Assembly (NCBI RefSeq): GCF_018614135.1
Contig: NZ_JAGGOW010000027.1
Location: 1-64,000 of the forward strand
Direction of reading: 5' to 3'
DNA length: 64,000 nt
Source of the DNA: Streptomyces sp. ISL-66
Lineage (GTDB): Bacteria > Actinomycetota > Actinomycetes > Streptomycetales > Streptomycetaceae
Part shown: piece by piece, positions 1-64,000 of the stretch
Layout: the number at the start of each line of letters is the position of its first letter
Position numbering within the stretch: the stretch's first letter is position 1
Notes under the pieces: model-generated
The model's database searches: none
What the model was told of the DNA's origin: nothing
Seen by the model: only the letters and a program-made list of their open reading frames with translations
Made by a program: the position numbers and the translations under genes

Positions 1-2
1 CA

Positions 3-1025
3 CAACCTCCCGGGGCAATACACCTAGGCCCCTCGTTCGAGGACCGGCTCGAAGCCATCGGCGCGCGCCCGCTGGCACCTCGTAGTTCGCCCGCCGACCG
101 GTATCGCTACCCTGTGCAGCCGATCGTCTTCTCCGGCAGGCACCGCTCTGCGACACTCCTGCGCCATCTGTGGCTGGACTTCGAGGGCATGCCAGACGTG
201 CTGTGGGGGGCGCTGGAGCAGCTGCGCTATCAGCCGGGCCTGGATGTGGCCGCCGGAGAGGCGATCGGTCGGGTGCTCGCACATGCCACCGGCCCCGGCG
301 CGCTGACTCAGCTGCACCGCTTCGCCTCCTCGGGCGACCGCTGGCGCCGACGTCTGGTCGGAGTCGCGCTGGGAGAGATCGTCCAGCACCCCCTGGTGTC
401 CGGTGCGGTCAAGGAGCAGATGCGCCGGTGGAGCCGGTCATCTGCCGTTCTCCGCTGCACGGTCGCCGAGACATGTGCGGGTAGCTACGGTCTCGCCCGG
501 CCGGCCGAGGCCCTCAAACTCCTGGACACCGTCCTCGACGGCTCCTCTCCGGAGTTGGACGCGAAACTGCGTTCCGCCGTCTCCTTCGCGCTGGGCGCCC
601 TCCTCACCGAGGAGGCGAACCACATCGAGGTCCTGGAGACGGTGACGAGGTGGCTGGAAGCCGGCCGGGGAACACCCCGTCATTCGCTGGCGGTGCACGT
701 GATCCACTCCATGTCGCTCTCGACGTTCCCCCAGCCGGGCACACCGGGTGCCGTCCGTATGAGTCTGGCCCGGACTCTGGAGCGCCACCCCGCGCAGGGC
801 TTCGCACTCGTCGTGCTGGGTCTCGACGACCCGGCCACGTACGACGCGGTGGCCCATGGACTTGGGCGGGTCGAAGCCGACCCCGACATGTTCCAGAGGA
901 CGGTCTTCGACCATTTGCTGAGCGAGCTCTCCCGTACCGCTAGCCAGCGGCGGGGAGTCATCCGTTTCCTACTGGGGCGCCACCGAGATCACACGAACGC
1001 ATCGAGAAGGAGGAGTGCGTCATGA
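3..1025 (+). CDS. Repeat-type hypothetical protein, C-terminal part (truncated by window edge)
   Basis: The reading frame is open from the first bases of the window, so the true start lies upstream; the GTG near 114 is only an internal codon. The visible 340 residues are rich in Leu/Ala helices with repeated 'aligned helix pair' character, as in HEAT/ARM-type solenoid regions, and end in an Arg/Ser-rich tail. No catalytic motif is visible. It overlaps the next gene by 4 nt (ATGA), so the two are probably translationally coupled with the PycTM-like gene behind them. Function unknown; it could be the C-terminal solenoid of a larger ATPase or sensor whose N-terminus is outside the window. The HEAT assignment is inference from composition. 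Confidence 0.6.
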   Translation, partial: QPPGAIHLGPSFEDRLEAIGARPLAPRSSPADRYRYPVQPIVFSGRHRSATLLRHLWLDFEGMPDVLWGALEQLRYQPGLDVAAGEAIGRVLAHATGPGALTQLHRFASSGDRWRRRLVGVALGEIVQHPLVSGAVKEQMRRWSRSSAVLRCTVAETCAGSYGLARPAEALKLLDTVLDGSSPELDAKLRSAVSFALGALLTEEANHIEVLETVTRWLEAGRGTPRHSLAVHVIHSMSLSTFPQPGTPGAVRMSLARTLERHPAQGFALVVLGLDDPATYDAVAHGLGRVEADPDMFQRTVFDHLLSELSRTASQRRGVIRFLLGRHRDHTNASRRRSAS

Positions 1026-1945
1026 GCAGGCCACTGCTTACGCCAGTCAGGTCTTCACCCGTCCGGCAGCTGCTGCGGCAACGGTTCGGATCGTCTTCGG
1101 ATCGCGCGCTCGTCTTCCTCTCGGATCGGGAAGGGGACCGCCTCGAGCCACCCCGAGGTGGAGACATCTGGGGATACCCCCGACCGTCGATCGGGGCGGC
1201 CTTCCGACGGGAGTTCGACTCGATCGGGTGGGTCTCGCTGGCAGAACGCCGGACCGTGGTGGAGGTGCCACGCCGGGGTCCTGCGACATCAATGCCTTCG
1301 CGAGCACGCTACGAAGTTGCCTGGAACGTCAGCAATCCGGTGGTCGTGGCACGCAGCGGCCTGACGGAGGACGCCGCGCGCCGGCTGATCGACCAGGCCA
1401 TCCGTGGAAGTGCAGGACTGCCGGGTGTTTCTGATCCCCTTCGACAGCCGCCGACCCTGTTCGGGACCGCTCAGGTCGAGCCCCCCGGTCAGCCAATGAG
1501 CATCGACGGGACGGGCCTGACCTACTGGTTCCTGGACCCCCCAGCCAGCCTTCTACCGGCTTCGAGCCATCCTGCCGAGCTCCTTCTTCCACCGGGCTTC
1601 GGCGAGGCCCACCGCGAGGCGTACCGCTTCTACCGTGAGGTGGTGGCTGGCGGGCCGGTTGGTCTGGCGGCGCTCTGGCTGCTCCAATTTCCCGACCAGG
1701 CCAGGGAGGTGCTCGACTGGACGGTCGCGCACGACAAGCTGCTCACCGAGCGGGACGGATGGGAGCGGACGCTGGCCGCAACCCTCCAGGGGTTGACGAA
1801 GGAGGACCGGGGCTTCGTCGGGGTGAACCTGGCGCGCCTCCTCAGCGAAGTCGGCGTACCCCAGGGCGATGAGGTCTTTCGCAGGATAGATGACGCGGGT
1901 GTACCGCACACCGGCATGAACGGCTTCCACGGAGGGGCGCCGTGA
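1022..1945 (+). CDS. Hypothetical protein, 307 aa
   Basis: The ATG overlaps the preceding stop (ATGA) and a GGAGG lies just upstream (around 1009-1013). I do not recognise the family. The N-terminal third is basic and Ser/Arg-rich. The middle holds a Pro-rich stretch (about residues 140-190) and the C-terminal 120 residues are predicted mostly helical. There is no signal peptide, membrane segment or obvious catalytic motif. Its coupling to the upstream solenoid protein and to the downstream PycTM-like gene suggests a three-gene unit, possibly defence related because of the PycTM neighbour, but that is inference. Confidence 0.6.
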   Translation: MSRPLLTPVRSSPVRQLLRQRFGSSSDRALVFLSDREGDRLEPPRGGDIWGYPRPSIGAAFRREFDSIGWVSLAERRTVVEVPRRGPATSMPSRARYEVAWNVSNPVVVARSGLTEDAARRLIDQAIRGSAGLPGVSDPLRQPPTLFGTAQVEPPGQPMSIDGTGLTYWFLDPPASLLPASSHPAELLLPPGFGEAHREAYRFYREVVAGGPVGLAALWLLQFPDQAREVLDWTVAHDKLLTERDGWERTLAATLQGLTKEDRGFVGVNLARLLSEVGVPQGDEVFRRIDDAGVPHTGMNGFHGGAP

Positions 1946-2486
1946 TGCGGGCTCTACCTTCTCGCCTCGCCCATTTGAGAACCCGGCCTGAAGTCCCTGC
2001 CTGGGACACAGACCACGTGGTCGTTCTGTCGCGAGAACTCATCGCGCAGAACTATTTGGAGATTGGCCGGGCTGATGGCAAGGCAGCCATTCTTCTGGCT
2101 ACTGGGGGAACACTCTTCGGGCTCCTTCTCGTACGGCGTCCCCTCGACGTCTTGTGGGCCGTCCCTTTGTGGTGGACGGCAGCGGCCACCACGACCGGGG
2201 CGTTGGTCTTCCTGCTCTTGGCTCTCGCCCCGCGGCGTGGGGCGAGAGCCAGCGAGAGGCACGGCCTCCTCGCGCATACTACGAAGACGTGGTGCGTGCA
2301 GAGACGCGCGCCGACTTGTCGGCTGGGCTCAGGCGGGACGGCTCAGATCCCCAGCCCCGGCTACTCCGTGCGCTGAGGGAGACCAGCAGGATCGCCCGAG
2401 CCAAGAACCGTTGCGTGCGGTACGCCATTGTCGTGTTGCTACCGGCGATCACCGCAGCCTTCCTGGCCGTTGCGCTCGGACGCTGA
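1942..2486 (+). pseudogene. PycTM-like (Pycsar effector) membrane protein gene with a frameshift
   Basis: Two overlapping frames together make one protein of the Pycsar-effector transmembrane family. The first frame (from GTG 1942 or ATG 1945, GGAGG 6 nt upstream) has the typical start: a helix with ADGKAAILLA leading into TM1, then TM2 (about residues 75-95). The second frame, shifted by -1 and open to the TGA at 2486, supplies the family's C-terminal half: the Tyr-Tyr-Glu region, an ETSRIARAKNR helix and the last TM (AIVVLLPAITAAF). The switch falls at or just after a perfect 12-bp hairpin (2220-2250). PycTM proteins sense cyclic pyrimidine nucleotides and act at the membrane in anti-phage defence; no cyclase is visible here. 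It could be a real mutation, a sequencing slip at the hairpin, or programmed frameshifting. Confidence 0.6.
2220..2250. repeat. Perfect 12-bp inverted repeat inside PycTM-like gene
   Basis: Arms 2220-2231 (GGCTCTCGCCCC) and 2239-2250 (GGGGCGAGAGCC) flank a 7-nt loop. It lies at the point where the PycTM reading frame must change by -1. A strong hairpin here could stimulate frameshifting or cause a base-calling or polymerase slip. Confidence 0.85.
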
Positions 2487-2611
2487 CCAGCCTCGAGTGG
2501 GAGGTCGGGTGCTGCCGTACCTGGCCTAACAAGGCGTTGTTCGGCTACGTCGTTCGGCATCGCCGTGATTGCGTTGCGGGGGACCGTAGCGCGGCACGCC
2601 AAGGGACTTGT

Positions 2612-3643
2612 CTAGGTGAGCAGAGTGGCTCTGAACTTGTTGCGGATCTCAGTCAAGGGTCCGCGGTCGCGAGTGAAGTAGACCTTGTTGGTGAGCAGGA
2701 CGGCCCAGCAGCTCCGGGCTGGGCTGACCCACAGGCCGGTGCCGGTGAAGCCGTAGTGGACCCAGATGTCCTCGGTGGGTTCGGTGTCGGGGGCGGGGTG
2801 CCAGAAGAGGCCGCGGGCTGGGGTGAGGGCCCCTGTTTGGATGCGGAGGGACTCCTTGATCCAGCTGAGCCTGAAGGTGGCCGGGGTGGGATTGAGCATG
2901 TGGCGGAGGAAGAGAGCGAGGTCGTCGAGGGCTGAGAACGTGCCAGCGATGCCGCAGACGCCGTCGAGGAGGCGGGCGGAGAAGTCGTGGGCGGTGCCCT
3001 TGAGGTGGGTGTCGGTGGTCTCGTCGTACTCGGTGGGGGCGCAGCGGGCCGCCTCGGTATCGGGGAGGGGGCCGAAGCGGGTCTGCGTCATGCCCAGGGG
3101 GTTCCAGATGCGGTCGGTGGCGAGCTGGTCCAGGGGTTGGCCCGAGAGGTGTTCGGCGAGGTAGCCGAGGACGAGGGCGGCGCGGTCGGTGTACTCGACG
3201 GCTTCGCCCGGTGGGCGGTGGAGGGGCTCGTGGAGGACGCCGTCGCGGATGTCCTGGGGGTCGGTGCCGTAGAGGTTCTTCAGGTTGGCGCGCAGCGGCA
3301 GGCCGGCGGTGTGGGTGAGGAGGTGGTGGGCCGTGGTCTGGGCGAGGGGGTGGCCCGTGACTTCGTCCCAGAAGGTTCCCAGCGGGGTGTGGAGAGGGAG
3401 CTTTCCCTCTTCGACCAGGGTGCCGATCGTGGACCAGACGGCGAGGATCTTGGTGAGGCTGGCGACGTCGAAGACGGTGTCCAGTCGCATCGGCTCGTTC
3501 GGGTGGTCGGGGTCGAGGAGGCCGACGGCTCCGCTGGCCTGGATGCCGTCGGCGTTCCCGACCGCCCACACCGCGCCGGGGTAGACCTCGTCGCGCACGC
3601 CGGTCTGGAGGAGGTCTTCGATCCGGTCGGTGGTGTGGGTCAT
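2612..3643 (-). CDS. Serine hydrolase, class C beta-lactamase family
   Basis: 343 aa beginning at an ATG with GGGAG upstream. The beta-lactamase/DD-peptidase fold is shown by the Ser-x-x-Lys motif S62-L-T-K65, a YTD at 151-153 in place of the usual Tyr-x-Asn, and a His-Tyr-Gly triad replacement at 296-298 followed by FTGTG. These proteins are esterases, DD-peptidases or acyl-transfer enzymes rather than drug-inactivating beta-lactamases in most Streptomyces paralogues. No signal peptide is seen, so it should act in the cytoplasm. It lies 87 nt behind the glycosyltransferase on the same strand and may be the last gene of the enolpyruvyl transferase operon; a deacylation or transesterification step is possible there. 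Confidence 0.8.
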   Translation of the reverse strand: MTHTTDRIEDLLQTGVRDEVYPGAVWAVGNADGIQASGAVGLLDPDHPNEPMRLDTVFDVASLTKILAVWSTIGTLVEEGKLPLHTPLGTFWDEVTGHPLAQTTAHHLLTHTAGLPLRANLKNLYGTDPQDIRDGVLHEPLHRPPGEAVEYTDRAALVLGYLAEHLSGQPLDQLATDRIWNPLGMTQTRFGPLPDTEAARCAPTEYDETTDTHLKGTAHDFSARLLDGVCGIAGTFSALDDLALFLRHMLNPTPATFRLSWIKESLRIQTGALTPARGLFWHPAPDTEPTEDIWVHYGFTGTGLWVSPARSCWAVLLTNKVYFTRDRGPLTEIRNKFRATLLT

Positions 3644-3730
3644 GGTCTCCCGATCGTCGTGGGCCGCGGGTGGTCCGCTGGCCAGGTTAGTGACGCGGCC
3701 GGGGCGGTGCCGGGTGCGCCACGGGTGGTG

Positions 3731-4828
3731 TCAGGCGAGTCGCTGGCCGAGGTCGGCGATGGCCGCGGCGGTGGCGCTCAGGGGGAAGCGGGCGGCGTTG
3801 GTGCGGCCGGATGCCCGGAGCATCTCCAGGAGGCCGGGGGCGGTGCGCAGGCGGTGGAGGTCGTGGGCGGCGGTGGTGGGATTGGTGAAGTCGGTGGCCA
3901 GGCCGGTGCCGGAGAGGGCTTCGCGGAGGCCGGGAACGGGTTGGTAGAGCACGGGGAGTCCGCAGGCCTGGGCTTCGAGGGCGACGAGGCCCATGGCCTC
4001 CAGGGTGGTGGACGGCACGGCGAGTACGTCGTGGTCGGCGAAGGCCTTCCAGAGTTGGGGTCGGCGGAACCAGCCGAGGTAGCGGACGTGGACGCCGAGC
4101 TGGCGGATGACCGGGGCGAGGTCGAGGAACTGGCTGCGCGGGGCGGCGATGCTCAGCTCGACCGAGCGGGTGGCCGCGACGGCTTGGAGGAGGGGTTCGA
4201 GGCCCTTCTCTGAACTGAGGCGGCCTGCGAAGAGGATCCGGAGGTGGCTGGTGGGGCGTCGGGCGGGGCGGGGCGGTGGGCTGGTCAGGAGGCGGTCGGG
4301 GACGCCCCAGGGGATCTTCTCGATCTTGCGCCTGTCCGTCTTGGGGGCGAGCTTGAGCAGGCGGTCGGCCATGGCGCCGGTGGGGACGACGATCGCGTCG
4401 GCGGCGGAGGCGGTCTCTCGGAGAACGCGCAGCTGCGTGGTGTGGTTCTCGGCGTGCAGGAGGTCGGTGCCGTGGACGAAGGCGATCCGGGGGTGGGTGG
4501 GCAGGGCCCGCAGGAGGGCGGGGGTGGCGCCGAAGGCCAGGTGGTGCAGGTGCAGCACGCTGATCTCGCGCGGGTCGATGGCGGCCGTCATGGCGAGGCG
4601 CAGGTTGGTGACGTACCGGCTGAAGGCGTGGCCGTCGAGGCACTTGCCGGATGCGTGCAGTAGGTCGATGCCAGCCGGGGGGTGGGGCCGGGCGTCGTTG
4701 GGGGCGAGCATGAAGGCGCGGGCGGGGATCGGGGGCTGGGTGCCGGCGTAGAGGTCGAGAAAGAGTTCGACGCTTCCGCCGGGGCTGGGGAACGGCAGGT
4801 CGAGGGCGGTGGCGACGACGCGGTTCAC
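3731..4828 (-). CDS. Glycosyltransferase, GT4-like (GT-B fold)
   Basis: 365 aa. Start is a GTG whose last bases overlap the stop of the preceding gene (GTGA), so it is translationally coupled. The N-terminal Rossmann half has a Gly-rich PGGSVELFLDLY segment and an HGTDLLHAEN segment. The C-terminal half has the donor-binding pattern AGRLSSEKGLEPLL and the Glu-x7-Glu motif in LEAMGLVALEAQACGLPVL, typical of retaining GT4 enzymes using nucleotide-sugars. No membrane segment. In the operon it follows two dCTP-deaminase-like proteins, so it may glycosylate the nucleotide-derived product. The substrate cannot be read from sequence. Confidence 0.8.
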   Translation of the reverse strand: MNRVVATALDLPFPSPGGSVELFLDLYAGTQPPIPARAFMLAPNDARPHPPAGIDLLHASGKCLDGHAFSRYVTNLRLAMTAAIDPREISVLHLHHLAFGATPALLRALPTHPRIAFVHGTDLLHAENHTTQLRVLRETASAADAIVVPTGAMADRLLKLAPKTDRRKIEKIPWGVPDRLLTSPPPRPARRPTSHLRILFAGRLSSEKGLEPLLQAVAATRSVELSIAAPRSQFLDLAPVIRQLGVHVRYLGWFRRPQLWKAFADHDVLAVPSTTLEAMGLVALEAQACGLPVLYQPVPGLREALSGTGLATDFTNPTTAAHDLHRLRTAPGLLEMLRASGRTNAARFPLSATAAAIADLGQRLA

Positions 4829-5361
4829 CGGCGGCCTCCGGGGTTCTCCTCGTAGAGGCGGGACGTCTCGATGCCTTCGCTGGCGCGGTACTTGAGGCCG
4901 TGCTGCTGGTAGCTGGCCGGGGAGCCGTGGGTGCGGAGGAAGACGAGCTTGCCGAAGGTCATGCCGGGCCGGACGCGCACGGGGCGGGTGGCTCGGATCT
5001 CCAGGGTCCAGCGGATCGCGTGACCCTGGTGCCCGAGCGGGGCGGAGACGTGGACCCAGATGCCGAGGGAGCCGGTGGATCGGTCGCCGTTGAGGAGCTG
5101 GGCGTAGGACTCGGAGCCCGTGCGCTCCAGGGTGTGGCCGAGGTAGAGGTGGCGGGGTTCCAGGACGTAGCCGTCGTCGGGGAGGGTGAGTTCGGAGAAG
5201 GCGGTGGGGCTGGCGGCGTCGAGGTCGCCCTCGCAGACGCGGAGCGTGCTGCCCAGGCGCCAGTCGTACGCGTTGGGGGACAGGCGGCCCGGGTCGTACG
5301 GGTCGATGGTGATGCGGCCCGCCTCGAGGGCGGCGGCGATGGCGGGTCCGGTGAGGATCAC
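4825..5361 (-). CDS. dCTP deaminase/dUTPase-like protein B
   Basis: 178 aa. The longest open frame reaches 5541, but residues before GTG 5361 are an out-of-frame reading of the next gene; GTG 5361 overlaps the upstream stop by 4 nt and gives the same ILTGP start as its paralogue. The jelly-roll of the Dcd/Dut family is clear: SPNAYDWRLG, HLYLGHTLE, a trimer-core strand LGIWVHVSAPLG and the PGMTFGKLVF turn. Compared from memory with E. coli Dcd, the general-base Glu138 is kept (WTLEI) while the Arg110/Ser111/Arg115 cluster is lost (GDRSTGS). A simple dCTP deaminase is therefore doubtful. It is paired with paralogue A, which has the opposite pattern. Confidence 0.8.
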   Translation of the reverse strand: MILTGPAIAAALEAGRITIDPYDPGRLSPNAYDWRLGSTLRVCEGDLDAASPTAFSELTLPDDGYVLEPRHLYLGHTLERTGSESYAQLLNGDRSTGSLGIWVHVSAPLGHQGHAIRWTLEIRATRPVRVRPGMTFGKLVFLRTHGSPASYQQHGLKYRASEGIETSRLYEENPGGRR

Positions 5362-5894
5362 GAGGTCACCGCCGTGGCGTCGAGGTCGCGCCAGTACGCG
5401 GAGGGCTGGGGCCCGGAGGCCGCCTGGTACTTGCCCTCGTACAGGTCGATGGTGCCCTCGGAGACGAAGAACATGACCTGCCCGATCTTCATCCCGGCGT
5501 AGACGCGCACGGGGCGGGTCGGGGTGAGCATCAGCGTCCACTGGCCGTGGAAGCCGATGTCTCCGATGGGTGCGGTGATCTCGACGAAGAGTCCCAGTCG
5601 GCCGACGGAGGAGCGACCGAAGAGCAGGGGGACGAAGAGGTCGGATCCCACCTCCTCCATGGTGTGGCCGAGGTACAGCTCGCCGGGCTGTAGGACGTGG
5701 CCGTCGTCGCCGATCTCCGCGCGGCGGGTGGGGTTCGGGCGGTGGGTGTCGAGTACCGGGTCGGTGTAGGTGAGCAGGGTCCCGCCCAGGCGGACGTTGT
5801 AGCTGTTCGGGTTGACCTGGGTCGCCGTGAAGGGGGAGATGCGCAGCCGTCCGTCCTTCGAGGCGGAGGTGATCTCGGGTCCGGTGAGGATCAC
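5358..5894 (-). CDS. dCTP deaminase/dUTPase-like protein A
   Basis: 178 aa, GTG start overlapping the phosphatase stop by 4 nt. It has the family's NPNSYNVRLGG, GELYLGHTMEE, GRSSVGRLG and YAGMKIGQVMFF motifs. In E. coli Dcd numbering from memory the Arg110, Ser111 and Arg115 residues of the GRSSxxRLG motif are all present, but the catalytic Glu138 position is Met (WTLML). It is followed directly by paralogue B, which keeps the Glu and has lost the Arg/Ser cluster. Enzymes of this family are trimers with active sites built between subunits, so a hetero-oligomer is a reasonable inference. Alternatives are a binding or regulatory role. Confidence 0.8.
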   Translation of the reverse strand: MILTGPEITSASKDGRLRISPFTATQVNPNSYNVRLGGTLLTYTDPVLDTHRPNPTRRAEIGDDGHVLQPGELYLGHTMEEVGSDLFVPLLFGRSSVGRLGLFVEITAPIGDIGFHGQWTLMLTPTRPVRVYAGMKIGQVMFFVSEGTIDLYEGKYQAASGPQPSAYWRDLDATAVTS

Positions 5895-7111
5895 TGGTTG
5901 TCTCCGTTGGTCAGGATGCTCCTGATCGCCGAGCCGAGGCCGAGGCCGGCGGGGTGGGATCGGCTGCCGAGACAGGTGTCGGCGAGGTAGCCGGTGGTCA
6001 GCAGGCTCGTCAGTCCGGCGGGGAGCGGATCGGGGGAGGTGATCAGGGGGCCTGCCCGCTCGGTGAGGTGAGTGAGTAAGGCGCCGGGGTCGTTCCGGAA
6101 GGCCGGCGGGACCTGGGCCTCGACCATCTCGTTGTCGAACGGCTCGATGGTGAGTAGGTCCCCGGTGGTGAGGACTTCGCCGAGCGGCGTCGTGCGCACG
6201 GCGGTCTCGTTGAGGACGACCGCCTCGCTGCCCAGTCCGCTGCGCAGCCGGTCGGCCAGTTCGCGGAGCAGGGCGTGACGGTCGAGCGGCCTGTTCCGAT
6301 AGGCCGCGACGAGGGGACCCAGCGGCTCGGCCAGCTGCGCGTCGATGGAGGCGATCTGTTCACGGACGGATTCGAGCCCGGGCGGCAGGACGGACTCCCA
6401 GGTGTCGGGGAAGCGGGCGGTCCCACCGACCCAGCCTTCGGGGGAGAGCTCGGCAACTGCGTAGCCGACGGCGAGTTCCTGTCCCTTGAGCACGAGGGTG
6501 CTGCCGACCCGTTCGGGTCCGGTGTGTTCGCTGTGGCAGTGGCCGGCGAAGACCACGTCGAGGAAGGGGCATGCTTCGGTGAGGCGGAGGTCCTGCTCGA
6601 AGCCGGAGTGGCTGAGGAGGACCCACGAGTCGACCTCGTGGTGGTGCGCGAGCATCAGCTCGCGCAGAACCTGGACCGGGTCGGTGACGCGGTGGGCGGA
6701 CCGCTGCCCGGCCGGGATCGCGTTGAACGCCTGCAGGCCGAGCACTGCCGTGACGGCCGTTCGTCGGCCCGCGATGTCCACGATGCGTAGACGGCGGAAG
6801 AGCGCGTTACCGGTGGAGTCCTCGACGACGTTGGCGCATACGGTCCGCTGGTGGAGGCCAGCCTCGAAGTAGTGCGGCCAGCCGTGGTTTCCGGGAGCGA
6901 CGACGTCGTACAGGGCGAGCAGGACGTCCCGTTCGAGCGAGCCCCGGCCGAGGCGGTAGTACCCGGTGCCCTCGAGGAAGTCGCCGCAGTCCACCAGCAG
7001 GCTGTCCGTGCGTGCTTGGTGGAGGTGCCCGAGCAGCGGGCCGTGGGCGCCGAGGGCGGAGTGGACGTCGGTGGTGGCCATGATCTGTCGTAGGGAACGG
7101 GCCGCGGTCAT
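5891..7111 (-). CDS. UshA-like 5'-nucleotidase / metallophosphatase
   Basis: 406 aa from ATG 7111, which overlaps the MurA-like stop (ATGA); the open frame upstream of it is shadow sequence. The binuclear metal motifs are all visible: D15-x-H17, D44 in DCGDF, N75-H76 in PGNHGW, H168 in LSHSG, and H191-x-H193 in AGHCHSE. A C-terminal 5'-nucleotidase substrate domain follows (about 250-400). Family members hydrolyse nucleotide 5'-phosphates or UDP-sugars. There is no signal peptide, unlike periplasmic UshA, so it would act on an intracellular nucleotide, probably the product of the neighbouring enolpyruvyl transferase. Codon 345 is TTA (6077-6079), a rare Leu codon in Streptomyces read by the bldA tRNA. 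Confidence 0.85.
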   Translation of the reverse strand: MTAARSLRQIMATTDVHSALGAHGPLLGHLHQARTDSLLVDCGDFLEGTGYYRLGRGSLERDVLLALYDVVAPGNHGWPHYFEAGLHQRTVCANVVEDSTGNALFRRLRIVDIAGRRTAVTAVLGLQAFNAIPAGQRSAHRVTDPVQVLRELMLAHHHEVDSWVLLSHSGFEQDLRLTEACPFLDVVFAGHCHSEHTGPERVGSTLVLKGQELAVGYAVAELSPEGWVGGTARFPDTWESVLPPGLESVREQIASIDAQLAEPLGPLVAAYRNRPLDRHALLRELADRLRSGLGSEAVVLNETAVRTTPLGEVLTTGDLLTIEPFDNEMVEAQVPPAFRNDPGALLTHLTERAGPLITSPDPLPAGLTSLLTTGYLADTCLGSRSHPAGLGLGSAIRSILTNGDNQ

Positions 7112-8427
7112 GGCGCGACCTCGCAGATGTCGGCACCGAGGTGGAGGAGCTTGCCGGGCAGGTCGGCGTGGCCGCGGCGGAGCTGGTCGACTCCGCCGAG
7201 GGTGGTGATGCCGCGGGCAGTCAGGGCGGCGACCATGAGCGCGGAGCCGGTGCGGATGTCGGTGGCCTCCACCCCTGCTCCGGTGAGGCGTTGCGGGCCG
7301 GTCAGTCGGCATTCGGTGGGGGAGATCTCCTCGATCTTCGCGCCGAGCCGGGCCAGCTGGGGCAGCAGGTTCCCGTGGCGGCCGGGGTTGATGGAGTCGG
7401 CGAACAGGTGTGTGCCGGGCTGGCCGAGGGCCAGTGCCATCAGGGGAGGTTCGAAGTCGGCGTCCAGACCGCCGGTGGCGAGCGTGGCGATGGCGCGAAG
7501 GGGAAGGCCCGTCGGTCGGGCGGTGCTCCCGTCGACCAGGAGGACGTCCTCCCGTACCGAGGTGGGGATGCCCAGCCGTTGCAGGGCTGCCTGCAACGGC
7601 ACCACATCCCGACCTTGGACGCCCTCGATGCGCGCGTTCCCACCGGTGGCGGCGACGGCGCAGGCCAGGGTGCCTGCCTCGATCTTGTCGCCCGGAACGC
7701 GCCAAGCAGGCATCTCGGCAGGTGATGCCGCTGCCGGGCTCAGGTCCAGGACCTGTTCGCCGGCTCGGGCCTCCCACCCCGGCGAGCGCAGGGCGTCCAG
7801 CACGGTGAGGACCTCCGGCGACAGGTTCGGCCGACCGAGGCGCAGCGCACGGCCTGCGACGACCGCACGCAGGACGGCGACGACCGTCGCACCGCGCGAC
7901 CGGAACGGTAGTGTGTGGGAGACCGTTCCGGTGGCGGGGCGACCGGCCTCGACGTCATAGCCCTCGTCATGGACGGTTACGCGGTCGCCGAACGCCTCGT
8001 ACACCTTGAAGTGCAGGTCCATGCCGCGCTCCCCGATCTGGCATCCCCCGGGCCAGGGCAGCCGGGCGTTCCCCTGGAGGGCAAGGAGTGCAGGCACTAG
8101 GTAGTACGACGCGCGGATCCGGGCAGCCGGGGCCAGGTCGAGTTCCGCGGGTACGACGTCAGGGGGCATGATCACCACGCTGTCGGGCTGTCCCACGGCT
8201 TGGGCGACGTGCCAGCCCGCCCCTTGGATCAAGGTGAGCATCCAGTGGATGTCGGCGCTGGCGGGGACGTTCTCCAGCTGGACGGTCCGGCGCACGGATG
8301 CTGCGGCGGCCAGCAGCGGCAGGGCGGCGTTCTTGGAGCCGTCGACGGCGACCGAACCGGAGAGGGGACTCCCGGGACGTACGGCGATGACCTCCGCGGT
8401 CGTCGCAAGAGCTCGATGGGGTGCCAT
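7108..8427 (-). CDS. MurA/NikO-like enolpyruvyl transferase
   Basis: 439 aa, ATG with AAAGGAG 9 nt upstream. The EPSP-synthase superfamily fold is clear: the K32-N33 pair in GSKNAALP, RASYYLVPALL, and the catalytic loop GGCQIGERGMDLH with Cys129 at the MurA Cys115 position. MurA transfers enolpyruvate from PEP to UDP-GlcNAc in peptidoglycan synthesis. Its divergent sequence (for example the D-A-D-F-E-P-P segment where MurA has its Asp305 region) and its operon partners argue against the housekeeping role. The best-known alternative in actinomycetes is NikO/PolA, which enolpyruvylates UMP in nikkomycin and polyoxin synthesis. The nucleotide acceptor here is inferred from the adjacent nucleotidase and Dcd-like genes. 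Confidence 0.8.
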   Translation of the reverse strand: MAPHRALATTAEVIAVRPGSPLSGSVAVDGSKNAALPLLAAAASVRRTVQLENVPASADIHWMLTLIQGAGWHVAQAVGQPDSVVIMPPDVVPAELDLAPAARIRASYYLVPALLALQGNARLPWPGGCQIGERGMDLHFKVYEAFGDRVTVHDEGYDVEAGRPATGTVSHTLPFRSRGATVVAVLRAVVAGRALRLGRPNLSPEVLTVLDALRSPGWEARAGEQVLDLSPAAASPAEMPAWRVPGDKIEAGTLACAVAATGGNARIEGVQGRDVVPLQAALQRLGIPTSVREDVLLVDGSTARPTGLPLRAIATLATGGLDADFEPPLMALALGQPGTHLFADSINPGRHGNLLPQLARLGAKIEEISPTECRLTGPQRLTGAGVEATDIRTGSALMVAALTARGITTLGGVDQLRRGHADLPGKLLHLGADICEVAP

Positions 8428-8431
8428 GCGT

Positions 8432-8872
8432 TCAACTCCTTTGCAGGGGAGGTTGCGTGATGGACGGTGTGACCGAGGTGGGGACGGACAGATCGAGCTC
8501 GGCCCAGCAGGACTTGCCGCCGGCGCTGTGGTCGACGCCGTGCCGATCGGCGAGGGCGTCGATGATCAGCAGCCCGCGGCCGTCCTCGGCGTCCGTACGG
8601 GGTGTGCGTGCGTGGGGGAGGACGGAACTCCGGTCGCGGACCTCGAAGCGCAGTCGGCTGCCGCGCAGGCGAGCAGTTACGGAAGCAGCTTCGTTTCCCG
8701 TGTGCTGAACGGCGTTCGCCAGTAGTTCGCCGGCCACGACCTCTGCCGCGCACATGCCGTCGGTACCGATGACCGGGCGCCAGCCTCTGATCTCGTTCAT
8801 CACCTGATGCCGGGCACGAGCGGCGCCCTCGGGCGTACTCGTGACGGTCAGCGTGATCTCGTGCACTTCCAT
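8432..8872 (-). CDS. ATP-binding protein, anti-sigma-factor-like HATPase
   Basis: 146 aa from ATG 8872, chosen because AGGAGG lies 7-12 nt upstream; an in-frame ATG 30 nt earlier has no such site. It is a single GHKL/HATPase_c domain: the N-box ELLANAVQHT at about residues 50-60 and the G1 box DGRGLLIIDALAD at about 96-108. These small kinases or ATP-binding proteins in Streptomyces typically accompany XRE regulators (WhiJ-type pairs) or act as anti-sigma factors. It is divergent from the XRE gene at 9049 and 4 nt ahead of the MurA-like gene, so it is probably the first gene of the operon and may tune its regulator. Confidence 0.8.
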   Translation of the reverse strand: MEVHEITLTVTSTPEGAARARHQVMNEIRGWRPVIGTDGMCAAEVVAGELLANAVQHTGNEAASVTARLRGSRLRFEVRDRSSVLPHARTPRTDAEDGRGLLIIDALADRHGVDHSAGGKSCWAELDLSVPTSVTPSITQPPLQRS

Positions 8873-8958
8873 GAGCGGCCTCCTGGAGGGGTGCGGTTCC
8901 ACCAGGCAAGCGGGTCAGGAGGCGGCCGCGCGATGTGCCGCGCGGCCCCTGCATCGTT

Positions 8959-8975
8959 CATGCAGGTTGTGCATG
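8959..8975. promoter_or_regulatory. Candidate operator, palindrome in the divergent promoter region
   Basis: CATGCA-N5-TGCATG is a perfect 6-bp dyad in the 176-bp gap between the divergent HATPase and XRE genes. Its position suits an operator for the XRE regulator controlling both directions. No clear -35/-10 pair was identified. Confidence 0.4.
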
Positions 8976-9048
8976 GCAGGCAAGTTCGTTGCAGCTAGGC
9001 TCGGTTGAGCAGGCAGGATCGGTCTCGGCAGAAGGGGCCGTGGCGGAG

Positions 9049-10326
9049 ATGGTCGACACACAGGGCGAGGCTCACCGGATCGGTGAACTGATCCGCCGGG
9101 CTCGGGTCTTATGGGGCCGCTCACAAGCGGACGTGGCCCGCGAGCTGGGATACCACCAGTCGAAGATCAGCCGGCTGGAGGGCGGGCGCGGAACGGACGA
9201 CATCCGAGTCCTGCGCGACGTCGCCCGCGTCCTGCGCATTCCCCCGGCCCGACTCGGTCTGGCGGAGGCCGCCCCGGAAGCCGATCCCCACGATCCGGAG
9301 ACAGAGGAAATGCTGCGCCGTCGTACCTTCCTTGCCGCCAGCGTCACCGCGCTCACAGCCTCGGTCGCGCCGACGGCTGCGCACCCCGCGCTCGTCCAAG
9401 CACTCATGCCGGGGATGCCGACGGCTCCGACGACGAAAGCGCCGGAGTCCGGGGAGCTACGGCACCGGGCAACGGCCATCCGGCGCCTCTGGAGCACGTG
9501 CGACTACGCGGAGCTGGAGCGGACCCTTCCCGGCCTGATCACCGACCTCCGCCACTGCATCGCCGACTCCCCGCAGGCCGAGGAGCTTCCCCGCTTCCTG
9601 GCCACGGCCTACCAGACCTCGGCCAGCCTCCTGCTGAAGCAGGGCGACCCCGGCACGGCGTGGCTCGCCGTCGGGCGCGCGATGGCCGAGGCCGAACGCT
9701 CGGGGGATCCGCTCGTCCTCGCCGCCAGCGTCCGCCTCCACGCACACGTCCTGGTCCGCGAACGGCATGCTGGACAGGCCGTCACGCTGATCAAGCACAC
9801 GGCCTCCCAGCTCGCCGGTGCGTACGACCGGCAGCCCCGCCACCACCTCTCCGTGCTCGGGTTGCTGCTACTGCGCGGAGTCACGGCTGCCAGCAGGGCC
9901 GGGGACCGCGCTGCCACCGCAGAGTTCCTGGCCGAGGCCAAGGAGGTGGCGAAGTACGTCGCCCTCGACCACCCCGACGCCTGGGCCAACTTCAGCCCCA
10001 CCAACGTGGCCCTCCACCAGGTCAGCGCGGCCGTGTCCTTCGGCGACGCGGGCGTCGCCATCGACATCGCCCGTCCGCTCATGCGCCGCCACATCCCGGT
10101 TCCCGAGCGCCGGGCCGCCCTATGGGTGGAAGCCGCCCGTGCCTACGCGCAGCAGGGCCGCCTCGCCGACGGCTACCAGGCCCTGCGGATCGCGGAGACC
10201 TGCGCAGCCCAGGACGTACGACGACCAGCCGTCCGGGACCTGGTCGCCGACATGGCGGCCCGCGACCGTCGGCGTACGCTGCCAGAGCTCCACCACTTCA
10301 GCCGCCGACTGGGAGTACCCGCGTGA
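9049..10326 (+). CDS. XRE-family transcriptional regulator with TPR-like C-terminal domain
   Basis: 425 aa from ATG 9049 (GAAGGGG 11 nt upstream; GTG 9040 is an alternative, while the longer frame to 8935 runs through the promoter region). The N-terminal HTH covers about residues 5-65 (RSQADVARELGYHQSKISRLE). The rest is helical, with a short Ala/Thr hydrophobic stretch near residue 95 and TPR-like helix pairs (about 130-420), as in Streptomyces regulators of the BldD/WhiJ-partner type. Codon 21 is TTA (9109-9111), placing the regulator under the bldA leucyl-tRNA and so probably active late in growth. It overlaps the flavoprotein gene by 4 nt and faces the enolpyruvyl transferase operon, which it probably controls. 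Confidence 0.85.
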   Translation: MVDTQGEAHRIGELIRRARVLWGRSQADVARELGYHQSKISRLEGGRGTDDIRVLRDVARVLRIPPARLGLAEAAPEADPHDPETEEMLRRRTFLAASVTALTASVAPTAAHPALVQALMPGMPTAPTTKAPESGELRHRATAIRRLWSTCDYAELERTLPGLITDLRHCIADSPQAEELPRFLATAYQTSASLLLKQGDPGTAWLAVGRAMAEAERSGDPLVLAASVRLHAHVLVRERHAGQAVTLIKHTASQLAGAYDRQPRHHLSVLGLLLLRGVTAASRAGDRAATAEFLAEAKEVAKYVALDHPDAWANFSPTNVALHQVSAAVSFGDAGVAIDIARPLMRRHIPVPERRAALWVEAARAYAQQGRLADGYQALRIAETCAAQDVRRPAVRDLVADMAARDRRRTLPELHHFSRRLGVPA

Positions 10327-10877
10327 CCGAGCCGCAGCGCAAGCCCTTCCTGTACGTCGTCGCCTGCGCGGCCGGGATCGCGGGCGACGTCGGCAAGGTG
10401 ATCGACGCCGCGCACGAGCGGAGCTGGGACGTCGGCGTCGTCGCCACCCCGCAGGGGCTTCCCTTCCTCGATGTCGCCGCGATCGAGGAGCGGACCGGTT
10501 ACCCCGTCCGCTCCGCCTGGCGCGCGCCCGGTGACGCACGGTCGTTCCCACCCGCCGATGCGATCGCCGTAGCCCCGGCCACCTTCAACACGGTCAACAA
10601 GTGGGCAGCCGGCTTCGCGGACAACCTCGCGCTCGGGATCCTCTGCGAGGCCCCGGGCATGGGCATTCCCACCGCTGTCCTGCCCTACGTGAACACCGCC
10701 CTCGCGGCCCACCGCGCGTACCAGCGGAGCCTCGCAGAGCTGCGCGAGATGGGTGTTCTGGTCGGCAGCTACGAGCCTCACCGCCCGAAGTCCGGCGGCG
10801 GCGCTGACCGTTTCCGCTGGGAGGAAGCCGTCGACCTCCTGGCTCCGTTGCCGGCGGCAGGAGCCGCCCACCACTGA
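10323..10877 (+). CDS. Flavoprotein, HFCD/PPC-decarboxylase-like
   Basis: 184 aa; GTG start overlaps the XRE stop (GTGA). The fold of homo-oligomeric flavin-containing Cys decarboxylases is recognisable: an N-terminal Rossmann start (YVVACAAGIAGDVGKVIDAA), the PADAIAVAPATFNTVNKWAAG segment with the flavin-binding Pro-Ala-Thr-x-Asn pattern, and a Gly-rich PKSGGGADRFRW end. Members (phosphopantothenoylcysteine decarboxylase, EpiD, MrsD) bind FMN and decarboxylate thiols, but many Streptomyces copies next to XRE genes have unknown substrates. Co-translation with the XRE regulator suggests a sensor or accessory role, or a redox step in the adjacent pathway. Confidence 0.75.
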   Translation: MTEPQRKPFLYVVACAAGIAGDVGKVIDAAHERSWDVGVVATPQGLPFLDVAAIEERTGYPVRSAWRAPGDARSFPPADAIAVAPATFNTVNKWAAGFADNLALGILCEAPGMGIPTAVLPYVNTALAAHRAYQRSLAELREMGVLVGSYEPHRPKSGGGADRFRWEEAVDLLAPLPAAGAAHH

Positions 10878-10935
10878 TCCTGCGACTGCCAGTGGGTATG
10901 GCCTGTCGGCCTTGCACATCGCGAATGCCTGCGCC

Positions 10936-10962
10936 CGGTGACCGGGAGGTACCCGGTCACCG
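10936..10962. terminator. Bidirectional stem-loop terminator
   Basis: A perfect 11-bp stem (CGGTGACCGGG / CCCGGTCACCG) with a 5-nt loop sits between the convergent flavoprotein and 10988 genes. There is no T-run, which is normal in Streptomyces. Confidence 0.75.
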
Positions 10963-10987
10963 GCCGCAGGATGCTGTTCCGGGCCCG

Positions 10988-11371
10988 TCAGTCCTCGTAG
11001 GGGAGGTAGATGCCGCCGTCCGGAGCGGCTATGGCGCACAGGCGTTCGTACTCGGCGCGGTCCTCCTCGGTCATGTGAGGGAGTACGTCCATGACCATGC
11101 GGGCTTCGGGGTACCGGGCGAAGTACGAGAACAGGAGCTCGGTGAGGGCCTCCACGGCGGTGCCCTGTTCGAGGGCAGCCGCAGCGTTGCGGGCACTCAG
11201 GGCGGCTGTGGTTTCGAGTTCGGCGTGCGTGGCCTGGAGGGCGGTCGCCTGTTCGGCTCGGGTGAACGGGCGCCCGTCGCGGTGGGACCAGGTGCTGGTG
11301 TCGGGTCGGAGCTTGAAGTCCGAGTCCATCAGCAGGGCGATGACTTCGATGCGCAGTTCGGTTTCGGGCAT
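10988..11371 (-). CDS. Hypothetical protein, 127 aa
   Basis: ATG with AAGGAACC upstream. A soluble, acidic, mainly helical protein: an Ala-rich helix (about 45-80) and an ending in EERxxYERL-type helices followed by GGIYLPYED. It has no catalytic motif, TM or signal. I do not recognise the family. It lies at the left edge of the mobile element, directly downstream of the 51-bp repeat at 11411, and may be its outermost gene or the first flanking gene. It converges on the flavoprotein gene. Confidence 0.6.
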   Translation of the reverse strand: MPETELRIEVIALLMDSDFKLRPDTSTWSHRDGRPFTRAEQATALQATHAELETTAALSARNAAAALEQGTAVEALTELLFSYFARYPEARMVMDVLPHMTEEDRAEYERLCAIAAPDGGIYLPYED

Positions 11372-11410
11372 GGGGAGGTTCCTTTACGGGACGGGGTTGG
11401 TGGTGATGTT

Positions 11411-11461
11411 TTCAATGCTCCGGAAAATCCCCGGTTTGGCTGACCGGGGATCGTCGGCTAT
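11411..11461. repeat. Copy A of a 51-bp inverted-repeat pair
   Basis: About 45 of 51 positions match the reverse complement of 16913-16963. Its core is itself a dyad, TCCCCGGT-N7-ACCGGGGA. It lies 40 bp upstream of the 10988-11371 gene start and just after the relaxase tail, so it may be a promoter/operator, a terminator, or an element end. Confidence 0.7.
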
Positions 11462-11484
11462 GTACGGACGGATACGTTCTGCCG

Positions 11485-13185
11485 TCAGCGGCGGCGGGAG
11501 GCGTTGTTCGCGGCCTTTGGAGCGGGTTGTGTGGTCACCGCGTGCCGGGGGAGTGATGCCGCGGGGGCGGCAGGCAGGTGCGCGAGACGGCGGAGGCGCC
11601 AGACGAGGACGTCGCTGACGGAGGTGGCGCTGTCCAGCTCCCGATGCTGCGTGGCTTCGGCGAGGAGGTGGGCTGGGTTGTGGCCTGCGGCCTGGGTATC
11701 GGCGAGTGTGGCCGCCAGGGCGGGCCAGCCCGGCTCGGCCAGAACTTGTTCGGCAATCTCGGGCAGCGCCTGGCGTAGGACGGCTGCCTGTCGTCGCTGC
11801 AGTGGCAGGGAGCGGCCTCGCTGGTGGAGCGCGGACATCGGCTGGGCTGCCGCGATCTCGTAGGCGGCACGGAGGTGTTCGGCGGCTTGGTGGGCGGCTT
11901 CGGCTTGCTGGGCGTGGTGTTTCTTGGCGTGTCACTTCGCCGCCGCGGTGACGAGGAAGAACGCGGTGTCGATGAGCATGGCGGTGGTGGCGCCGTCCTC
12001 TCCGCGGCCGAGGGCTGGTCCGCTGTGGGCGAGGTCGTGCGCGGCCTGGCGCAGGGCGTGGTCGTGCCCGTGTACGGCGCGGACGTGGGAGCGGGAGGCC
12101 CGCTCGAACGCGAAGGCTGCATCGCGGAGTTCTCGTCGGGTACGGGCGGCGGAGGTCCCGGCGAGCGCGTCGAGGACCTCGCCGGCAGCGGCGATCTGGG
12201 CTGCTGTTGTGCCGTCGTCGCCGTGATCGATGAGCAGCAGTGCCTGCCAGGTCGCCGTGGTGGCGCGGCGGCGGGCGTACGCCGGGCCGCTCACTGGCGG
12301 GAGAACGGGCTGCTCCGGTGATACGCCCTCGTCCGAGGAGGGCTCCGCCGGTTGGGTCCAGCGTTCGCGGATGCGGGGCAGGGAGAGGTCGGGGGCGAGC
12401 TTGGATCCCGAGTAGAAGACGGGTTCGCCGATCTTGTTGCGGTCGTCGGGCAGGGCCACGGTGTAGCCGAGAAGGTCCCCGGACGGTGCCAGGCGACGCT
12501 TTACGAGGAGACCGGCACGGGTGAGACGGCCGAAGAACTCCTCCTCGCTCTGGGCTCCGGCCGCCGCGTGCCGGACGCTTTCGCGCAGTTCCTCTCTCGG
12601 GGTGCGTTCCCGCTGGTGGCGGTCGGCTTTGTGGCGCTCGGCGCTGGTGGGGCGCTGGGCTGCGGTTCCGTCACCGGTGTTGAGGCGGCGTAGGCCGTAG
12701 TCGGCCTCGATGAGACGGGCTTCGGCCTGGGAGCGCTTGGCTTCGTTGTGGCGGCGGGGCCGGCGGCCGTCCTCGCGGACGGTGGTGGCGATGATGTGGA
12801 TGTGGTCGGCGGCGTGGCGAACGGCTGCCCAGCGGCAGGCGGCGGTGTCGCCCGCGGGGGCCATGCCGGTGGCGGCGACCATGCGGCGGGCGATGTCGCC
12901 CCACTGCTCGTCGGTGAGGATCGGGTCCTCGGGCGCGGCACGTACGGACAGGTGCCACACGTGCTCGGTGGGGCGCCGTGACTTGGGCAGCGCTTCGACG
13001 GGTTGGTCGAGGAGCCTTTGCAGGTCTGCGTAGGTGGCATTCGGGTTGCGTCCAGGGTCGGGGACGAGGCTGTCCCAGGCGGCCACGAGGTGCGGGTCGG
13101 TGTGTTCCTCGTGGGTGCCGGGGCCGTAGAGGTAGCGGATCAGGCCGATGGTGCGGGTGCCCATCTTGTGGATGCGGGGGATCAT
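11485..13185 (-). pseudogene. Relaxase (HUH, MobA/VirD2-like) interrupted by an in-frame TGA
   Basis: The first 417 residues from ATG 13185 (overlapping the MobC stop) hold the relaxase domain: the H124-x3-H128-x-H130 metal triad in RHAADHIHIIAT and a RHNEAKR region. Translation would stop at TGA 11932-11934. The same frame then continues without a break for another 148 codons to TGA 11485: a Lys/His/Ala-rich coiled coil, then MSALHQRGRSLPLQ and SVSDVLVWRLRRLAHLP, which is the expected C-terminus of Streptomyces plasmid relaxases. One base change (for example TGG to TGA) would explain it. The N-terminal part keeps the whole nicking site, so partial activity is possible. UGA followed by C is a leaky context, so readthrough cannot be excluded. 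Confidence 0.75.
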
Positions 13186-13844
13186 CCGGCGGGGGTCTCC
13201 GTCTCGACGTAGCGCTGGGTGAAGTCGTCCACGCGCTCGGCGGTCCGTTGGACGGCGTCGAGGACCGCCTTGGCGTGCGGGGCGTCAGCGCCGGAGTTCA
13301 GGACGGTGGTGACCTGGTTGAGGTTGCGGCCGATCTGTCCGAGTGCCCGGCGCAGCGCGAACAGCTCTCTGACCATCTCCCGGTGGGTGGCGATCTCGGC
13401 TTCGGTGTGTTCGAGGTCGTGTGCGGCCTTCAGGGCGGAGTGGGCGAGGAAGGCGGCGATGCTCATGTGGCAGGCGGACGCGGCGTGGGTGAGGAGCGTG
13501 AATTCGTCGTCGTTCATGCGGCAGCTGGGCTGGTGCATGCGCTTCTTCTCGGCGAGCAGGCGCTCACGCTGGCGCACGTGTGATGTCGTTGGGGCGGTGT
13601 GCGTGCAGCGCGGGGTGTGGCAGGTGTGCTGTCCCTCCGTCTCGTGGCGCGGTCCGGCCTCGGTAGCGTCCCGAAGGACCGGCGCCTCCTGGTGCCGGTC
13701 TGCCCCCGCCACCCCTGGGGCGGGGGAGCCCAGAGCATTGCTCCCGACGGGAGCAATGCTCTGGGTACAACTTGCTCCTCCTGAGGCTGGAGAGGAGGGC
13801 AGGTGCTCGTCGTGGCTGGGACGGTCGTGCGGTGTGTTGTGCAT
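13182..13844 (-). CDS. MobC-like relaxosome accessory protein
   Basis: 220 aa from ATG 13844 with AAGGA 6 nt upstream; the open frame continues to 14402 through the iteron region, but that part is low-complexity shadow. The C-terminal 110 residues have the MobC/relaxosome pattern: a ribbon-helix-helix-like RMNDDEFTLLTHAASACHMS, then ALRRALGQIGRNLNQVTTVLN, and a terminal helix. MobC proteins bind oriT and help the relaxase open it. The N-terminal 100 residues are Pro/Ser/Thr-rich with several Cys/His (HTCHTPRCTHT), possibly disordered. It overlaps the relaxase start by 4 nt. Confidence 0.75.
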   Translation of the reverse strand: MHNTPHDRPSHDEHLPSSPASGGASCTQSIAPVGSNALGSPAPGVAGADRHQEAPVLRDATEAGPRHETEGQHTCHTPRCTHTAPTTSHVRQRERLLAEKKRMHQPSCRMNDDEFTLLTHAASACHMSIAAFLAHSALKAAHDLEHTEAEIATHREMVRELFALRRALGQIGRNLNQVTTVLNSGADAPHAKAVLDAVQRTAERVDDFTQRYVETETPAG

Positions 13845-13906
13845 GCGTGTCCTTGAAGAGGCCGAGGTTGGTCGTGTGAAGTGGCTGTTGGGCGGGGTCG
13901 ACCGGT

Positions 13907-14436
13907 TGGGGGACCGCTCGTTCGTGACGCGCGACGCTGCCAGCGCTTTCCGGGGACCGAGCGGGGACCGGGCAGGGACGGTCCCCGATTCGGGAGGCGC
14001 TCGGTCCCCAGGGGCATGGGTGTGGGGACCGGTCCCGTCTCGGTCCCCGTAGTCGTGGGTGGGGACCGGTCCCCAACGTGGGACCTGACGGTCCCCGAAC
14101 CGTCGCAGGGCGGTCCCGGATGCTGGGGACCGTGGGGACGGTCCCCAGTGTTCCGGGGGATGCCAGGGGGGTGACCTGCGGAAACAGAGTTGGGGACCGT
14201 CCCAGTGGTGCCCGACGCGCGCAGCGTGATCAGGGGACGGTCCCCGATTGACTGCTGTCGGTCCCCTCTTGGGGGAAGGCGCTGTCAGGCGGACGCGGGC
14301 CGGTTGGGGACCGGGACCGGGATGGGGACCGTGATGGGGACGGGACCGGGACCGGGTTGGGGACGGTCCCCGAACGGCTCGGATCAGTGGTTCGGTCCCC
14401 ACGATGGCGGGGACCGACCTGGGTGGGGACCGTGGT
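13907..14436. repeat. GGGGAC iteron region, candidate replication/transfer origin
   Basis: In about 530 bp I count roughly 25 copies of GGGGAC or its complement, often in the fuller form GGGGACCG or as palindromes such as GGGGACCGGTCCCC (14061-14074) and GGGGACGGTCCCC. Spacing is irregular and both orientations occur. It lies between the MobC gene and the DnaC-like gene, with no good coding frame. Clustered iterons next to replication and mobilization genes suggest an origin bound by the element's initiator, or oriT. It accounts for the 594-bp gap without genes. Confidence 0.7.
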
Positions 14437-14438
14437 GG

Positions 14439-15137
14439 TCAGGAGCCCGACGGCTTGGCGCGTCGGCGGTCCGGGCCGGTGAGGATGACTCGGGTGGTCA
14501 TCTCCGCCAGGCGGGAGGCGACGCGGTCCCCGACTGCGTTGCGGAGTTCCGCGATCGGCAGGTTGGTGGTGATCAGGGTCGGGAGCATCTCGGTGTAGCG
14601 GCGGTTGATCAGCCGGTACGTCAGCTCCTCGGTCCACTCGGACTGCTTGGCCGCGCCGAGGTCGTCCAGGATCAGCAGCGGGCACCGGCCGAGCTCTTGG
14701 ATCTCCCGCTCGGGGTCGTGGTGGGGCCGGGGCCGGAGTTGGGCGTAGAGGTCGGCGGAGGTGACCGCCTGCCAGCGCAGGCGGACTCCGGCTGCCAGCA
14801 GTGAGCGGACGGCGCCGTACGCCTGGTGGGTCTTGCCGATGCCGGTGGGCCCGGCGGTCAGTAGCGAGGGGCCGTAGGCGATGCCCCGGGTACCGGCCGG
14901 CCCGTTCCGCCCGGCGCCCGTGACCGCCTCCACCCAGCCCAGGACTTCGGGTTGGGTGGCGAGTGCCTCGCGGTAGCGGGGCGGGATGCGGCGGTCGGCG
15001 AGTTCCAGGGCGGTCACCGGCTCCACCGCGGGCCCGGCGGGCGCGGTGTCGGGGTCGATGCCCTTGGCAGCGAGGATGGCCTGGAGACGGGCTGCCAGGG
15101 CGCCGGCACGCTGGGGTTCACGGGTCGCGGTGGTCAC
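14439..15137 (-). CDS. DnaC/IstB-like ATP-binding helicase loader
   Basis: 232 aa; overlapped by the replication gene by 4 nt. A single AAA+ domain with Walker A AGPTGIGKT (about 95-103), Walker B LLILDDLGA (about 153-161) and a sensor TLITTNLPI. The N-terminal 80 residues resemble a DnaC-type helicase-binding domain. Such proteins load the replicative helicase at phage or plasmid origins. Its position next to the iterons and after a replication initiation protein fits element replication. Confidence 0.8.
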   Translation of the reverse strand: MTTATREPQRAGALAARLQAILAAKGIDPDTAPAGPAVEPVTALELADRRIPPRYREALATQPEVLGWVEAVTGAGRNGPAGTRGIAYGPSLLTAGPTGIGKTHQAYGAVRSLLAAGVRLRWQAVTSADLYAQLRPRPHHDPEREIQELGRCPLLILDDLGAAKQSEWTEELTYRLINRRYTEMLPTLITTNLPIAELRNAVGDRVASRLAEMTTRVILTGPDRRRAKPSGS

Positions 15138-16054
15138 AGCTGGCCTCCGTAAGCGGCTTCGGCGTCAACGGGGTTGGTGTACGGCTGAGGGGCCCGGCGG
15201 GCGCCACCAGTGGCCTGGGGCGGGTTCATGGCCTCGTTGACCAGGCTGGGCAGCACGCTCGGGTGGAGGCTCTTGACGCGCATGCGCTCGACCCCGGCTC
15301 GGACGTGCTCCGGGTCGATGCCTTCGCGCAGCAGCTTGCCGATCTCCCGGCCGACGTGGCCCAGAACGCTCTCGGGAGGACGCTTCCCGCACGCGGCGGC
15401 GTACTCGCCGACCAGATGTTGGGTCGTGACGGTCTGGGGTGGGGTGGGGGCGCTCGCGCCTCCCAACGGAGATCCTAGATCCATGATCCTAGGTCCTAGA
15501 TCCGGACCGTGAGGGCTCGGCGCAGGCTCCCGCATCTCCCCATGATGCTGCACGGAGGGCTCATTGAACCCGCCCTGACCTGCGGATACGAGGATCGGCG
15601 AGGTGGGAGGAGCTGTGGGTGCGAGCTCCGGGGCGGGTCCCTGATGGTGCACGGACACCTCACGGAGCCCTCCCTGCGCCAGCGGTGAAGTCAGGGGCAC
15701 CCGGCCGCCGTCGTGGTAGGGGCAGTTCGGGTGCCGGACACCGCTGGGGCGGTTGACCTTCTGGTGCTTGGAGAAGGTCACGATGTGCAGGTACCGCTTG
15801 CCGTCCTCGCCCTCGTACCGGCAGATGAGTTCATTGCCGGCGAGCTGGGTGAGGTCGTCCTCGACCTCGATCGGGCCGTGTTCGGGGCGCAGGGACCACA
15901 AGAGGCCCGCGATGACTGCGGACTGGTCGCGGAACCGGCCGTGGTCGTCGGCCTGGGTGAGCAGGCCGAAGAACGTCCGCTCCGCGGTGATGCTGACGGC
16001 GGCCAGCGATTCGGAGCTGAAAGCTTCCGGCTTGATGGTGCGGATGCGTGCCAT
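15134..16054 (-). CDS. Replication initiation protein (DnaD/phage-O-like)
   Basis: 306 aa, ATG 16054. The N-terminal winged-helix signature ARIRTIKPEAF, TFFGLLTQADDHGRF and a C2-type segment around HIVTFSKHQKVNRPSGVRHPNCPYH are typical of replication proteins of actinobacterial phages and AICEs. A Pro/Gly-rich linker (about 125-210) leads to a C-terminal helical domain (LVGEYAAACGKRPPESVLGHVG) that probably contacts the DnaC-like loader. The gene is followed with 4-nt overlap by the loader, giving an operon of initiator then loader. Confidence 0.75.
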   Translation of the reverse strand: MARIRTIKPEAFSSESLAAVSITAERTFFGLLTQADDHGRFRDQSAVIAGLLWSLRPEHGPIEVEDDLTQLAGNELICRYEGEDGKRYLHIVTFSKHQKVNRPSGVRHPNCPYHDGGRVPLTSPLAQGGLREVSVHHQGPAPELAPTAPPTSPILVSAGQGGFNEPSVQHHGEMREPAPSPHGPDLGPRIMDLGSPLGGASAPTPPQTVTTQHLVGEYAAACGKRPPESVLGHVGREIGKLLREGIDPEHVRAGVERMRVKSLHPSVLPSLVNEAMNPPQATGGARRAPQPYTNPVDAEAAYGGQL

Positions 16055-16056
16055 GC

Positions 16057-16146
16057 CTATCGCCCCGCCTTCGCCTGCTGCTTGGACGGCGACGTCGGGG
16101 TGGGCGCGGACGTGCGGACGGCTGCTTCGGCCGTACTGTTGGGCAT
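16057..16146 (-). CDS. Small ORF upstream of replication gene, 29 aa
   Basis: ATG 16146 with GAGGA 7 nt upstream encodes 29 residues, Thr/Pro/Ser-rich and ending KQQAKAGR, and stops 2 nt before the replication gene ATG. It may be a leader peptide coupling translation, or a genuine small protein. Supported only by ribosome site and position. Confidence 0.35.
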   Translation of the reverse strand: MPNSTAEAAVRTSAPTPTSPSKQQAKAGR

Positions 16147-16622
16147 AGACGTTCCTCAGATCCGTTCAGGAGCGGGCGGTTTGGACAAGGGACTCCCATC
16201 GGCTCTCGGCGCTGCAACGCCGGGAGCCGATTCCTTTGTCAGGGGTGCTTGTCCAAGACAGCCACACCCAGCCCGCACAAGTCCAGCGAATCAGCACTGG
16301 AAAAGCGTCAGAGTGCATCGCTGATCGCGAACGTCTTCACAGTAAGGGCGAATCCCCGGTTGACCAAAAAGTCGACGGCGTAGGTAGAGAGGCGAAGATC
16401 GCACCTCGGAATCCATTGACCGGGGCAGGAGAGGCGATCTATGTTTCCGCCTCCGGGAGCCGCTGACGCTGTGCACGCCTCTGTGGTCCGAGATGGGTCG
16501 TAGTTCCGCAATGACTGCCTATGTGGGAATCGGCAGTTCGTTCTCCGCGAACCGGGCCCCAAAGTCCCCATTTCTGGCTTCCACGATTACGTGAACCCGG
16601 GAACCCGAGCTACAACAGACGC
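16147..16622. other. 476-bp intergenic region with nested inverted repeats
   Basis: No convincing gene. At 16181-16256 an outer pair TTGGACAAG / CTTGTCCAA encloses a 14-bp stem (16198-16211 with 16218-16231, one mismatch). Around 16350 there is a partial copy of the AATCCCCGGTT motif of the 51-bp repeats, matched by ACCGGGG near 16414. It separates the divergent replication operon and the XRE repressor, so it should hold both promoters and repressor sites, and possibly oriT. Confidence 0.6.
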
Positions 16623-16874
16623 ATGCCCCGAAGAGCTACGGAAATCGGTACCGCCGGAGAAGGGACCGCCCGTGCCATCGAGCGCCTGCGTACCTCGCGC
16701 GGGTTCGCCCAGCGCGAGCTCGCCGCCCGTGTCACCGAGCTCGGCCACCCCATGACCAACACCATGCTGTCCCGCATCGAACGCACCCGCCGGCGCTGCG
16801 ACGTGGATGACCTCGTCGCGATTGCTGCCGCCCTCGGTGTCTCCCCGCTCGCCTTGCTGCAGCACGCGGAGTAG
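16623..16874 (+). CDS. XRE-family repressor, 83 aa
   Basis: ATG 16623; the frame is open further upstream but without a ribosome site. Almost the whole protein is one helix-turn-helix domain (RGFAQRELAARVTELGHPMTNTM, LSRIE, DDLVAIAAALGVSPLALL), as in the small Cro/CI-type regulators of integrative elements. It probably controls the divergent replication/transfer genes or the excisionase and integrase downstream, and may bind the nearby CCCCGGT dyads. Confidence 0.8.
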   Translation: MPRRATEIGTAGEGTARAIERLRTSRGFAQRELAARVTELGHPMTNTMLSRIERTRRRCDVDDLVAIAAALGVSPLALLQHAE

Positions 16875-16912
16875 GGGTCCAGGGCGGGTGCACGGTGACG
16901 CCGCCCCGGCTT

Positions 16913-16963
16913 ATACCCGACGATCCCCGGTCAGCCAAACCGGGGATTCTCCAGACCATTGAA
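16913..16963. repeat. Copy B of the 51-bp inverted-repeat pair
   Basis: Opposite orientation to 11411-11461, with the same TCCCCGGT-N7-ACCGGGGA core. It lies between the XRE repressor and the excisionase gene, about 100 bp ahead of the latter, so a promoter-linked role for the element is likely. The pair brackets the replication/transfer module. Confidence 0.7.
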
Positions 16964-17063
16964 GTAGTCCGTTCCACTTGCCCGACGGCAAGCGGGGGCG
17001 GGCTCGTCATGCCCGATGTCCGTCGCCGCAGGTTGTCGACGGAAGACCCCGAAGGTTCGATAC

Positions 17064-17387
17064 GTGCGAAGTGTTGCTCGTGACAGTGAATTGCTGGCGA
17101 ATGCCCCTACGCCTCCCCGTGTGCCGCCGCTGGGGAGGGGTTTTCTGAACGTGCGTGATGCTGCCGAACACCTGGGGCTGTCGCCCTGCACCCTTTACGT
17201 GTGGCGGCACCGTCGCCAAGGTCCGCCGAGTTTTCGGATGGGGCGGAACGGACGTGTGATGTACCGGATCGAAATGCTTGACGAGTGGATTCGGGAACAG
17301 GAGCAGGTGGACTCCCGCAGCAATACATCCCTAAGTCCGGTAAGTGCCGTCCCGCAGCGTCGCACCGGGTATCCGACCACAGCCTGA
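17064..17387 (+). CDS. Excisionase-type helix-turn-helix protein (Xis)
   Basis: 107 aa from GTG 17064 (GAAGG 8 nt upstream); an ATG at 17016 would add 16 residues. The centre is a MerR-like/HTH_17 winged helix: FLNVRDAAEHLGLS, TLYVWRHRRQGPPSFRMG, YRIEMLDEWIREQE. These proteins bind att-site arms and direct the paired integrase towards excision. It ends 48 nt before the integrase start, forming the usual xis-int pair of actinomycete integrative elements. Confidence 0.8.
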   Translation: MRSVARDSELLANAPTPPRVPPLGRGFLNVRDAAEHLGLSPCTLYVWRHRRQGPPSFRMGRNGRVMYRIEMLDEWIREQEQVDSRSNTSLSPVSAVPQRRTGYPTTA

Positions 17388-17435
17388 CCGGCCTTGCCGC
17401 CGGCCCCACGTCCAACCCCTACACCGAGGAATTCT

Positions 17436-18695
17436 TTGGCTGGTTATATCGAAGACCGTTGGATCAAAAAGAAGAAGGACCCCGTCACGGGGAAGCGTGA
17501 GCGTACGACCCGTTACGGCAAGGGGTCTCGATATCGTGTCGCCGGAATCCCGGGCGTCCGGGACATGTCGTTCGACGTGCTGGAGGATGCCAAGGGGTGG
17601 CTCCGGCGGTCCGGCACCGACAGCGAACGGGGCGAGTTCGTCGACCCGCGCGACGGCTCCATCACCTTGACGGACTTCGTCACGCGCCACTGGCGTGCCG
17701 GTGTTCGCGGTGCGCCCGGCACGGTCAAGCGAGTTGACGAGCGCGTACGACTCCACATCCTTCCGCACCTCGGTGCGGTGGCGCTGCGCGACGTGTCGGC
17801 AACCGTCCTACGCGGCTACATAGCCACGCTCGAAGGCGAGTGCTCTCCGCGGTACGCACGGCAGATCCTCACCTCGCTGTCGAACATCTTCGAGACCGCG
17901 ATCGACGACAAGCGCCTCGTCCGCAACCCGATGCGGGCCAAGACGGTGCGCTGGCCGAAGGCCCCCGACGAAGATCGTGACGCGTGGCCGCTGGCAACGG
18001 CGCAGAGGGTGCGGGACGTAATCAATCCTCGCTACCGGATCGCGGTAGTCGTCGCGTTGGGGTGTGGGCTGCGCCAGGGAGAGGTGTTCGGGCTGTCGCC
18101 GAGGGACATCGACTTCGAGCGCGGTGTCATCCGGGTGCGCAGGCAGGTGCAACTTCTCTCCGGGCGGCTCTATTTCGCCCTGCCCAAGGGTGGCAAGACG
18201 CGCATCGTCGACATGCCCCGGTCGGTGGCCACGGAACTGGCCGCGTACTTCCTCGACCACCCGGCGGTCGACGTCGAGCTCCCCTGGGGCGGACCGGAGC
18301 CCGACAGGGAGAAGCAGAGCTTCCCGCTCATCCTCACGACGACGTACGGCAACGCCATCCGCGCCAACATCTTCAACGACGAGGCCTGGAAGCCGGCCCT
18401 CGCAGCGGCCGGAGTCATTCCCGTACGGGAGAAGGGGGCACGGTGGAAGGCCTCGCGCAAGGACGGCTTCCACGTACTCCGACACACTTACGCCTCGGTC
18501 CTCCTCGAAGCGGGAGAGTCCATCGTCACGCTCGCCCGGTGGCTCGGTCACTCAAGTCCGACCATCACCCTCGACCACTACGCCCACTTCATGCCGGAGG
18601 CCGGCGGCAAGGGCCGCGCGGCCATCGACGCACTGCTCGGCACGGCGCCCGAGTACGTACCTGAGGGCCTCGTTTCCTCTCACGGCAGCATCTGA
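17436..18695 (+). CDS. Tyrosine site-specific integrase
   Basis: 419 aa from TTG 17436, chosen because GAGGA lies 6 nt upstream and the protein then begins AGYIEDRWIKKKKDP as in Streptomyces element integrases; an ATG-like start at 17394 lacks a site. It has an N-terminal SAM-like core-binding domain and a C-terminal catalytic domain with R213, K251, H346-x-x-R349, H372 and the nucleophile Y382. It integrates and excises the element at its att site, normally next to the int gene. The 29-bp corA-derived sequence at 19012, about 320 bp downstream, is a candidate att site. Confidence 0.9.
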   Translation: MAGYIEDRWIKKKKDPVTGKRERTTRYGKGSRYRVAGIPGVRDMSFDVLEDAKGWLRRSGTDSERGEFVDPRDGSITLTDFVTRHWRAGVRGAPGTVKRVDERVRLHILPHLGAVALRDVSATVLRGYIATLEGECSPRYARQILTSLSNIFETAIDDKRLVRNPMRAKTVRWPKAPDEDRDAWPLATAQRVRDVINPRYRIAVVVALGCGLRQGEVFGLSPRDIDFERGVIRVRRQVQLLSGRLYFALPKGGKTRIVDMPRSVATELAAYFLDHPAVDVELPWGGPEPDREKQSFPLILTTTYGNAIRANIFNDEAWKPALAAAGVIPVREKGARWKASRKDGFHVLRHTYASVLLEAGESIVTLARWLGHSSPTITLDHYAHFMPEAGGKGRAAIDALLGTAPEYVPEGLVSSHGSI

Positions 18696-19036
18696 GAGCC
18701 TGTACCGACAGCGGTCGCCTGGGTCCGGTAGCGTTCCAGTCCAGCCGTCACCTCAGCCTGGTCCGGGCCGTCCTCGGTCGCCAGGAGTTCCCCGGCCGTA
18801 ACCATGGCCGCCCAGAACTCGGGAGGTGAGCCCCGCCCGTCCCGGAACCGGGTCTGAGCGAAGAGCAGGAAGATCTTCGTGAGCTTCCCGGTGCGAAACC
18901 AGGGGATCATGCCGCCAGGAAAGCCTCCGCGGGCGCAGGCGGCAGTCCACAACAGGTCACGGATCCGCTCACCGCGACCGTCGAGCACCCGGTCCACGAC
19001 GAACACGTGCCGAGGAGACCTTCTTGAAGTTGCCAC
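18680..19036 (-). CDS. Hypothetical protein, 118 aa, possibly truncated
   Basis: Overlaps the integrase 3' end by 16 nt on the opposite strand. The translation is well ordered (RIRDLLWTAACARGG, WFRTGKLTKIFLLFAQ, PPEFWAAMVTAGELLATED) and does not look like random shadow, but I do not recognise it. Its first codons lie inside the 29-bp corA-like repeat, so the original 5' end may have been replaced by recombination there. Confidence 0.35.
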   Translation of the reverse strand: MATSRRSPRHVFVVDRVLDGRGERIRDLLWTAACARGGFPGGMIPWFRTGKLTKIFLLFAQTRFRDGRGSPPEFWAAMVTAGELLATEDGPDQAEVTAGLERYRTQATAVGTGSQMLP

Positions 19037-19040
19037 CCTC
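19012..19040. repeat. corA-derived 29-bp repeat, copy 1 (candidate att core)
   Basis: Matches 34903-34931 at 27 of 29 positions and 41994-42022 at fewer, all in the same orientation. Read on the minus strand it encodes EGGNFKKVSS, the same stretch as in the CorA fragments at the other two sites. Here no further CorA homology follows on either side. Confidence 0.5.
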
Positions 19041-19049
19041 GGGGCGGTG

Positions 19050-19122
19050 AATCCGCGACCACGTCTTCGTACACGGAGCCTGGCGAGACTCGATCACCTA
19101 CTCGACCCTGGAGCGTGAGTGG
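19050..19122 (+). pseudogene. Possible 3' remnant of a GNAT acetyltransferase gene
   Basis: The frame reads RDHVFVHGAWRDSITYSTL then EREW, resembling the last strand and helix of RimJ-type GNAT acetyltransferases, and has no matching upstream part because it starts at the corA-like repeat. The remaining bases to 19495 (459 bp in all between genes) stay open in this frame but show nothing I recognise. Confidence 0.3.
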
Positions 19123-19495
19123 ACACCGATCGAGGCCATTGAACCGGCGGCAGCGGACGGAGCCCCGGCGCGCTCGACCCCGCCTGACGCTGACAAGGCC
19201 TCCGACGACGTGTCCAGGACCTGGACAGGTGCTCCCGCCCATGTCCGTGAAAGCCGCAGGCCGCCCATATCCTGGGAAACACCGGCCCAGTTGATGTCGC
19301 TACCCGCGGCGAGACGTCAGACATGGGCGGCAACCGCGTTTGAACAAGCCAACTCCCGGACCGGGAGGCTTCTTCGGAGAAGACCGCCACACAAGGGTAG
19401 TCGCGGCCGCACAATGGATCAGTTCCGAAAGGCCCTGCCGATCGAAGATGTTGCCTCTGCATCGGTTAGGCCGGCACCACTGAGAATGGACCGCG

Positions 19496-22400
19496 ATGGG
19501 CACACCGAGCAGCAGTGTGGCGTCAACCGCTACGGCCCCGCTCATACGACTCGTTGGCGAGTCTCCTGCGGGCATCACCCCCGATGCGCTGATGGCAGCC
19601 GCTCGGGACCGCTACAAGCGCGCACCCGCTCAGCGTCTGGCGATGCTCCTGGAGCAGGCGCTGTCCGCAGGACTGGTCCACGAGCGCGACGGGCTGCTGT
19701 TCGTCGGAGACAGCGCGGGGCAAGAGGCTCCCGGCCCACAAGACGGCGGGTCGCGGCGCGGCCTACGGGCCATCACCATCGATGTCGAAAGTGTCGTACG
19801 CACGACAGCGGCGGCTCCCCACGTGGACCGCCGCATATTTCAGATTGGTGCCGTCCGTACAGGAACGGACGCAGCTTGGGTGGCGGAGCATCCTCGGATC
19901 GAGGTCTTCCTCTCGTTGCCTGGTGACGAGTGGACCATCCGCAACGAGGGACTGCGGGAACGGCAGCAAGCCCAGGCAGTGTCTCCGCGCACCGCGTTGG
20001 AGCGAATACACGAGTTCTGTGCCGGAACGGACGTGCTCGTCGCGCACAACGGGACCACTGCAGATTTCCCGATGCTCGACGACGCCTGCGAGAGGGAGGA
20101 CCTACCTCCCTTCCCCGGCGATCGCGTGGACTCGCTCTACTTGGCCCACTGCATCTGGCCTCTTGCCCGAAGTCACCGCCTTGCGGCATTGGGCGACGCC
20201 TACGGGGTCAATCGTTCCGGACTTCGGTGGCACGATGCCGCAGACGATGCCGAGTTGCTTGCCCGCGTCGTTGAACGAGCCTCCCGTGAACTGGCCGGAT
20301 GGCCCGAGCATCTCCGTGCGATCGTCACCTCCGCCTGTTCCGATTCGCCGGCGTGGAATCTGCTGCATCATCTGGCGTGCGGACCGGAAGGTCCCGGACA
20401 TGAAGGCGGCCCCCAGACCGGCTGGGACCTGTCGGACCTCTCCAGCGTACTCACCGGCCAGCTGACGCAGCATGTGCCCAGGCGCGGCAGCCCGCCTGCC
20501 GCCGCGCCCGGCCGGCTGCCCCTCGTGGTTCCCGAGCGGCTGCGTCCCAACGGCCGTGTGGACGCGGGGGAACTGGCCAAGGTGGTCCACGGAGCGGCGG
20601 CGCGGCCGCGCATGGCCCAGCAGCAGATGACCGCGGGCCTGCACAGCTGGGCCGACGCCGGAGTCTCCGCCCTGGTGGAAGCACCCACAGGGACGGGCAA
20701 GAGCTTTGCCGTGCTCGCCGCAGCCATGGACTGGCTCGGCGGTGCTCCAGATCGGAGTGTGGTCATCGCCACCTTCACCAAGCAGCTGCAGAGCCAGCTC
20801 GCCCGGGACGTAGACACCCTAAGCCGTGCCATGCCCGGTCTCCTGGAGGCCGCGGATCTGGTCAAGGGCAAGGCCAACCGGCTCTCGCTGCGCGCCCTTG
20901 CCGCTGCCCTGTCGGACGCGATCGGATCCGACTCAAGGACCGATAAGCGGGGCCGTTCGAGGTTCGTGGAGCAGCCCAAATTCTGCGAACTGGCCGTCTT
21001 CCTGGTGCTGCGGCTGATCAGGTCCCCTGCCGTCCCCGAAGCATGGACTGCCAGATCGGTGGATCCGGTGGATGTGCCTGCCTTTCTGGACTCCTACTGC
21101 GGACCGCTCTTGTCTCTGTGGCTGCAGTCGCTCTCCCAAGCCGGCGGGGACTACGTGCCCACCGCGAACACACCGTTGGCCGTGCACACGAACACGGTGC
21201 GCGAGGCAATCGCCTCACACCGGCTGGTGCTGGCGAACCACGCGGTGCTGCTGGCCCACCTGGAGGAGCTTCGGGCCCTCCCCGGCGAGACCATGCTGAT
21301 TGTCGATGAGGCTCACCTGCTCGAGGACGCAGCCACCGCCGCCCTGACGGTGTCCCTTGACTACGGCGCGGTGGAGGAACTGGCCGGGGCCTGCCAGACC
21401 TGGCTGAAAGACGCCCTGTCCGGGCCGGCCCGGCACCGGGTGGCCGATGCGGCTACGGAGCTCGAGACCCTCCTGGATCACGAGTCCCTCCCACAGGCAG
21501 CCAGCCGGGCCTTTGACGCGCTGGGCGGCCAGGACTCCTCGGTTGTGGGATGCCGGTCCGTCACCCTGGCCAGCCCGTACGGCAGTGGCATGGGGCTCCC
21601 GCAGGTTCGCACGCTCAGGCTGCTGGTACGCCGGTTGTCATCGGTGTGCGGCAGGTTGGAGCGGGCACTGGCCGGTTTCGCGCAGGCTCATGCGTCCTCC
21701 CTCGACTTCTTTTCCCTCGAAGCGCTGAACGCTCTGCTGGCTCAAGTGTCCGAGATACGCGAGGCCGCCGATACACTGCTGGCTGATCTCCAGGAGGTAC
21801 TCGGGGTCGCCCCTGCGGATGGCGCCGCAGGTAAGACCGAACCGACGGCGGCCGACACCGAGGTCCCCGGTGTGGACGAAGTCGAGACCGATCTCGGTGA
21901 CGCAGCGGACGAGAACACAGGTACCGAGCCCGACAAGGGGACCGACGCCTCCCAGGCCCGTCCGCTCCCTCCTCCGCTACCCAACCGGATCGTGTGGGGC
22001 GAGGAACTCGCCATCCCCGTCGCAGGGCTTCGGCACTACCGCTTCCGCCTTTCGTCCAGCCCCGTCGAACTTCCCGCCGATACCCAATGGCAGCGATTTC
22101 TGGGCTCTTTCCCCCGCACGTACTACGTGTCTGCAACGCTGCGCGTGGCGGGAAAGTGGGACTTCGTCATGGGGCGTCTGGGGCTGTCCGGCCTTGCGAC
22201 GCTGTGCGTGGACACGCCCTTCGATTTCGAGAAGCAGGCGGAGCTGGTCTGCTTCTCCGACTTCCCTTCCTGGGCCGAGCAGCAGGAGGGCGCCATGCGC
22301 ACCACCGCCCATCAGCTCGCCGGCTACGCGGTCGAGGCTGTACGGCCGCGCTCCGCAGACAGGGGCGCCGATGGAGGGGCACTAGTCCTCACCACTGCCC

Positions 22401-25400
22401 GCTCCACCGCCGGTGGCATATCGGAGTTCGTGGCCGACGAGCTCCATCGGCGCAGCGACCCCACTCCAATGATCAGCGCGCTCGCGGTGGGCAACGCCCG
22501 GGGGTTCGAGCAGTTCGCCGATCCGCAGCTCGGTGGCGGAATTCTGGTCGGAACCAAGGGCCTGTGGCAGGGAGTCGACGTCTCCGATCCGGAACGGCTA
22601 CGCCTTGTCTGGATCAACAAGCTGCCCTTCGCACCCTTTGCGGCACCGCTGGTGGAGGCCCGGCGCGCTGCCGTATGCGCCAAGGCCGAGGCGGAAGGCT
22701 TGGAGGACCCGGACGCTCACGCAACGGAGCACTACTACATACCGCTCGCAGCCCTTCAACTGCGCCAGGCGGTGGGGCGCCTGATCCGTTCGGAGCGTCA
22801 TCGTGGTGTGATCGTGATCAGCGATCGGAAACTGGCGGGGCACACGGCGCTGCGCCGCGCCTATCGCCGTGCCTTCCTGGGGAGCCTCGACGAAGGGCTG
22901 CTCCGTCCAGACTCCCGAACCGGCGAGCCGGGAGGAGGAAACGTTGTCACCATGGCCCAGGGGTGGGCACGCATCTGGGACTTCTACGCCCGCTACGGCA
23001 TCATCACCCCACAGCGCGCACTGGAGCTCTCGGGCCCCGAAGCACTTCAGCGGCACACTCTCTTGCCGCAGACCCTACGCATCAGGCAGCTGGAACTCTC
23101 GGCGGAGGAGGCCGGGGAACTCGCGGCCGCGGACCGGCTCGAAGGGGAGGTACTGAAGAGGGCCGAGGAGGTGGCGGGGTTGCTCCGGTTGATGGACGAT
23201 CCATGCCAGTTCCGCCTCAAAACTGCCCAGCGCGCCGTCATCGAGGCGGTGACCCAAGGGCGCAACGTGCTGGGCCTGCTCCCCACCGGCTTCGGCAAGA
23301 GCTTCACGTTCCAGCTGCCCGCGCTCGTCCTCCCCGGTGTGACGCTCGTCGTCAGCCCTCTCGTGGCCCTCATGCAGGATCAGGCGCTCGAGCTCAACCG
23401 CTCCATCGGCGGCGCCGTTCGTGCGCTGATCGCGCCCTTGCGAGAGTCCAGCAGCAGGGCGGGCAAGACCGAGGTCGCGGAGCAGTTGCTCAGGCGAGCG
23501 GACCACGGCATCAAGATCATTTATGTCAGTCCCGAGCGGTTGTGTCAGCGTAGGTTCCGGGAGCTGATCCGCTCCGCAGTCGCGGCCGGCACCGTCAGCC
23601 GGATCGTGCTGGACGAGGCGCACACCATGGTCCAGTGGGACGATTTCCGGCCGAGCATGCAGCGGGTCGAGCAATTCCTGAGTGAGCTGCGGCAGGCACA
23701 CGGGCTGCCGGTCACGGCCTTGACCGCCACCGCCAACCACACCGTCCACAGTGGTTTGCGGTCGGGCGTCTTCGAGGTGCCCGAAGTTCCACCGCCGGCG
23801 GGCAGCGCCGCTGCCCGAAGGGAAGCCACGAGCCCGGTGGCACGTGGCGGCTTGGTGACCGTTCAGGAGAACCCCATCCGACCGGAGTTGGCGGTCTTCC
23901 GCCGTTCCTTCAAGACGTCGAGCCCAGCCGTGGTGGCGGGCCTCGCTCGGCATGTCTTGGAGTCGCTCACGGGACATGCGGTGTTCTACTGCCTCACGGT
24001 CAAAGAGGTCGTGACCCTTCACGCATACCTGAGGGAGTACCTCGGCGACTCGGGCCTACGGATACGCCGCTTCCACGGCAGGCTCACGCAGGCCGAGAAA
24101 TCGGCCGTCATGACGGAGTTCCGCGAGGCTCCTCGGCTCGGCGAGGAGGGGTTCTCGCCTCTGGTCGTCGTCGCAACCTCCGCCTTCGGGCTCGGCATCG
24201 ACCGTGACGACATCCGGACCGTGTTCTGCGTGTCGGCCCCGACCGACATGGCCTCGCTCTACCAGCAACTGGGGCGTGCGGGACGCGACGTAGCGGGTAG
24301 TGGATCACCAGCGCACGACGCGGCCCCAGCCAACGCTGCTCTGGCCCTGCTGACCACCAGGGGACTGCGCACCGTGGCCTTCATGACCGGGCAGGATCTG
24401 CATCCCGGGCTGCTCACGCGCATGGGACGCGCCGTCTTGGCCTGCGGCACGGTGTTGGACGCCAGGGAGATCGCCGACCGCCTGATCGGTCAGGATGTCC
24501 GGGCGGGCCGGATCTCCGAGCAGGAGGGACGTTCGACTCGCATCGCCGACACCTATGTGGCCGGCTTGATGCGCACCTTCAGTCAGCTGTCGCGTCTGGG
24601 CTCGGTCACCGACCACGGTGACTTCCCTCCCCTGTGCAAGGTCCGCCGGGGGGAGCTGGCCCCCCATGACGACGAAGACCCCGCCGTTCTCGAAGTGCTG
24701 AACGTGGTGAACGGCCTGCCCCATCGGACGCACCAGGTACATGCGTTGAATTTGTCCCGGATCGATGTCGAGGCCCTGGACCGCCGACTCGCAGCGCGAG
24801 CGCAGGGATATCGCGGGTTGGCCGAGAACCCTGCCGGTACATGGCAGTTGCTCGCTGACCTACATGACCGCGGTCTACTCGACGTCTCTGCTGCACCCAG
24901 TCGTCACTGGGTGAGTGGGATCGAGGTCCACACCACCGAGCTTCCGGCAGACTTCCTGACGGCCCTCTCCGGCAAGGCGCAGCGGGCCGCAGTCGAAGTC
25001 GGGCAGTTGCGCGACTTCTTCAACGACTCGTCCACTTGTGCACACAGGAAGTTCGCCGACTACTTCGGAGTTGCCGACCTTCCGGCGGGCTGCTGCACGA
25101 CGGAGGCCAACCGGTGCGGCGCCTGCTGGGGCAAGCCGGACTGGCCGATCGGCGAGTCCATGCCGGCGGCCGCCGAGGCGCTGTTGACACCGAAGCCACG
25201 ACCGATCGATAGCACCGCACAACCGGAAGCTCGGCTCAAGCGCTTGGACGAGCAGGTATTCCGGTTGGTCTGGGCGGTGCCGCGTGGCATTCACCCGCGC
25301 AGCGTGTGGCGGGCCCTGCGCGGTGAGGACAGCTCGTACTCGCCCAAGCTGGGCCGGCGCATCCGGCTGCCCCAGGGGCTCATCGGGAGCCGCTACTTCG

Positions 25401-25549
25401 GAGCACAGGCCGACCTTCCTCTGCGCGCGGTGGAGGACAGCCTGGCCCGGCTGACGGAAGCCTCACGCCTGAGCTCTTCGGGCGGGCTTTGGCGCAGTGT
25501 GCCGCTGACCGGTGTGCGATGGGCCGCGCCGAAGGGAGGAGGAGCATGA
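19496..25549 (+). CDS. DEDDh exonuclease - DinG helicase - RecQ helicase fusion, 2017 aa
   Basis: One uninterrupted frame from ATG 19496. Order of parts: a winged-helix-like N-terminus (about 1-75). A DEDDh 3'-5' exonuclease (about 93-265) with TIDVES, VAHNGTTADFPML and HDAADDAELL follows. Next is a DinG/XPD-type superfamily 2 helicase with Walker A PTGTGKS (about 397-404), DEAH (VDEAHLLED, about 601) and QAVGRLIRSERHRG (about 1091). No four-Cys Fe-S cluster is seen between its Walker motifs. An acidic linker lies at about 780-822. The RecQ helicase has PTGFGKSFTFQLPA (about 1262), DEAHTMVQWDDFRP (about 1372), QQLGRAGRD (about 1588), and a RecQ-type zinc site (C-x-H then CC and CGAC, about 1847-1877). 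Exonuclease-DinG fusions are known from Bacillus; addition of a complete RecQ is unusual. Likely cytoplasmic DNA unwinding and degradation in defence or repair. Confidence 0.85.
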   Translation: MGTPSSSVASTATAPLIRLVGESPAGITPDALMAAARDRYKRAPAQRLAMLLEQALSAGLVHERDGLLFVGDSAGQEAPGPQDGGSRRGLRAITIDVESVVRTTAAAPHVDRRIFQIGAVRTGTDAAWVAEHPRIEVFLSLPGDEWTIRNEGLRERQQAQAVSPRTALERIHEFCAGTDVLVAHNGTTADFPMLDDACEREDLPPFPGDRVDSLYLAHCIWPLARSHRLAALGDAYGVNRSGLRWHDAADDAELLARVVERASRELAGWPEHLRAIVTSACSDSPAWNLLHHLACGPEGPGHEGGPQTGWDLSDLSSVLTGQLTQHVPRRGSPPAAAPGRLPLVVPERLRPNGRVDAGELAKVVHGAAARPRMAQQQMTAGLHSWADAGVSALVEAPTGTGKSFAVLAAAMDWLGGAPDRSVVIATFTKQLQSQLARDVDTLSRAMPGLLEAADLVKGKANRLSLRALAAALSDAIGSDSRTDKRGRSRFVEQPKFCELAVFLVLRLIRSPAVPEAWTARSVDPVDVPAFLDSYCGPLLSLWLQSLSQAGGDYVPTANTPLAVHTNTVREAIASHRLVLANHAVLLAHLEELRALPGETMLIVDEAHLLEDAATAALTVSLDYGAVEELAGACQTWLKDALSGPARHRVADAATELETLLDHESLPQAASRAFDALGGQDSSVVGCRSVTLASPYGSGMGLPQVRTLRLLVRRLSSVCGRLERALAGFAQAHASSLDFFSLEALNALLAQVSEIREAADTLLADLQEVLGVAPADGAAGKTEPTAADTEVPGVDEVETDLGDAADENTGTEPDKGTDASQARPLPPPLPNRIVWGEELAIPVAGLRHYRFRLSSSPVELPADTQWQRFLGSFPRTYYVSATLRVAGKWDFVMGRLGLSGLATLCVDTPFDFEKQAELVCFSDFPSWAEQQEGAMRTTAHQLAGYAVEAVRPRSADRGADGGALVLTTARSTAGGISEFVADELHRRSDPTPMISALAVGNARGFEQFADPQLGGGILVGTKGLWQGVDVSDPERLRLVWINKLPFAPFAAPLVEARRAAVCAKAEAEGLEDPDAHATEHYYIPLAALQLRQAVGRLIRSERHRGVIVISDRKLAGHTALRRAYRRAFLGSLDEGLLRPDSRTGEPGGGNVVTMAQGWARIWDFYARYGIITPQRALELSGPEALQRHTLLPQTLRIRQLELSAEEAGELAAADRLEGEVLKRAEEVAGLLRLMDDPCQFRLKTAQRAVIEAVTQGRNVLGLLPTGFGKSFTFQLPALVLPGVTLVVSPLVALMQDQALELNRSIGGAVRALIAPLRESSSRAGKTEVAEQLLRRADHGIKIIYVSPERLCQRRFRELIRSAVAAGTVSRIVLDEAHTMVQWDDFRPSMQRVEQFLSELRQAHGLPVTALTATANHTVHSGLRSGVFEVPEVPPPAGSAAARREATSPVARGGLVTVQENPIRPELAVFRRSFKTSSPAVVAGLARHVLESLTGHAVFYCLTVKEVVTLHAYLREYLGDSGLRIRRFHGRLTQAEKSAVMTEFREAPRLGEEGFSPLVVVATSAFGLGIDRDDIRTVFCVSAPTDMASLYQQLGRAGRDVAGSGSPAHDAAPANAALALLTTRGLRTVAFMTGQDLHPGLLTRMGRAVLACGTVLDAREIADRLIGQDVRAGRISEQEGRSTRIADTYVAGLMRTFSQLSRLGSVTDHGDFPPLCKVRRGELAPHDDEDPAVLEVLNVVNGLPHRTHQVHALNLSRIDVEALDRRLAARAQGYRGLAENPAGTWQLLADLHDRGLLDVSAAPSRHWVSGIEVHTTELPADFLTALSGKAQRAAVEVGQLRDFFNDSSTCAHRKFADYFGVADLPAGCCTTEANRCGACWGKPDWPIGESMPAAAEALLTPKPRPIDSTAQPEARLKRLDEQVFRLVWAVPRGIHPRSVWRALRGEDSSYSPKLGRRIRLPQGLIGSRYFGAQADLPLRAVEDSLARLTEASRLSSSGGLWRSVPLTGVRWAAPKGGGA

Positions 25550-28122
25550 CGGCTGCAGCACAAGATGCTTCCCCCCGGGTGTGGCGTCCCTATGACGACG
25601 ACCCGCTGATCACAAAGGACATGGTCACCGGTCTGGAGCACTGCGCCCCCGAGACGCGGGAGCGACTGCTGGCCTATCTGGAGGCGGTCGTGGCGCACCG
25701 AGCTGCCCCCGTCCACACGACCGTCGCCTTCAACGCTCTCTACTTCGGCTACGACGTCGAGGCCGGCGGATACGTCGGAGGTCCGCTGGACTTCGGGGAC
25801 TTCCTCTCGGTCGCGCGCGGCGACTGCTCGGACGCCCTGCCCGTCGGCGCGATGATCAACATTCGCACCGGTGGTGACCTTCTGCCCGCGGAAATCGTCT
25901 ACAAGGAGGGGGCCCACCCCGATCTCGATCCGTACGGCGGGACCCCCGGCTGGCTCTCGGGGGCACCTTCCGGTGCCCGAGGACCTGCGCTTCTCGCGCC
26001 CGACGAGGCGCCGTCCCTGTACGAGCGGCTCGTGTTCGACAGCACGGCTTTCGGGCACGGGATGGCGCCCACGGCGGAGCGGCTCCAGCGACTGCGCCGC
26101 CAGGGCCGGACCGATTCGTTCGGGCACCTGCTCGTAGAGTCCAGGTACGAGTTCACGGACGCTGACCTCAGTGACACGGACTACTACGCTCACTATCTCG
26201 TTACCCGCGGCCGCGATCAGCTGACCAGCGCCCTGGCGCCGACTCCTCTTCCGCTGCTGCTCGCTCCAGGAAGCTCGGACGACGAGCTCATGGCGGCCGT
26301 CAGGGGGCTGATGGGCACAGTGCGGCAGGCGCTGGCGTCGCTCGAAGCGGCTCGGGTGTGGGGAGAGTACGCCTTCACGCGAGCCTCGATGGCGCAGCGG
26401 CTCGGAGATGCTGGTCCTCTGGGGCGGGACGATCTGGTCCGTCTGGCTGAGTCGACGGCGAACCAGGCCCTTCCCAGGTCGGGCCGCCGGGCTGCCCTCT
26501 CGGAATCACGGCCGGTGTATACCGCGCTGGGCCCCGCACTGCGGGCCCAGCGGGAACGGCATGACGCGATGTACGGCGTTGGCTACCCGCTGGCCATCTG
26601 CCACGCCAATTCAGTCTTGGCCGACTACGCGCGGAGCGAGCACGAAGAGACGAGCGGCCTGCTTCCCTCCGGTGTCCGGTTGACCCTGGACGACCGCTGG
26701 CAAGGAGGCGGCGTCTGGCGTGCCGTGTTCGCCAAGAACCGGACGGAGACCGAGCCCGAGGTTGGCTTCACGGACGAACCGGCAGGCCGGGGCTGGTCAG
26801 AGAGCTTCCCGCAGCTACCGGTCTGCGGGCCACGGGCTCCAGAGGCCCCCGAGGTGGACGGCGATGCGCAGCCGACGCAGCTCTCGGGAGACGAATCGCC
26901 TCCTGAGGCCGGCGCAGAGTCGAACGACGCTGCGATCGCGCCCGTGGAGTCCTTTGAGGAAGAGCCTGCACCTTGCGGCGGACCGGCGCAGGAACAACCG
27001 AACAGCCGGGCTCTTCTGGTCTCTTCCGACGGCGAGGCGAGCGGCGGAACGGACAATGCCGCCGAAGACGGCACCGACGGCATCCTGCCGGACGAGGAAG
27101 CCAGGCAGCCGACCCCTCACCCGATCTGGCCCGACGACAGCGAGCTCGGCGCTCCCCTCCTTGCGTCGGCACATGACAGCCAGGCCGAGTGGCACCAGCC
27201 GCTCCGGCTGGCACACCTGATGGACGAGTACCTGCCGATCCCTCGGCACATCAGTGACGAGTTCCTTCCCGTCGGCACTCCGGTCCGCCTGGTACGGATC
27301 GTGCTCCATCACGCCGGCGTCAAATTGCCTGCTGCCGAGGCCTGTCACGACGCGCGTGTCACCGCAGGCACGGCAGGGACCCGGTTGGACGGGATTGCCT
27401 GGCCACTCGACTTCTTTCCCGGAATCTGGCTCTCCTTCAGCTGGCAGAGGGGCAGCAACGTGATCCACGCACGGACGACGCTGCTGCCCCAGCCGGTGAC
27501 CGTCGACGGAGAGTTCATTGAGCACCGCTATGACCCGATGGTGCTCACCCGTGATGGATCCACCGGACTCGAGGCCAGTACCGACCCCACCGAAGAACTG
27601 TCGCCTCGTCAGCTACTGCTGACCGCGATCCGTAGGCTCGGCCTACTCGACCAGTTCGGGCAGGCAATGCTGGCCCGGCCGGACGTGCCCGCAGCAGTCA
27701 ATGCCGTCATGGGCGGCGCCCCCGTCGAGCCCGGTAGCATCGAAACCGCCCTCACGGGGCTGCTCGCCGCTCAGCGGCTAACCATCGCACGGGGCAGCCG
27801 AGGTGAGGACGGCCACACGTATCATCCGCCCCGATCGGGCGAGCCGATCGTGCAACTCGTGTGCTATCGGCCGCATCAGGCCGATGCGAAGGTCAGCCCC
27901 CATCCCGACGACGTGGACCGGCAGGCGTCGGCGCGACCGGATCAACCACCTGAACTGCACGCAGTCGCCGGCTTCCTTCGACGTATCGGGCACCTCGGAC
28001 ATGAGGCGACCGATGAGCAACGCACCCTCTACCGCGAGGACCATCGCCGGTTCCGATTGAGCGGTCCCTCCGAGCTGCCGAGGGGTTTCACCTACGTACG
28101 CCCGCACAAGCGCGGGCGTTAG
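25546..28122 (+). CDS. Unknown 858-aa protein of the helicase operon
   Basis: Starts at ATG 25546, overlapping the helicase stop (ATGA), hence translationally coupled to it; the earlier in-frame start at 25489 lies inside the helicase gene. No known domain is apparent. It has two ordered halves. The N-terminal half (about 1-430) is mixed alpha/beta with RPYDDDPLITKDMV and GGPLDFGDFLSVARGDCSD. The C-terminal half (about 540-858) includes LAHLMDEYLPIPRHISDEFL, a winged-helix-like segment (LLLTAIRRLGLLDQFGQ) and an ending SELPRGFTYVRPHKRG. An acidic Pro/Ser-rich linker (about 425-535) joins them. No TM. It is presumably a partner of the helicase in the same system; it could be a nuclease or adaptor too diverged to see. 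Confidence 0.8.
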   Translation: MTAAAQDASPRVWRPYDDDPLITKDMVTGLEHCAPETRERLLAYLEAVVAHRAAPVHTTVAFNALYFGYDVEAGGYVGGPLDFGDFLSVARGDCSDALPVGAMINIRTGGDLLPAEIVYKEGAHPDLDPYGGTPGWLSGAPSGARGPALLAPDEAPSLYERLVFDSTAFGHGMAPTAERLQRLRRQGRTDSFGHLLVESRYEFTDADLSDTDYYAHYLVTRGRDQLTSALAPTPLPLLLAPGSSDDELMAAVRGLMGTVRQALASLEAARVWGEYAFTRASMAQRLGDAGPLGRDDLVRLAESTANQALPRSGRRAALSESRPVYTALGPALRAQRERHDAMYGVGYPLAICHANSVLADYARSEHEETSGLLPSGVRLTLDDRWQGGGVWRAVFAKNRTETEPEVGFTDEPAGRGWSESFPQLPVCGPRAPEAPEVDGDAQPTQLSGDESPPEAGAESNDAAIAPVESFEEEPAPCGGPAQEQPNSRALLVSSDGEASGGTDNAAEDGTDGILPDEEARQPTPHPIWPDDSELGAPLLASAHDSQAEWHQPLRLAHLMDEYLPIPRHISDEFLPVGTPVRLVRIVLHHAGVKLPAAEACHDARVTAGTAGTRLDGIAWPLDFFPGIWLSFSWQRGSNVIHARTTLLPQPVTVDGEFIEHRYDPMVLTRDGSTGLEASTDPTEELSPRQLLLTAIRRLGLLDQFGQAMLARPDVPAAVNAVMGGAPVEPGSIETALTGLLAAQRLTIARGSRGEDGHTYHPPRSGEPIVQLVCYRPHQADAKVSPHPDDVDRQASARPDQPPELHAVAGFLRRIGHLGHEATDEQRTLYREDHRRFRLSGPSELPRGFTYVRPHKRGR

Positions 28123-28180
28123 ACCTTTCGCCCTGTCCACGGGCGTCTCCACACTATTGATCGGCCCTGTTGGAGCCTGT

Positions 28181-31100
28181 ATGAGTTTGTCCCGACAATC
28201 CCGCACCACCCCGTCCGGGGAGAGCGCTGCTCCCTACCCGGTTGACCTCAACCCTCTGCGACGGGAGGACCTGTCTCCCGAGCTGCTGGCGGCCCTGGAA
28301 GCACTCTCCGTCTCCCTCACGGAAACGCGATCGGCGAACCCCACTCCCTTGGCCGGCGCCTTGTCGAGGCTCACCGAGGCGGACGTGGAACACTCGCTCA
28401 ACTCCACACCCGTGCAGTGGCGCCGCAATCTGCTCAGTACGCTCCGCATCCCCATAGACGGCACGCGCGTCAACCGGGCGCTCTGCCATGACGTACTGAC
28501 GCGTATCCAGCGGGATCCGGAAGGCCCGCGAGCCCAGCAGGCAGCCCGCCATCTGACCCACCCCGTCTTCCACGACCTGGCACTGGCCAGCTTCGAGTAC
28601 ACCAACGGCGTGCCCGAGGACGCATCGCGCCCCCTCACGCATCGCTGGAGCCCCGCCCTCCTGCGCCTGACCGCCTGGGCACAGCTCGGGGCGAGGGTGG
28701 ACAGTGCGCACATCTGGTCGTGGGCACTCACCCAGCCCTGGATGACGGACACCGGAGTTCCGGTCGAGGGGGTCCTGTCGGCCGCTCGGCTGGTGGTGGA
28801 TCTGGCTCCTGATACGGCAGCCGAGGAGGAGGAAGAGGAAGACATGCCGGATGAGACCGACGACTTGCCTTGGGTCGGAGCGGAGCTCGTCGCCGAGGGG
28901 TCGGACTCCGACCAGCTCGCCGCCGCGTTGCAGTCCGTCAAGGAGGCGCTGGAAGCCGCTGCCGAACCGGCTCGCCGTACCGCAGCGGCCATCGCCGCCG
29001 AGGCCCGCCCGGCCGACGAGGATCTGAGCGCGCTGCGCAACGTCGCAGAGGCCTTCGACGTCGCGGCACGTGGTCTGCGGGCGCACGGAGCGGAACTGAC
29101 AAGGGCAGATCTGGCCCATGTCCGGAAGGAAACTGACGCGGCGCTGAACCAGTTGTCTGCCGCGCCCCTACGGGAGCGGCTCGCCCTGGTGGCGCGGCTT
29201 GCGTGTCGTCATGCAGATGCCGCGCTCGCCCAGGATCTGGCGACCGCCCAGGAGCGCGCACGCGCCATTCGCGCCGTCTCCGAGTGGGAGAGCGCGGACC
29301 TGGCGGACGCTGAGGCGCTCGACGCGTTGCTGACCATGGTGGAACTGCACGCCGACGAGCACGATCCGGCTGAGATCCTCGCACTGCTCCCCACTGCGGT
29401 GAAGAGCCGGTGGCTGGCGTATCCGGCGGGAAACTACACGCAGCTCCTGTTCCGTCCCGCAGACCCCGAGACCGTCGAGGCAACTGCGCGAGGGGCCCGA
29501 TCCGCCACTGAGGAAGCAGCCCCCGAAGCGCTCCCCACGGACACCACAAGCGCCGACCCCCTGCCCCGACCCTCCCGCGGATCCGCGAAGGAGGCCACTG
29601 GTGACCTCGACGAGGGCTGTCCCCCGGACACCGCAGCGGACGAGTCGGCGAGAACCTTGCGAGACACCGTTCCCCCGCCTCGGGCAGCGGAGGAACCGCC
29701 GGTCATGAACGCCCCGGTCGTCCCGAGGGCACAGGGAGAACCTGCTGTCGCCCACGTACGCTCGGAACCCGACCCTGTCCCCCCGCCGGCCGAGCGCTGG
29801 GTCGCCCCGGCGCCCGCTGCCGCCCCGCGTCCCAAGGACCTTGGACGGACGGTGGAGAACACGCCCTCTGAGTCCCACAAGTCCCTCGGCAAGCTCATCT
29901 CGGCCGAGCGCTACGGCCTGGCGGCCTCCCTGGCCGCCGGTCTCGGTGAACCGTCGCACCGCATCACCGCGCTCCAACTCGCGGCCTGCGCAGAAGCCGT
30001 GCGCTCGGCGAGCAGCGAGAGCGTCACTCGCATGCGTACGCTGCTCGCCGGTCCCGACTTCGAAGAGCTCACGGCCAGCCGCCCCGACGCCGCTCTCGTG
30101 ACCGCCGCGCTCCTGCGCACGGTGCTGGTGACGGGCGACTCCGAGGCCGGTGCCTCGCTCAGCCGGGTTGCCTCCGGACTGCCGCTGAGCCTGGCCCAGG
30201 TCGCGGACGAGGTGGCACAGCGCGCGCTCAAGTCCCTGCTCCTGCACTCTCCGCCACTCGCCCTGGCTCGGGACACGGCCGAGCTGGAAAGTGCTTTGGA
30301 GGATGCCCGAGAGGATTGCAAGCAGGCGCTCGACCAGGTCCCCAGCATCCGGTTCCCCCGAGCCCACAAAATCGTCCGCCGCTGGTGGGACCCGCAGAAG
30401 GGGCTCATCGGCTCGCTGCTGCAGCACGCTGTGGACGATGACAGGAGCGGTCTCGACGAGCTGTCCCGCACGGTGCGGGAGCTTCGCGATCCGGCGGTCA
30501 TCCAGTCCAAACTGGACAAGATCGACCGAGAGTTCATGTCTCCGGGAGCCCGCAGTCGCCTGGAGGGGCCGGCCCGCCAGGACCTGTTGCGCCACACGGC
30601 GGACCGGCTCGCCTTGGTCGCCAGGTGGATCCGACAGGCCCAGGAGCTCGGCGCACGCGACACCAACTGGAGCGCCGACCAGGTGCAAGAGATGCGTGTC
30701 CTGGTCCTTGGGCACAGCGAGGGCGTCCTTCGTGACGTACGTGAGCAGGCGGTCACCAGCGATGGTGTCGCAGCGGCGACGATGGAGGCCACGGCTACCG
30801 CGCTCGCCCGAACCTTCGCTCTGTTGTCCGGTGAGGCACGGCTGGAGAACACAGAGCTGACCACTGAGCTTGCGTTGCACGCGGAACTCCTGAAGGTCCC
30901 CGGAGCTGTCGTCGACGCGGTTACTGGTGGCATCACGGCCCCCGATGTGTCTGCCGCCGAGCTTGCTCGTGCGGGAGACCGATCCTGGGAGGACGCCGTA
31001 CACGTCCAGGTGACGAACGAGCACTTCGCCACGGCGCGGAATCTGCTCGACCTCTGGACGAAACGGCAGCTCCCGGGCCTCGGAGAGCACACCGCTCCTC

Positions 31101-34100
31101 CGGAGAAACTGCAGACCCTCGTCCTGGAATCCGGCAAGCAGGTCGCCCACGAGCTGCGTGACACCCGCCAGCGTCTTGAGGAGAACCTGCGGCGCGCCCG
31201 CGTCGACGGCGCCCTCACCGAAGAACGCGAACGCACCTTCGAGCGCCGGATCCAGGATGCCGTGCCCGTTCCCGACGGCGATCTGGCCCGCGTACGGCGC
31301 GACCTGGACGGGCTCTCCGGGGAACTCAACCGTGCGCAAGCCAACCACGCCGCTGCGCTGCTCGCGCGGCTCAACGAGATCGACGGACTCCACGCCGAAG
31401 ATCGTGAGCGCGTCGAGCAGTTGATCAGCGCCGGCGATCTGCTCACCGCCGATGAGCTCATCTCCCACCTGGTGAACGGCGAAAGCATCCCGGACACCCA
31501 GGCGACGGACCGGAGCCTGGCGGCCTTCTTCCCGGACGTTCCGAACGCCTTGCCCGGAATGGGCATCTCCAGCGAACTGATCAATGCCGTTCGGCAGCGC
31601 AGGCGCTTCGAGGATCTCGAAGCGCTCGACTACTCCGCCTTGTCACCCGAGATCGCCGAGCAGACGGCTCAAGGTCTCGCCGGGTGGGCCGACCTCGCTT
31701 CTCGAAAGGGCAGCCTCCGTACCCAGGGGGTACGAGAGAGCGAGCTGCTCATGCCCGCGCTCCGACTCGTCGGCTACAGCAGCAAGAAGGGCCCGCAGCG
31801 GGTCGAGAAGCCGCGGTCCGGCAGCTACCGCTTCCTCGATGTACCCGAGGTCGAGTACACCGGGTCGGCACTGGTGCCCTCGTTCGGATCCGGACTGCGA
31901 GGCAGCCTCCGTGTGATGCTGGTGTGGGACAGGCCCTCGGCTGAAACCCTGATGTCCTGGATCCAGCAGGATCCGAATGACGACAGTCTGCTCGTCGCGT
32001 ACTTCGGCACGCTGTCGGTGCGGGACCGTAGGGCCCTCGCGGCGCAGAGCGCCGGCGGAAGGCGGGCCATCGTCGTACTGGACGACTCGGCACTCGCACA
32101 TCTGGCCGCATGCGGCAATCAGCGTCTCGACTCGGCCATGCGCGTGCTGTTGCCCTTCTCGGCGGTCAACCCCTACGTGATGGGCAAGCGTGCTCCCGTG
32201 TCCGAGGAGATGTTCTTCGGCCGCCGCCACGAGCTCACCTCGGTGCAGCGCGCCACGGGCGACCAGGTGGTGTTCGGTGGGCGCGGGCTCGGCAAGTCGG
32301 CTCTGTTGAAGGAGGCCGGACGAAAGTACGAGGCTCAGATCCCGGACTCCCGCTTCAGCCTGCTGCTGTCGCTGGACTCCACCTTCACCGGCACCAACGC
32401 GCCGTCCAGCACGGTCTGGGACCGCATCGGCCGGCGCTTGCTGGAGCGTGAGGCCCTTACCGTGCCTCGGAGGGTGAAGGCGGACGCCGCCCTCACCTAC
32501 CAGCACGTGTTGGATGGCATGAAGACATGGCTCCGTGAGGACACCAAGCGGGGATTGCTGATCATGCTCGACGAGGCCGACGGCTTCTTCGAGTCCGACT
32601 CCCCACAGTTCACCGAGACCCGTCGGCTCCGCGACCTGGGTGCCGAGACGGAGGACCGAGTCAAGGTCGTGTTCGCGGGACTTCACTCGGTGCAGCGCTA
32701 CGCGAAGATCGCCGTGAACAGCCCGTTCAGCCACCTCGCCCAGCGTCCCACCGTGATCGGACCGCTCCGTCCGCAAGATGCGGTGAATCTGCTCATCGCA
32801 CCCCTCGCCGTGCTGGGGTACGAATTCGAAGAGCCCGCGTTGGTGCACCGCATCCTCGGGCACTGCTCCTACCAGCCGTTCCTTCTCCAGATGTTCGGCC
32901 ACCGACTGGTGCAGACCATGCACTCGAAGCGCAGCGGCACTGCGTCTGGCCCGCCCTACACCATCACGCGCGTCGATGTGGAGGCCGTACAGTCCGATCG
33001 GGCCCTGAGGACCAGTATCACCGAGGCCTTCCACGACACGCTGCGGCTCGACTCCCGGTACAACGTGATCGCCAACGTGGTCGCCCACCACGCGCATCAC
33101 TACGGTCTTGACGCCCGGCTGAGCCAGGTACAGCTGCGGGATGAGTGCACGTACTGGTGGCCGAAGGGCTTCGAAAACCTGGACACGGACCAGTTCCGCG
33201 CCTACCTGTCCGAGATGGAGGGGCTCGGCGTGCTCGCGCCGGATCCCGATCACCGAGGCTGGCACCTGCGCAGCGCGAACGCGCTGAGCATGATCGGCAA
33301 TCTGGAGATGGTGGAAGCCGAGCTGGAGCAGGCTTCCAGCCGGAGGGTGGCGGAGGACTTCAGCAAGTTCGAGGCCCGGCACCGCTCACGCGACGGTCAC
33401 TCGCACTCCCCCCTCACCGCCGATCAGATCGCGGACGTACTGCCGGGTCACGGCAATCAGGCTCGTTTGATCATCGGGACGATCGCCACCGGAATCGACC
33501 GGGTGAGCGCCGCCTTGCGGGACGTGGCCGAGACCACCGGCTGGGAGATGCCGCAGGTGTCGAAGCGCTCCGATTTCGACCGTGAGCTCATGGGAGGCAG
33601 GGCCGGCCAGCAGAGGGTGGTGGTATCAGACCTCACGGTGAAGTCCCCGGGCGAGGAGGCGTGCCGCGAAACCATGGCGATGGCCCTCGACCGCAACCCG
33701 GGCGGGTCCGGCGTCACCCGGTCGGCGGTCGTCATCGCAGGTACCGACCAGCGGACCCTTTGGTCGCTCGCCCTCGCGGGAGGCCAGGACGACGGCCTGG
33801 AGATCGAGGCGCTCCCCTTGCGCCGGTACACGTCGGACGGCCTTCGCTCTTGGGCCCAGGAGCAGGAGGGAGTGCCGTTCTCGTCCGAACCCCAGCTGCA
33901 GCACCTCCGGGACACCACTGGTGGCTGGCCTCTGCTGGTGAACCGGCTCGCGGCGATCCTCAAGACCGAGCCGAGTGGAGCAAAGGCGCTCCGGCAGCTG
34001 GCAGCCGGGCTCGAAAGTACCGATGGCTCGACCGAGTTCCTGAGGCAGGCCGGGCTGATCTCCAAGACGCCCCAGTGGGTTGCCTACCGGGCGGTTCTGG

Positions 34101-34297
34101 AGTTCATGACCGATGACGGCTTGATCATCGATGACCTCCGGGCGGCGATCGAGGCCGACACGGACGGAGAACAGGTGGACGCCTCGGACTCACTCCGCAT
34201 CCTGCGCGCCATGCAGGTGCTCGATGTGGACAGCGCTGGCAAGCATCGCCTTGAGCCGGTCCTTCGGTCATGCTGGCATCGGATCTACGCGGACTGA
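28181..34297 (+). CDS. Giant P-loop NTPase (STAND/AAA-like), 2038 aa
   Basis: Start at ATG 28181 because GGAG lies 5 nt upstream; TTG 28157 is an alternative. The first about 1100 residues are helical, with Glu/Ala-rich coiled-coil stretches and an acidic Pro-rich linker (about 440-570). A domain of mixed strands follows (about 1200-1320). A NTPase module then starts with MFFGRRHELTSV, Walker A GGRGLGKSALL (K1372) and Walker B RGLLIMLDEADGF (D1464), as in nSTAND/AAA ATPases that sense a trigger and oligomerise. The last 450 residues are winged-helix and helical repeats. It lies 58 nt behind the unknown gene, same strand, and a strong terminator follows. It is probably the sensor or motor of the three-gene system. 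Confidence 0.8.
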   Translation: MSLSRQSRTTPSGESAAPYPVDLNPLRREDLSPELLAALEALSVSLTETRSANPTPLAGALSRLTEADVEHSLNSTPVQWRRNLLSTLRIPIDGTRVNRALCHDVLTRIQRDPEGPRAQQAARHLTHPVFHDLALASFEYTNGVPEDASRPLTHRWSPALLRLTAWAQLGARVDSAHIWSWALTQPWMTDTGVPVEGVLSAARLVVDLAPDTAAEEEEEEDMPDETDDLPWVGAELVAEGSDSDQLAAALQSVKEALEAAAEPARRTAAAIAAEARPADEDLSALRNVAEAFDVAARGLRAHGAELTRADLAHVRKETDAALNQLSAAPLRERLALVARLACRHADAALAQDLATAQERARAIRAVSEWESADLADAEALDALLTMVELHADEHDPAEILALLPTAVKSRWLAYPAGNYTQLLFRPADPETVEATARGARSATEEAAPEALPTDTTSADPLPRPSRGSAKEATGDLDEGCPPDTAADESARTLRDTVPPPRAAEEPPVMNAPVVPRAQGEPAVAHVRSEPDPVPPPAERWVAPAPAAAPRPKDLGRTVENTPSESHKSLGKLISAERYGLAASLAAGLGEPSHRITALQLAACAEAVRSASSESVTRMRTLLAGPDFEELTASRPDAALVTAALLRTVLVTGDSEAGASLSRVASGLPLSLAQVADEVAQRALKSLLLHSPPLALARDTAELESALEDAREDCKQALDQVPSIRFPRAHKIVRRWWDPQKGLIGSLLQHAVDDDRSGLDELSRTVRELRDPAVIQSKLDKIDREFMSPGARSRLEGPARQDLLRHTADRLALVARWIRQAQELGARDTNWSADQVQEMRVLVLGHSEGVLRDVREQAVTSDGVAAATMEATATALARTFALLSGEARLENTELTTELALHAELLKVPGAVVDAVTGGITAPDVSAAELARAGDRSWEDAVHVQVTNEHFATARNLLDLWTKRQLPGLGEHTAPPEKLQTLVLESGKQVAHELRDTRQRLEENLRRARVDGALTEERERTFERRIQDAVPVPDGDLARVRRDLDGLSGELNRAQANHAAALLARLNEIDGLHAEDRERVEQLISAGDLLTADELISHLVNGESIPDTQATDRSLAAFFPDVPNALPGMGISSELINAVRQRRRFEDLEALDYSALSPEIAEQTAQGLAGWADLASRKGSLRTQGVRESELLMPALRLVGYSSKKGPQRVEKPRSGSYRFLDVPEVEYTGSALVPSFGSGLRGSLRVMLVWDRPSAETLMSWIQQDPNDDSLLVAYFGTLSVRDRRALAAQSAGGRRAIVVLDDSALAHLAACGNQRLDSAMRVLLPFSAVNPYVMGKRAPVSEEMFFGRRHELTSVQRATGDQVVFGGRGLGKSALLKEAGRKYEAQIPDSRFSLLLSLDSTFTGTNAPSSTVWDRIGRRLLEREALTVPRRVKADAALTYQHVLDGMKTWLREDTKRGLLIMLDEADGFFESDSPQFTETRRLRDLGAETEDRVKVVFAGLHSVQRYAKIAVNSPFSHLAQRPTVIGPLRPQDAVNLLIAPLAVLGYEFEEPALVHRILGHCSYQPFLLQMFGHRLVQTMHSKRSGTASGPPYTITRVDVEAVQSDRALRTSITEAFHDTLRLDSRYNVIANVVAHHAHHYGLDARLSQVQLRDECTYWWPKGFENLDTDQFRAYLSEMEGLGVLAPDPDHRGWHLRSANALSMIGNLEMVEAELEQASSRRVAEDFSKFEARHRSRDGHSHSPLTADQIADVLPGHGNQARLIIGTIATGIDRVSAALRDVAETTGWEMPQVSKRSDFDRELMGGRAGQQRVVVSDLTVKSPGEEACRETMAMALDRNPGGSGVTRSAVVIAGTDQRTLWSLALAGGQDDGLEIEALPLRRYTSDGLRSWAQEQEGVPFSSEPQLQHLRDTTGGWPLLVNRLAAILKTEPSGAKALRQLAAGLESTDGSTEFLRQAGLISKTPQWVAYRAVLEFMTDDGLIIDDLRAAIEADTDGEQVDASDSLRILRAMQVLDVDSAGKHRLEPVLRSCWHRIYAD

Positions 34298-34321
34298 GCC
34301 AAAAGCCGACGAGGTATAACG

Positions 34322-34361
34322 CCTCTGGGGGCCAACACGTTTCGACGTTGGCCCCCAGAGG
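34322..34361. terminator. Strong terminator after the helicase operon
   Basis: Perfect 15-bp stem (CCTCTGGGGGCCAAC and its complement, 34347-34361) with a 10-nt loop, 25 nt after the NTPase stop. It marks the end of the three-gene unit. Confidence 0.85.
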
Positions 34362-34513
34362 TCAGCCGATGGACGAGGAAGCTGCTAGGACGCCACCCGC
34401 CGCCTGCGCCCTCTACGGTCGAGTCCTGAAAAGCCCCTTGGCCAAAGAGATGATCCGAGGGAATCGACCTGGCGGCCTGCGAGCAGCGAAGTAGACCTGG
34501 AAATGGCGTGATG

Positions 34514-34547
34514 AACGGGTGGCGCAGCAGATGCTGTGCCACCCGTT
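34514..34547. terminator. Second stem-loop in the 34.3-34.7 kb gap
   Basis: AACGGGTGGC pairs with GCCACCCGTT and the stem extends by GCAGCA/TGCTGT with one wobble pair. It is followed by TTCG. The gap 34298-34733 otherwise holds no convincing gene; it may terminate the leftward corA fragment or protect against read-through from the left. Confidence 0.6.
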
Positions 34548-34733
34548 TCGTTACCCTCCGCAGGCGCGCGTTGTCGAAGGCGGTCTGCGGCACGGGAGGG
34601 TTGGCGCAATGGCCTGGGGGAGCGCTCTGCCGGGTTAGGCTGCGCATTCTCCCCAGATTTTCCCCAGGGCTCCGAATTGACCCCTCGGAGGCGTTCGCTG
34701 TAGCGAACCCGACCGGAGATTCTTGCCTGCTGT

Positions 34734-34931
34734 CTACAGCCAGTCGCGCTTCTTGAAGATGACGTACAGGCTGACGCAGACGACCGCCATCAGCAGGATT
34801 GCGAAGGGGTACCCGCCCGCCCACTTCAGTTCGGGCATGTCCTCGAAGTTCATGCCGTAGATGGTTCCCACGAGTGTGGGTGCGAACAGGATGGCAGCCC
34901 AGGAGGAGATCTTCTTGAAGTTGTCACCCTC
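34734..34931 (-). pseudogene. corA 3' remnant (CorA-type Mg/Co transporter), copy A
   Basis: The minus-strand frame gives the last 65 residues of CorA: FKKISSWAAILFAPTLVG, the diagnostic Gly-Met-Asn of the pore mouth (YGMNFEDMPELKW), the last TM helix and the basic end FKKRDWL, then TAG. CorA is normally over 300 aa; the sequence to the right of 34931 is unrelated RHS-locus leader. The break lies exactly at the 29-bp repeat, as expected for integration into or recombination at corA. Confidence 0.85.
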
Positions 34932-35085
34932 ACACCGTTGACCTGCGGAAATCGGCTGCCCAGGTGGTGTGGCCTGCGAGAATTCGTCTTTCCGACCCTT
35001 TCGCCGCGCTGTCCATTGATGCGGCCGATCCTCCCCAGCCGCTCCCCAGCAGGGCCTCGTTCTCCCCGGATTCTCCCCAGCCATG
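34861..35085. repeat. Leader repeat A of the duplicated RHS locus
   Basis: About 225 bp that are clearly homologous to 41951-42175: the corA piece, then CACCCTCACACCG, TGACCTGCGG, AATCGGCTGC and a stretch with CCCCAGCCGCTCCCC. It lies ahead of the SseB-like gene and probably carries the promoter. With copy B it shows that the whole RHS locus was duplicated in tandem. Confidence 0.75.
34903..34931. repeat. corA-derived 29-bp repeat, copy 2 (candidate att core)
   Basis: Forms the junction between the corA 3' end on the left and RHS-locus leader sequence on the right. Same orientation as copies at 19012 and 41994. Confidence 0.6.
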
Positions 35086-35199
35086 GCAGATTTCGGCGCC
35101 CGTGCCGGCCCGGGACCGATGGGCGAGCCTCCTCGAGACTCGCTGATCGGGGTACCGTCTCCCCTTCGGATGCGGATCATGTGGAGGGGGCACAACTAC

Positions 35200-35604
35200 A
35201 TGGGGCTGACGGGGGAAATTGCCGCGATACGGGACGGCCAGGGTGATCCGGACCGCCTGGTCGGGGAGTTCCGGCGGGCGGCGCTGCTGGTTCCGCTCGC
35301 CGATGGTCCCGACGACGGGCTGATGTCGGCAGTGTCGGGCGGCATCCGGTGGGTGTACGCGTTCACGGACGAGGAGGCCATGGCCCGGTTTGCGGCGGCG
35401 CGCGGCGAGCTGGAGGAACGGGCCTGGCCGTACGTCTCGATGCTGGGCGCGAGGCTGGTGGACGTGGTGGTGCCCGAGGCACAGGGGCCGGCCGGGGTCG
35501 TGGTGAATGTGGCGGACGGGGCCGGGTCGATGTTCTTCCCGCCGGTGGCCGGGATCGTGCCCGACGTCAGCGCCGTGGACGTGGACCGTGGGGAGGCTGC
35601 CTGA
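35200..35604 (+). CDS. SseB N-terminal-domain protein, 134 aa
   Basis: ATG 35200 chosen for GGAGGGGG 9 nt upstream; the frame is open to 35083 without a site. The SseB fold is recognisable from LVGEFRRAALLVPL, the GGIRWVYAFTDEEAM segment and GPAGVVVNVADGAGSMFFPP. Streptomyces copies are common next to WXG100/ESX and polymorphic-toxin genes, where they are thought to be accessory or chaperone-like. Its stop overlaps the next start (TGATG). Confidence 0.8.
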   Translation: MGLTGEIAAIRDGQGDPDRLVGEFRRAALLVPLADGPDDGLMSAVSGGIRWVYAFTDEEAMARFAAARGELEERAWPYVSMLGARLVDVVVPEAQGPAGVVVNVADGAGSMFFPPVAGIVPDVSAVDVDRGEAA

Positions 35605-36170
35605 TGGCGGGTGACGGGGACCTTGAGGTTTCGCCGGCGGCGGTCAAGAACATCCGGGACGGTTTGCGGGCGGCGATCGGTGAGCTGCGTGAGTCGGGGG
35701 ACGCGGCGGGTGCGTCGATGGGTGCGGGGTTCGAGAACCTGTCGATGACGGGGATGGAGGCCGGGCACCCCGGAGTCGCCACGGACTTCGAGGATTTCTG
35801 CGAGCGCTGGGAGTGGGGTGTGCGGAGTCTGGTGCAGAACGCCAGCGCCCTGGCCGGCAATCTCGGGATCGCGGCTGGGACGGTGTGGGAGGAGGAGCAG
35901 TACCTCCAGGGCTCGTTCAAGGTGGTCGCGAATGCTGCCGCGTTCGGCAATCCACACGCGAGCGAGGACGAGATCGAGCAGAAGGGCTGGGGGGACATCT
36001 TCTCCGCCGACACCTACAAGCCCGATTACAGTGCCGAGTCCTTCGAGAAGAGCGGCGAGGACATAAAGAAGACCTGGTCGGACACGGGGGACAAGCTGAC
36101 GTCCACGGGGAAGATCGGCTCGGTGAAGGACCTGCTGGAGCAGGCGAAGCGTGACGGGGACGGGCGCTGA
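35604..36170 (+). CDS. WXG100-like helical protein, 188 aa
   Basis: Start overlaps the SseB stop by 1 nt. A helical protein with an N-terminal LEVSPAAVKNIRDGLRAAIGEL helix and a Trp-containing turn (FCERWEWGVRSLVQNASALAG, about residues 60-82), like the long alpha-hairpin proteins that partner type VII secretion substrates. The C-terminal third is charged (YKPDYSAESFEKSGEDIKK, DLLEQAKRDGDGR). It is coupled (TGATG) to the RHS toxin gene and probably helps its export or forms its secretion partner; this follows from the context rather than a firm domain match. Confidence 0.7.
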   Translation: MAGDGDLEVSPAAVKNIRDGLRAAIGELRESGDAAGASMGAGFENLSMTGMEAGHPGVATDFEDFCERWEWGVRSLVQNASALAGNLGIAAGTVWEEEQYLQGSFKVVANAAAFGNPHASEDEIEQKGWGDIFSADTYKPDYSAESFEKSGEDIKKTWSDTGDKLTSTGKIGSVKDLLEQAKRDGDGR

Positions 36171-39100
36171 TGGGCTGGCGGGATTTCGTACCGGACGTCA
36201 TCGAGGACGGTGTCGAGAAGGGCGCGGAGAAGGTCGGGGACGCGGTCGAGTGGGCCGGTGACAAGACGGCCGACCTCGCCGAGGACGTGGGTCTGGACGA
36301 CGCGGGCGACTGGATCCGCGACAAGAGCCGCTCGGCGGCCAATCAACTCGGTGCGGATGTAGCGGAGTTGGAGCTGGGCCAGACAGAGGACCCGAACAAG
36401 CTGGTCTACGGCAGCGTGTCCAAGATCCGGGCGCAGGTTTCCCATCTGAATGACTTCAAGTCCTCTTTCGACAAGGTCGGCAACGGCCTCAAGGGCATGG
36501 GGGAGCCGGACGGGCTGAAGGGAGAGACGGCGAACTCGTTCCGGGAGTCGGTGGCGAAGGAGCCGCCGCGCTGGTTCAAGGCGGCGGAGGCCTTCGGGAA
36601 GGCCGCGGACGCGATGGGCCGGTTTGCCGAGACCGTGGAGTGGGCCCAGGGCCAGGCCAAGGAGGCGTTGGAGGAGTACAACCGGGCGAAGAAGGTCTCC
36701 ACCGAGGCGCGTGACGCGCACAACCAGCTGGTCGATACCTACAACGACGCGTTGAAGGCGAAGAAGGATCCGCTGCCGCCCCGCCCGTCGGAGAAGTTCA
36801 CGGATCCGGGGACCGCGATCGCGACGGCCGCGCAGGACAAGCTGGATACGGCCCGCAAGCAGCGCAACGACGTGGCCGAGTCGGTACGGACGGCGGTGCG
36901 GGCGGCGCGGGACGCGGCTCCGCCGAAGCCCTCGTACGCGAAGCAGCTCGGTGACGGCATGGACTACATGGACCTCGCCAAGACGCACTTGGCCGGTGGT
37001 GTCATCAAGGGCACGGCCGGCATCGTGAACTTCGCGCGTGCGCTGAACCTGGTGGATCCGTACAACCTGACGCATCCCGCCGAGTACGTGACGAACCTGA
37101 ACTCGACGGCGGCGGGCCTGGTCACGATGGCCAACGATCCGCTCGGTGCGGGCAAGCAGATGCTCGACGAGTTCATGAAGGATCCCTCCGAGGGCATCGG
37201 CAAGATGATCCCGGAACTGGTCGGCTCCAAGGGCCTGGGATCCCTGAAGAAGATCGGCTCGGCAGCCAAGCACGCCGACGACCTCGAAGGGGCGGCCCGG
37301 CGCACCACACAACACGGCGACGGTCCGGGGGAAGCCCGCCGCACCCCGGACGGGGACCGCTCGACGGCCGGAGACCCGGTGGACCTGGCGAGCGGCCGGA
37401 TGTTCCTTCCGCAGACCGACCTCGAACTGCCCGGCATCCTGCCCCTGGTCTTCACCCGGCGGTTCGAATCGGGCTGCACGGTCGGCCGTTTCATGGGTCC
37501 CTCCTGGACGTGCACCGTCGACGAGCGCCTGGAGATCGACGCGGCCGGCGTCATCCACGTCACCCCCGAGGGCCTGCTGATCCCGTACGCACACCCGGCC
37601 CCCGGCGTGCCCACCCGGCCGGAGAAGGGCCGCGGACGCACCCTGTTGGCGCGCGGCGCCGACGGCGAGTACACGGTCACCGAGCCCGCCAGCGGTCTGG
37701 TCTTCCACTTCGCAGCTCCGGCCGGAAGCGAACCGGGGGGCGACGGCACGGCCTGGCTGTGCGAGATCAGCGAGCGCAACGGCCACCGCGTCACTGTCGA
37801 CCGGGACGAGGACGGCTTGCCGTCAGCCCTGGTGCACTCGGCGGGCCACCGGCTGAACCTGTCCGTCACCGACGGCCTCGTCACCGCCCTGTCCCTGGCC
37901 GGCGCGGGCGAGGGCGGCACCGACCTGCCCCTGATGGGCTACGGCTACGAGGACGGCAACCTCACCGCGGCCGTCAAGCCGTCCGGTGCCACCACCTCCT
38001 TCGCCTACGACGGCGACCGCCGCATCACCGCCTGGACCGACTCCAACGCCAGCCGCTACGACTACGTCTACGACGACCGCGACCGCGTCGTGCGCGAAGG
38101 CGGCGAGGCCGGCCACGTCCAGATACGCCTGGCGTACACCGACCCGGACCCGCGGATGGGCCACCACACCACCACGGTCACCACCCCCGACGGGCATGCC
38201 ACGCACCACCTGTTCGGCCCCGGCTATAAGCTGCTGGCCGTCACGGATCCGCTGGGGCACACCACCCGCTTCACCTACGACGCGCGCGGCAACCAGCTGT
38301 CCCTTACGGATCCGCTGGGCCTGACGACCACGTTCGGCTACGACGAGGAGGACCGGGTCGTCCGCGCCGTCCGCCCGGACGGTAGCGAACTGCACACCGT
38401 GCGCGGCCGGTTCGGCCTTCCCGTCGAGGTCGTCGGGCCGGACGGCGCACGCATGCTCCACGAGTACGACGAACGCGGCAACCGGACGGCGGTCACCGAC
38501 CCGGTCGGCGCCACAACCCGCTACACCTACGACCACGCCGCCCGCCTCACCTCGCTCACCGACGCCGAGGGGGCCACGACCCGCGTGATGTGCGACGCGG
38601 CCGGGCTGCCCGTGGAGGTGACCGAGCCGGACGGCGCCGTGACCCGCACGGAGCGGGACGCCCTCGGCAGGCCGGTCCGCATCACCGATCCGATGGGCGG
38701 TGTAACCCGCCTGGAATGGGATGCCGACGGCCAGCTCGCCCGGCGCACCGGACCGGACGGCGCCACGGAGACGTGGACGTACGACGGCGAGGGAAGCCTG
38801 CTCTCCCGTACCGATGCGGCCGGTGGGGTGACCCGCTTCGAGTACACCCACTTCGACCTGCCAGTCGCCCGCATAGGATCCGATGGCGCGCGCTACGAGT
38901 TCGAGCACGACTCCGCGCTGCGCCTCACCCGGGTCACCGACCCGCAAGGGTTGACCTGGACGTACACGTACGACGCCGCCGGCAATGTCGTCTCAGAGAG
39001 CGACTTCGACGGACGCACCCTGACATACCACGTGGACGCCGCGGGCCGGCTCGCCGCCCGTGTCGACGCGCTCGGCGGGACCATCTCGTTCGAGCGTGAC

Positions 39101-40903
39101 CAGCTCGGTCAGGTGACGAGCAAGGATGTCGACGGTGAGGTGACGGCCTACGCATACGACAGGGCGGGACGTCTCCTTGAGGCAACTGGACCGGCCGGCG
39201 AGCTGCGGTACCAATACGACCGTCGGGGATTCACCAAGACCGAACTGGTGGAGGGCCGCCCCATCAGCTACGCCTACGACGCCGTGGGCCGCCGCACGCG
39301 CCGGACCACACCCACCGGCCATGCCACCTCCTACACCTACGGTGCCGACGGACAGCCCCACCGGCTCACGACCGGCGGCCGGCTCGTCGAGTTCACGCAC
39401 GACGCCGCTGGTCGCGAGCTGGCCCGGGTCTTCGGTGACGCGATCACCGTGACCTCGGCCTGGGACGAAGCAGGACGGCTCTCCGAGCAGCACGTCACGG
39501 CCGCGGGGCGCGTGGTCAACAGCCGCGCCTACGCCTACCGCGCCGATGGGCACCTGACCTCCGTCGCGGACCGGCTGTCGGGCGCGCGCACCTTCGACCT
39601 CGATCCGGCGGGCCGGGTCACCGCCGTCCACGCTCAGAGCTGGACGGAGCGCTACGCCTACGACACCGCGGGCAACCAGACCTCGGCGTCCTGGCCCTCC
39701 GGCCACCCCGGCGGCGAGGCCACCGGACCGCGTACCTACGCCGGCACCAGCCTCACCCGGGCCGGAAACGTCCGCTTCGAGTATGACGCCCTCGGCCGGG
39801 TCATCTTGAGACAGAAGACCCGGCTCTCCCGCAAGCCGGACAGCTGGCGCTACACGTGGGACTCGGAGAACCGCCTTACGTCCGTCACCACCCCCGACGG
39901 GACCCGTTGGAGGTACCGCTACGATCCGCTCGGCCGCCGCACCGCGAAGCAGCGCCTGGCAGCTGACGGCGAGGGCGTGGTGGAGGAGGTCCGGTTCACC
40001 TGGGACGGCCTGACCCTGTGCGAACAGACCACCCACCAGCCGGACCGGCCGAACACGGTCGCTCTCACCTGGGACCACCGCGGCGACGTCCCGCTGGTCC
40101 AGACCGAGCGGATCCTCACGGCGGACGACCGCCAGGAGGAGATCGACCGCCGCTTCTTCGCGATCGCCACCGACCTCATCGGCACCCCCACCGAACTGAT
40201 CGACGAAGCCGGCGACATCGCCTGGCGCAGCCGGGCCACCCTGTGGGGCACCACCGCCTGGGCCCGCGACAGCAGCACCTACACCCCGCTCCGCTTCCCG
40301 GGCCAGTACTACGACCCCGAGACCGGCCTGCACTACAACTACTTCCGGCACTACGACCCCGCGACCGGCCGCTACATCTCCCCGGACCCCTTGGGTCTGG
40401 CTCCCGCGCCGAACCCCGTCGCGTACGTGGCCAACCCGAACACCGGGTGCGACCCGCTGGGCCTCATGCCCAAGTACACGAAGGAGGAGAAGGCACAGAA
40501 GGCCAAGGACGTCGCGCTCAAGGCCATCGACGATGTCATTGAGAGAGCGCAGGAAGGCGCGATGAAGAAGGCCGGCAACTACCACGCGCACGACCACGGC
40601 TTCAGCGAGGACATGGTCGTGAAGATCCTCAGGAATCCGGACGCGGTGTACTACTCGACGGCGGGCACCGGGAAACTGATTTTCCGTCAGGGCGAGGACA
40701 TCGTGGTGGTCCGGGCTGACAACATCGCACCGGGCAATGTCATTACGGCATACGGTTCGTCCGGCATCAAGGGCCCCTCCGGATTCGAAGCGCTGGGCGG
40801 CTCGCCCAGCGACCCTGGTGCACCGATTACGCACACTGATGTGGTCGAGGGCAAGATTCCTGCCAAGAACGGCTACATGGCTCCCGCGGAGCAGGTCAGA
40901 TGA
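36170..40903 (+). CDS. RHS-repeat polymorphic toxin, 1577 aa
   Basis: Four parts are visible. The helical N-terminus (about 1-300) with a LXG/WXG-like hairpin (NDFKSSFDKVGNGLKGM, WFKAAEAFGKAADAMG) suggests type VII-type export. The DUF6531 start follows (DPVDLASGRMFLPQTDLELP, about 400-475). About 25 RHS/YD repeats (YTYDAAGN-like, about 600-1370) form the shell. The RHS core end PDPLGLAPAPNPVAYVANP (about 1403) is followed by a 140-residue toxin tip. The tip contains HAHDHGFSEDMVVKILRNPD, GKLIFRQGEDIVVV and NVITAYGSSG, a His plus beta-strand pattern reminiscent of small BECR-fold RNases, but I cannot assign it. Co-translated with the WXG-like gene; the immunity gene follows after 6 nt. Confidence 0.85.
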   Translation: MGWRDFVPDVIEDGVEKGAEKVGDAVEWAGDKTADLAEDVGLDDAGDWIRDKSRSAANQLGADVAELELGQTEDPNKLVYGSVSKIRAQVSHLNDFKSSFDKVGNGLKGMGEPDGLKGETANSFRESVAKEPPRWFKAAEAFGKAADAMGRFAETVEWAQGQAKEALEEYNRAKKVSTEARDAHNQLVDTYNDALKAKKDPLPPRPSEKFTDPGTAIATAAQDKLDTARKQRNDVAESVRTAVRAARDAAPPKPSYAKQLGDGMDYMDLAKTHLAGGVIKGTAGIVNFARALNLVDPYNLTHPAEYVTNLNSTAAGLVTMANDPLGAGKQMLDEFMKDPSEGIGKMIPELVGSKGLGSLKKIGSAAKHADDLEGAARRTTQHGDGPGEARRTPDGDRSTAGDPVDLASGRMFLPQTDLELPGILPLVFTRRFESGCTVGRFMGPSWTCTVDERLEIDAAGVIHVTPEGLLIPYAHPAPGVPTRPEKGRGRTLLARGADGEYTVTEPASGLVFHFAAPAGSEPGGDGTAWLCEISERNGHRVTVDRDEDGLPSALVHSAGHRLNLSVTDGLVTALSLAGAGEGGTDLPLMGYGYEDGNLTAAVKPSGATTSFAYDGDRRITAWTDSNASRYDYVYDDRDRVVREGGEAGHVQIRLAYTDPDPRMGHHTTTVTTPDGHATHHLFGPGYKLLAVTDPLGHTTRFTYDARGNQLSLTDPLGLTTTFGYDEEDRVVRAVRPDGSELHTVRGRFGLPVEVVGPDGARMLHEYDERGNRTAVTDPVGATTRYTYDHAARLTSLTDAEGATTRVMCDAAGLPVEVTEPDGAVTRTERDALGRPVRITDPMGGVTRLEWDADGQLARRTGPDGATETWTYDGEGSLLSRTDAAGGVTRFEYTHFDLPVARIGSDGARYEFEHDSALRLTRVTDPQGLTWTYTYDAAGNVVSESDFDGRTLTYHVDAAGRLAARVDALGGTISFERDQLGQVTSKDVDGEVTAYAYDRAGRLLEATGPAGELRYQYDRRGFTKTELVEGRPISYAYDAVGRRTRRTTPTGHATSYTYGADGQPHRLTTGGRLVEFTHDAAGRELARVFGDAITVTSAWDEAGRLSEQHVTAAGRVVNSRAYAYRADGHLTSVADRLSGARTFDLDPAGRVTAVHAQSWTERYAYDTAGNQTSASWPSGHPGGEATGPRTYAGTSLTRAGNVRFEYDALGRVILRQKTRLSRKPDSWRYTWDSENRLTSVTTPDGTRWRYRYDPLGRRTAKQRLAADGEGVVEEVRFTWDGLTLCEQTTHQPDRPNTVALTWDHRGDVPLVQTERILTADDRQEEIDRRFFAIATDLIGTPTELIDEAGDIAWRSRATLWGTTAWARDSSTYTPLRFPGQYYDPETGLHYNYFRHYDPATGRYISPDPLGLAPAPNPVAYVANPNTGCDPLGLMPKYTKEEKAQKAKDVALKAIDDVIERAQEGAMKKAGNYHAHDHGFSEDMVVKILRNPDAVYYSTAGTGKLIFRQGEDIVVVRADNIAPGNVITAYGSSGIKGPSGFEALGGSPSDPGAPITHTDVVEGKIPAKNGYMAPAEQVR

Positions 40904-40909
40904 GGTGGC

Positions 40910-41674
40910 ATGCGGATGAAACTCACCATCGGCGACGAATGGACCGCGACGGTGACGGGCGAGCCGCTGAGCATCACCCCGCGTTTCGATTTTTGGGACC
41001 TCACCGTGTCGATCACGACGTACGCGAGCGTCGAGGAACGCGGGCGGTTCCTTCTGGACACTTTCGGGAGCCATCCATGGTTGTGGGATACGCCCGACGA
41101 ACTCCACTTCGATCGGGTCAGCCGGAATCTGGTCGGGGCGGAGTTCCAGATCGCCGTCGGGTCCGCTGACGCCGAGGACTGGGCGCGTGTTCCCGCTACA
41201 CCTCTCGTCCACCCAGGTGGCCTGCGCGCGGACGAAGCCCGGGACTTCCGTCTGGAGGTGACCACGGAGCTGTGCCGTGCACCCGCGGACAGCGAGCTGA
41301 CCTGTCTGCGTGACCTCGACGTCCTCGACGAGGCGCTGGAGGCCCGGATCGGCATCGCCTCCGACGTGGCGCTCCTGGTCCAGCAAGGAACCGTCGTCGG
41401 GTGGAGCCTCACGGATCCCGCGCGATACCTGACCACCGGCTTCGCCGTTCCCGACGAGGCACCCCCCGCCCCGGCCACCCGGCTCCTGCTCACCGAATGC
41501 CTGGACCTCCTCACCACGCCGTGGCTCGACGAGGTGAGGCGTCGTGATCCGGCCGCCCTGGCTGGCCTCCGGGACCTCCACCACCGTCTGCGTGACCAGC
41601 GCGAGGATCGCCACCGTATCGATGCCCTGACCATGAAGATCGCCGACTTGATGGCGGACTACGGGAACCGGTGA
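40910..41674 (+). CDS. Probable immunity protein A to the RHS toxin
   Basis: 254 aa; ATG 40910 (or the ATG two codons later), with GAGGTGG upstream. It lies 6 nt behind the toxin, in the immunity position. It shares the pattern TFGSxxWLWxxxDExxFDxxxRxLxG and the overall layout with the gene at 43686, which follows the decayed second toxin. No TM or signal, so it would act in the cytoplasm. No catalytic motif. Immunity function is inferred from position and duplication. Confidence 0.7.
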   Translation: MRMKLTIGDEWTATVTGEPLSITPRFDFWDLTVSITTYASVEERGRFLLDTFGSHPWLWDTPDELHFDRVSRNLVGAEFQIAVGSADAEDWARVPATPLVHPGGLRADEARDFRLEVTTELCRAPADSELTCLRDLDVLDEALEARIGIASDVALLVQQGTVVGWSLTDPARYLTTGFAVPDEAPPAPATRLLLTECLDLLTTPWLDEVRRRDPAALAGLRDLHHRLRDQREDRHRIDALTMKIADLMADYGNR

Positions 41675-41945
41675 CGGCCGGCCGGGGCAGTCGAGGCGTA
41701 CCGACCGCACCAGCAGGAGGGCGACGCGTTCCTCCTCTCCATCGACGACACCGGGTCGTTGAGGTCTCCCCTTGCCGGGTATCCGTGTGCGGTGTGGGGG
41801 CGAAGCCGGGCGGTGGTGGTGGGAGGTAGGTGTCCGCCGGGGCGGCGGGCTCTGCGGGGGACGCCGAACAGGGAGTCAGCTGGGCTTGTCGCGGCGGACG
41901 CGAGGCGCCAGCTTCCAGTCGGTTCTCCCCAGCGACTCCCCCAGT

Positions 41946-42022
41946 AAGTAGATGGTTCCAACGAGTGTGGGTGCAAAGAGAATTGCTGCCCAGGCAGAAA
42001 TCTTCTTGAAGTCGTCACCCTC
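41946..42022 (-). pseudogene. corA internal remnant, copy B
   Basis: Minus-strand frame EGDDFKKISAWAAILFAPTL then VGTIY, after which CorA homology stops before the GMN motif. It is shorter than copy A and diverged from it (for example Ser to Ala in KISAW), so the duplication is not recent or came from a different corA allele. Confidence 0.7.
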
Positions 42023-42175
42023 ACACCGCTGACCTGCGGGAATCGGCTGCACAGGCGGACTGACTTGCAGCGATCGACCTTTCCGCGTCTTTCACCCTGC
42101 TGCCCGTTCGTGCAGCCGATTCCCCCCAGCCGCTCCCCAATGGAGCCTCATTCCCCCCAGGCTCACCCCAACGGA
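41951..42175. repeat. Leader repeat B of the duplicated RHS locus
   Basis: Counterpart of 34861-35085, roughly three quarters identical by eye. It includes the 29-bp corA-derived repeat copy 3 (41994-42022). After it the sequence enters RHS repeats within about 115 bp, so the SseB, WXG and RHS N-terminal parts present in copy A have been deleted. The 276 bp before it (41675-41950) show nothing recognisable. Confidence 0.75.
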
Positions 42176-42289
42176 CACTGTCTCGCCAAGAGGGGCACCG
42201 CAGTTCAGGGGCCGTCCTCCGTTGCTCACGACAGGTTGCTCAGGGGGAGTGGCAGCGGGCGGGAGCAGGTGGCAAGGCGGGGCCGGAGG

Positions 42290-43680
42290 GCCTCCGAGGC
42301 TGACCAACGCCCTGGGACAGCGGATCGCGTACGAGCGGGACGAGCTGGGCCGCATCGTCCGCAAGGATGCGGCCGGCGCGGTCACGACCTTCGAGTACGA
42401 CATCTTCGGCCGACTCGCGCACGCGGTCGGACCCGATGGAACCCTGACCCCGGTTGCGTGACAAGGCGGGCCGAGTCCGATCCGAGAACGTCGACGGACG
42501 AGAAATCACGTACGCCTACACGAGGTGGGACGGCGTGTGGCACGGACGACTGCGACCGGCTCGCAGAGCAGCTGGAGCCATGACGCTGCAGGCCGGCGCA
42601 CTGGCGTCAGCGTCGCGGGCCGCACCGTCGGATTTCGCTACGACGCGGCCGGCCGAGAACTCGAACGTCTCATAGGGGGCGCAGTCACCCTCAGTAGCAC
42701 ATGGGACGAGCTCGGTAGGATTACCGCCCGAACGGTGACTGGCGGAGACGGGCGGTTGGTCCAGCGGCGCAGCTACGCGTACCGGTCAGGCGGCCATCTC
42801 ATCGGTATGGAGGATCACCTGTCGGGCGCACGGCGGTTCGACCTCGACCCGGTCGGCCGCGTGACCGCCGTCCACGCCGACGCGTGGACCGAGAGTATGC
42901 CTATGACGCCGCGGGCAACCAGGTTTCGGCCTCGTGGCCGCCCTCCCACCCGGGAGGTGAGGAGGCCACCGGCACCCGCTGCTACGAAGGCACCCGGCTC
43001 GTCCGCGCGGGAAGGGTCCGCTACGAGTACGAGCGCTGGGCCGCGTTACCCTCCGGCAGAAGCCCCGGCTCTCCCGCAAGCCCGACACGTGGCGCTACAC
43101 ATGGGACGCCGAGGACCGCCTCACGGCAGTGACCACCCCGGACGGCGTGCTGTGGCGGTACACGTACGACCCGCTGGGTCGACGCACCTCCAAGCGACGC
43201 CTTTCGTCCGAAGGCACCGCTCTTGCCGAGGAGGTTCTCTTCACGTGGGACGACAGCGTGCTGTGCGAACGGTCCACGCGCAGTGCTGGCTCCGACAGCG
43301 TGATCCTCACGTGGGAACACGAGGGACTCCACCCCCTGAGCCAGGTGGAGCGCATACGCAACGCCGCGCAGGAGGACGTGAACGAACGGTTCTTCGCCAT
43401 CGTCACAGACCTGATCGGCACGCCGACCGAGCTGATCGACGAGCATGGCGAGATCGCCTGGCGGACCAGCTCCACTCTGTGGGGGACCACGAGCTGGAAC
43501 CGCGACGTATGCGCGTACACGCCACTCCGCTTTCCGGGACAGTACTTCGACCCTGAAACGGGACTGCACTACAACTACTTCCGGTACTACGACCCGGAGC
43601 CCGGACGTGATCGTCGAGGGGCGCATTCCCAAGTCGAAGGGCGATGGCTTCCTCCCGTCCGCGGAGCAACTCAGATAGGA
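42290..43680 (+). pseudogene. Decayed second RHS gene with deleted toxin core
   Basis: Only the C-terminal third of an RHS protein is present, in at least three frames. The pieces are LTNALGQRIAYERDELGRI... (42290-42460), TVGFRYDAAGRELERL (about 42600-42890), EYAYDAAGNQVSASW (42890-43050), then PDGVLWRYTYDPLGRR to YNYFRYYDPEPG (43130-43600). They match copy A in order. After YYDPEPG the sequence jumps, with another frame change, to VIVEGRIPKSKGDGFLPSAE, the homologue of the last 20 residues of toxin A. About 150 residues (the RHS core end plus almost all of the toxin tip) are therefore deleted. No functional toxin can be made. Confidence 0.85.
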
Positions 43681-43685
43681 CACGG

Positions 43686-44447
43686 ATGGACATCAAGTTC
43701 GAGGGCGGTGTCATCGCCGGCTCGGTACCGGGGCAGATGAAGTCCGTGCCGCGGTTCTCGCTCGGCGGGCGGTTCGTGGTCGTCTCGCCGTACGAGGACC
43801 GGTGGGGCCGGGAGAAATTCATCGGGGCGACCTTCGGCAGCATGGACTGGCTGTGGGAAGGCGATGACGAGATCCGTTTCGACAAGGAGACGAGGGATCT
43901 GGCGGGCGTCATGGTCGCGCTTCCCGAGGAGGAGGACCCGGCCTGGGACGGGAGCGCATGGCTGCGGCTTCGGCAGGAGACCGCCGGTGCGAGGGCGGGG
44001 ACGGTGGAGGACTTCTCGGCCCGGCCGGTGGATGTGCGGTGGGTGGCGCCTGGTGCGAAGGCCGTCGTCTGCGCGTATTCCGCTTTCATCTCCGATCCCT
44101 CGGGGCTGCGTCGCCTGCGGGTGGCGCCGGGCTTCGACCTCGTGGCCGCCGCCGACGGGACGTACGCCGGCTGGATTCTGGAAAGTCCTGCGGACTGTGT
44201 GGTGGAAGCCTTCGAGGACGCCACGCCCGGCCCTGCGCCGGCGGCCTTCAGGGAGGCGCTTGCCGAGTTCCTCGATCTGTTCGTCGAGCCGGGGATCGAC
44301 ATGATGCAGGACGAGGATCCCGCGCTCCTCGTACGGCTCGAAGCCTTGCTCGCTCGCGTCTCGGCTCTGCCGCCCGACCCGCGCCACGACACGATGCGTA
44401 CGTGGATGCTGCAGGTTCGGGAGGATTGGTACGCGATCGCTGGATGA
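43686..44447 (+). CDS. Probable immunity protein B (orphan)
   Basis: 253 aa from ATG 43686, 8 nt after AGGA; the frame is open upstream only through the toxin tail. It is a diverged homologue of immunity A: TFGSMDWLWEGDDEIRFDKE matches TFGSHPWLWDTPDELHFDRV. The frame is intact although its toxin partner is destroyed, which suggests selection to keep protection against toxins of kin, or recent decay of the toxin. Cytoplasmic, no catalytic motif. Confidence 0.7.
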   Translation: MDIKFEGGVIAGSVPGQMKSVPRFSLGGRFVVVSPYEDRWGREKFIGATFGSMDWLWEGDDEIRFDKETRDLAGVMVALPEEEDPAWDGSAWLRLRQETAGARAGTVEDFSARPVDVRWVAPGAKAVVCAYSAFISDPSGLRRLRVAPGFDLVAAADGTYAGWILESPADCVVEAFEDATPGPAPAAFREALAEFLDLFVEPGIDMMQDEDPALLVRLEALLARVSALPPDPRHDTMRTWMLQVREDWYAIAG

Positions 44448-44451
44448 ACGC

Positions 44452-45370
44452 TCACATGCCCTGGGGAGCGTGTTCGCCGTGGATCGATGTGCCGGATGAC
44501 TTCGTGGTGGGGGCGAGACCGGTGTAGGAGGCGGGGTGGGCGGCGCTGGGGAAGCCGGTGCCGTGGACGACGGTGCCCAGCAGGAAGGCGGCGGTCCTGA
44601 CGCCGACACCGGGCATCGAGGTCAGGACCTTGGAAAGAGGATGGGCCGGCCTCCAGCAGGGCGTTGAGCTGGGCTTCCAGTGCCCGGCGCTGTTCGTGGA
44701 CGGCCGCGAGGGAGCGGGCCAGGGACGGGATCACGGTGCCGAGCATGCCGGTCCCGGGCAGACGACGGTCTGCTCGTCCAGGGCGGTAAAGACGTCGTCG
44801 GTCAACCGGTTGGCCATGTGTGGGGCTTTGGGCCTGATGAGCTCGACGAGGCGTCGGCGGCCGGCCTTTCGCAGGGCGCGGTCGGAGATCCGTGGCGGTC
44901 CAGCATCCAGGCGACGGCCTGGTGATCGAGGTGGGGGCCTAGGACGCGTTCGAGGCTGGGGGGAACTGAGTGAGGAGGTCGCGTATCCGGTTGCTGGTGC
45001 GGGTGGTTTCGGCCGCGAGGTCCGGTCCGGGTCGAAGGCGGTCAGCACGGTGATCTCGGCGGTGATCTCGGCGGTCAGCTCCAGTGAGCGCAGCGCGTGG
45101 GGCAGGGTGTGGGCGGCGTCCGCGCTGACTGGGGCGTCCCTCGCGTCGGTCTTCGCCTCGGCTGGGTAGAGATCGGCGATCCGGCGCATGGTCAGGCCCG
45201 GCAGGTAGGCGACCTTGCAGCCAGCATCCCGGGCGATGGTCAGGGGCAAGGCGCCGATGGAGGCGGGCTGGTCCACGATCAGCAGCACGGTGCCGAACTT
45301 CGCGGCCAGCTTGTCGAAGAGGGCCGCCCACGTCTTCGGTGTCGAACACCGCGTCTCTTCCACGGAGTTG
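44452..45370 (-). pseudogene. IS110-family transposase remnant
   Basis: Minus-strand pieces in successive frames follow the order of IS110 transposases: DQPASIGALPLTIARDAGCK, GLTMRRIADLYPAEAKTDARD, TSNRIRDLLTQFPP, LRKAGRRRLVELIRPKAPHM, AVHEQRRALEAQLNALLEA, then KSSGTSIHGEHAPQG. At least three frameshifts are needed and the N-terminal DEDD strand is missing, so it is inactive. It begins 5 bp after immunity gene B and borders the accessory region. No terminal repeats were identified. Confidence 0.8.
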
Positions 45371-45587
45371 AATTGGCCGTAGGTCTGGGCCGCCCGCTGG
45401 TCGCGCGTCACCCGGCCTGCGGCCGGCGGCTGCGTGGAGCCGCGCAGGTGGTTCGGTGACGGTCTTCCTTTGGAGAGTTCGGCTCGGTCCGTTTCCATGG
45501 TTGTGCTCGCGGGTGCGCACGGGTCGCGCCGCCCGCGGGGCCGGGTTGCGGACAGAAGGTGTCCGCGAGGGGGGCTACGTTGCTGTC

Positions 45588-46814
45588 ATGGCCTCCAGGA
45601 CGACGTACCCCGTGCTCGATACCCGTTCACTGAACCGCGCCACGCTCGAACGCCAGCTGCTGCTGGGTCGTGCGCAGATGTCCGCGCGGGATGCCGTCCA
45701 GCACCTTCTGGGGCTGCAAGCGCAGAACGTGAAGCCGCCCTACTTCCAGCTCCACGCGCGCCTCGCCGGGTTCCGGCCCGCCGAGCTCGCCGGGCTGATG
45801 GAATCCCGGGAGGTGGTGCGGATGGTCACCATGCGGTCCACCATCCACACCCATACGGTCCACGACGCGCTCACCTTGCGGCCCCTCGTCCAGCCCGCCC
45901 GCGACCGGGAGGTGAACTACTTCCGCAAGGGCTTGGTGGGAGTCGACCTGGACCGACTGGCCGGGCGCGCGCGGACGTTCCTGGAGGAGGAACCGCGCAC
46001 GATGGCCGAGATCCGCGAGGAGCTGCTCGAGGAGTGGCCCGACGCCGACCCCCAGTCGTTGTCCGTCGCCGCGCGCTGCCTGCTGCCACTCGTGCAGGTC
46101 ACCCCGCGCGGGGTGTGGGGCAGGAGCGGGCAGGTACGGCTCGCCACCCTTGGTGAGTGGACGAAGGGGAGCCGGACGGACGCCACCCATGCCGCCGCCG
46201 CCACCCATGCCGCCGACGCCGCCCGTGCCGCCGCCGCCACCCAAGGCATCGCCGCCGCCCAGGCCATTGCCGCCGCCCAGGCCATCGACGAAGTCGTCCT
46301 GCGCTATCTCCGCGCCTTCGGGCCCGCCTCCGTCAAGGACATGCAGACCTGGGCCGGCCTCACCCGGTTGCGCGAGCCCTTCGAGCGGTTGCGGCCGCGG
46401 CTGGCCGTCTTCCAGGACGAGAACGGCGTCGAGCTCTTCGACCTGCCCGACGCGCCCCGCCCCGACGCCGAGACGCCCGCCCCGCCGCGCTTCCTCCCCG
46501 AGTTCGACAACCTGCTCCTCTCCCACACCGACCGCTCCCGCGTGGTCGCCCCCGAGCTCAAGGGCCGCACCTGGTCGGGCAACCAGGCCCACTGCGCGCT
46601 GCTCCTCGACGGCTTCCTCGCCGGCCTGTGGAAGCTCGACGGCGCCACCCTCACCGTCGAATTGTTCCCCTCCGCCTACGGGGCCGCCTCCAAGGCGCTC
46701 AAGGCCGAGATCGTCGCGGAGGGAGAGGTGCTCCTCGCCGTCATGGCCGAGGAGCAGCTCGCCGGTGCCGACCGCGCCACCGGCAACGTCCGCTTCGGGT
46801 CGATCCGCGGCTGA
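45588..46814 (+). CDS. Winged-helix DNA-binding protein (HTH_42 / YcaQ-AlkX family)
   Basis: 408 aa from ATG 45588 with GAGGGGGG about 13 nt upstream. Family features: SARDAVQHLLGLQAQNVKPP near the start, EVVRMVTMRSTIHTHT, and the C-terminal FLPEFDNLLLSHTDRSRVV followed by GTW/KG-type strands. Relatives (AlkX, AlkZ/YcaQ) are DNA glycosylases for crosslinks or bulky adducts, with several winged helices; many actinomycete copies are uncharacterised. Residues about 200-235 are an Ala/Thr/His low-complexity insertion built from repeated codons (THAAAATHAADAARA). The neighbour to the left is the IS110 remnant, so this gene probably marks the return to conserved chromosome. Confidence 0.8.
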   Translation: MASRTTYPVLDTRSLNRATLERQLLLGRAQMSARDAVQHLLGLQAQNVKPPYFQLHARLAGFRPAELAGLMESREVVRMVTMRSTIHTHTVHDALTLRPLVQPARDREVNYFRKGLVGVDLDRLAGRARTFLEEEPRTMAEIREELLEEWPDADPQSLSVAARCLLPLVQVTPRGVWGRSGQVRLATLGEWTKGSRTDATHAAAATHAADAARAAAATQGIAAAQAIAAAQAIDEVVLRYLRAFGPASVKDMQTWAGLTRLREPFERLRPRLAVFQDENGVELFDLPDAPRPDAETPAPPRFLPEFDNLLLSHTDRSRVVAPELKGRTWSGNQAHCALLLDGFLAGLWKLDGATLTVELFPSAYGAASKALKAEIVAEGEVLLAVMAEEQLAGADRATGNVRFGSIRG

Positions 46815-46850
46815 CGCCGCTCTGGTGGCCCGTACTCCGGACACGGCACG

Positions 46851-48752
46851 ATGCCTGCCATGACCGAGAACATGTCGAACCCGTCGAACCCGTCGAACCC
46901 CTCGAAGACCTCGGCCCCGTCGGCCCCGTCGAAGACCTACCCGACGTACCCGACCTACCCGACGCACCCGCCCCACGCGAACCCCGACGCCACCGCCCGG
47001 TTCCTCGCCGCCCGCGATTTCCTGTTGGAACACCGCGGCGACTACGCGGCCGCCCGCGCCGGATTCACTTGGCCCCGGCCCGAGCGCTTCAACTGGGCCC
47101 TCGACTGGTTCGACCACATCGCCGCCGGGAACGAGGCCGACGCCCTGCGGATCGTCGAGGAGGACGGCACCAGCCACGCCGTCTCCTTCGAGCAGATGAG
47201 CGTCCGGTCCGACGCGGCCGCCAACTGGCTGCGCGCCCAGGGCGTCGCCCCCGGCGACCGGATCCTCGTCATGCTCGGCAACCAGCGCGAGTTGTGGGAG
47301 GTGATGCTCGGCGCCATGAAGCTGCGCGCCGTCGTCATCCCGGCGACCCCGCTGCTCGGCCCCGCCGACCTCCGCGACCGCATCGAGCGCGGCAACGTGC
47401 GCCACGTCATCGCGCGGGCCGAGGACACCGCCAAGTTCGACGGGGTACCCGGCGCGTACACCCGCATCGCCGCCGGCCCCGAGATCCCCACCGGATGGCG
47501 GCGCCTGGAGGACATGTACGGGGATACGCCCACCCACGCGGATACGCCCACCCACGCGGCCCACGCGGATGCGCCCACCCAGGCGGATACGGATCCGCGC
47601 GCCGACACGGGCGCGCACACCGCGGCCGGCCGCTTCACCCCGGACGGCGAGACCCTCGCCACCGACCCCCTGATGCTCTACTTCACCTCCGGCACCACCG
47701 CCCGGCCCAAGCTCGTGGAGCACACGCACGCCTCGTACCCCATCGGGCACCTCTCCACCATGTACTGGCTCGGCCTGCGCCCCGGCGACGTGCACCTCAA
47801 CATCGCCTCGCCCGGCTGGGCCAAACACGCCTGGTCCAACCTCTTCGCACCGTGGAACGCCGGCGCCACCGTCTTCGTCCACAACTACGCGCGCTTCGAC
47901 CCGGAGCGGCTCATGGCCGAGATGGACCGGCACGGCGTGACGACCTTCTGCGCCCCGCCCACCGTGTGGCGGATGCTGATCCAGTCCGACCTCGGCGCGC
48001 TGCGCACCCCGCCGCGCGAGGCCGTCGCCGCCGGAGAGCCGCTCAATCCGGAGGTCATCGAAAAGGTCCGCGAGGCGTGGGGCGTCACCATCCGCGACGG
48101 CTTCGGCCAGACGGAGACCACCCTCCAGGCCGGCAATTTCCCCGGTGCGCCCGTCAAACCGGGCTCGATGGGCCGCCCGGCCCCCGGCTACGAGATCGTC
48201 CTGCTGGACCCGGTCACCGGCAAGGAATCCCCCGACGAGGGCGAACTGTGCGTCGCGCTCGGCCCCCGTCCCGCCGGAGTGATGACCGGCTACCGCGACG
48301 ACCCCGAGCGCACCGCCGAGGCCATGGCCGACGGGCTCTACCGCACCGGCGACATCGCCTCGCGCGACGCCGACGGCTACCTCACCTACGTGGGTCGCGC
48401 CGACGACGTCTTCAAGGCCTCCGACTACAAGATCAGCCCGTTCGAGCTGGAGAGCGCCCTGCTGGAACACGAGGCGGTCGCCGAAGCCGCCGTGGTCCCG
48501 GCCCCGGACGCGCTGCGCCTCGCCGTCCCGAAGGCGTACGTCACGCTCGCCGCGGGCTGGCAGCCGGGCCCGGAGACGGCCCGCGTGCTGTTCGAGCACT
48601 CCCGCGCGGTGCTGTCCCCGTACAAGAGGATCCGCCGCATCGAGTTCGGCGAGCTTCCGAAGACCGTGTCCGGCAAGATCCGCCGGGTGGAGCTGCGCGA
48701 GCTCACCGCGGCGGGCTCGGCGGGGGAGTACGACGAGGCGGACCTCGGCTGA
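46851..48752 (+). CDS. Acyl-CoA synthetase, medium-chain (MACS)-like AMP-forming
   Basis: 633 aa from ATG 46851 (or the ATG three codons on). An ANL-superfamily enzyme: P-loop YFTSGTTARPKLVEH, the MACS pattern NIASPGWAKHAWSNLFAPWN, FGQTETT, YRTGDIASRDADGYL and the C-terminal catalytic Lys in LPKTVSGKIRR. It activates a carboxylic acid with ATP and CoA. Two repeat-expanded regions are unusual: an N-terminal Asn-Pro-Ser and Thr-Tyr-Pro triplet array (about residues 8-40) and a Thr-Pro-Thr-His-Ala-Asp array (about 225-245). Faces the glutathione peroxidase gene across a terminator. Confidence 0.85.
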   Translation: MPAMTENMSNPSNPSNPSKTSAPSAPSKTYPTYPTYPTHPPHANPDATARFLAARDFLLEHRGDYAAARAGFTWPRPERFNWALDWFDHIAAGNEADALRIVEEDGTSHAVSFEQMSVRSDAAANWLRAQGVAPGDRILVMLGNQRELWEVMLGAMKLRAVVIPATPLLGPADLRDRIERGNVRHVIARAEDTAKFDGVPGAYTRIAAGPEIPTGWRRLEDMYGDTPTHADTPTHAAHADAPTQADTDPRADTGAHTAAGRFTPDGETLATDPLMLYFTSGTTARPKLVEHTHASYPIGHLSTMYWLGLRPGDVHLNIASPGWAKHAWSNLFAPWNAGATVFVHNYARFDPERLMAEMDRHGVTTFCAPPTVWRMLIQSDLGALRTPPREAVAAGEPLNPEVIEKVREAWGVTIRDGFGQTETTLQAGNFPGAPVKPGSMGRPAPGYEIVLLDPVTGKESPDEGELCVALGPRPAGVMTGYRDDPERTAEAMADGLYRTGDIASRDADGYLTYVGRADDVFKASDYKISPFELESALLEHEAVAEAAVVPAPDALRLAVPKAYVTLAAGWQPGPETARVLFEHSRAVLSPYKRIRRIEFGELPKTVSGKIRRVELRELTAAGSAGEYDEADLG

Positions 48753-48758
48753 CCCGAT

Positions 48759-48795
48759 CGGTACGGGGCCGCGCGCACGCGGCGGCCCCGTACCG
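48759..48795. terminator. Bidirectional terminator
   Basis: Perfect 14-bp stem (CGGTACGGGGCCGC and complement) with a 9-nt loop between the convergent acyl-CoA synthetase and glutathione peroxidase genes. Confidence 0.85.
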
Positions 48796-48805
48796 TCAGC
48801 GGGTG

Positions 48806-49300
48806 CTACGCGGAGGCCGGCAGCAGGGCCTCGATGGCCGCGACCAGCTCGGGGGCTTCCGGCTCGGTGCGCGGGCGGAAGCGGCCCACGACCTCACCGG
48901 CGGGGGAGATCAGGAACTTCTCGAAGTTCCACGTGATGTCGCCGGCCTCGCCCTCGGCGTCCGGGATCTTCACGAGCTCCTGGTACAGCGGGTGCCGGTT
49001 CTCGCCGTTGACCTCGGACTTCTCCAGCATCGGGAAGGTGACACCGAAGCCGGCCGCGCAGAAGGTCTGGATGTCATCGGCGTTGCCCGGCTCCTGCCCG
49101 CCGAACTGGTTGCAGGGGACACCGATGACGGTGAAGCCCTTCTCCTCGTACTTGAACTGCAGCCGGGCCAGACCCGAGTACTGAGGGGTGAGACCGCACT
49201 GCGAGGCGGTGTTCACGAGCAGGATCGCCTTGCCCTTGTGCGCGGCGAGGCTGGTGGGCTCGTCGGACAGGGTGGTCAGCGGGATGTCGTACAGGCTCAT
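48806..49300 (-). CDS. Glutathione peroxidase family (thiol peroxidase)
   Basis: 164 aa from ATG 49300 with GAGGAGAG upstream. Peroxidatic Cys in VNTASQCGLTPQYSG (about residue 35), the resolving/WNF region ITWNFEKFL with Trp and Asn, and PCNQFGGQEPG with Gln form the usual catalytic tetrad; the active residue is Cys, not selenocysteine. Actinomycetes lack glutathione, so the reductant is probably thioredoxin or mycothiol-linked. It reduces lipid or organic hydroperoxides in the cytoplasm. Single gene. Confidence 0.9.
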   Translation of the reverse strand: MSLYDIPLTTLSDEPTSLAAHKGKAILLVNTASQCGLTPQYSGLARLQFKYEEKGFTVIGVPCNQFGGQEPGNADDIQTFCAAGFGVTFPMLEKSEVNGENRHPLYQELVKIPDAEGEAGDITWNFEKFLISPAGEVVGRFRPRTEPEAPELVAAIEALLPASA

Positions 49301-49341
49301 CAAGCTCTCCTCGGCAGAAAGTCACGTAATACGCCCCGAGC

Positions 49342-50181
49342 CTAGGCCCCCGTCCCGACGAGCTCGTCCGCCGGGTCGTTGACCGGTTGCGGCATGCCCG
49401 TGAGGTCCATGACGAACAGCGGTATCCCCAGGTCGTCCGCGCGTGCGCGCGCGTCCGGTGTATATCCGGCGAGCGCGAAGTAGACGCTGGTCGCGGAGGC
49501 CGTGAGCCCGTTCAGCCAGACGCACTCCACCGCCCGCAGCCCGGCCGGGGCCGTCGTCGGGTCCACCTGGGCGACCAGACCCGGGGCGCGCAGGTCGACC
49601 GCCGCCGACGGGTTCGGCCGGCCGTCGGGCTGGCGCACGTCCGGGAAGCCGAGCCAGCGCAGGTACAGCGCGGCCGTGGACACCGCGTCCCGGGCGGTAC
49701 GGATGGTCACGGGGCGGAACGCGGGACGCCGCGCGTGCGCGTCCGCCGGGGTGGGATCCCGGCCCGGAACCGCCGAATCCGGAATCGTCGGGTCTGGAGT
49801 CGCTCGGTCTGGAGCCGCTCGGTCTGGAGTCGCTAGGTCTGGAACCGCTCCAAACCCGCCCGCAAACCCAGCCGCCAACCCGTCCGCATCTGCGCCCGCA
49901 CCCCCGCCCGCCGGCTCCAGCGGGTGCACCGGAACCACCAGCACCGTCCCGCACGATCCGCACCCCACCTCCGGGTGCGGCCAGTCGCCCTCCCGCCCGC
50001 AGGCCGCGCACCGCACCGTCACCCAGCTGTCCGACCAGGTGCGGTGGATCAGCTCCCGGGGCGGCGCCGCCAGGTCGAGGGGCGGGATGACCGGGCTGCC
50101 GCAGGCGCAGGGGAACACCGGAGCCGTGTAGTCGTTCTCGTGCAGGCACGCCGGGCAGCGCACCGGTACAGCATCCGCCAT
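49342..50181 (-). CDS. Zinc-ribbon protein with restriction-endonuclease-like C-terminal domain
   Basis: 279 aa from ATG 50181; the upstream frame to 50274 lacks a site. Two zinc ribbons lie at the N-terminus (CPAC...CACG about 8-27, CAAC...CGSC about 57-76). A linker (about 110-145) is made of repeated Thr-Pro-Asp-Arg-Ala units encoded by a 15-bp DNA repeat. The C-terminal 130 residues (VSTAALYLRWLGFPDVR, VDLRAPGLVAQVD, YFALAGYTPDARARADDLGI) look like a Mrr-type restriction-endonuclease fold, although the second acidic residue and Lys of the PD-ExK motif are replaced in GLVAQVD, so activity is doubtful. Divergent from gcl. Confidence 0.65.
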   Translation of the reverse strand: MADAVPVRCPACLHENDYTAPVFPCACGSPVIPPLDLAAPPRELIHRTWSDSWVTVRCAACGREGDWPHPEVGCGSCGTVLVVPVHPLEPAGGGAGADADGLAAGFAGGFGAVPDLATPDRAAPDRATPDPTIPDSAVPGRDPTPADAHARRPAFRPVTIRTARDAVSTAALYLRWLGFPDVRQPDGRPNPSAAVDLRAPGLVAQVDPTTAPAGLRAVECVWLNGLTASATSVYFALAGYTPDARARADDLGIPLFVMDLTGMPQPVNDPADELVGTGA

Positions 50182-50368
50182 GAGACCTGGCCCCCTCCGT
50201 CGCTGAGCGTGAGGCCATGCTCCACCACGCGCGACCGCCGGGGCGGGCAGACCCCCGATTTTCAGTCGAGACATGGTTCTTCGTACAACTCACCGACCGA
50301 GACGTGGCTTTTGGTGGGTTCCGGGCTGCCGGACCGCCTTGACGTGCGCGAGGTCGCGCCTTAGCTTG

Positions 50369-50404
50369 TTCCGTATAGCAGAACAAAACTTCCGGATTAC
50401 GGAA
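50369..50404. promoter_or_regulatory. Tandem operators upstream of gcl (AllR/IclR-type)
   Basis: TTCCGGATTACGGAA (50390-50404) is a perfect TTCCG-N5-CGGAA dyad. TTCCGTATAGCAGAA (50369-50383) is a second copy with one mismatch, exactly 21 bp (two helical turns) away. They end 32 bp before the gcl ATG. The same dyad occurs at katA and hyi. IclR-family AllR regulators control allantoin/glyoxylate genes in streptomycetes; assignment to AllR is inference. Confidence 0.65.
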
Positions 50405-50436
50405 AAGCCTGACCGCCAGACCCGCAGGAGAACTCG

Positions 50437-52224
<1,788 letters not shown>

Positions 52225-52255
52225 CAGTCCCGCAAGGCTGGTCCAGCACCACACG

Positions 52256-52298
52256 ACGGCCCCTGTTCCTCCTTCCCGGAGGCGGACAGGGGCCGTTT
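52256..52298. terminator. Terminator after gcl
   Basis: ACGGCCCCTGT pairs with ACAGGGGCCGT, with an inner CCTCC/GGAGG pairing, followed by TTT. It serves gcl and, in the other direction, the convergent NB-ARC gene. Confidence 0.8.
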
Positions 52299-52324
52299 CG
52301 CGTTCCCCACGGCTCGCCCCGCGC

Positions 52325-54490
52325 CTATCCGCTCCGCGTGTACGGAGCCCAGCGGGCCAGTTCCTCGCGGGTGGCGGCCGTGTCCGGATGGGCGGGCCCC
52401 AGTACGCGCACCTGTTCGTTCAACAGATGCGTGAGGGAGGTCGCGGCCCCGACCGGGTCTCCGGCCCGGCCGCGCCAGTGCGCGTGGCCGAAGTGGGCGC
52501 CGAAGACGTCGGACCAGTCCGGGCGGTTCCTGACCAGCATCCCGAGGGCGGCCGACCATCGCGGGAGCCGGGGACCGCCCTGCGGGGCCAGGTGGCGCAG
52601 CAGATCGTGCAGGAGCGCCTCGTAGGCGATGGCGGCCCCGTAGGCGTCCCCGGCCTCGCCCAGCAGGCTCGCCGCCCGCACGCGGGTGTCGACGACGTCC
52701 GAATAGCCGGGCCCGTACTGGCGGGCCTGGAGCGGGGCGAGTTCGGCGTAGGCGGCGGCCGCCCCCGCCGGATCCCCGGCCCGGGCGCGCCAATGGCCCA
52801 GGGCGGCACGCGTGGAGAAGGTGTGCTCGTGGGCGGGATCCACGGCCTGGACCAGTTCGCCGAGGAGCGCGGCGTGCGCGGCCGCGGCTCCGGCCGCGTC
52901 CCCGGCCTCGCCCTGCCAGTGGGCGAGGCGTTTGCGTGCGCTGTAGAACACGGAGGACTTCGGCCCGTGGCGGCGCAGGGCTTCGTCCGCCAGTTGCCGG
53001 AAGTGGCTCTGGGCAGCCTCCGGCCCGTCCGCCTCACCCAGCAGCTCACCCATGCGCAAGAGCACTTCGTGCGCGCCGGAAGGGTGGTCGGAGCCGAGGC
53101 TCGTGTCCCAGTGGGGGGTCGTCGACCAGAGGGCCGACCCGTCGAGTTCCTGGGACAGGCCGACGGCGCGGACCAGGAACGGGGTGAAGGCGGGGTCGTC
53201 CCGGAACCGGGAGCCGGCTTCCACCAGCGCCGAGGCGGCGGTCCAGTAGGGGACGCGGGCGGCCGGGGCCTCGCGCGTCGCCCGTTGGAGCACCGGGTGT
53301 ACGCGTACGGCGCGGTAGGTGTCCGCCGGAAGGTATTCGATCAGGCAGAGGCGGTCGAGGACCTCGAGCGCGGTCCTGACGTCTTCGACGTGGACCGGGA
53401 CCACGTCGGCGGCCGTCGCCGCGCGGTAGTGCTCCAGGTACCGCAGGACCGCGGGGCCGGTGAAGACGGCCTCGGGAGCCCCCTCGGGCGGCAGCACCGA
53501 GGCGAGTTCCAGCAGCGGGCGCACGTGCCCGCCCGTCCGCGGGGTCCGCTCGGCCCGGTCCAGTGACTCCCGCCAGGCCTCGTGCAGCGACAGCGGCTGC
53601 CCGTCGGGCAGTGCGCCCGGGCCGGGCACGAGCTCGGCCAGGGTCCCGCCGGTGCCCGGCCGCAGTAGCCGGGCGTACTCCGCGCAGTCGATGCCCGCAC
53701 CGACGAGGTGGGCCGCCGCCTGGGCCAGCGCGAGCGGAAGCCGGCCCAGCCCCCGCGCGAGCTCCTCCAGCTCCCCGGGCCGGCCGCTGCGGCCGCCGAC
53801 GGCGAGCGCGTCGCGGAGATGAGCCGTGGCCTCGGTCTGCGTGAAACCCCCGACGGGGACCACCCAGCGGCCCGCTCCCGGCTGTGCGAGGTCCCGACGG
53901 CTGGTGGTGACGAGGGTGCGGCCGTCCGGGTGTCCCGGGGGCCACAGGCCGCGTACGTCCTCCGGGTCGGCCACGCCGTCCAGCACGACGAGCCAGCGTC
54001 GCCGCGGGTCTGCGGGTGCTGGCGTCAGCCATGCGAGGAAGGACCGGGCGCCCTGCTCCGGCGCGGTGGTTTCGAAGCCGGTGATTTCGGCGGCGGCCTG
54101 GGCGTAGGCGGCCACGACCGCCTCGCGGTCCGTGGCCGTGACCCAGAGGAGCAGGTCGAGCCGGCCCTCGTCCCACGCTGCGCGGGCGAGGCGGGCCGCC
54201 TGTTGCGTCTTGCCCACTCCCGCGGTGCCGACCAGCACTCCGCAGCGGACCGTCGGGCCCAAGAGCCCGTCGAGGGCGGGGCGGTGCTGGAAGCCGCGCG
54301 CGGCCGCGGGCACCGTCCCGACCTGGAGCGGCCAGGAGGCGGGAGCGCGCGAGGCGGCGTAGTAGGAGACGTGGTCGGCGCGGCCGACGGCCATGCCGTA
54401 GTGGCCCGCCTGGACGGTGTGCGGGTGTGGCGGACCGGTGAGAGGGGCCGTGGCGCGAGCTCCCGCGGAGTCCGGTGCCTCGGAGTCCAC
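52325..54490 (-). CDS. NB-ARC/STAND NTPase with TPR repeats
   Basis: 721 aa if GTG 54490 is the start; the exact start is unsure because the frame is open further into the upstream gene. After a Pro/Ser-rich N-terminus comes an NB-ARC domain: P-loop LVGTAGVGKTQQAARLAR (about residue 100), RRRWLVVLDGVADPED (Walker B), RTLVTTSRRDL and a GLGRLPLALAQAAAHLVG helix. The C-terminal 280 residues are TPR-like pairs repeating the pattern HWRGRAGDPxGAAxxxxxLL. Such proteins act as ligand-triggered switches, often in regulation or defence. It follows the 162-aa gene on the same strand, which may supply an effector or N-terminal partner. Confidence 0.8.
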   Translation of the reverse strand: MDSEAPDSAGARATAPLTGPPHPHTVQAGHYGMAVGRADHVSYYAASRAPASWPLQVGTVPAAARGFQHRPALDGLLGPTVRCGVLVGTAGVGKTQQAARLARAAWDEGRLDLLLWVTATDREAVVAAYAQAAAEITGFETTAPEQGARSFLAWLTPAPADPRRRWLVVLDGVADPEDVRGLWPPGHPDGRTLVTTSRRDLAQPGAGRWVVPVGGFTQTEATAHLRDALAVGGRSGRPGELEELARGLGRLPLALAQAAAHLVGAGIDCAEYARLLRPGTGGTLAELVPGPGALPDGQPLSLHEAWRESLDRAERTPRTGGHVRPLLELASVLPPEGAPEAVFTGPAVLRYLEHYRAATAADVVPVHVEDVRTALEVLDRLCLIEYLPADTYRAVRVHPVLQRATREAPAARVPYWTAASALVEAGSRFRDDPAFTPFLVRAVGLSQELDGSALWSTTPHWDTSLGSDHPSGAHEVLLRMGELLGEADGPEAAQSHFRQLADEALRRHGPKSSVFYSARKRLAHWQGEAGDAAGAAAAHAALLGELVQAVDPAHEHTFSTRAALGHWRARAGDPAGAAAAYAELAPLQARQYGPGYSDVVDTRVRAASLLGEAGDAYGAAIAYEALLHDLLRHLAPQGGPRLPRWSAALGMLVRNRPDWSDVFGAHFGHAHWRGRAGDPVGAATSLTHLLNEQVRVLGPAHPDTAATREELARWAPYTRSG

Positions 54491-54558
54491 CGCCTCGGTG
54501 TGCGGTGACCGGAACTGCGCGGACCCGGTGGAGAAGGGGCTTTCGGTAGCCGGTCCGC

Positions 54559-55047
54559 TCAGCCCTGTCGCGGAGCCGGCGGGGGAGGGGGGCTCAGCTG
54601 GGCACCTCCGTTGATCACCGCGGCGGCGATCGACCCGTGGTCGGCCCGGACGTGCACGTCCCCGCCGACGGCCAGCCCGGCGGCCCCCGCGGACACCCCG
54701 GTCGCGTGGGAGTCGAGCAGTGCGCGCAACTCCTCGGCGGCCCGGTCGCGCTGATCGTCCGGGAGGCGCTCCAGCAGACTCTCGAAGCGGGCCTGCCACA
54801 TGGCCTCCTGCCGGATGCGGGCACGTTCAACCTGCCCTGCCTCTCCGGCGCCGCCCGTGTCCGCCGCCGTGAGCTCGCAGGCGCTGCGGTCCAGCCGTAC
54901 GAGCTCACCGGTCACGCGCTCGGTGTCACCGCGGCCGAACCATGCGGCCAACTGCCCCCGCAGTCCTTCCCAGGCTTCCGTACCGGCGGCCTGGACCACC
55001 GCCGTTCCGCCGGCCGCCGCCAACGCCAACAATGCTTCTGGCAGCAC
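54559..55047 (-). CDS. Hypothetical partner of the NB-ARC protein, 162 aa
   Basis: ATG 55047 preceded by AAGGGGGCAAC. It begins with a hydrophobic LPEALLALAAAGGTAVVQAAG helix, followed by EAWEGLRGQLAAWFGRG, a coiled-coil middle (AMWQARFESLLERLPDDQRDRAAEELRALL) and a Gly/Ala beta-like stretch (VGGDVHVRADHGSIAAAVI). This layout recurs in Streptomyces proteins encoded directly before NB-ARC/TPR genes. Function unknown. It ends about 68 nt before the GTG assigned to the NB-ARC gene. Confidence 0.7.
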   Translation of the reverse strand: MLPEALLALAAAGGTAVVQAAGTEAWEGLRGQLAAWFGRGDTERVTGELVRLDRSACELTAADTGGAGEAGQVERARIRQEAMWQARFESLLERLPDDQRDRAAEELRALLDSHATGVSAGAAGLAVGGDVHVRADHGSIAAAVINGGAQLSPPPPPAPRQG

Positions 55048-55114
55048 CTGTTGCCCCCTTGTAGTGGATCACCGAGGCCCCGACTCTACCCGGCCCCCCG
55101 CCGCCCGGGCACGC

Positions 55115-55156
55115 CGAAGAGCCGAGTCACGGGACCGTCCGTGACTCGGCTCTTCG
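55115..55156. terminator. 18-bp perfect stem-loop in a 482-bp gene-free gap
   Basis: CGAAGAGCCGAGTCACGG and its exact complement around a 6-nt loop. It lies upstream of the 162-aa gene and about 370 bp downstream of the catalase stop, so it may terminate catalase transcripts or insulate the two units. The rest of 55048-55529 shows no convincing gene. Confidence 0.65.
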
Positions 55157-55529
55157 AGTGTGTGGTGCTGTTACCGCCCGACGGTACGAGGCTGGCGCGA
55201 CAGGACGTTCGCACCGCCGGGCGGAGTCTGTGGTGGCGTCGGGCGGAACCCGACGGCCGGGGGAGGTTGTCCTCTATATAGGGGGACTCTGTGCGCGGCC
55301 CCGTATATCAGGAATGGCTGGGACCGCGGCGAGCGGCGACGAGAACTTCGGCTTCGTCTCCCTCAGGTCAAGAGACGGGCTTCGGAACCCATTACCACCG
55401 CACTGGCTCGCACGCTCGCCACGGTCCTCGTCCTGCCCTCACCGCGTACCACCCCTCATCCGGGTCCGCGGTGCGGGCTCAGCACCCGGAACCTGACCTC
55501 CCGTCAGGCCCCCGGTACAGCTGTGCGGC

Positions 55530-56987
55530 TCAGGCGTCGCGCAGGGCGCGGACGGCCTCCTCGACGCGCTTGCCGTAGTCGGCGTCCGCGGCGTGGAAGT
55601 GAGCCAGGTTCTTCTCGATGACGGACTCGATGGTGACCTGCGACAGGCCGCCGGCGATGTTCGCCACCAGACGCTGCTTCGCGTCCTCGGACATCAGGCG
55701 GTAGAGCTCACCGGCCTGGAAGAAGTCGTCGTCCTTGGTGTGGGCCGGGGCCTCGTGGGTGCCCGTGTAGCCGGAGACGGCCTTCGGGGCGCCCAGCGCC
55801 AGGCCGGTCTCGGCCGGGCCCTGGTACGAGTTGGGCTCGTAGTTCTTGTCGTGGCGCGAGCCGTTGCGCAGCGCCATGACGCCGTCGCGGCCGTAGTTGT
55901 CGGCCTTCGTCGCCTTCGGGGCGTTGACCGGGATCAGGGTGTGGTTCACACCGAGGCGGTAGCGCTGGGCGTCGGCGTACGCGAAGAGACGGCCCTGGAG
56001 CATCTTGTCCGGCGAGGCGGTGATGCCCGGGACGAAGTTGTTCGGGGAGAAGGCGGCCTGCTCGACCTCGGCGAAGACGTTGTCCGGGTTCCGGTCGAGG
56101 ACCAGACGGCCCACGCGCTGGAGCGGGTAGTCGCTGTGCGGCCACACCTTGGTGAGGTCGAACGGGTTGAAGCGATAGTCCGCGGCCTCGGCGGCCGGCA
56201 TGATCTGCACGTAAAGCGTCCACGAGGGGTTCACACCGCGCTCGATGGCCTGGAGCAGGTCGGTCTGGTGCGAGTTCGCGTCCTTGCCGACGAGCTCGGC
56301 GGCCTGCTCGCCCGACAGGCAGCGGATGCCCTGGTTCGTCTTGAAGTGGTACTTGACGAAGAAGGCCTCGCCGGACTCGTTCGTCCACTGGTACGTGTGG
56401 GAGCCGTAGCCGTTCATGTGGCGGTAGGACGCCGGGATGCCGCGGTCACCCATCAGCCAGGTGATCTGGTGCGTCGCCTCGGGGGCGTGCGCCCAGAAGT
56501 CCCAGACGTTGTCCGGCTCCTGCTTGCCCGTGAAGGGGTCGCGCTTCTGGGAGTGGATGAAGTCGGGGAACTTGATCGGGTCCTTGATGAAGAACACCGG
56601 GGTGTTGTTGCCGACGAGGTCGTAGTTGCCCTCTTCGGTGTAGAACTTCAGCGCGAAGCCGCGCGGGTCGCGGACCGCGTCCGCGCCACCCAGCGAGTCG
56701 GCCACGGTGGAGAACCGCAGGAAGGTCTCGGTCTTCTTGCCGACCGTGTTCAGGAACGCGGCGCTGGTGTACGCGGTGACGTCGTCGGTCACCTCGAAGT
56801 GGCCGTACGCGGCGCTGCCGCGGGCGTGCACCACGCGCTCCGGGATGCGCTCGCGGTTGAAGCGGGCGAGCTTCTCCAGGAGCTGCTGGTCCTGGACCAG
56901 GAGCGGGCCACCGACGCCGGCGGTAGCGGAGTTCTGGTTGTCGGCGACCGGGGCGCCAGACTCGGTCGTCAGCGTGCGCTTCGACAT
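55530..56987 (-). CDS. katA: Monofunctional heme catalase
   Basis: 485 aa from ATG 56987 (GAAGG 6 nt upstream); an earlier in-frame ATG at 57035 would place the operator inside the gene. Small-subunit, clade 3-like catalase: distal His54 in RVVHARGSAAYGHFEV, Asn in DLVGNNTPVFF (about 125-126), and the heme-ligand Tyr in RLFAYADAQRYRLG. Converts H2O2 to water and oxygen in the cytoplasm. It sits between gcl and the hyi-glxR operon and the urate genes, shares both of their operator types, and so probably disposes of peroxide from urate oxidase. The gene symbol is by family only. Confidence 0.93.
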   Translation of the reverse strand: MSKRTLTTESGAPVADNQNSATAGVGGPLLVQDQQLLEKLARFNRERIPERVVHARGSAAYGHFEVTDDVTAYTSAAFLNTVGKKTETFLRFSTVADSLGGADAVRDPRGFALKFYTEEGNYDLVGNNTPVFFIKDPIKFPDFIHSQKRDPFTGKQEPDNVWDFWAHAPEATHQITWLMGDRGIPASYRHMNGYGSHTYQWTNESGEAFFVKYHFKTNQGIRCLSGEQAAELVGKDANSHQTDLLQAIERGVNPSWTLYVQIMPAAEAADYRFNPFDLTKVWPHSDYPLQRVGRLVLDRNPDNVFAEVEQAAFSPNNFVPGITASPDKMLQGRLFAYADAQRYRLGVNHTLIPVNAPKATKADNYGRDGVMALRNGSRHDKNYEPNSYQGPAETGLALGAPKAVSGYTGTHEAPAHTKDDDFFQAGELYRLMSEDAKQRLVANIAGGLSQVTIESVIEKNLAHFHAADADYGKRVEEAVRALRDA

Positions 56988-57015
56988 GGTGACCTTCCGT
57001 ACGGGGAACTGCTGG

Positions 57016-57041
57016 CGGAATCCGTCTTCCGTCATGCGGAA
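57016..57041. promoter_or_regulatory. AllR/IclR-type operator upstream of catalase
   Basis: TTCCGTCATGCGGAA (57027-57041) is a perfect TTCCG-N5-CGGAA dyad, 40 bp from the ATG. A CGGAA half-site at 57016-57020 is 21 bp from the corresponding half, repeating the spacing seen at gcl and hyi. Confidence 0.6.
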
Positions 57042-57068
57042 CAGCCTAATTTCGACATGAACTCGACG

Positions 57069-57083
57069 TCAACAGTTTGTTGA
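57069..57083. promoter_or_regulatory. Second dyad upstream of catalase, TCAACA-N3-TGTTGA
   Basis: TCAACAGTTTGTTGA, 82-96 bp before the catalase ATG. The same dyad (different spacer) occurs ahead of the urate operon at 59944. The cognate regulator is not known. Confidence 0.5.
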
Positions 57084-57235
57084 AAAGAAAGAGGGAGAAG
57101 AGGTAATCCGGACGGCGCCGACGCTTGGGCGCGACAGGACAGGTGTCAGCGCCGACGCCATCCGGAAACTCGGGGCCCCCGAAGGGGACTCCCCCGCAGG
57201 GGAGTGGAGCCGTGGCCCGCGAGCGGGCCGCGGGA

Positions 57236-58135
57236 TCAGATCTGGGCGCCGGAGAGGCGCTCGACCGCGCGCAGCAGCGCGGAGTGGTCCAGGCCGCCGT
57301 CACCCTGGGCACGCAGCGAGGCGACCAGCTGGGCGACGACCGCGCCGACCGGCAGGGCCGCACCGACGTTGCGGGCGGCGTCGGTGACGATGCCCATGTC
57401 CTTGTGGTGCAGGTCGATCCGGAAACCGGGCTTGAAGTCGCGGTTCAGGAAGTTGTCCTTCTTGCGGGTCAGGACCGTGGAGCCGGCCAGGCCGCCGTTG
57501 AGGACGTCCAGGGCGGCGGCGAGGTTCACGCCCGACTTCTCGAGGAAGACGACGGCCTCGGCGCACGCCTGGATGTTCACCGCGACGATGAGCTGGTTGG
57601 CGGCCTTCACCGTCTGGCCGGAGCCGTGCGGACCGCACAGGACGATGGTCTTGCCGAGGGCCTCGAGGACCGGCAGGGCCTCGTCGAAGTCGGCCTGCTC
57701 GCCACCCACCATGATCGACAGGACGGCTTCGATGGCGCCGGCCTCGCCGCCGGACACCGGGGCGTCGATGACGCGGATGCCCTTGGCGGCGGCGTTCTTC
57801 GCCAGGTCGATCGAGGTCTGGGGGGTGATCGACGACATGTCGATGATCAGCGCACCGGACTTGGCGTTCTCCAGGATGCCGTTCTCACCGTAGGAGATGG
57901 CCTCGACCTGCGGGGAGGCGGGCACCATCGTGATGATGATGTCGGCGTCCGCGACGGCGGCGGCGATCGAACCGGCGGCGGAGCCACCGGCCGCGGCGAG
58001 GCGGTCCAGCTTGTCCTGCTCCAGCGTGAAGCCGGTGACCGGGTAGCCGGCCTTCAGGAGGTTCTCGGCCATGGGGGAGCCCATGATGCCGAGTCCGATC
58101 CAGGCGATCGACGGGAGCGCAGCGGGGTTGCTCAT
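57236..58135 (-). CDS. glxR: 2-hydroxy-3-oxopropionate (tartronate semialdehyde) reductase
   Basis: 299 aa, ATG 58135 with AAGGA upstream. A beta-hydroxyacid dehydrogenase: Rossmann GLGIMGSPMAENL (about 14-26), the substrate motif DAPVSGGEAGA (about 124-135), and catalytic Lys177 in GSGQTVKAANQL. Reduces the product of Gcl to glycerate with NAD(P)H. It follows hyi by 74 nt on the same strand and is probably co-transcribed from the hyi promoter, with the dyad operator at 59060. An ACGAA-N3-TTCGT inverted repeat lies just ahead of it (about 58163-58175). Confidence 0.92.
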   Translation of the reverse strand: MSNPAALPSIAWIGLGIMGSPMAENLLKAGYPVTGFTLEQDKLDRLAAAGGSAAGSIAAAVADADIIITMVPASPQVEAISYGENGILENAKSGALIIDMSSITPQTSIDLAKNAAAKGIRVIDAPVSGGEAGAIEAVLSIMVGGEQADFDEALPVLEALGKTIVLCGPHGSGQTVKAANQLIVAVNIQACAEAVVFLEKSGVNLAAALDVLNGGLAGSTVLTRKKDNFLNRDFKPGFRIDLHHKDMGIVTDAARNVGAALPVGAVVAQLVASLRAQGDGGLDHSALLRAVERLSGAQI

Positions 58136-58209
58136 GATGAGGGTCCTTCTCTTAATGCTTTGTACGAAAAGTTCGTGTGTTGCCTGGCTGTTCGCCCGGA
58201 CTTTTCCGC

Positions 58210-59043
58210 TTACTTCGCGGCGCGGGCCTCGGCCGGCAGGAACGCGAAGGACGCGGCGGCGTCTGCGGCCTTGTACTCAAGACCGACATAACCGTCGTAA
58301 CCGGCCTTCTGGAGCTGGTCGAGCAGCTCTTCGAGGGGCAGGTCACCGGTGCCGGGGGCACCTCGTCCCGGCTTGTCCGCGATCTGGACGTGCCCGGTCT
58401 TGGCGGCGTACTTTTCGATGACCTCGGAGAGGTCCTCATCGTTCATCGCCAGGTGGTACAGGTCGAGCAGGAACTTGGCGTTGCCGAGGCCGGTGGCCTC
58501 GTTCACCTTGTCCACCACCTCGATGCCGGCCGGGGCGCTCACCAGCGGGTAGAGCGGCGACTCGGGCTTGTTGAGGGTTTCGATCAGGAGGATCGCGCCC
58601 ACGCGGTCCGCGGCCCGGGCCGCCACGACCAGGTTCTTCAGCGCGAGCTCGTCCTGAACGGCCGGGTCCACGCCTTCGACGCGGTTGCCGTAGAGGGCGT
58701 TGAGCGCCTTGCAGCCCACCGAGGCGGCGAAGTCCGCCGCCACGTTGATGTTGGCGTTGAAGCGGTCCGACTCCTCACCGGGAACCGACACCGCGCCGCG
58801 GTCCGGCCCCGGCAGCTGGCCGGCGTAGAAGTTCAGGCCCACCAGCTGGGTGCCGGCGTCCTCAAGAGCCTTCTTGAGGGCGTCGAGCTCCGCCTGGGCG
58901 GGGGTGGGGGTCTCGATCCAGGGCCACCACAGCTCGACCGCCGTGAAGCCCGCTGCGGCGGCAGCCGCGGGACGCTCCAGGAGCGGGAGTTCCGTGAAGA
59001 GGATCGAAAGGTTTACATCGAAGCGCTGGTCCGTGTATCCCAT
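58210..59043 (-). CDS. hyi: Hydroxypyruvate isomerase family TIM-barrel protein
   Basis: 277 aa from ATG 59043; the longer frame to 59124 runs through the operator. Xylose-isomerase-like TIM barrel with FDVNLSILFTELPLLERPAA, VELWWPW, LLIETLNKPESPLYP (catalytic Glu), FLLDLYHLAMNDEDL and the second Glu in YVGLEYKA. Interconverts hydroxypyruvate and tartronate semialdehyde in the glyoxylate pathway. First gene of the hyi-glxR pair, with an operator 17-31 bp upstream. Confidence 0.9.
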   Translation of the reverse strand: MGYTDQRFDVNLSILFTELPLLERPAAAAAAGFTAVELWWPWIETPTPAQAELDALKKALEDAGTQLVGLNFYAGQLPGPDRGAVSVPGEESDRFNANINVAADFAASVGCKALNALYGNRVEGVDPAVQDELALKNLVVAARAADRVGAILLIETLNKPESPLYPLVSAPAGIEVVDKVNEATGLGNAKFLLDLYHLAMNDEDLSEVIEKYAAKTGHVQIADKPGRGAPGTGDLPLEELLDQLQKAGYDGYVGLEYKAADAAASFAFLPAEARAAK

Positions 59044-59059
59044 GAGGGGTGTGCGCTCC

Positions 59060-59095
59060 TTCCGTATCGCGGAAGTTAATTTCTGCCTGATGGAA
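59060..59095. promoter_or_regulatory. Tandem operators upstream of hyi
   Basis: TTCCGTATCGCGGAA (59060-59074), a perfect dyad, and TTCTGCCTGATGGAA (59081-59095), a two-mismatch copy exactly 21 bp away. Same geometry as at gcl. Confidence 0.65.
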
Positions 59096-59225
59096 GACTG
59101 CAAGCCCGGTGTCGCACTTGTCAAGTACCGGCTCCCGAAAAGTCCTGCTCGCCGACCGCCCGACCGCCACCTCCCCGAGGGGGCGCCATCGCGCCGGGCC
59201 TCCTGGTCCGGGTAGCTTGAGCCGC

Positions 59226-59477
59226 GTGCGATTGAGAGTGGAGTTCACGACCGAGCCCTTCGATCTGGAAGAGGCGCCAGCCCATGCCGTGGCCGCTCGC
59301 GAGGTCATTCAGAAGGCCCGACTGGACGCGGTGGACGTCGGCCCGTTCGGCAACACCGCCGAAGGGGAGTCCGAGGACGTACTGAGCGCGGTCGCCGCGC
59401 TGCTGCGCGACTCCCTGGAGGCCGGAGCCACGCGCGTCTCGCTCCAGGTCAACGTCATCCGGGAGGACACCCCATGA
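59226..59477 (+). CDS. Thiamine-binding/MTH1187-family small protein
   Basis: 83 aa from GTG 59226. The family's ferredoxin-like fold is recognised from MRLRVEFTTEPFDLEEAP at the start and SRVSLQVNVI-type ending (ATRVSLQVNVI). Relatives bind thiamine or act as small ligand sensors. It overlaps the next gene by 4 nt (ATGA) and is divergent from hyi. A sensor feeding the HTH protein is possible. Confidence 0.7.
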   Translation: MRLRVEFTTEPFDLEEAPAHAVAAREVIQKARLDAVDVGPFGNTAEGESEDVLSAVAALLRDSLEAGATRVSLQVNVIREDTP

Positions 59478-59872
59478 CCGAGCCTCGCGACCACCCCTTC
59501 GTCACCGCGGTCAAGCCGCTGGTGGACGCGATGGGCGGCGAGCTGATGGACCCGGCCCTGGCCCAGCCCGACGACGTCGTGCTCGCCTGGGAGGGCCAGG
59601 ACCTGCTGGCCGTACGGCTTCCGCAGCTCTCGGACTCGCTGGACCACATCCTGGCCGCGCTGGAGCGCCGACACGGCGTACCGTTGTCCCAGCTCGACCG
59701 GAAGTCCAAGCAGGACGTCGTACGGATACTCGAGGCGCGCGGCGCCTTTTCCGTACGGCACGGTGTGGAGACGGTCGCGGGGGCCCTGGGCGTAAGCCGT
59801 TTCACGGTCTACAACTATTTGAACCGGGACTCGAACACCCCCAAAAGCAACACCGGAACCAACCAAGAGTGA
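59474..59872 (+). CDS. YheO/HTH_22-type DNA-binding protein
   Basis: 132 aa, coupled to the previous gene. The C-terminal half is a helix-turn-helix of the YheO type: LDRKSKQDVVRILEARGAFS, VETVAGALGVSRFTVYNYLN. The N-terminal half (about 1-60) is a small alpha/beta domain with DVVLAWEGQDLLAVRLP. Conserved next to urate genes in streptomycetes, so it may be a local regulator, perhaps of the TCAACA-N3-TGTTGA sites. A terminator separates it from the urate operon. Confidence 0.75.
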   Translation: MTEPRDHPFVTAVKPLVDAMGGELMDPALAQPDDVVLAWEGQDLLAVRLPQLSDSLDHILAALERRHGVPLSQLDRKSKQDVVRILEARGAFSVRHGVETVAGALGVSRFTVYNYLNRDSNTPKSNTGTNQE

Positions 59873-59895
59873 AGCATTCTTGACCCACGGTGACG

Positions 59896-59929
59896 AGCCG
59901 CCGCCCAATTCATCCGGGCGGCGGCTTTT
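59896..59929 (+). terminator. Rho-independent terminator
   Basis: AGCCGCCGCCC / GGGCGGCGGCT, an 11-bp stem with a 9-nt loop followed by TTT, 24 nt after the HTH gene stop. Confidence 0.85.
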
Positions 59930-59943
59930 GTGTACGGGAAGTT

Positions 59944-59958
59944 TCAACAAAGTGTTGA
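59944..59958. promoter_or_regulatory. Dyad operator of the urate operon
   Basis: TCAACAAAGTGTTGA, 69-83 bp ahead of the GTG of the decarboxylase gene, the same 6-3-6 dyad as at 57069 upstream of catalase. Position fits repression or activation of the uraD promoter. Confidence 0.5.
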
Positions 59959-60026
59959 CGCCGTGTTGTCCAGGGCGTTAGCTATGCGCAGCCCGTCAAA
60001 GCAACAACAGGCCACGGAGGCCTACC

Positions 60027-60542
60027 GTGACTTCGAGTCCGACCCCGGGTCTCACCCGGTTCAACACCTTGGACGACAGCGCGGCCACGGCCGAACTGCA
60101 CGAGGTGTGCGCCAGCTCGGCATGGGTGAGCAAGCTGCTCGCCCAGCGCCCCTTCACCAGCGTCGACACCCTGTTCTCCGCGAACGAGGCCGCCATGGCC
60201 GAGCTCACCGCCGAGGACCTGGCCGAGGCGATGGGAGGCCACGCGCCGATCGGCCGGCCGAAGCCGGGAGACCCGACCTCCGCCCGCGAGCAGCGTGGCA
60301 TGGCCGGTGCCTCGGAGGAGCTCAAGACCGAGCTCCTCGAACTGAACCTGGCCTACCAGGACAAGTTCGGCCACGTCTTCCTCATCTGCGCCACCGGGGC
60401 GACCGGCGAGTTCATGAGGGACGCGGTCAAGGTCCGGATCGAGAACTCGCCGGAGCAGGAGCGCGAAATCGCTCGCGGCGAGCTCGTCAAGATCAACCGG
60501 ATCCGCCTGACCCGTCTCGTGGAATCCGCGGAAGGAGAGTAA
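60027..60542 (+). CDS. uraD: OHCU decarboxylase
   Basis: 171 aa, GTG 60027 with GGAGG 6 nt upstream. Third enzyme of urate to allantoin conversion: decarboxylates 2-oxo-4-hydroxy-4-carboxy-5-ureidoimidazoline to S-allantoin. Key residues: H72 in GGHAPIGRPKPGD and the GASEELKTELLELNLAYQDKFGHVF helix with its Glu and conserved FGHVFLI. First gene of the urate operon, 8 nt ahead of hiuH. Confidence 0.92.
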   Translation: MTSSPTPGLTRFNTLDDSAATAELHEVCASSAWVSKLLAQRPFTSVDTLFSANEAAMAELTAEDLAEAMGGHAPIGRPKPGDPTSAREQRGMAGASEELKTELLELNLAYQDKFGHVFLICATGATGEFMRDAVKVRIENSPEQEREIARGELVKINRIRLTRLVESAEGE

Positions 60543-60550
60543 GACCGAGC

Positions 60551-60940
60551 ATGAGCACTGAGACCACCGCGTCGGTGTCCACGCACATCCTGGACACCAG
60601 CATCGGGAAGCCCGCCGAAGGTGTCGCGATCTCCCTGTCGGCCCGTACGGGTCCGGGCGGCGAGTGGGCGGCCCTGGGCGGCTCCGCCACCGATGTGGAC
60701 GGGCGCTGCAAGGACCTGCCGGCCCTGCCGGAGGGCACCACCCACGTACGTCTCGACTTCGAGACCGAGACGTACTTCTCAAAGAAGCAAGCCGAGGCGC
60801 AGCAGGACGCCCCCCGCGTAAGGGACAGCGGTGCGTTCTTCCCCGAGGTCACCATCACCTTCTCGGTGAACCCGGGCGAGCACTATCACGTACCGCTGCT
60901 GCTCAACCCGTTCGGCTACTCCGTTTACCGAGGGAGCTAG
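60551..60940 (+). CDS. uraH: 5-hydroxyisourate hydrolase (transthyretin-like)
   Basis: 129 aa, ATG 60551. Transthyretin-related fold: His12 in STHILDTSIGKPAEGV, the central Arg strand and the C-terminal signature HYHVPLLLNPFGYSVYRGS. Hydrolyses 5-hydroxyisourate, the unstable product of urate oxidase, to OHCU. It lies between uraD and the urate oxidase gene, 1 nt before the latter. Confidence 0.93.
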   Translation: MSTETTASVSTHILDTSIGKPAEGVAISLSARTGPGGEWAALGGSATDVDGRCKDLPALPEGTTHVRLDFETETYFSKKQAEAQQDAPRVRDSGAFFPEVTITFSVNPGEHYHVPLLLNPFGYSVYRGS

Positions 60941-60941
60941 C

Positions 60942-61865
60942 ATGGCCACGATTCTGGGCCAGAACCAGTACGGCAAGGCAGAGAACCGCGTCGTCAAGAT
61001 CACGCGGGACGGCGACACCCACCACATCAAGGACCTGAACGTCTCGGTCGCCCTTTCGGGCGACATGGACGACGTCCACTACTCCGGCTCGAACGCCAAC
61101 GTGCTTCCGACGGACACCACCAAGAACACGGTGTACGCGTTCGCCAAGGAGTACGGCATCGAGTCCGCCGAGCAGTTCGGCATCCACCTGGCGCGCTGGT
61201 TCGTCAACAGCCAGGAGCCGATCCAGAAGGCGCGCATCCGGATCGAGGAGTACTCCTGGTCCCGGATCGCCACCTCGGACGCGAACTCCAAGTTCATCGG
61301 CGCCGACGAGGTGAACCACTCCTTCGTCCGCGAGGGCATGGAGACCCGCGTCACCCAGATCACGTACGACGGCCAGAACTGGGAGGTCATCTCCGGCCTC
61401 AAGGACCTGGTCGTCATGAACTCCACGAACTCCGAGTTCTGGGGTTACGTGAAGGACAAGTACACGACGCTGAAGGAGGCCTACGACCGCATCCTGGCGA
61501 CCCAGGTTTCGGCCCGCTGGCGCTTCAACTGGTCGGACGACGAGCAGCGGATGCCCAACTGGGAGAAGTCCTACGCCGAGACCCGCAAGCACATGCTCCA
61601 GGCCTTCGCGGAGACCTACTCCCTCTCGCTGCAGCAGACCCTGTACCAGATGGGTTCGCGTATCATCAACCACCGTTCGGAGATCGACGAGGTCCGCTTC
61701 TCGCTCCCGAACAAGCACCACTTCCTCGTCGACCTGGAGCCCTTCGGTCTCAAGAACGACAACGAGGTCTACTTCGCCGCGGACCGTCCGTACGGTCTGA
61801 TCGAGGCGACGGTCCTGCGCGACGGTGTCGACGCCCGTATCCCCGTGGACATGACCAACCTCTGA
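60942..61865 (+). CDS. uox: Urate oxidase
   Basis: 307 aa, ATG 60942. Cofactor-free uricase with two T-fold halves: Lys12 in NQYGKAENRVVKI and Thr57-Asp58 in VLPTDTTKNTVYAFAKE as the catalytic pair, and HHFLVDLEPFGL in the second half. Oxidises urate to 5-hydroxyisourate and releases H2O2, which the nearby catalase can remove. Last gene of the three-gene operon; about 200 bp of intergenic DNA follow before the deaminase gene. Confidence 0.95.
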   Translation: MATILGQNQYGKAENRVVKITRDGDTHHIKDLNVSVALSGDMDDVHYSGSNANVLPTDTTKNTVYAFAKEYGIESAEQFGIHLARWFVNSQEPIQKARIRIEEYSWSRIATSDANSKFIGADEVNHSFVREGMETRVTQITYDGQNWEVISGLKDLVVMNSTNSEFWGYVKDKYTTLKEAYDRILATQVSARWRFNWSDDEQRMPNWEKSYAETRKHMLQAFAETYSLSLQQTLYQMGSRIINHRSEIDEVRFSLPNKHHFLVDLEPFGLKNDNEVYFAADRPYGLIEATVLRDGVDARIPVDMTNL

Positions 61866-62064
61866 TGTGGCGGGCGCGTCCCGGGGCTCCGCAGTGGCCC
61901 CGGGACCGTGCGAAACCCTTCAGTACGTCCAACTTCCTGAATCGGCACCCGGACGCACCCCACGGGGCGGCAGTACTGTCAGCTGTCAAGGCCCCCGGCT
62001 CCGGCACTCAAATCCCCTGGGTTTTGCCGTGCCCGCACCGCCACTGAAAGCACGAGGAAGTCCC

Positions 62065-63468
62065 ATGGCAGCATCGGCAGCCAATGACAGCGCCGTAGCG
62101 CGCATCGTCATCGAAAACTGTGCGATTGCAACCGTTGACGCGAACGACACCGAGTACGCCTCGGGCTACGTGGTCGTCGCCGGCAACAAGATCGAGTCGA
62201 TCGGTGCGGGCAAAGCCCCCGAGAACCTCGGCAATGTGGTCCGCCGCATCGACGGCACGGGTCACCTCGTCACCCCGGGCCTGGTCAACACCCACCACCA
62301 CTTCTACCAGTGGATCACCCGTGGACTGGCCACCGACCACAACCTCTTCAACTGGCTCGTCGCGCTGTACCCGACCTGGGCGCGCATCGACGAGCAGATG
62401 ACGTACACGGCCGCGCAGGGCTCCCTCGGCGCGATGGCCAAGGGCGGCGTCACCACCGCCATGGACCACCACTACGTGTACCCCAAGGGCTCCGGCGACC
62501 TCTCCGGCTCGATCATCCGCGCCGCGTCCGAGATGGGCGTCCGCTTCACCCTCGCCCGCGGTTCCATGGACCGCAGCGTGAAGGACGGCGGCCTGCCGCC
62601 GGACCACGCCGTCGAGACCCTCGAAGGTGCGCTCGCCGACACCGAGGCGACCGTGAAGAAGTACCACGACGCCTCCTTCGACGCGATGACCCAGGTCGCC
62701 GTCGCCCCGTGCTCCCCCTTCTCGGTCTCCACCGAGCTGCTGAAGCAGGGCGCCGAGCTGGCCCGCCGCCTGGGTGTGCGCATGCACACGCACGGCTCGG
62801 AGACCGTCGAGGAAGAGCAGTTCTGCAAGGAACTGTTCGGCATGGGCCCGACCGACTACTTCGAGTCGACCGGCTGGCTCGGCGAGGACGTGTGGATGGC
62901 GCACAGCGTCCACATGAACGACTCCGACATCGCCGCCTTCGCCCGCACCAAGACCGGTGTCGCGCACTGCCCTTCCTCCAACGCCCGTCTGGCCGCCGGC
63001 ATCGCCCGCGTCCCGGACATGCTCGCCGCCGGCGTCCCGGTCGGCCTCGGCGTGGACGGCACCGCCTCCAACGAGTCCGGTGAACTGCACACCGAACTGC
63101 GCAACGCGCTGCTGATCAACCGCCTGAACCCGGTCCACCGCGAGCGCGCCCTCAACGCGCGCCAGGCCCTGCGCCTCGGCACCTACGGCGGCGCCCAGGT
63201 CCTCGGCCGCGCCGACAACATCGGCTCGCTCGAAGTCGGCAAGTGCGCCGACCTCGTGATGTGGAACGTGAGCACGTTCCTGCACTCCTCGATCGCCGAC
63301 CCGGTCACCGCGCTGGTCTTCGGTGCGGCGGCCCCGGTGACGGCCTCGTTCGTCAACGGCAAGCAGATCGTGGAGAACAACCGACTTCTCTTCGCCGACG
63401 AGGACGCGATCGCCGTGTCCACCCGGGAAGAGGCCCAGCGCCTCGCGCGGATCTCCGCGCAGGCCTGA
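62065..63468 (+). CDS. Amidohydrolase, 8-oxoguanine/guanine deaminase type
   Basis: 467 aa from ATG 62065 (GAGGAAG 5 nt upstream); the frame is open upstream to 61867 but without a site. Amidohydrolase superfamily with metal motif TPGLVNTHHHFYQW, the HTHGSETVEEEQF and AHSVHMND His residues, and the Asp in GLGVDGTASNESGE. The closest characterised types are 8-oxoguanine deaminase and the related guanine deaminases, producing xanthine/urate-type purines for the urate operon. It has its own promoter region and lies upstream of a permease. Confidence 0.85.
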   Translation: MAASAANDSAVARIVIENCAIATVDANDTEYASGYVVVAGNKIESIGAGKAPENLGNVVRRIDGTGHLVTPGLVNTHHHFYQWITRGLATDHNLFNWLVALYPTWARIDEQMTYTAAQGSLGAMAKGGVTTAMDHHYVYPKGSGDLSGSIIRAASEMGVRFTLARGSMDRSVKDGGLPPDHAVETLEGALADTEATVKKYHDASFDAMTQVAVAPCSPFSVSTELLKQGAELARRLGVRMHTHGSETVEEEQFCKELFGMGPTDYFESTGWLGEDVWMAHSVHMNDSDIAAFARTKTGVAHCPSSNARLAAGIARVPDMLAAGVPVGLGVDGTASNESGELHTELRNALLINRLNPVHRERALNARQALRLGTYGGAQVLGRADNIGSLEVGKCADLVMWNVSTFLHSSIADPVTALVFGAAAPVTASFVNGKQIVENNRLLFADEDAIAVSTREEAQRLARISAQA

Positions 63469-63481
63469 TCCCACGGAGTTC

Positions 63482-63536
63482 GGCCGGGGGGGACGGCCCC
63501 CGGCCGGCGGCCGCGGACCCGAGCGGGGTCCGCGGC
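63482..63536. terminator. Double hairpin terminator after the deaminase gene
   Basis: Two consecutive stems: GGCCGGGGG / CCCCCGGCC (63482-63505) and GCCGCGGACCC / GGGTCCGCGGC (63510-63536), starting 13 nt after the stop. The following 325 bp to 63861 contain nothing I can identify except the permease promoter region. Confidence 0.8.
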
Positions 63537-63861
63537 AGTCGTTCCCGGGTAGCGCCCGAGGTTTTTCACCGAGGGCGCCCCGGGGGCGGTGACTCGTGCA
63601 CCTTGCTGCGCAGCTCTCGCAACGCGCCACTGCCACGGCACTCCCAGCTCTTTTGCGCTTCCGGCAGCGACTGCGGGCGGTCCCCCGCCGACCGTCTGCC
63701 GCCACCGCGTGGAACCGACTCGGGCGAATCGTTTCCACACCGCTTGGGACACAGCACCCGGCACCACCCACAACTCCACAAAGGCTCGACTAGCACCGCT
63801 TTCGCACCACCTCCATGACACCCACGTCCCTGCCGACGTGTTTAACCGACCGGAGGAAGCC

Positions 63862-64000
63862 GTGGCCATAGCGCCCAGGTTTCGCAAAGACGCAGTCGCA
63901 GTACCGGAGGAGAAGCACCCGGTCGACGAGACCCTGCCTCCGCTGAAAATGTTCACGAGCGGCCTCCAGCACGTGGCCGCCATGTACGCGGGCGTGGTTG
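63862..64000 (+). CDS. NCS2-family purine permease, N-terminal part (cut by window edge)
   Basis: GTG 63862 with GGAGGAAG 4-11 nt upstream. Only 46 residues are visible: a charged N-terminus with HPVDETLPPLKMFTSG followed by LQHVAAMYAGVV, the start of TM1 of nucleobase-cation symporters of the xanthine/urate/uracil type. Position beside urate and guanine catabolism suggests xanthine or urate uptake. Confidence 0.85.
   Translation, partial: MAIAPRFRKDAVAVPEEKHPVDETLPPLKMFTSGLQHVAAMYAGVV

Follow-up and report, generated by a model that had tools for sequence, protein, structure and literature searches.

An operon encoding an exonuclease-DinG-RecQ fusion, a putative DNA-recognition protein and an Orc/STAND-type ATPase as a candidate defence system in Streptomyces sp. 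ISL-66

Three large adjacent genes in Streptomyces sp. ISL-66 raise the question of whether they form a defence system and, if so, whether that system has already been named. The window analyzed here, a stretch of 64,000 nucleotides, contains P1 (19,496–25,549; 2017 aa), P2 (25,546–28,122; 858 aa) and P3 (28,181–34,297; 2038 aa), all on the + strand, and the lengths, positions and common strand given in an initial sequence-only reading were borne out by the open reading frame coordinates. The P2 ATG at 25,546 overlaps the P1 stop codon (ATGA) and the P3 ATG at 28,181 lies 58 nt past the P2 stop at 28,122, both as that reading had described. An ATGA-type P2 start is available in 31 of the 36 loci with P1, which, together with a gene order recurring across genera, argues that the arrangement is more than chance. 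The strong terminator once proposed for the operon end is a real 16-bp hairpin (34,321–34,362, + strand; z = −2.67 for folding of 34,290–34,420), but it lacks a T-run and a terminator scan found nothing at this place, so that transcription termination here is only plausible. A tyrosine integrase gene (17,394–18,695, + strand) directly upstream and a polymorphic toxin gene of the RHS/T7SS-signal type (36,170–40,903) downstream were both found where expected, and a relaxase gene is also located near the operon. Searches of the window for tRNA and Rfam genes yielded nothing useful.

Domain architecture of the encoded proteins

P1 combines a DEDDh exonuclease domain (residues 95–258; 19,778–20,269; RNase_T match), an XPD-type SF2 DinG helicase (residues 370–1131; 20,603–22,888; DinG profile match) and a RecQ-type helicase core (residues 1240–1601; 23,213–24,298) with RecQ-type zinc-site cysteines (residues 1848–1877; 25,037–25,126), all on the + strand, which agrees with the nuclease and two helicases originally assigned to it. 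Residue conservation was assessed in 33 sequences, comprising the window and the 32 P1 loci, out of 36, whose open frame exceeds 1800 aa. The DEDDh residues D96, E98, D190, H246 and D251 are invariant in all 33 sequences, as are the P-loop lysine and DEAH motif of each helicase and the motif VI arginines; in the zinc site four cysteines are invariant and C1877 is kept in 32 of 33. None of the DinG Fe-S cysteines was conserved at the three places inspected in this set. The RecQ part contains SF2 motifs in addition to the zinc site, and P1 scores 181.5 bits against the recQ equivalog TIGR01389 (cut-off 640.2), which indicates a RecQ-type domain rather than a RecQ orthologue. Searches of one open-access library listed no paper whose entry describes a DinG-RecQ fusion or such a defence system.

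P2, previously termed an unknown partner, gave no useful match in Pfam, NCBIfam, PHROGs or PADLOC, and its profile recovered a single, chance-level match among PDB sequences. When 57 P2 homologues were searched singly against Pfam, weak and scattered matches to nine families were obtained; no relatives were found in the viral collection, and the P2 model matched no viral structure with E <0.4. The profile searches and structure prediction suggested earlier for this protein differed in outcome, the profiles giving nothing and the predicted fold giving two putative DNA-binding domains. A confidently modelled alpha+beta N-domain (residues 8–430; 25,567–26,835, + strand), in which H57, N63, E116 and D383 are invariant across a 57-row alignment, precedes a predicted B3/EcoRII-N/LlaJI-type DNA-binding pseudobarrel (residues 538–660; 27,157–27,525, + strand) and a predicted winged-helix domain (residues 665–780; 27,538–27,885, + strand). 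For residues 538–670, VIA returned 1yel (Z 9.7), the LlaJI.R1 N-domain (9.0), VRN1 (8.8) and EcoRII-N (8.6); the tool itself cautions that Z scores of 7–8 often arise by chance. Every one of its first nine rows was a B3/EcoRII-type protein (we take 1yel, LlaJI, VRN1 and ARF domains to be of B3 type), and the following rows were mostly winged helices placed on residues 665–780; a second look with VIA-align barely probed regions beyond the matched ranges. Foldseek likewise ranked LlaJI.R1 first (prob 0.99, E 0.012). Going by predicted fold only, as profile and Pfam searches gave no backing to the B3 assignment, P2 would carry a B3/EcoRII-N-type DNA-binding barrel and a winged helix.

The B3 part evolves moderately faster than the remainder of P2, with a median identity of 75% compared with 88, 87 and 88% for the N-domain, winged helix and tail, respectively (214 non-independent pairs). 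Domain swapping in this region was rejected, the lowest identity among the 214 close pairs being 57%. The C-terminal half of P2 is also encoded alone, in Pgl/BREX-2 and Argonaute loci; it lies between pglW and pglX in locus L064 and in the corresponding stretch of L060. In three further loci encoding this part alone (L061, L062 and L063), the single neighbour scanned per locus gave no PADLOC match.

P3 had been read as a STAND/AAA-type NTPase, and Pfam indeed identified an AAA_22 P-loop at residues 1363–1505. The ATPase core and the following winged-helix part span residues 1328–1718 (32,162–33,334, + strand), with Walker A (GGRGLGKSAL) at residues 1366–1375 (32,276–32,305, + strand); both Walker motifs, A and B, are invariant in a 45-row alignment. 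Fold matches include PAB2304 (Z 18.7), ORC2 (16.7), CED-4 (15.8) and chain A of a BrxC-BrxB-PglZ entry (12.8), as well as Orc-type initiators, TnsC and MuB. Judged by its modelled structure, P3 is an Orc1/Cdc6-STAND ATPase, consisting of a P-loop core with Walker A and B motifs and then a winged helix. The long N-terminal half contains no known domain and gave two matches to PDB sequences, both with E of at least 0.66; the N-terminal part evolves fast, with a median identity of 63% where the ATPase has 90%. No useful match to P3 was found in NCBIfam, PHROGs or PADLOC.

Comparison with named defence systems

In sequence comparisons the operon matched no named defence system tested, and the earlier impression that it is unlike such systems held for P2 and P3, neither of which matched any of them. 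The PADLOC and NCBIfam scans covered P1–P3, and the Pfam scan covered 16 of the ~39 predicted window genes. Membership of pPIWI-RE systems was rejected, as none of the PIWI, MID, REase, Y and Z domains was matched in P1–P3: neither PF13032, PF18157 and PF13111 (E <= 0.1; Bradyrhizobium locus L006 was positive) nor the REase/Y/Z-DinG families of the pPIWI-RE island (PF18154, PF18156 and PF18155) were detected. The pPIWI-RE island (REase, DinG, pPIWI-RE) shares with the window operon a DinG helicase within a three-gene operon, and a P3-like ATPase part forms the C-terminus of the L006 pPIWI-RE protein. However, the P1 DinG has no significant BLAST similarity to that of L006, and P2, with its predicted B3-type domain, stands where the PIWI protein would be. 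The word 'AAA' is absent from the available text of the 2013 paper on pPIWI-RE.

The CglI and NgoAVII systems, which comprise a B3-domain R protein and an SF2 N protein, provide a precedent for ATP-dependent restriction by B3 and SF2 components in the accessible parts of their description (PMC4267653), and their pairing of a B3-type recognition domain with an SF2 ATPase resembles the window operon, in which P2 supplies the B3-type domain by predicted fold only. In contrast to these systems, no PLD nuclease was matched (P2 matched no Pfam family, and the families matched by its 57 homologues include none of PLD type), the operon contains no methyltransferase, an additional Orc/STAND ATPase is present, and the engine is of the DinG-RecQ type rather than a DEAD/Z1 protein. 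BREX membership was rejected because P2 and P3 lack PADLOC matches to PglZ or PglX (E <= 0.1); neither was among the 25 listed of the 40 PADLOC families matched by P1. Type 2 (Pgl) BREX shares an Orc/Cdc6-type ATPase and, in L064 and L060, the P2 C-terminal half; as regards the BrxC/PglY family, P3 has no PADLOC match, although the BrxC entry above (Z 12.8) is one of its fold matches. The main text of a 2026 BREX survey (PMC12839542), as far as available, mentions no DinG, RecQ, EcoRII or pPIWI.

Dpd and type IV CRISPR (CasDinG) membership were both rejected, as the trio scored below the curated cut-offs of NF041063 (DpdF; 143.5 bits, cut-off 550) and TIGR03117 (Csf4/CasDinG; 64.8 bits, cut-off 400). 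RecBCD unites two helicase motors and a nuclease in one machine. P1 resembles RecBCD/AddAB in this respect by mechanistic analogy only, but has SF2 DinG and RecQ motors in one chain instead of SF1 UvrD-type motors, and a DEDDh nuclease instead of the RecB nuclease. The ExoDinG proteins of Bacillus subtilis and Staphylococcus aureus share with P1 an N-terminal DEDDh exonuclease fused to DinG, and 3'-5' exonuclease and 5'-3' helicase activities are described for the S. aureus protein in the accessible text of PMC12345164. P1 differs by its fused RecQ-type helicase with zinc site and by its operon with P2–P3; RecQ is absent from the available text of a DinG review (PMC11981726).

Distribution and genomic setting

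The operon recurs among soil bacteria with its gene order kept across genera. P3 follows P2 in 75 of the 76 testable loci among 79 actinomycete loci (75/75 of those with P3), and P1 precedes P2 in 36 of the 79 (36/36 of those with P1). Within the family of the window's organism, 25 of 297 genomes contain the P2–P3 pair and 12 contain P1 (E <= 1e-60), in all 12 directly upstream of the pair, which rejects a housekeeping repair role in all streptomycetes. P2–P3 occur without P1 in 13 of these 25 genomes and in 36 of the 79 loci (counting those with at least 6 kb upstream). Thus, the conserved three-gene operon first envisaged stands as regards gene order, but an obligate trio was rejected with P1 absent from about half; the P2–P3 pair is found without P1, whereas P1 never occurs without the pair in the family genomes. 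The P3 tree requires two changes of P1 state, with P1 missing in two clades. P1 was therefore probably lost twice, leaving P2–P3 as the core and the helicase-nuclease as optional. A conserved P1 substitute in the P1-less clades was rejected, since clusters 3 and 4, which are shared most widely (10 and 9 loci), occur in near relatives. One member pair of these, judged by eye, encodes a transporter-like and an RNA methyltransferase-like protein.

In a near relative, G148, the flanks are shared at ~93% identity but the operon is lacking, with ~1 kb where the window has 15.5 kb (19,012–34,513); at the left junction, a gene intact in G148 is interrupted in the window. Presence of the operon at this place is polymorphic between near relatives. 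The G148 integrase is 98% identical to that of the window, and G148 has this region, integrase and relaxase genes included, but not the operon; the tyrosine integrase was therefore rejected as the operon's own carrier. Searched against plasmids, the integrase region gave three short matches.

Among neighbours of the P2–P3 pair, a set picked by eye and with 25 of 79 PADLOC families listed (25 of 57 for the control), we found JetA, JetB, JetD, Cas1e, Cas6, DrmB, DrmC, BrxHI and SngC, and furthermore PD-Lambda-1, pPIWI-RE, a type I methyltransferase and a type IV restriction endonuclease. The neighbour genes listed belong to Wadjet, CRISPR, DISARM and pPIWI-RE, among others. Defence genes do occur near the pair across loci, as the proposed defence-island setting implies, but PADLOC models were matched in the control set as well (57 families versus 79), with PtuA and kinase models among those listed.

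Proposed function and alternatives

We place slightly under an even chance on the operon being an ATP-dependent defence system of the DNA-restriction type, in which P2 would recognise, P3 would switch, and P1 would unwind and degrade; its defence role, DNA target, complex formation and P1 motor polarity are what we infer. The pseudobarrel and winged helix of P2 may recognise a specific sequence or modification on invading DNA and bind there, and P3 may assemble on this complex as a switch or loader that, in the full form, recruits P1. The P1 motors are expected to be of opposite polarity (DinG 5'-3', RecQ 3'-5'), so that P1 could advance one way along both duplex strands, like RecBCD, with the DEDDh domain digesting the 3' strand during the advance. 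As P1 is dispensable, it cannot be the sole effector; in the two lineages without it, P2–P3 may act alone or with another nuclease. Counting against restriction, no methyltransferase was found among 16 of the ~39 window genes scanned, which leaves the sparing of self DNA unaccounted for, and P2 has no relative in the viral collection and few on plasmids (7 of 72,556 plasmid records).

Less probable, at perhaps half that weight, P2–P3 could constitute a STAND-type abortive-infection sensor with P1 as an accessory processing enzyme, and the toxic effector, activated once P2 or P3 senses infection, would be either the P2 N-domain or some unrecognised portion of P3. Persistence of the pair without P1, the likeness of the P3 core to CED-4 and NLR resistosomes (Z 14.4–16.4), the fast-evolving P3 N-terminal part and the invariant polar residues of the P2 N-domain would all fit, but neither protein has an effector domain known to Pfam, NCBIfam, PADLOC or PHROGs, and the P3 fold resembles Orc-type initiators, TnsC and MuB too. 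It is unlikely that the operon is directed not at phages but at plasmids or conjugative DNA, or at a rival integrative element. This would be consistent with the nearby integrase and relaxase genes, with the pair's occurrence on Streptomyces and Streptantibioticus plasmids, and with locus L122, where a JetB gene of Wadjet, an anti-plasmid system, lies near the pair and an integrase segment, 91% identical, lies ~1.5 kb past P3. Yet the integrase and relaxase region stands without the operon in G148, no att-like repeats were found around the integrase, and of the 79 other loci only L122 has a close relative of the integrase (96%), BLAST matching just one more, L174, at 25%.

Most doubtful is a non-immune role, in which the operon would serve some actinomycetes as a specialised module for DNA repair or replication restart, with the Orc-like ATPase as loader. 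DinG, RecQ and DEDDh exonucleases are known mainly from repair and replication, and the P3 core is Orc1/Cdc6-like; against this stand the patchy family distribution, the absence from the same place in G148, the lack of P1 in two clades, flanking genes that are unlike between most loci, and a P3 part that shares 93% identity with its counterpart in G141, a genome from a different genus.

If the DNA-restriction reading is correct, recogniser, switch and engine would be separable from sequence, the sparing of self DNA without a methyltransferase would become a testable question, biochemistry would be offered a single-chain DinG-RecQ nuclease, and a DNA-binding role would be suggested for P2, a protein blank in the four databases searched. 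More speculatively, and with about one chance in three, P3 marks an undescribed defence superfamily built on an Orc/STAND hub with swappable recognisers (pPIWI-RE or B3-type P2) and swappable DNA engines (exonuclease-DinG-RecQ, UvrD pairs, SNF2/HKD or none), the window member being a methyltransferase-free restriction system driven by a RecBCD-like, single-chain, dual-motor helicase-nuclease. At 6 of 14 loci, distant P3 relatives are flanked by one and the same set of genes, which is unlike typical mobile defence and counts against a defence reading. P3 relatives also occur in other helicase loci and in pPIWI-RE loci, and the fusion of a P3-like ATPase part to pPIWI-RE in Bradyrhizobium L006 would tie one form of that protein to the wider ATPase family.

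Operon layout and probable insertion site

The window contains a + strand operon of three large genes, which encode an exonuclease-DinG-RecQ fusion (P1, 19496-25549, 2017 aa), a putative DNA-recognition subunit (P2, 25546-28122, 858 aa), whose start forms an ATGA overlap with P1, and an Orc1/Cdc6-STAND ATPase (P3, 28181-34297, 2038 aa), which begins 58 nt past P2. The open frames agree exactly with the positions and sizes given in the sequence-only reading. Of the strong terminator proposed there, a 16-bp hairpin is present at 34321-34362, but it lacks a T-run behind it, and a terminator scan found none. G+C content is 66.9-69.6% over 18001-34000 vs 69.2-71.5% over 2001-16000 (2-kb steps). According to Pfam, the operon is preceded by a tyrosine integrase gene, with a relaxase farther left, and followed by an RHS/T7SS-signal polymorphic toxin gene.

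A near relative (G148), which is not among the genomes with P2 or P3 matches, encodes an integrase 98% identical to that of the window. Its sequence aligns with window positions 2634-19011 at about 93% and picks up again at 34514, with 996 bp in place of the 15.5 kb that hold the whole operon. Because this region matches without the operon, the integrase and relaxase stretch is common to both genomes and not operon-specific. The left junction, read by eye, falls within a minus-strand gene of the relative (187-residue open stretch in the examined slice), and the window lacks the first part of this gene; insertion into the window's lineage with loss of ~1 kb is therefore likelier than a precise deletion in the relative. 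The toxin stretch (about 34919-45542), including a direct-repeat region, is also absent from the relative, which has about 1.4 kb there. Furthermore, in L122 a P2-P3 pair without P1 is followed by a 2-kb integrase segment (L122:20020-21986, 91% over 1968 bp); the integrase of this locus is 96% identical to that of the window, and a JetB gene is located on the opposite side of the pair.

Diverged direct repeats (72-78%) lie around the toxin gene and its downstream region, at 34857-35079/41948-42170, 39788-40032/43033-43277 and 40133-40371/43369-43607, an arrangement resembling polymorphic-toxin loci with spare C-terminal cassettes. The window also encodes an AlkZ-like DNA glycosylase (45456-46814), a type of enzyme often tied to self-resistance in antibiotic producers.

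Predicted activities of P1, P2 and P3

P1 contains RNase_T (residues 95-258), Helicase_C_2 (959-1128) and a second SF2 helicase (DEAD, 1244-1417; Helicase_C, 1489-1597) according to Pfam, and matches the PADLOC DinG profile over 370-1131. Its scores fall below the curated cut-offs of recQ (181.5 against 640.2 bits), dinG_rel (180.4 against 547.7), DpdF (143.5 against 550) and Csf4 (64.8 against 400), which rules it out as an orthologue of any of these. Conservation was assessed in 33 sequences, comprising the window and 32 of 36 P1 loci, with an open frame >1800 aa required; P1 is truncated by the contig start in L118 and broken into two open frames in L120, L149 and L163. Every sequence keeps the five DEDDh residues, the two P-loop lysines, the two DEAH motifs and the arginines of motif VI, so that the nuclease and both motors seem to be active. 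The RecQ zinc cysteines C1848, C1866, C1867 and C1874 are likewise invariant, and C1877 is present in 32/33. No conserved cysteine for a DinG Fe-S cluster was found at the three sites inspected in these sequences.

P2 has no family match in Pfam, NCBIfam, PHROGs or PADLOC. In its AlphaFold2 model (57 sequences; mean pLDDT 82.1, pTM 0.57), a low-confidence stretch (437-522) separates an N-part from a C-part. Structure comparison of the model with the PDB returned, in all of the first nine rows, B3/EcoRII-type DNA-binding pseudobarrels at residues 538-670: 1yel (Z 9.7), the LlaJI.R1 N-domain (Z 9.0, rmsd 2.4 over 89), VRN1 (8.8), EcoRII-N (8.6), ARF1 (8.4 and 8.0), EcoRII (8.2), ARF5 (8.1) and RAV1 (6.9), of which we take the 1yel, LlaJI, VRN1 and ARF domains to be of the B3 kind. 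Most subsequent rows are winged helices at about 665-780. The top Foldseek match is LlaJI.R1 (probability 0.99, E only 0.012). Neither a profile search against PDB sequences nor a comparison of the 57 homologues with Pfam gave sequence-level support for a B3 domain, and the structure-comparison tool warns that best Z values of 7-8 are common for models without a clear match; the predicted B3 fold is based on the nine-row agreement and the domain's company. Median identities in 214 non-independent pairs from 45 sequences with N-domains at least 85% identical are 88% for the N-domain, 75% for B3, 87% for the winged helix and 88% for residues 800-858. This moderately faster evolution of B3 could be the pattern expected of a specificity domain, and relaxed constraint might produce it as well. 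Residues H57, N63, E116 and D383 of the N-domain are invariant in the homologue alignment. In the nearest relative (L125/L039, Actinacidiphila oryziradicis), P2 breaks into two open frames near residue 616, within B3, through either decay or sequencing error.

The C-terminal 975 residues of P3, modelled from 45 sequences (pLDDT 84.7), contain a predicted Orc1/Cdc6-STAND ATPase fold at 1328-1718 (model 265-655), with matches to PAB2304 (Z 18.7), A. pernix ORC2 (16.7), CED-4 (15.8), TnsC (14.8) and chain A of a BrxC-BrxB-PglZ entry (12.8). The Walker A motif is invariant in the 45-row alignment. Residues 40-430 are fast-evolving, with a median identity of 63% where the ATPase has 90%.

Distribution and history of the operon

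P2 matches were identified in 35/297 same-family genomes, 25 of which encode P2 with its N-part adjoining P3 (spread across two contigs in G220), nine the C-part only and one N fragments only. The P3 C-part matched 41/297, comprising the 25 pair genomes, one genome with a close copy and no P2 beside it (G276), 14 with distant relatives (28-34%) and one with weak fragments (G139). The P1 DinG part (E <= 1e-60, three candidates scored per genome) was present in 12/297. As all 12 are pair genomes with P1 directly upstream of P2, P1 was not seen without P2-P3 among the 297. Co-occurrence of all three genes across actinobacteria, as envisaged in the sequence-only reading, holds for P2-P3 but not for P1, which is missing from 13/25 pair genomes.

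The P3 part was detected in 4/246 genomes drawn from the phylum (E <= 1e-20). A two-pattern scan of 84,980 species genomes yielded 107 stretches with P2 relatives, of which the best 80 were retained, giving 79 distinct loci that consequently lean to near relatives with the N-domain. By title these are actinomycetes throughout, including Nonomuraea, Amycolatopsis, Pseudonocardia, Kribbella, Catenulispora and Microlunatus. P3 follows P2 in 75/79; three loci end too early and one (L139), a decayed locus with a RecQ remnant only, lacks P3. P1 is present in 36/79, absent from another 36 with at least 6 kb upstream, not assignable in six that are too short, and decayed in L139. An ATGA-type P2 start (offset -3) is available in 31/36 P1 loci, and comparison of the P1-less loci revealed no widespread substitute gene at P1's place. 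P1 is optional.

On a quick IQ-TREE phylogeny of 71 P3 C-parts (SH-aLRT only, midpoint root as drawn), the P1 label needs two changes vs 22.6 when shuffled; the starred branches make two unavoidable. P1 is present in all rows assigned outside Streptomycetaceae. An ancestral trio with two P1 losses would be the simplest reading of the tree; a different root allows one gain and one loss. A P2-less P3 copy (L102:9281-15880) has an open frame that includes a 60-aa stretch 77% identical to the RecQ part of P1, as if P1-P2 had been deleted.

Known systems, proposed mechanism and relatives of the parts

Taken together, the operon is real, conserved and patchy in occurrence, and is a candidate for an unnamed defence system whose division of labour can be read from its parts. 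Judged by the features tested, it is none of a pPIWI-RE island, BREX, Dpd and type IV CRISPR, in line with the difference from BREX and Dpd claimed previously. The available part of a 2026 survey of BREX and related systems mentions none of DinG, RecQ, EcoRII and pPIWI (PMC12839542), that of a 2025 review of DinG-like proteins does not mention RecQ (PMC11981726), and that of the 2013 pPIWI-RE paper deals with REase, DinG and pPIWI-RE and mentions neither AAA nor RecQ (PMC3702460). The operon resembles CglI/NgoAVII, in which a B3-bearing R protein and an SF2 N protein correspond to the predicted B3 in P2 and the SF2 motors in P1; there, a B3 domain is described as guiding ATP-dependent restriction, with R-protein binding the proposed trigger of ATP hydrolysis by the N protein (PMC4267653).

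We infer a mechanism in which P2 would recognise the target, P3 would serve as an ATP-driven switch or loader, and P1 would supply the engine. Enzymes of the DinG family travel 5'-3' and RecQ 3'-5', and the S. aureus exonuclease-DinG reportedly combines a 3'-5' exonuclease with a 5'-3' helicase. Combined in one P1 chain, the two motors could advance the same way along both strands of a duplex, in the manner of RecB and RecD. Since P1 can be absent, the P2-P3 pair must be useful by itself, which might be through some activity of the P2 N-domain (H57, N63, E116, D383) or NLR-like signalling by P3.

From 30 loci, 94 proteins encoded close to the pair, picked by eye for nearness, were scanned with PADLOC (E <= 1e-20). 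The matches listed (25 of 79 families) include JetD (two proteins), JetA, JetB, Cas1e, Cas6, DrmB, DrmC, BrxHI and SngC (which may be one helicase), PD-Lambda-1, pPIWI-RE, type I methyltransferase, type IV REase and PD-T4-6. A control set, also of 94 proteins, came from 20 random regions in ten pair-bearing genomes; the matches listed for it (25 of 57 families) are mad3 (two proteins), PtuA, PDC-M01 and PD-T4-6/mad6-type kinase models. Given the choice by eye and the lists limited to 25 families each, the neighbourhood is support, not a statistic.

The P3 family also occurs on plasmids (28/72,556 records, E <= 1e-3), reaching Rhodothermota, Cyanobacteriota and Pseudomonadota. Seven of the 28 records are annotated 'RNaseH domain-containing protein'; the one checked, from a Bradyrhizobium plasmid (L006:5359-14697, 3112 aa), proved to be a pPIWI-RE whose C-terminal part resembles P3 (29% over 720 aa); it adjoins the Z-DinG and REase of a pPIWI-RE island. 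Other P3 relatives neighbour a gene matching an HKD+Snf2 model (Brasilonema, L007) or have two UvrD-type helicases upstream (L106). In 10/14 distant P3 relatives, a co-directional gene of no known family (cluster 4) lies right after P3. Six of the 14 share one common flanking gene set and look settled, not mobile, which counts against a uniform mobile-defence reading. In these six (L103, L105, L107, L111, L113, L114), five have the cluster-4 gene right after P3, a different two-gene unit.

The P2 C-part also occurs alone. One neighbour scanned at each of L061, L062 and L063 had no PADLOC match, and the copies at L066, L069 and L070 are near a GmrSD-type cluster. Others lie between pglW (scanned) and pglX (by cluster) in L064, next to pglW (by cluster) with pglX (scanned) some 5 kb on in L060, and beside pAgo and its REase-PNTD partner in L059. 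In these BREX-2 and pAgo loci, the B3/winged-helix half is possibly a common DNA-recognition accessory.
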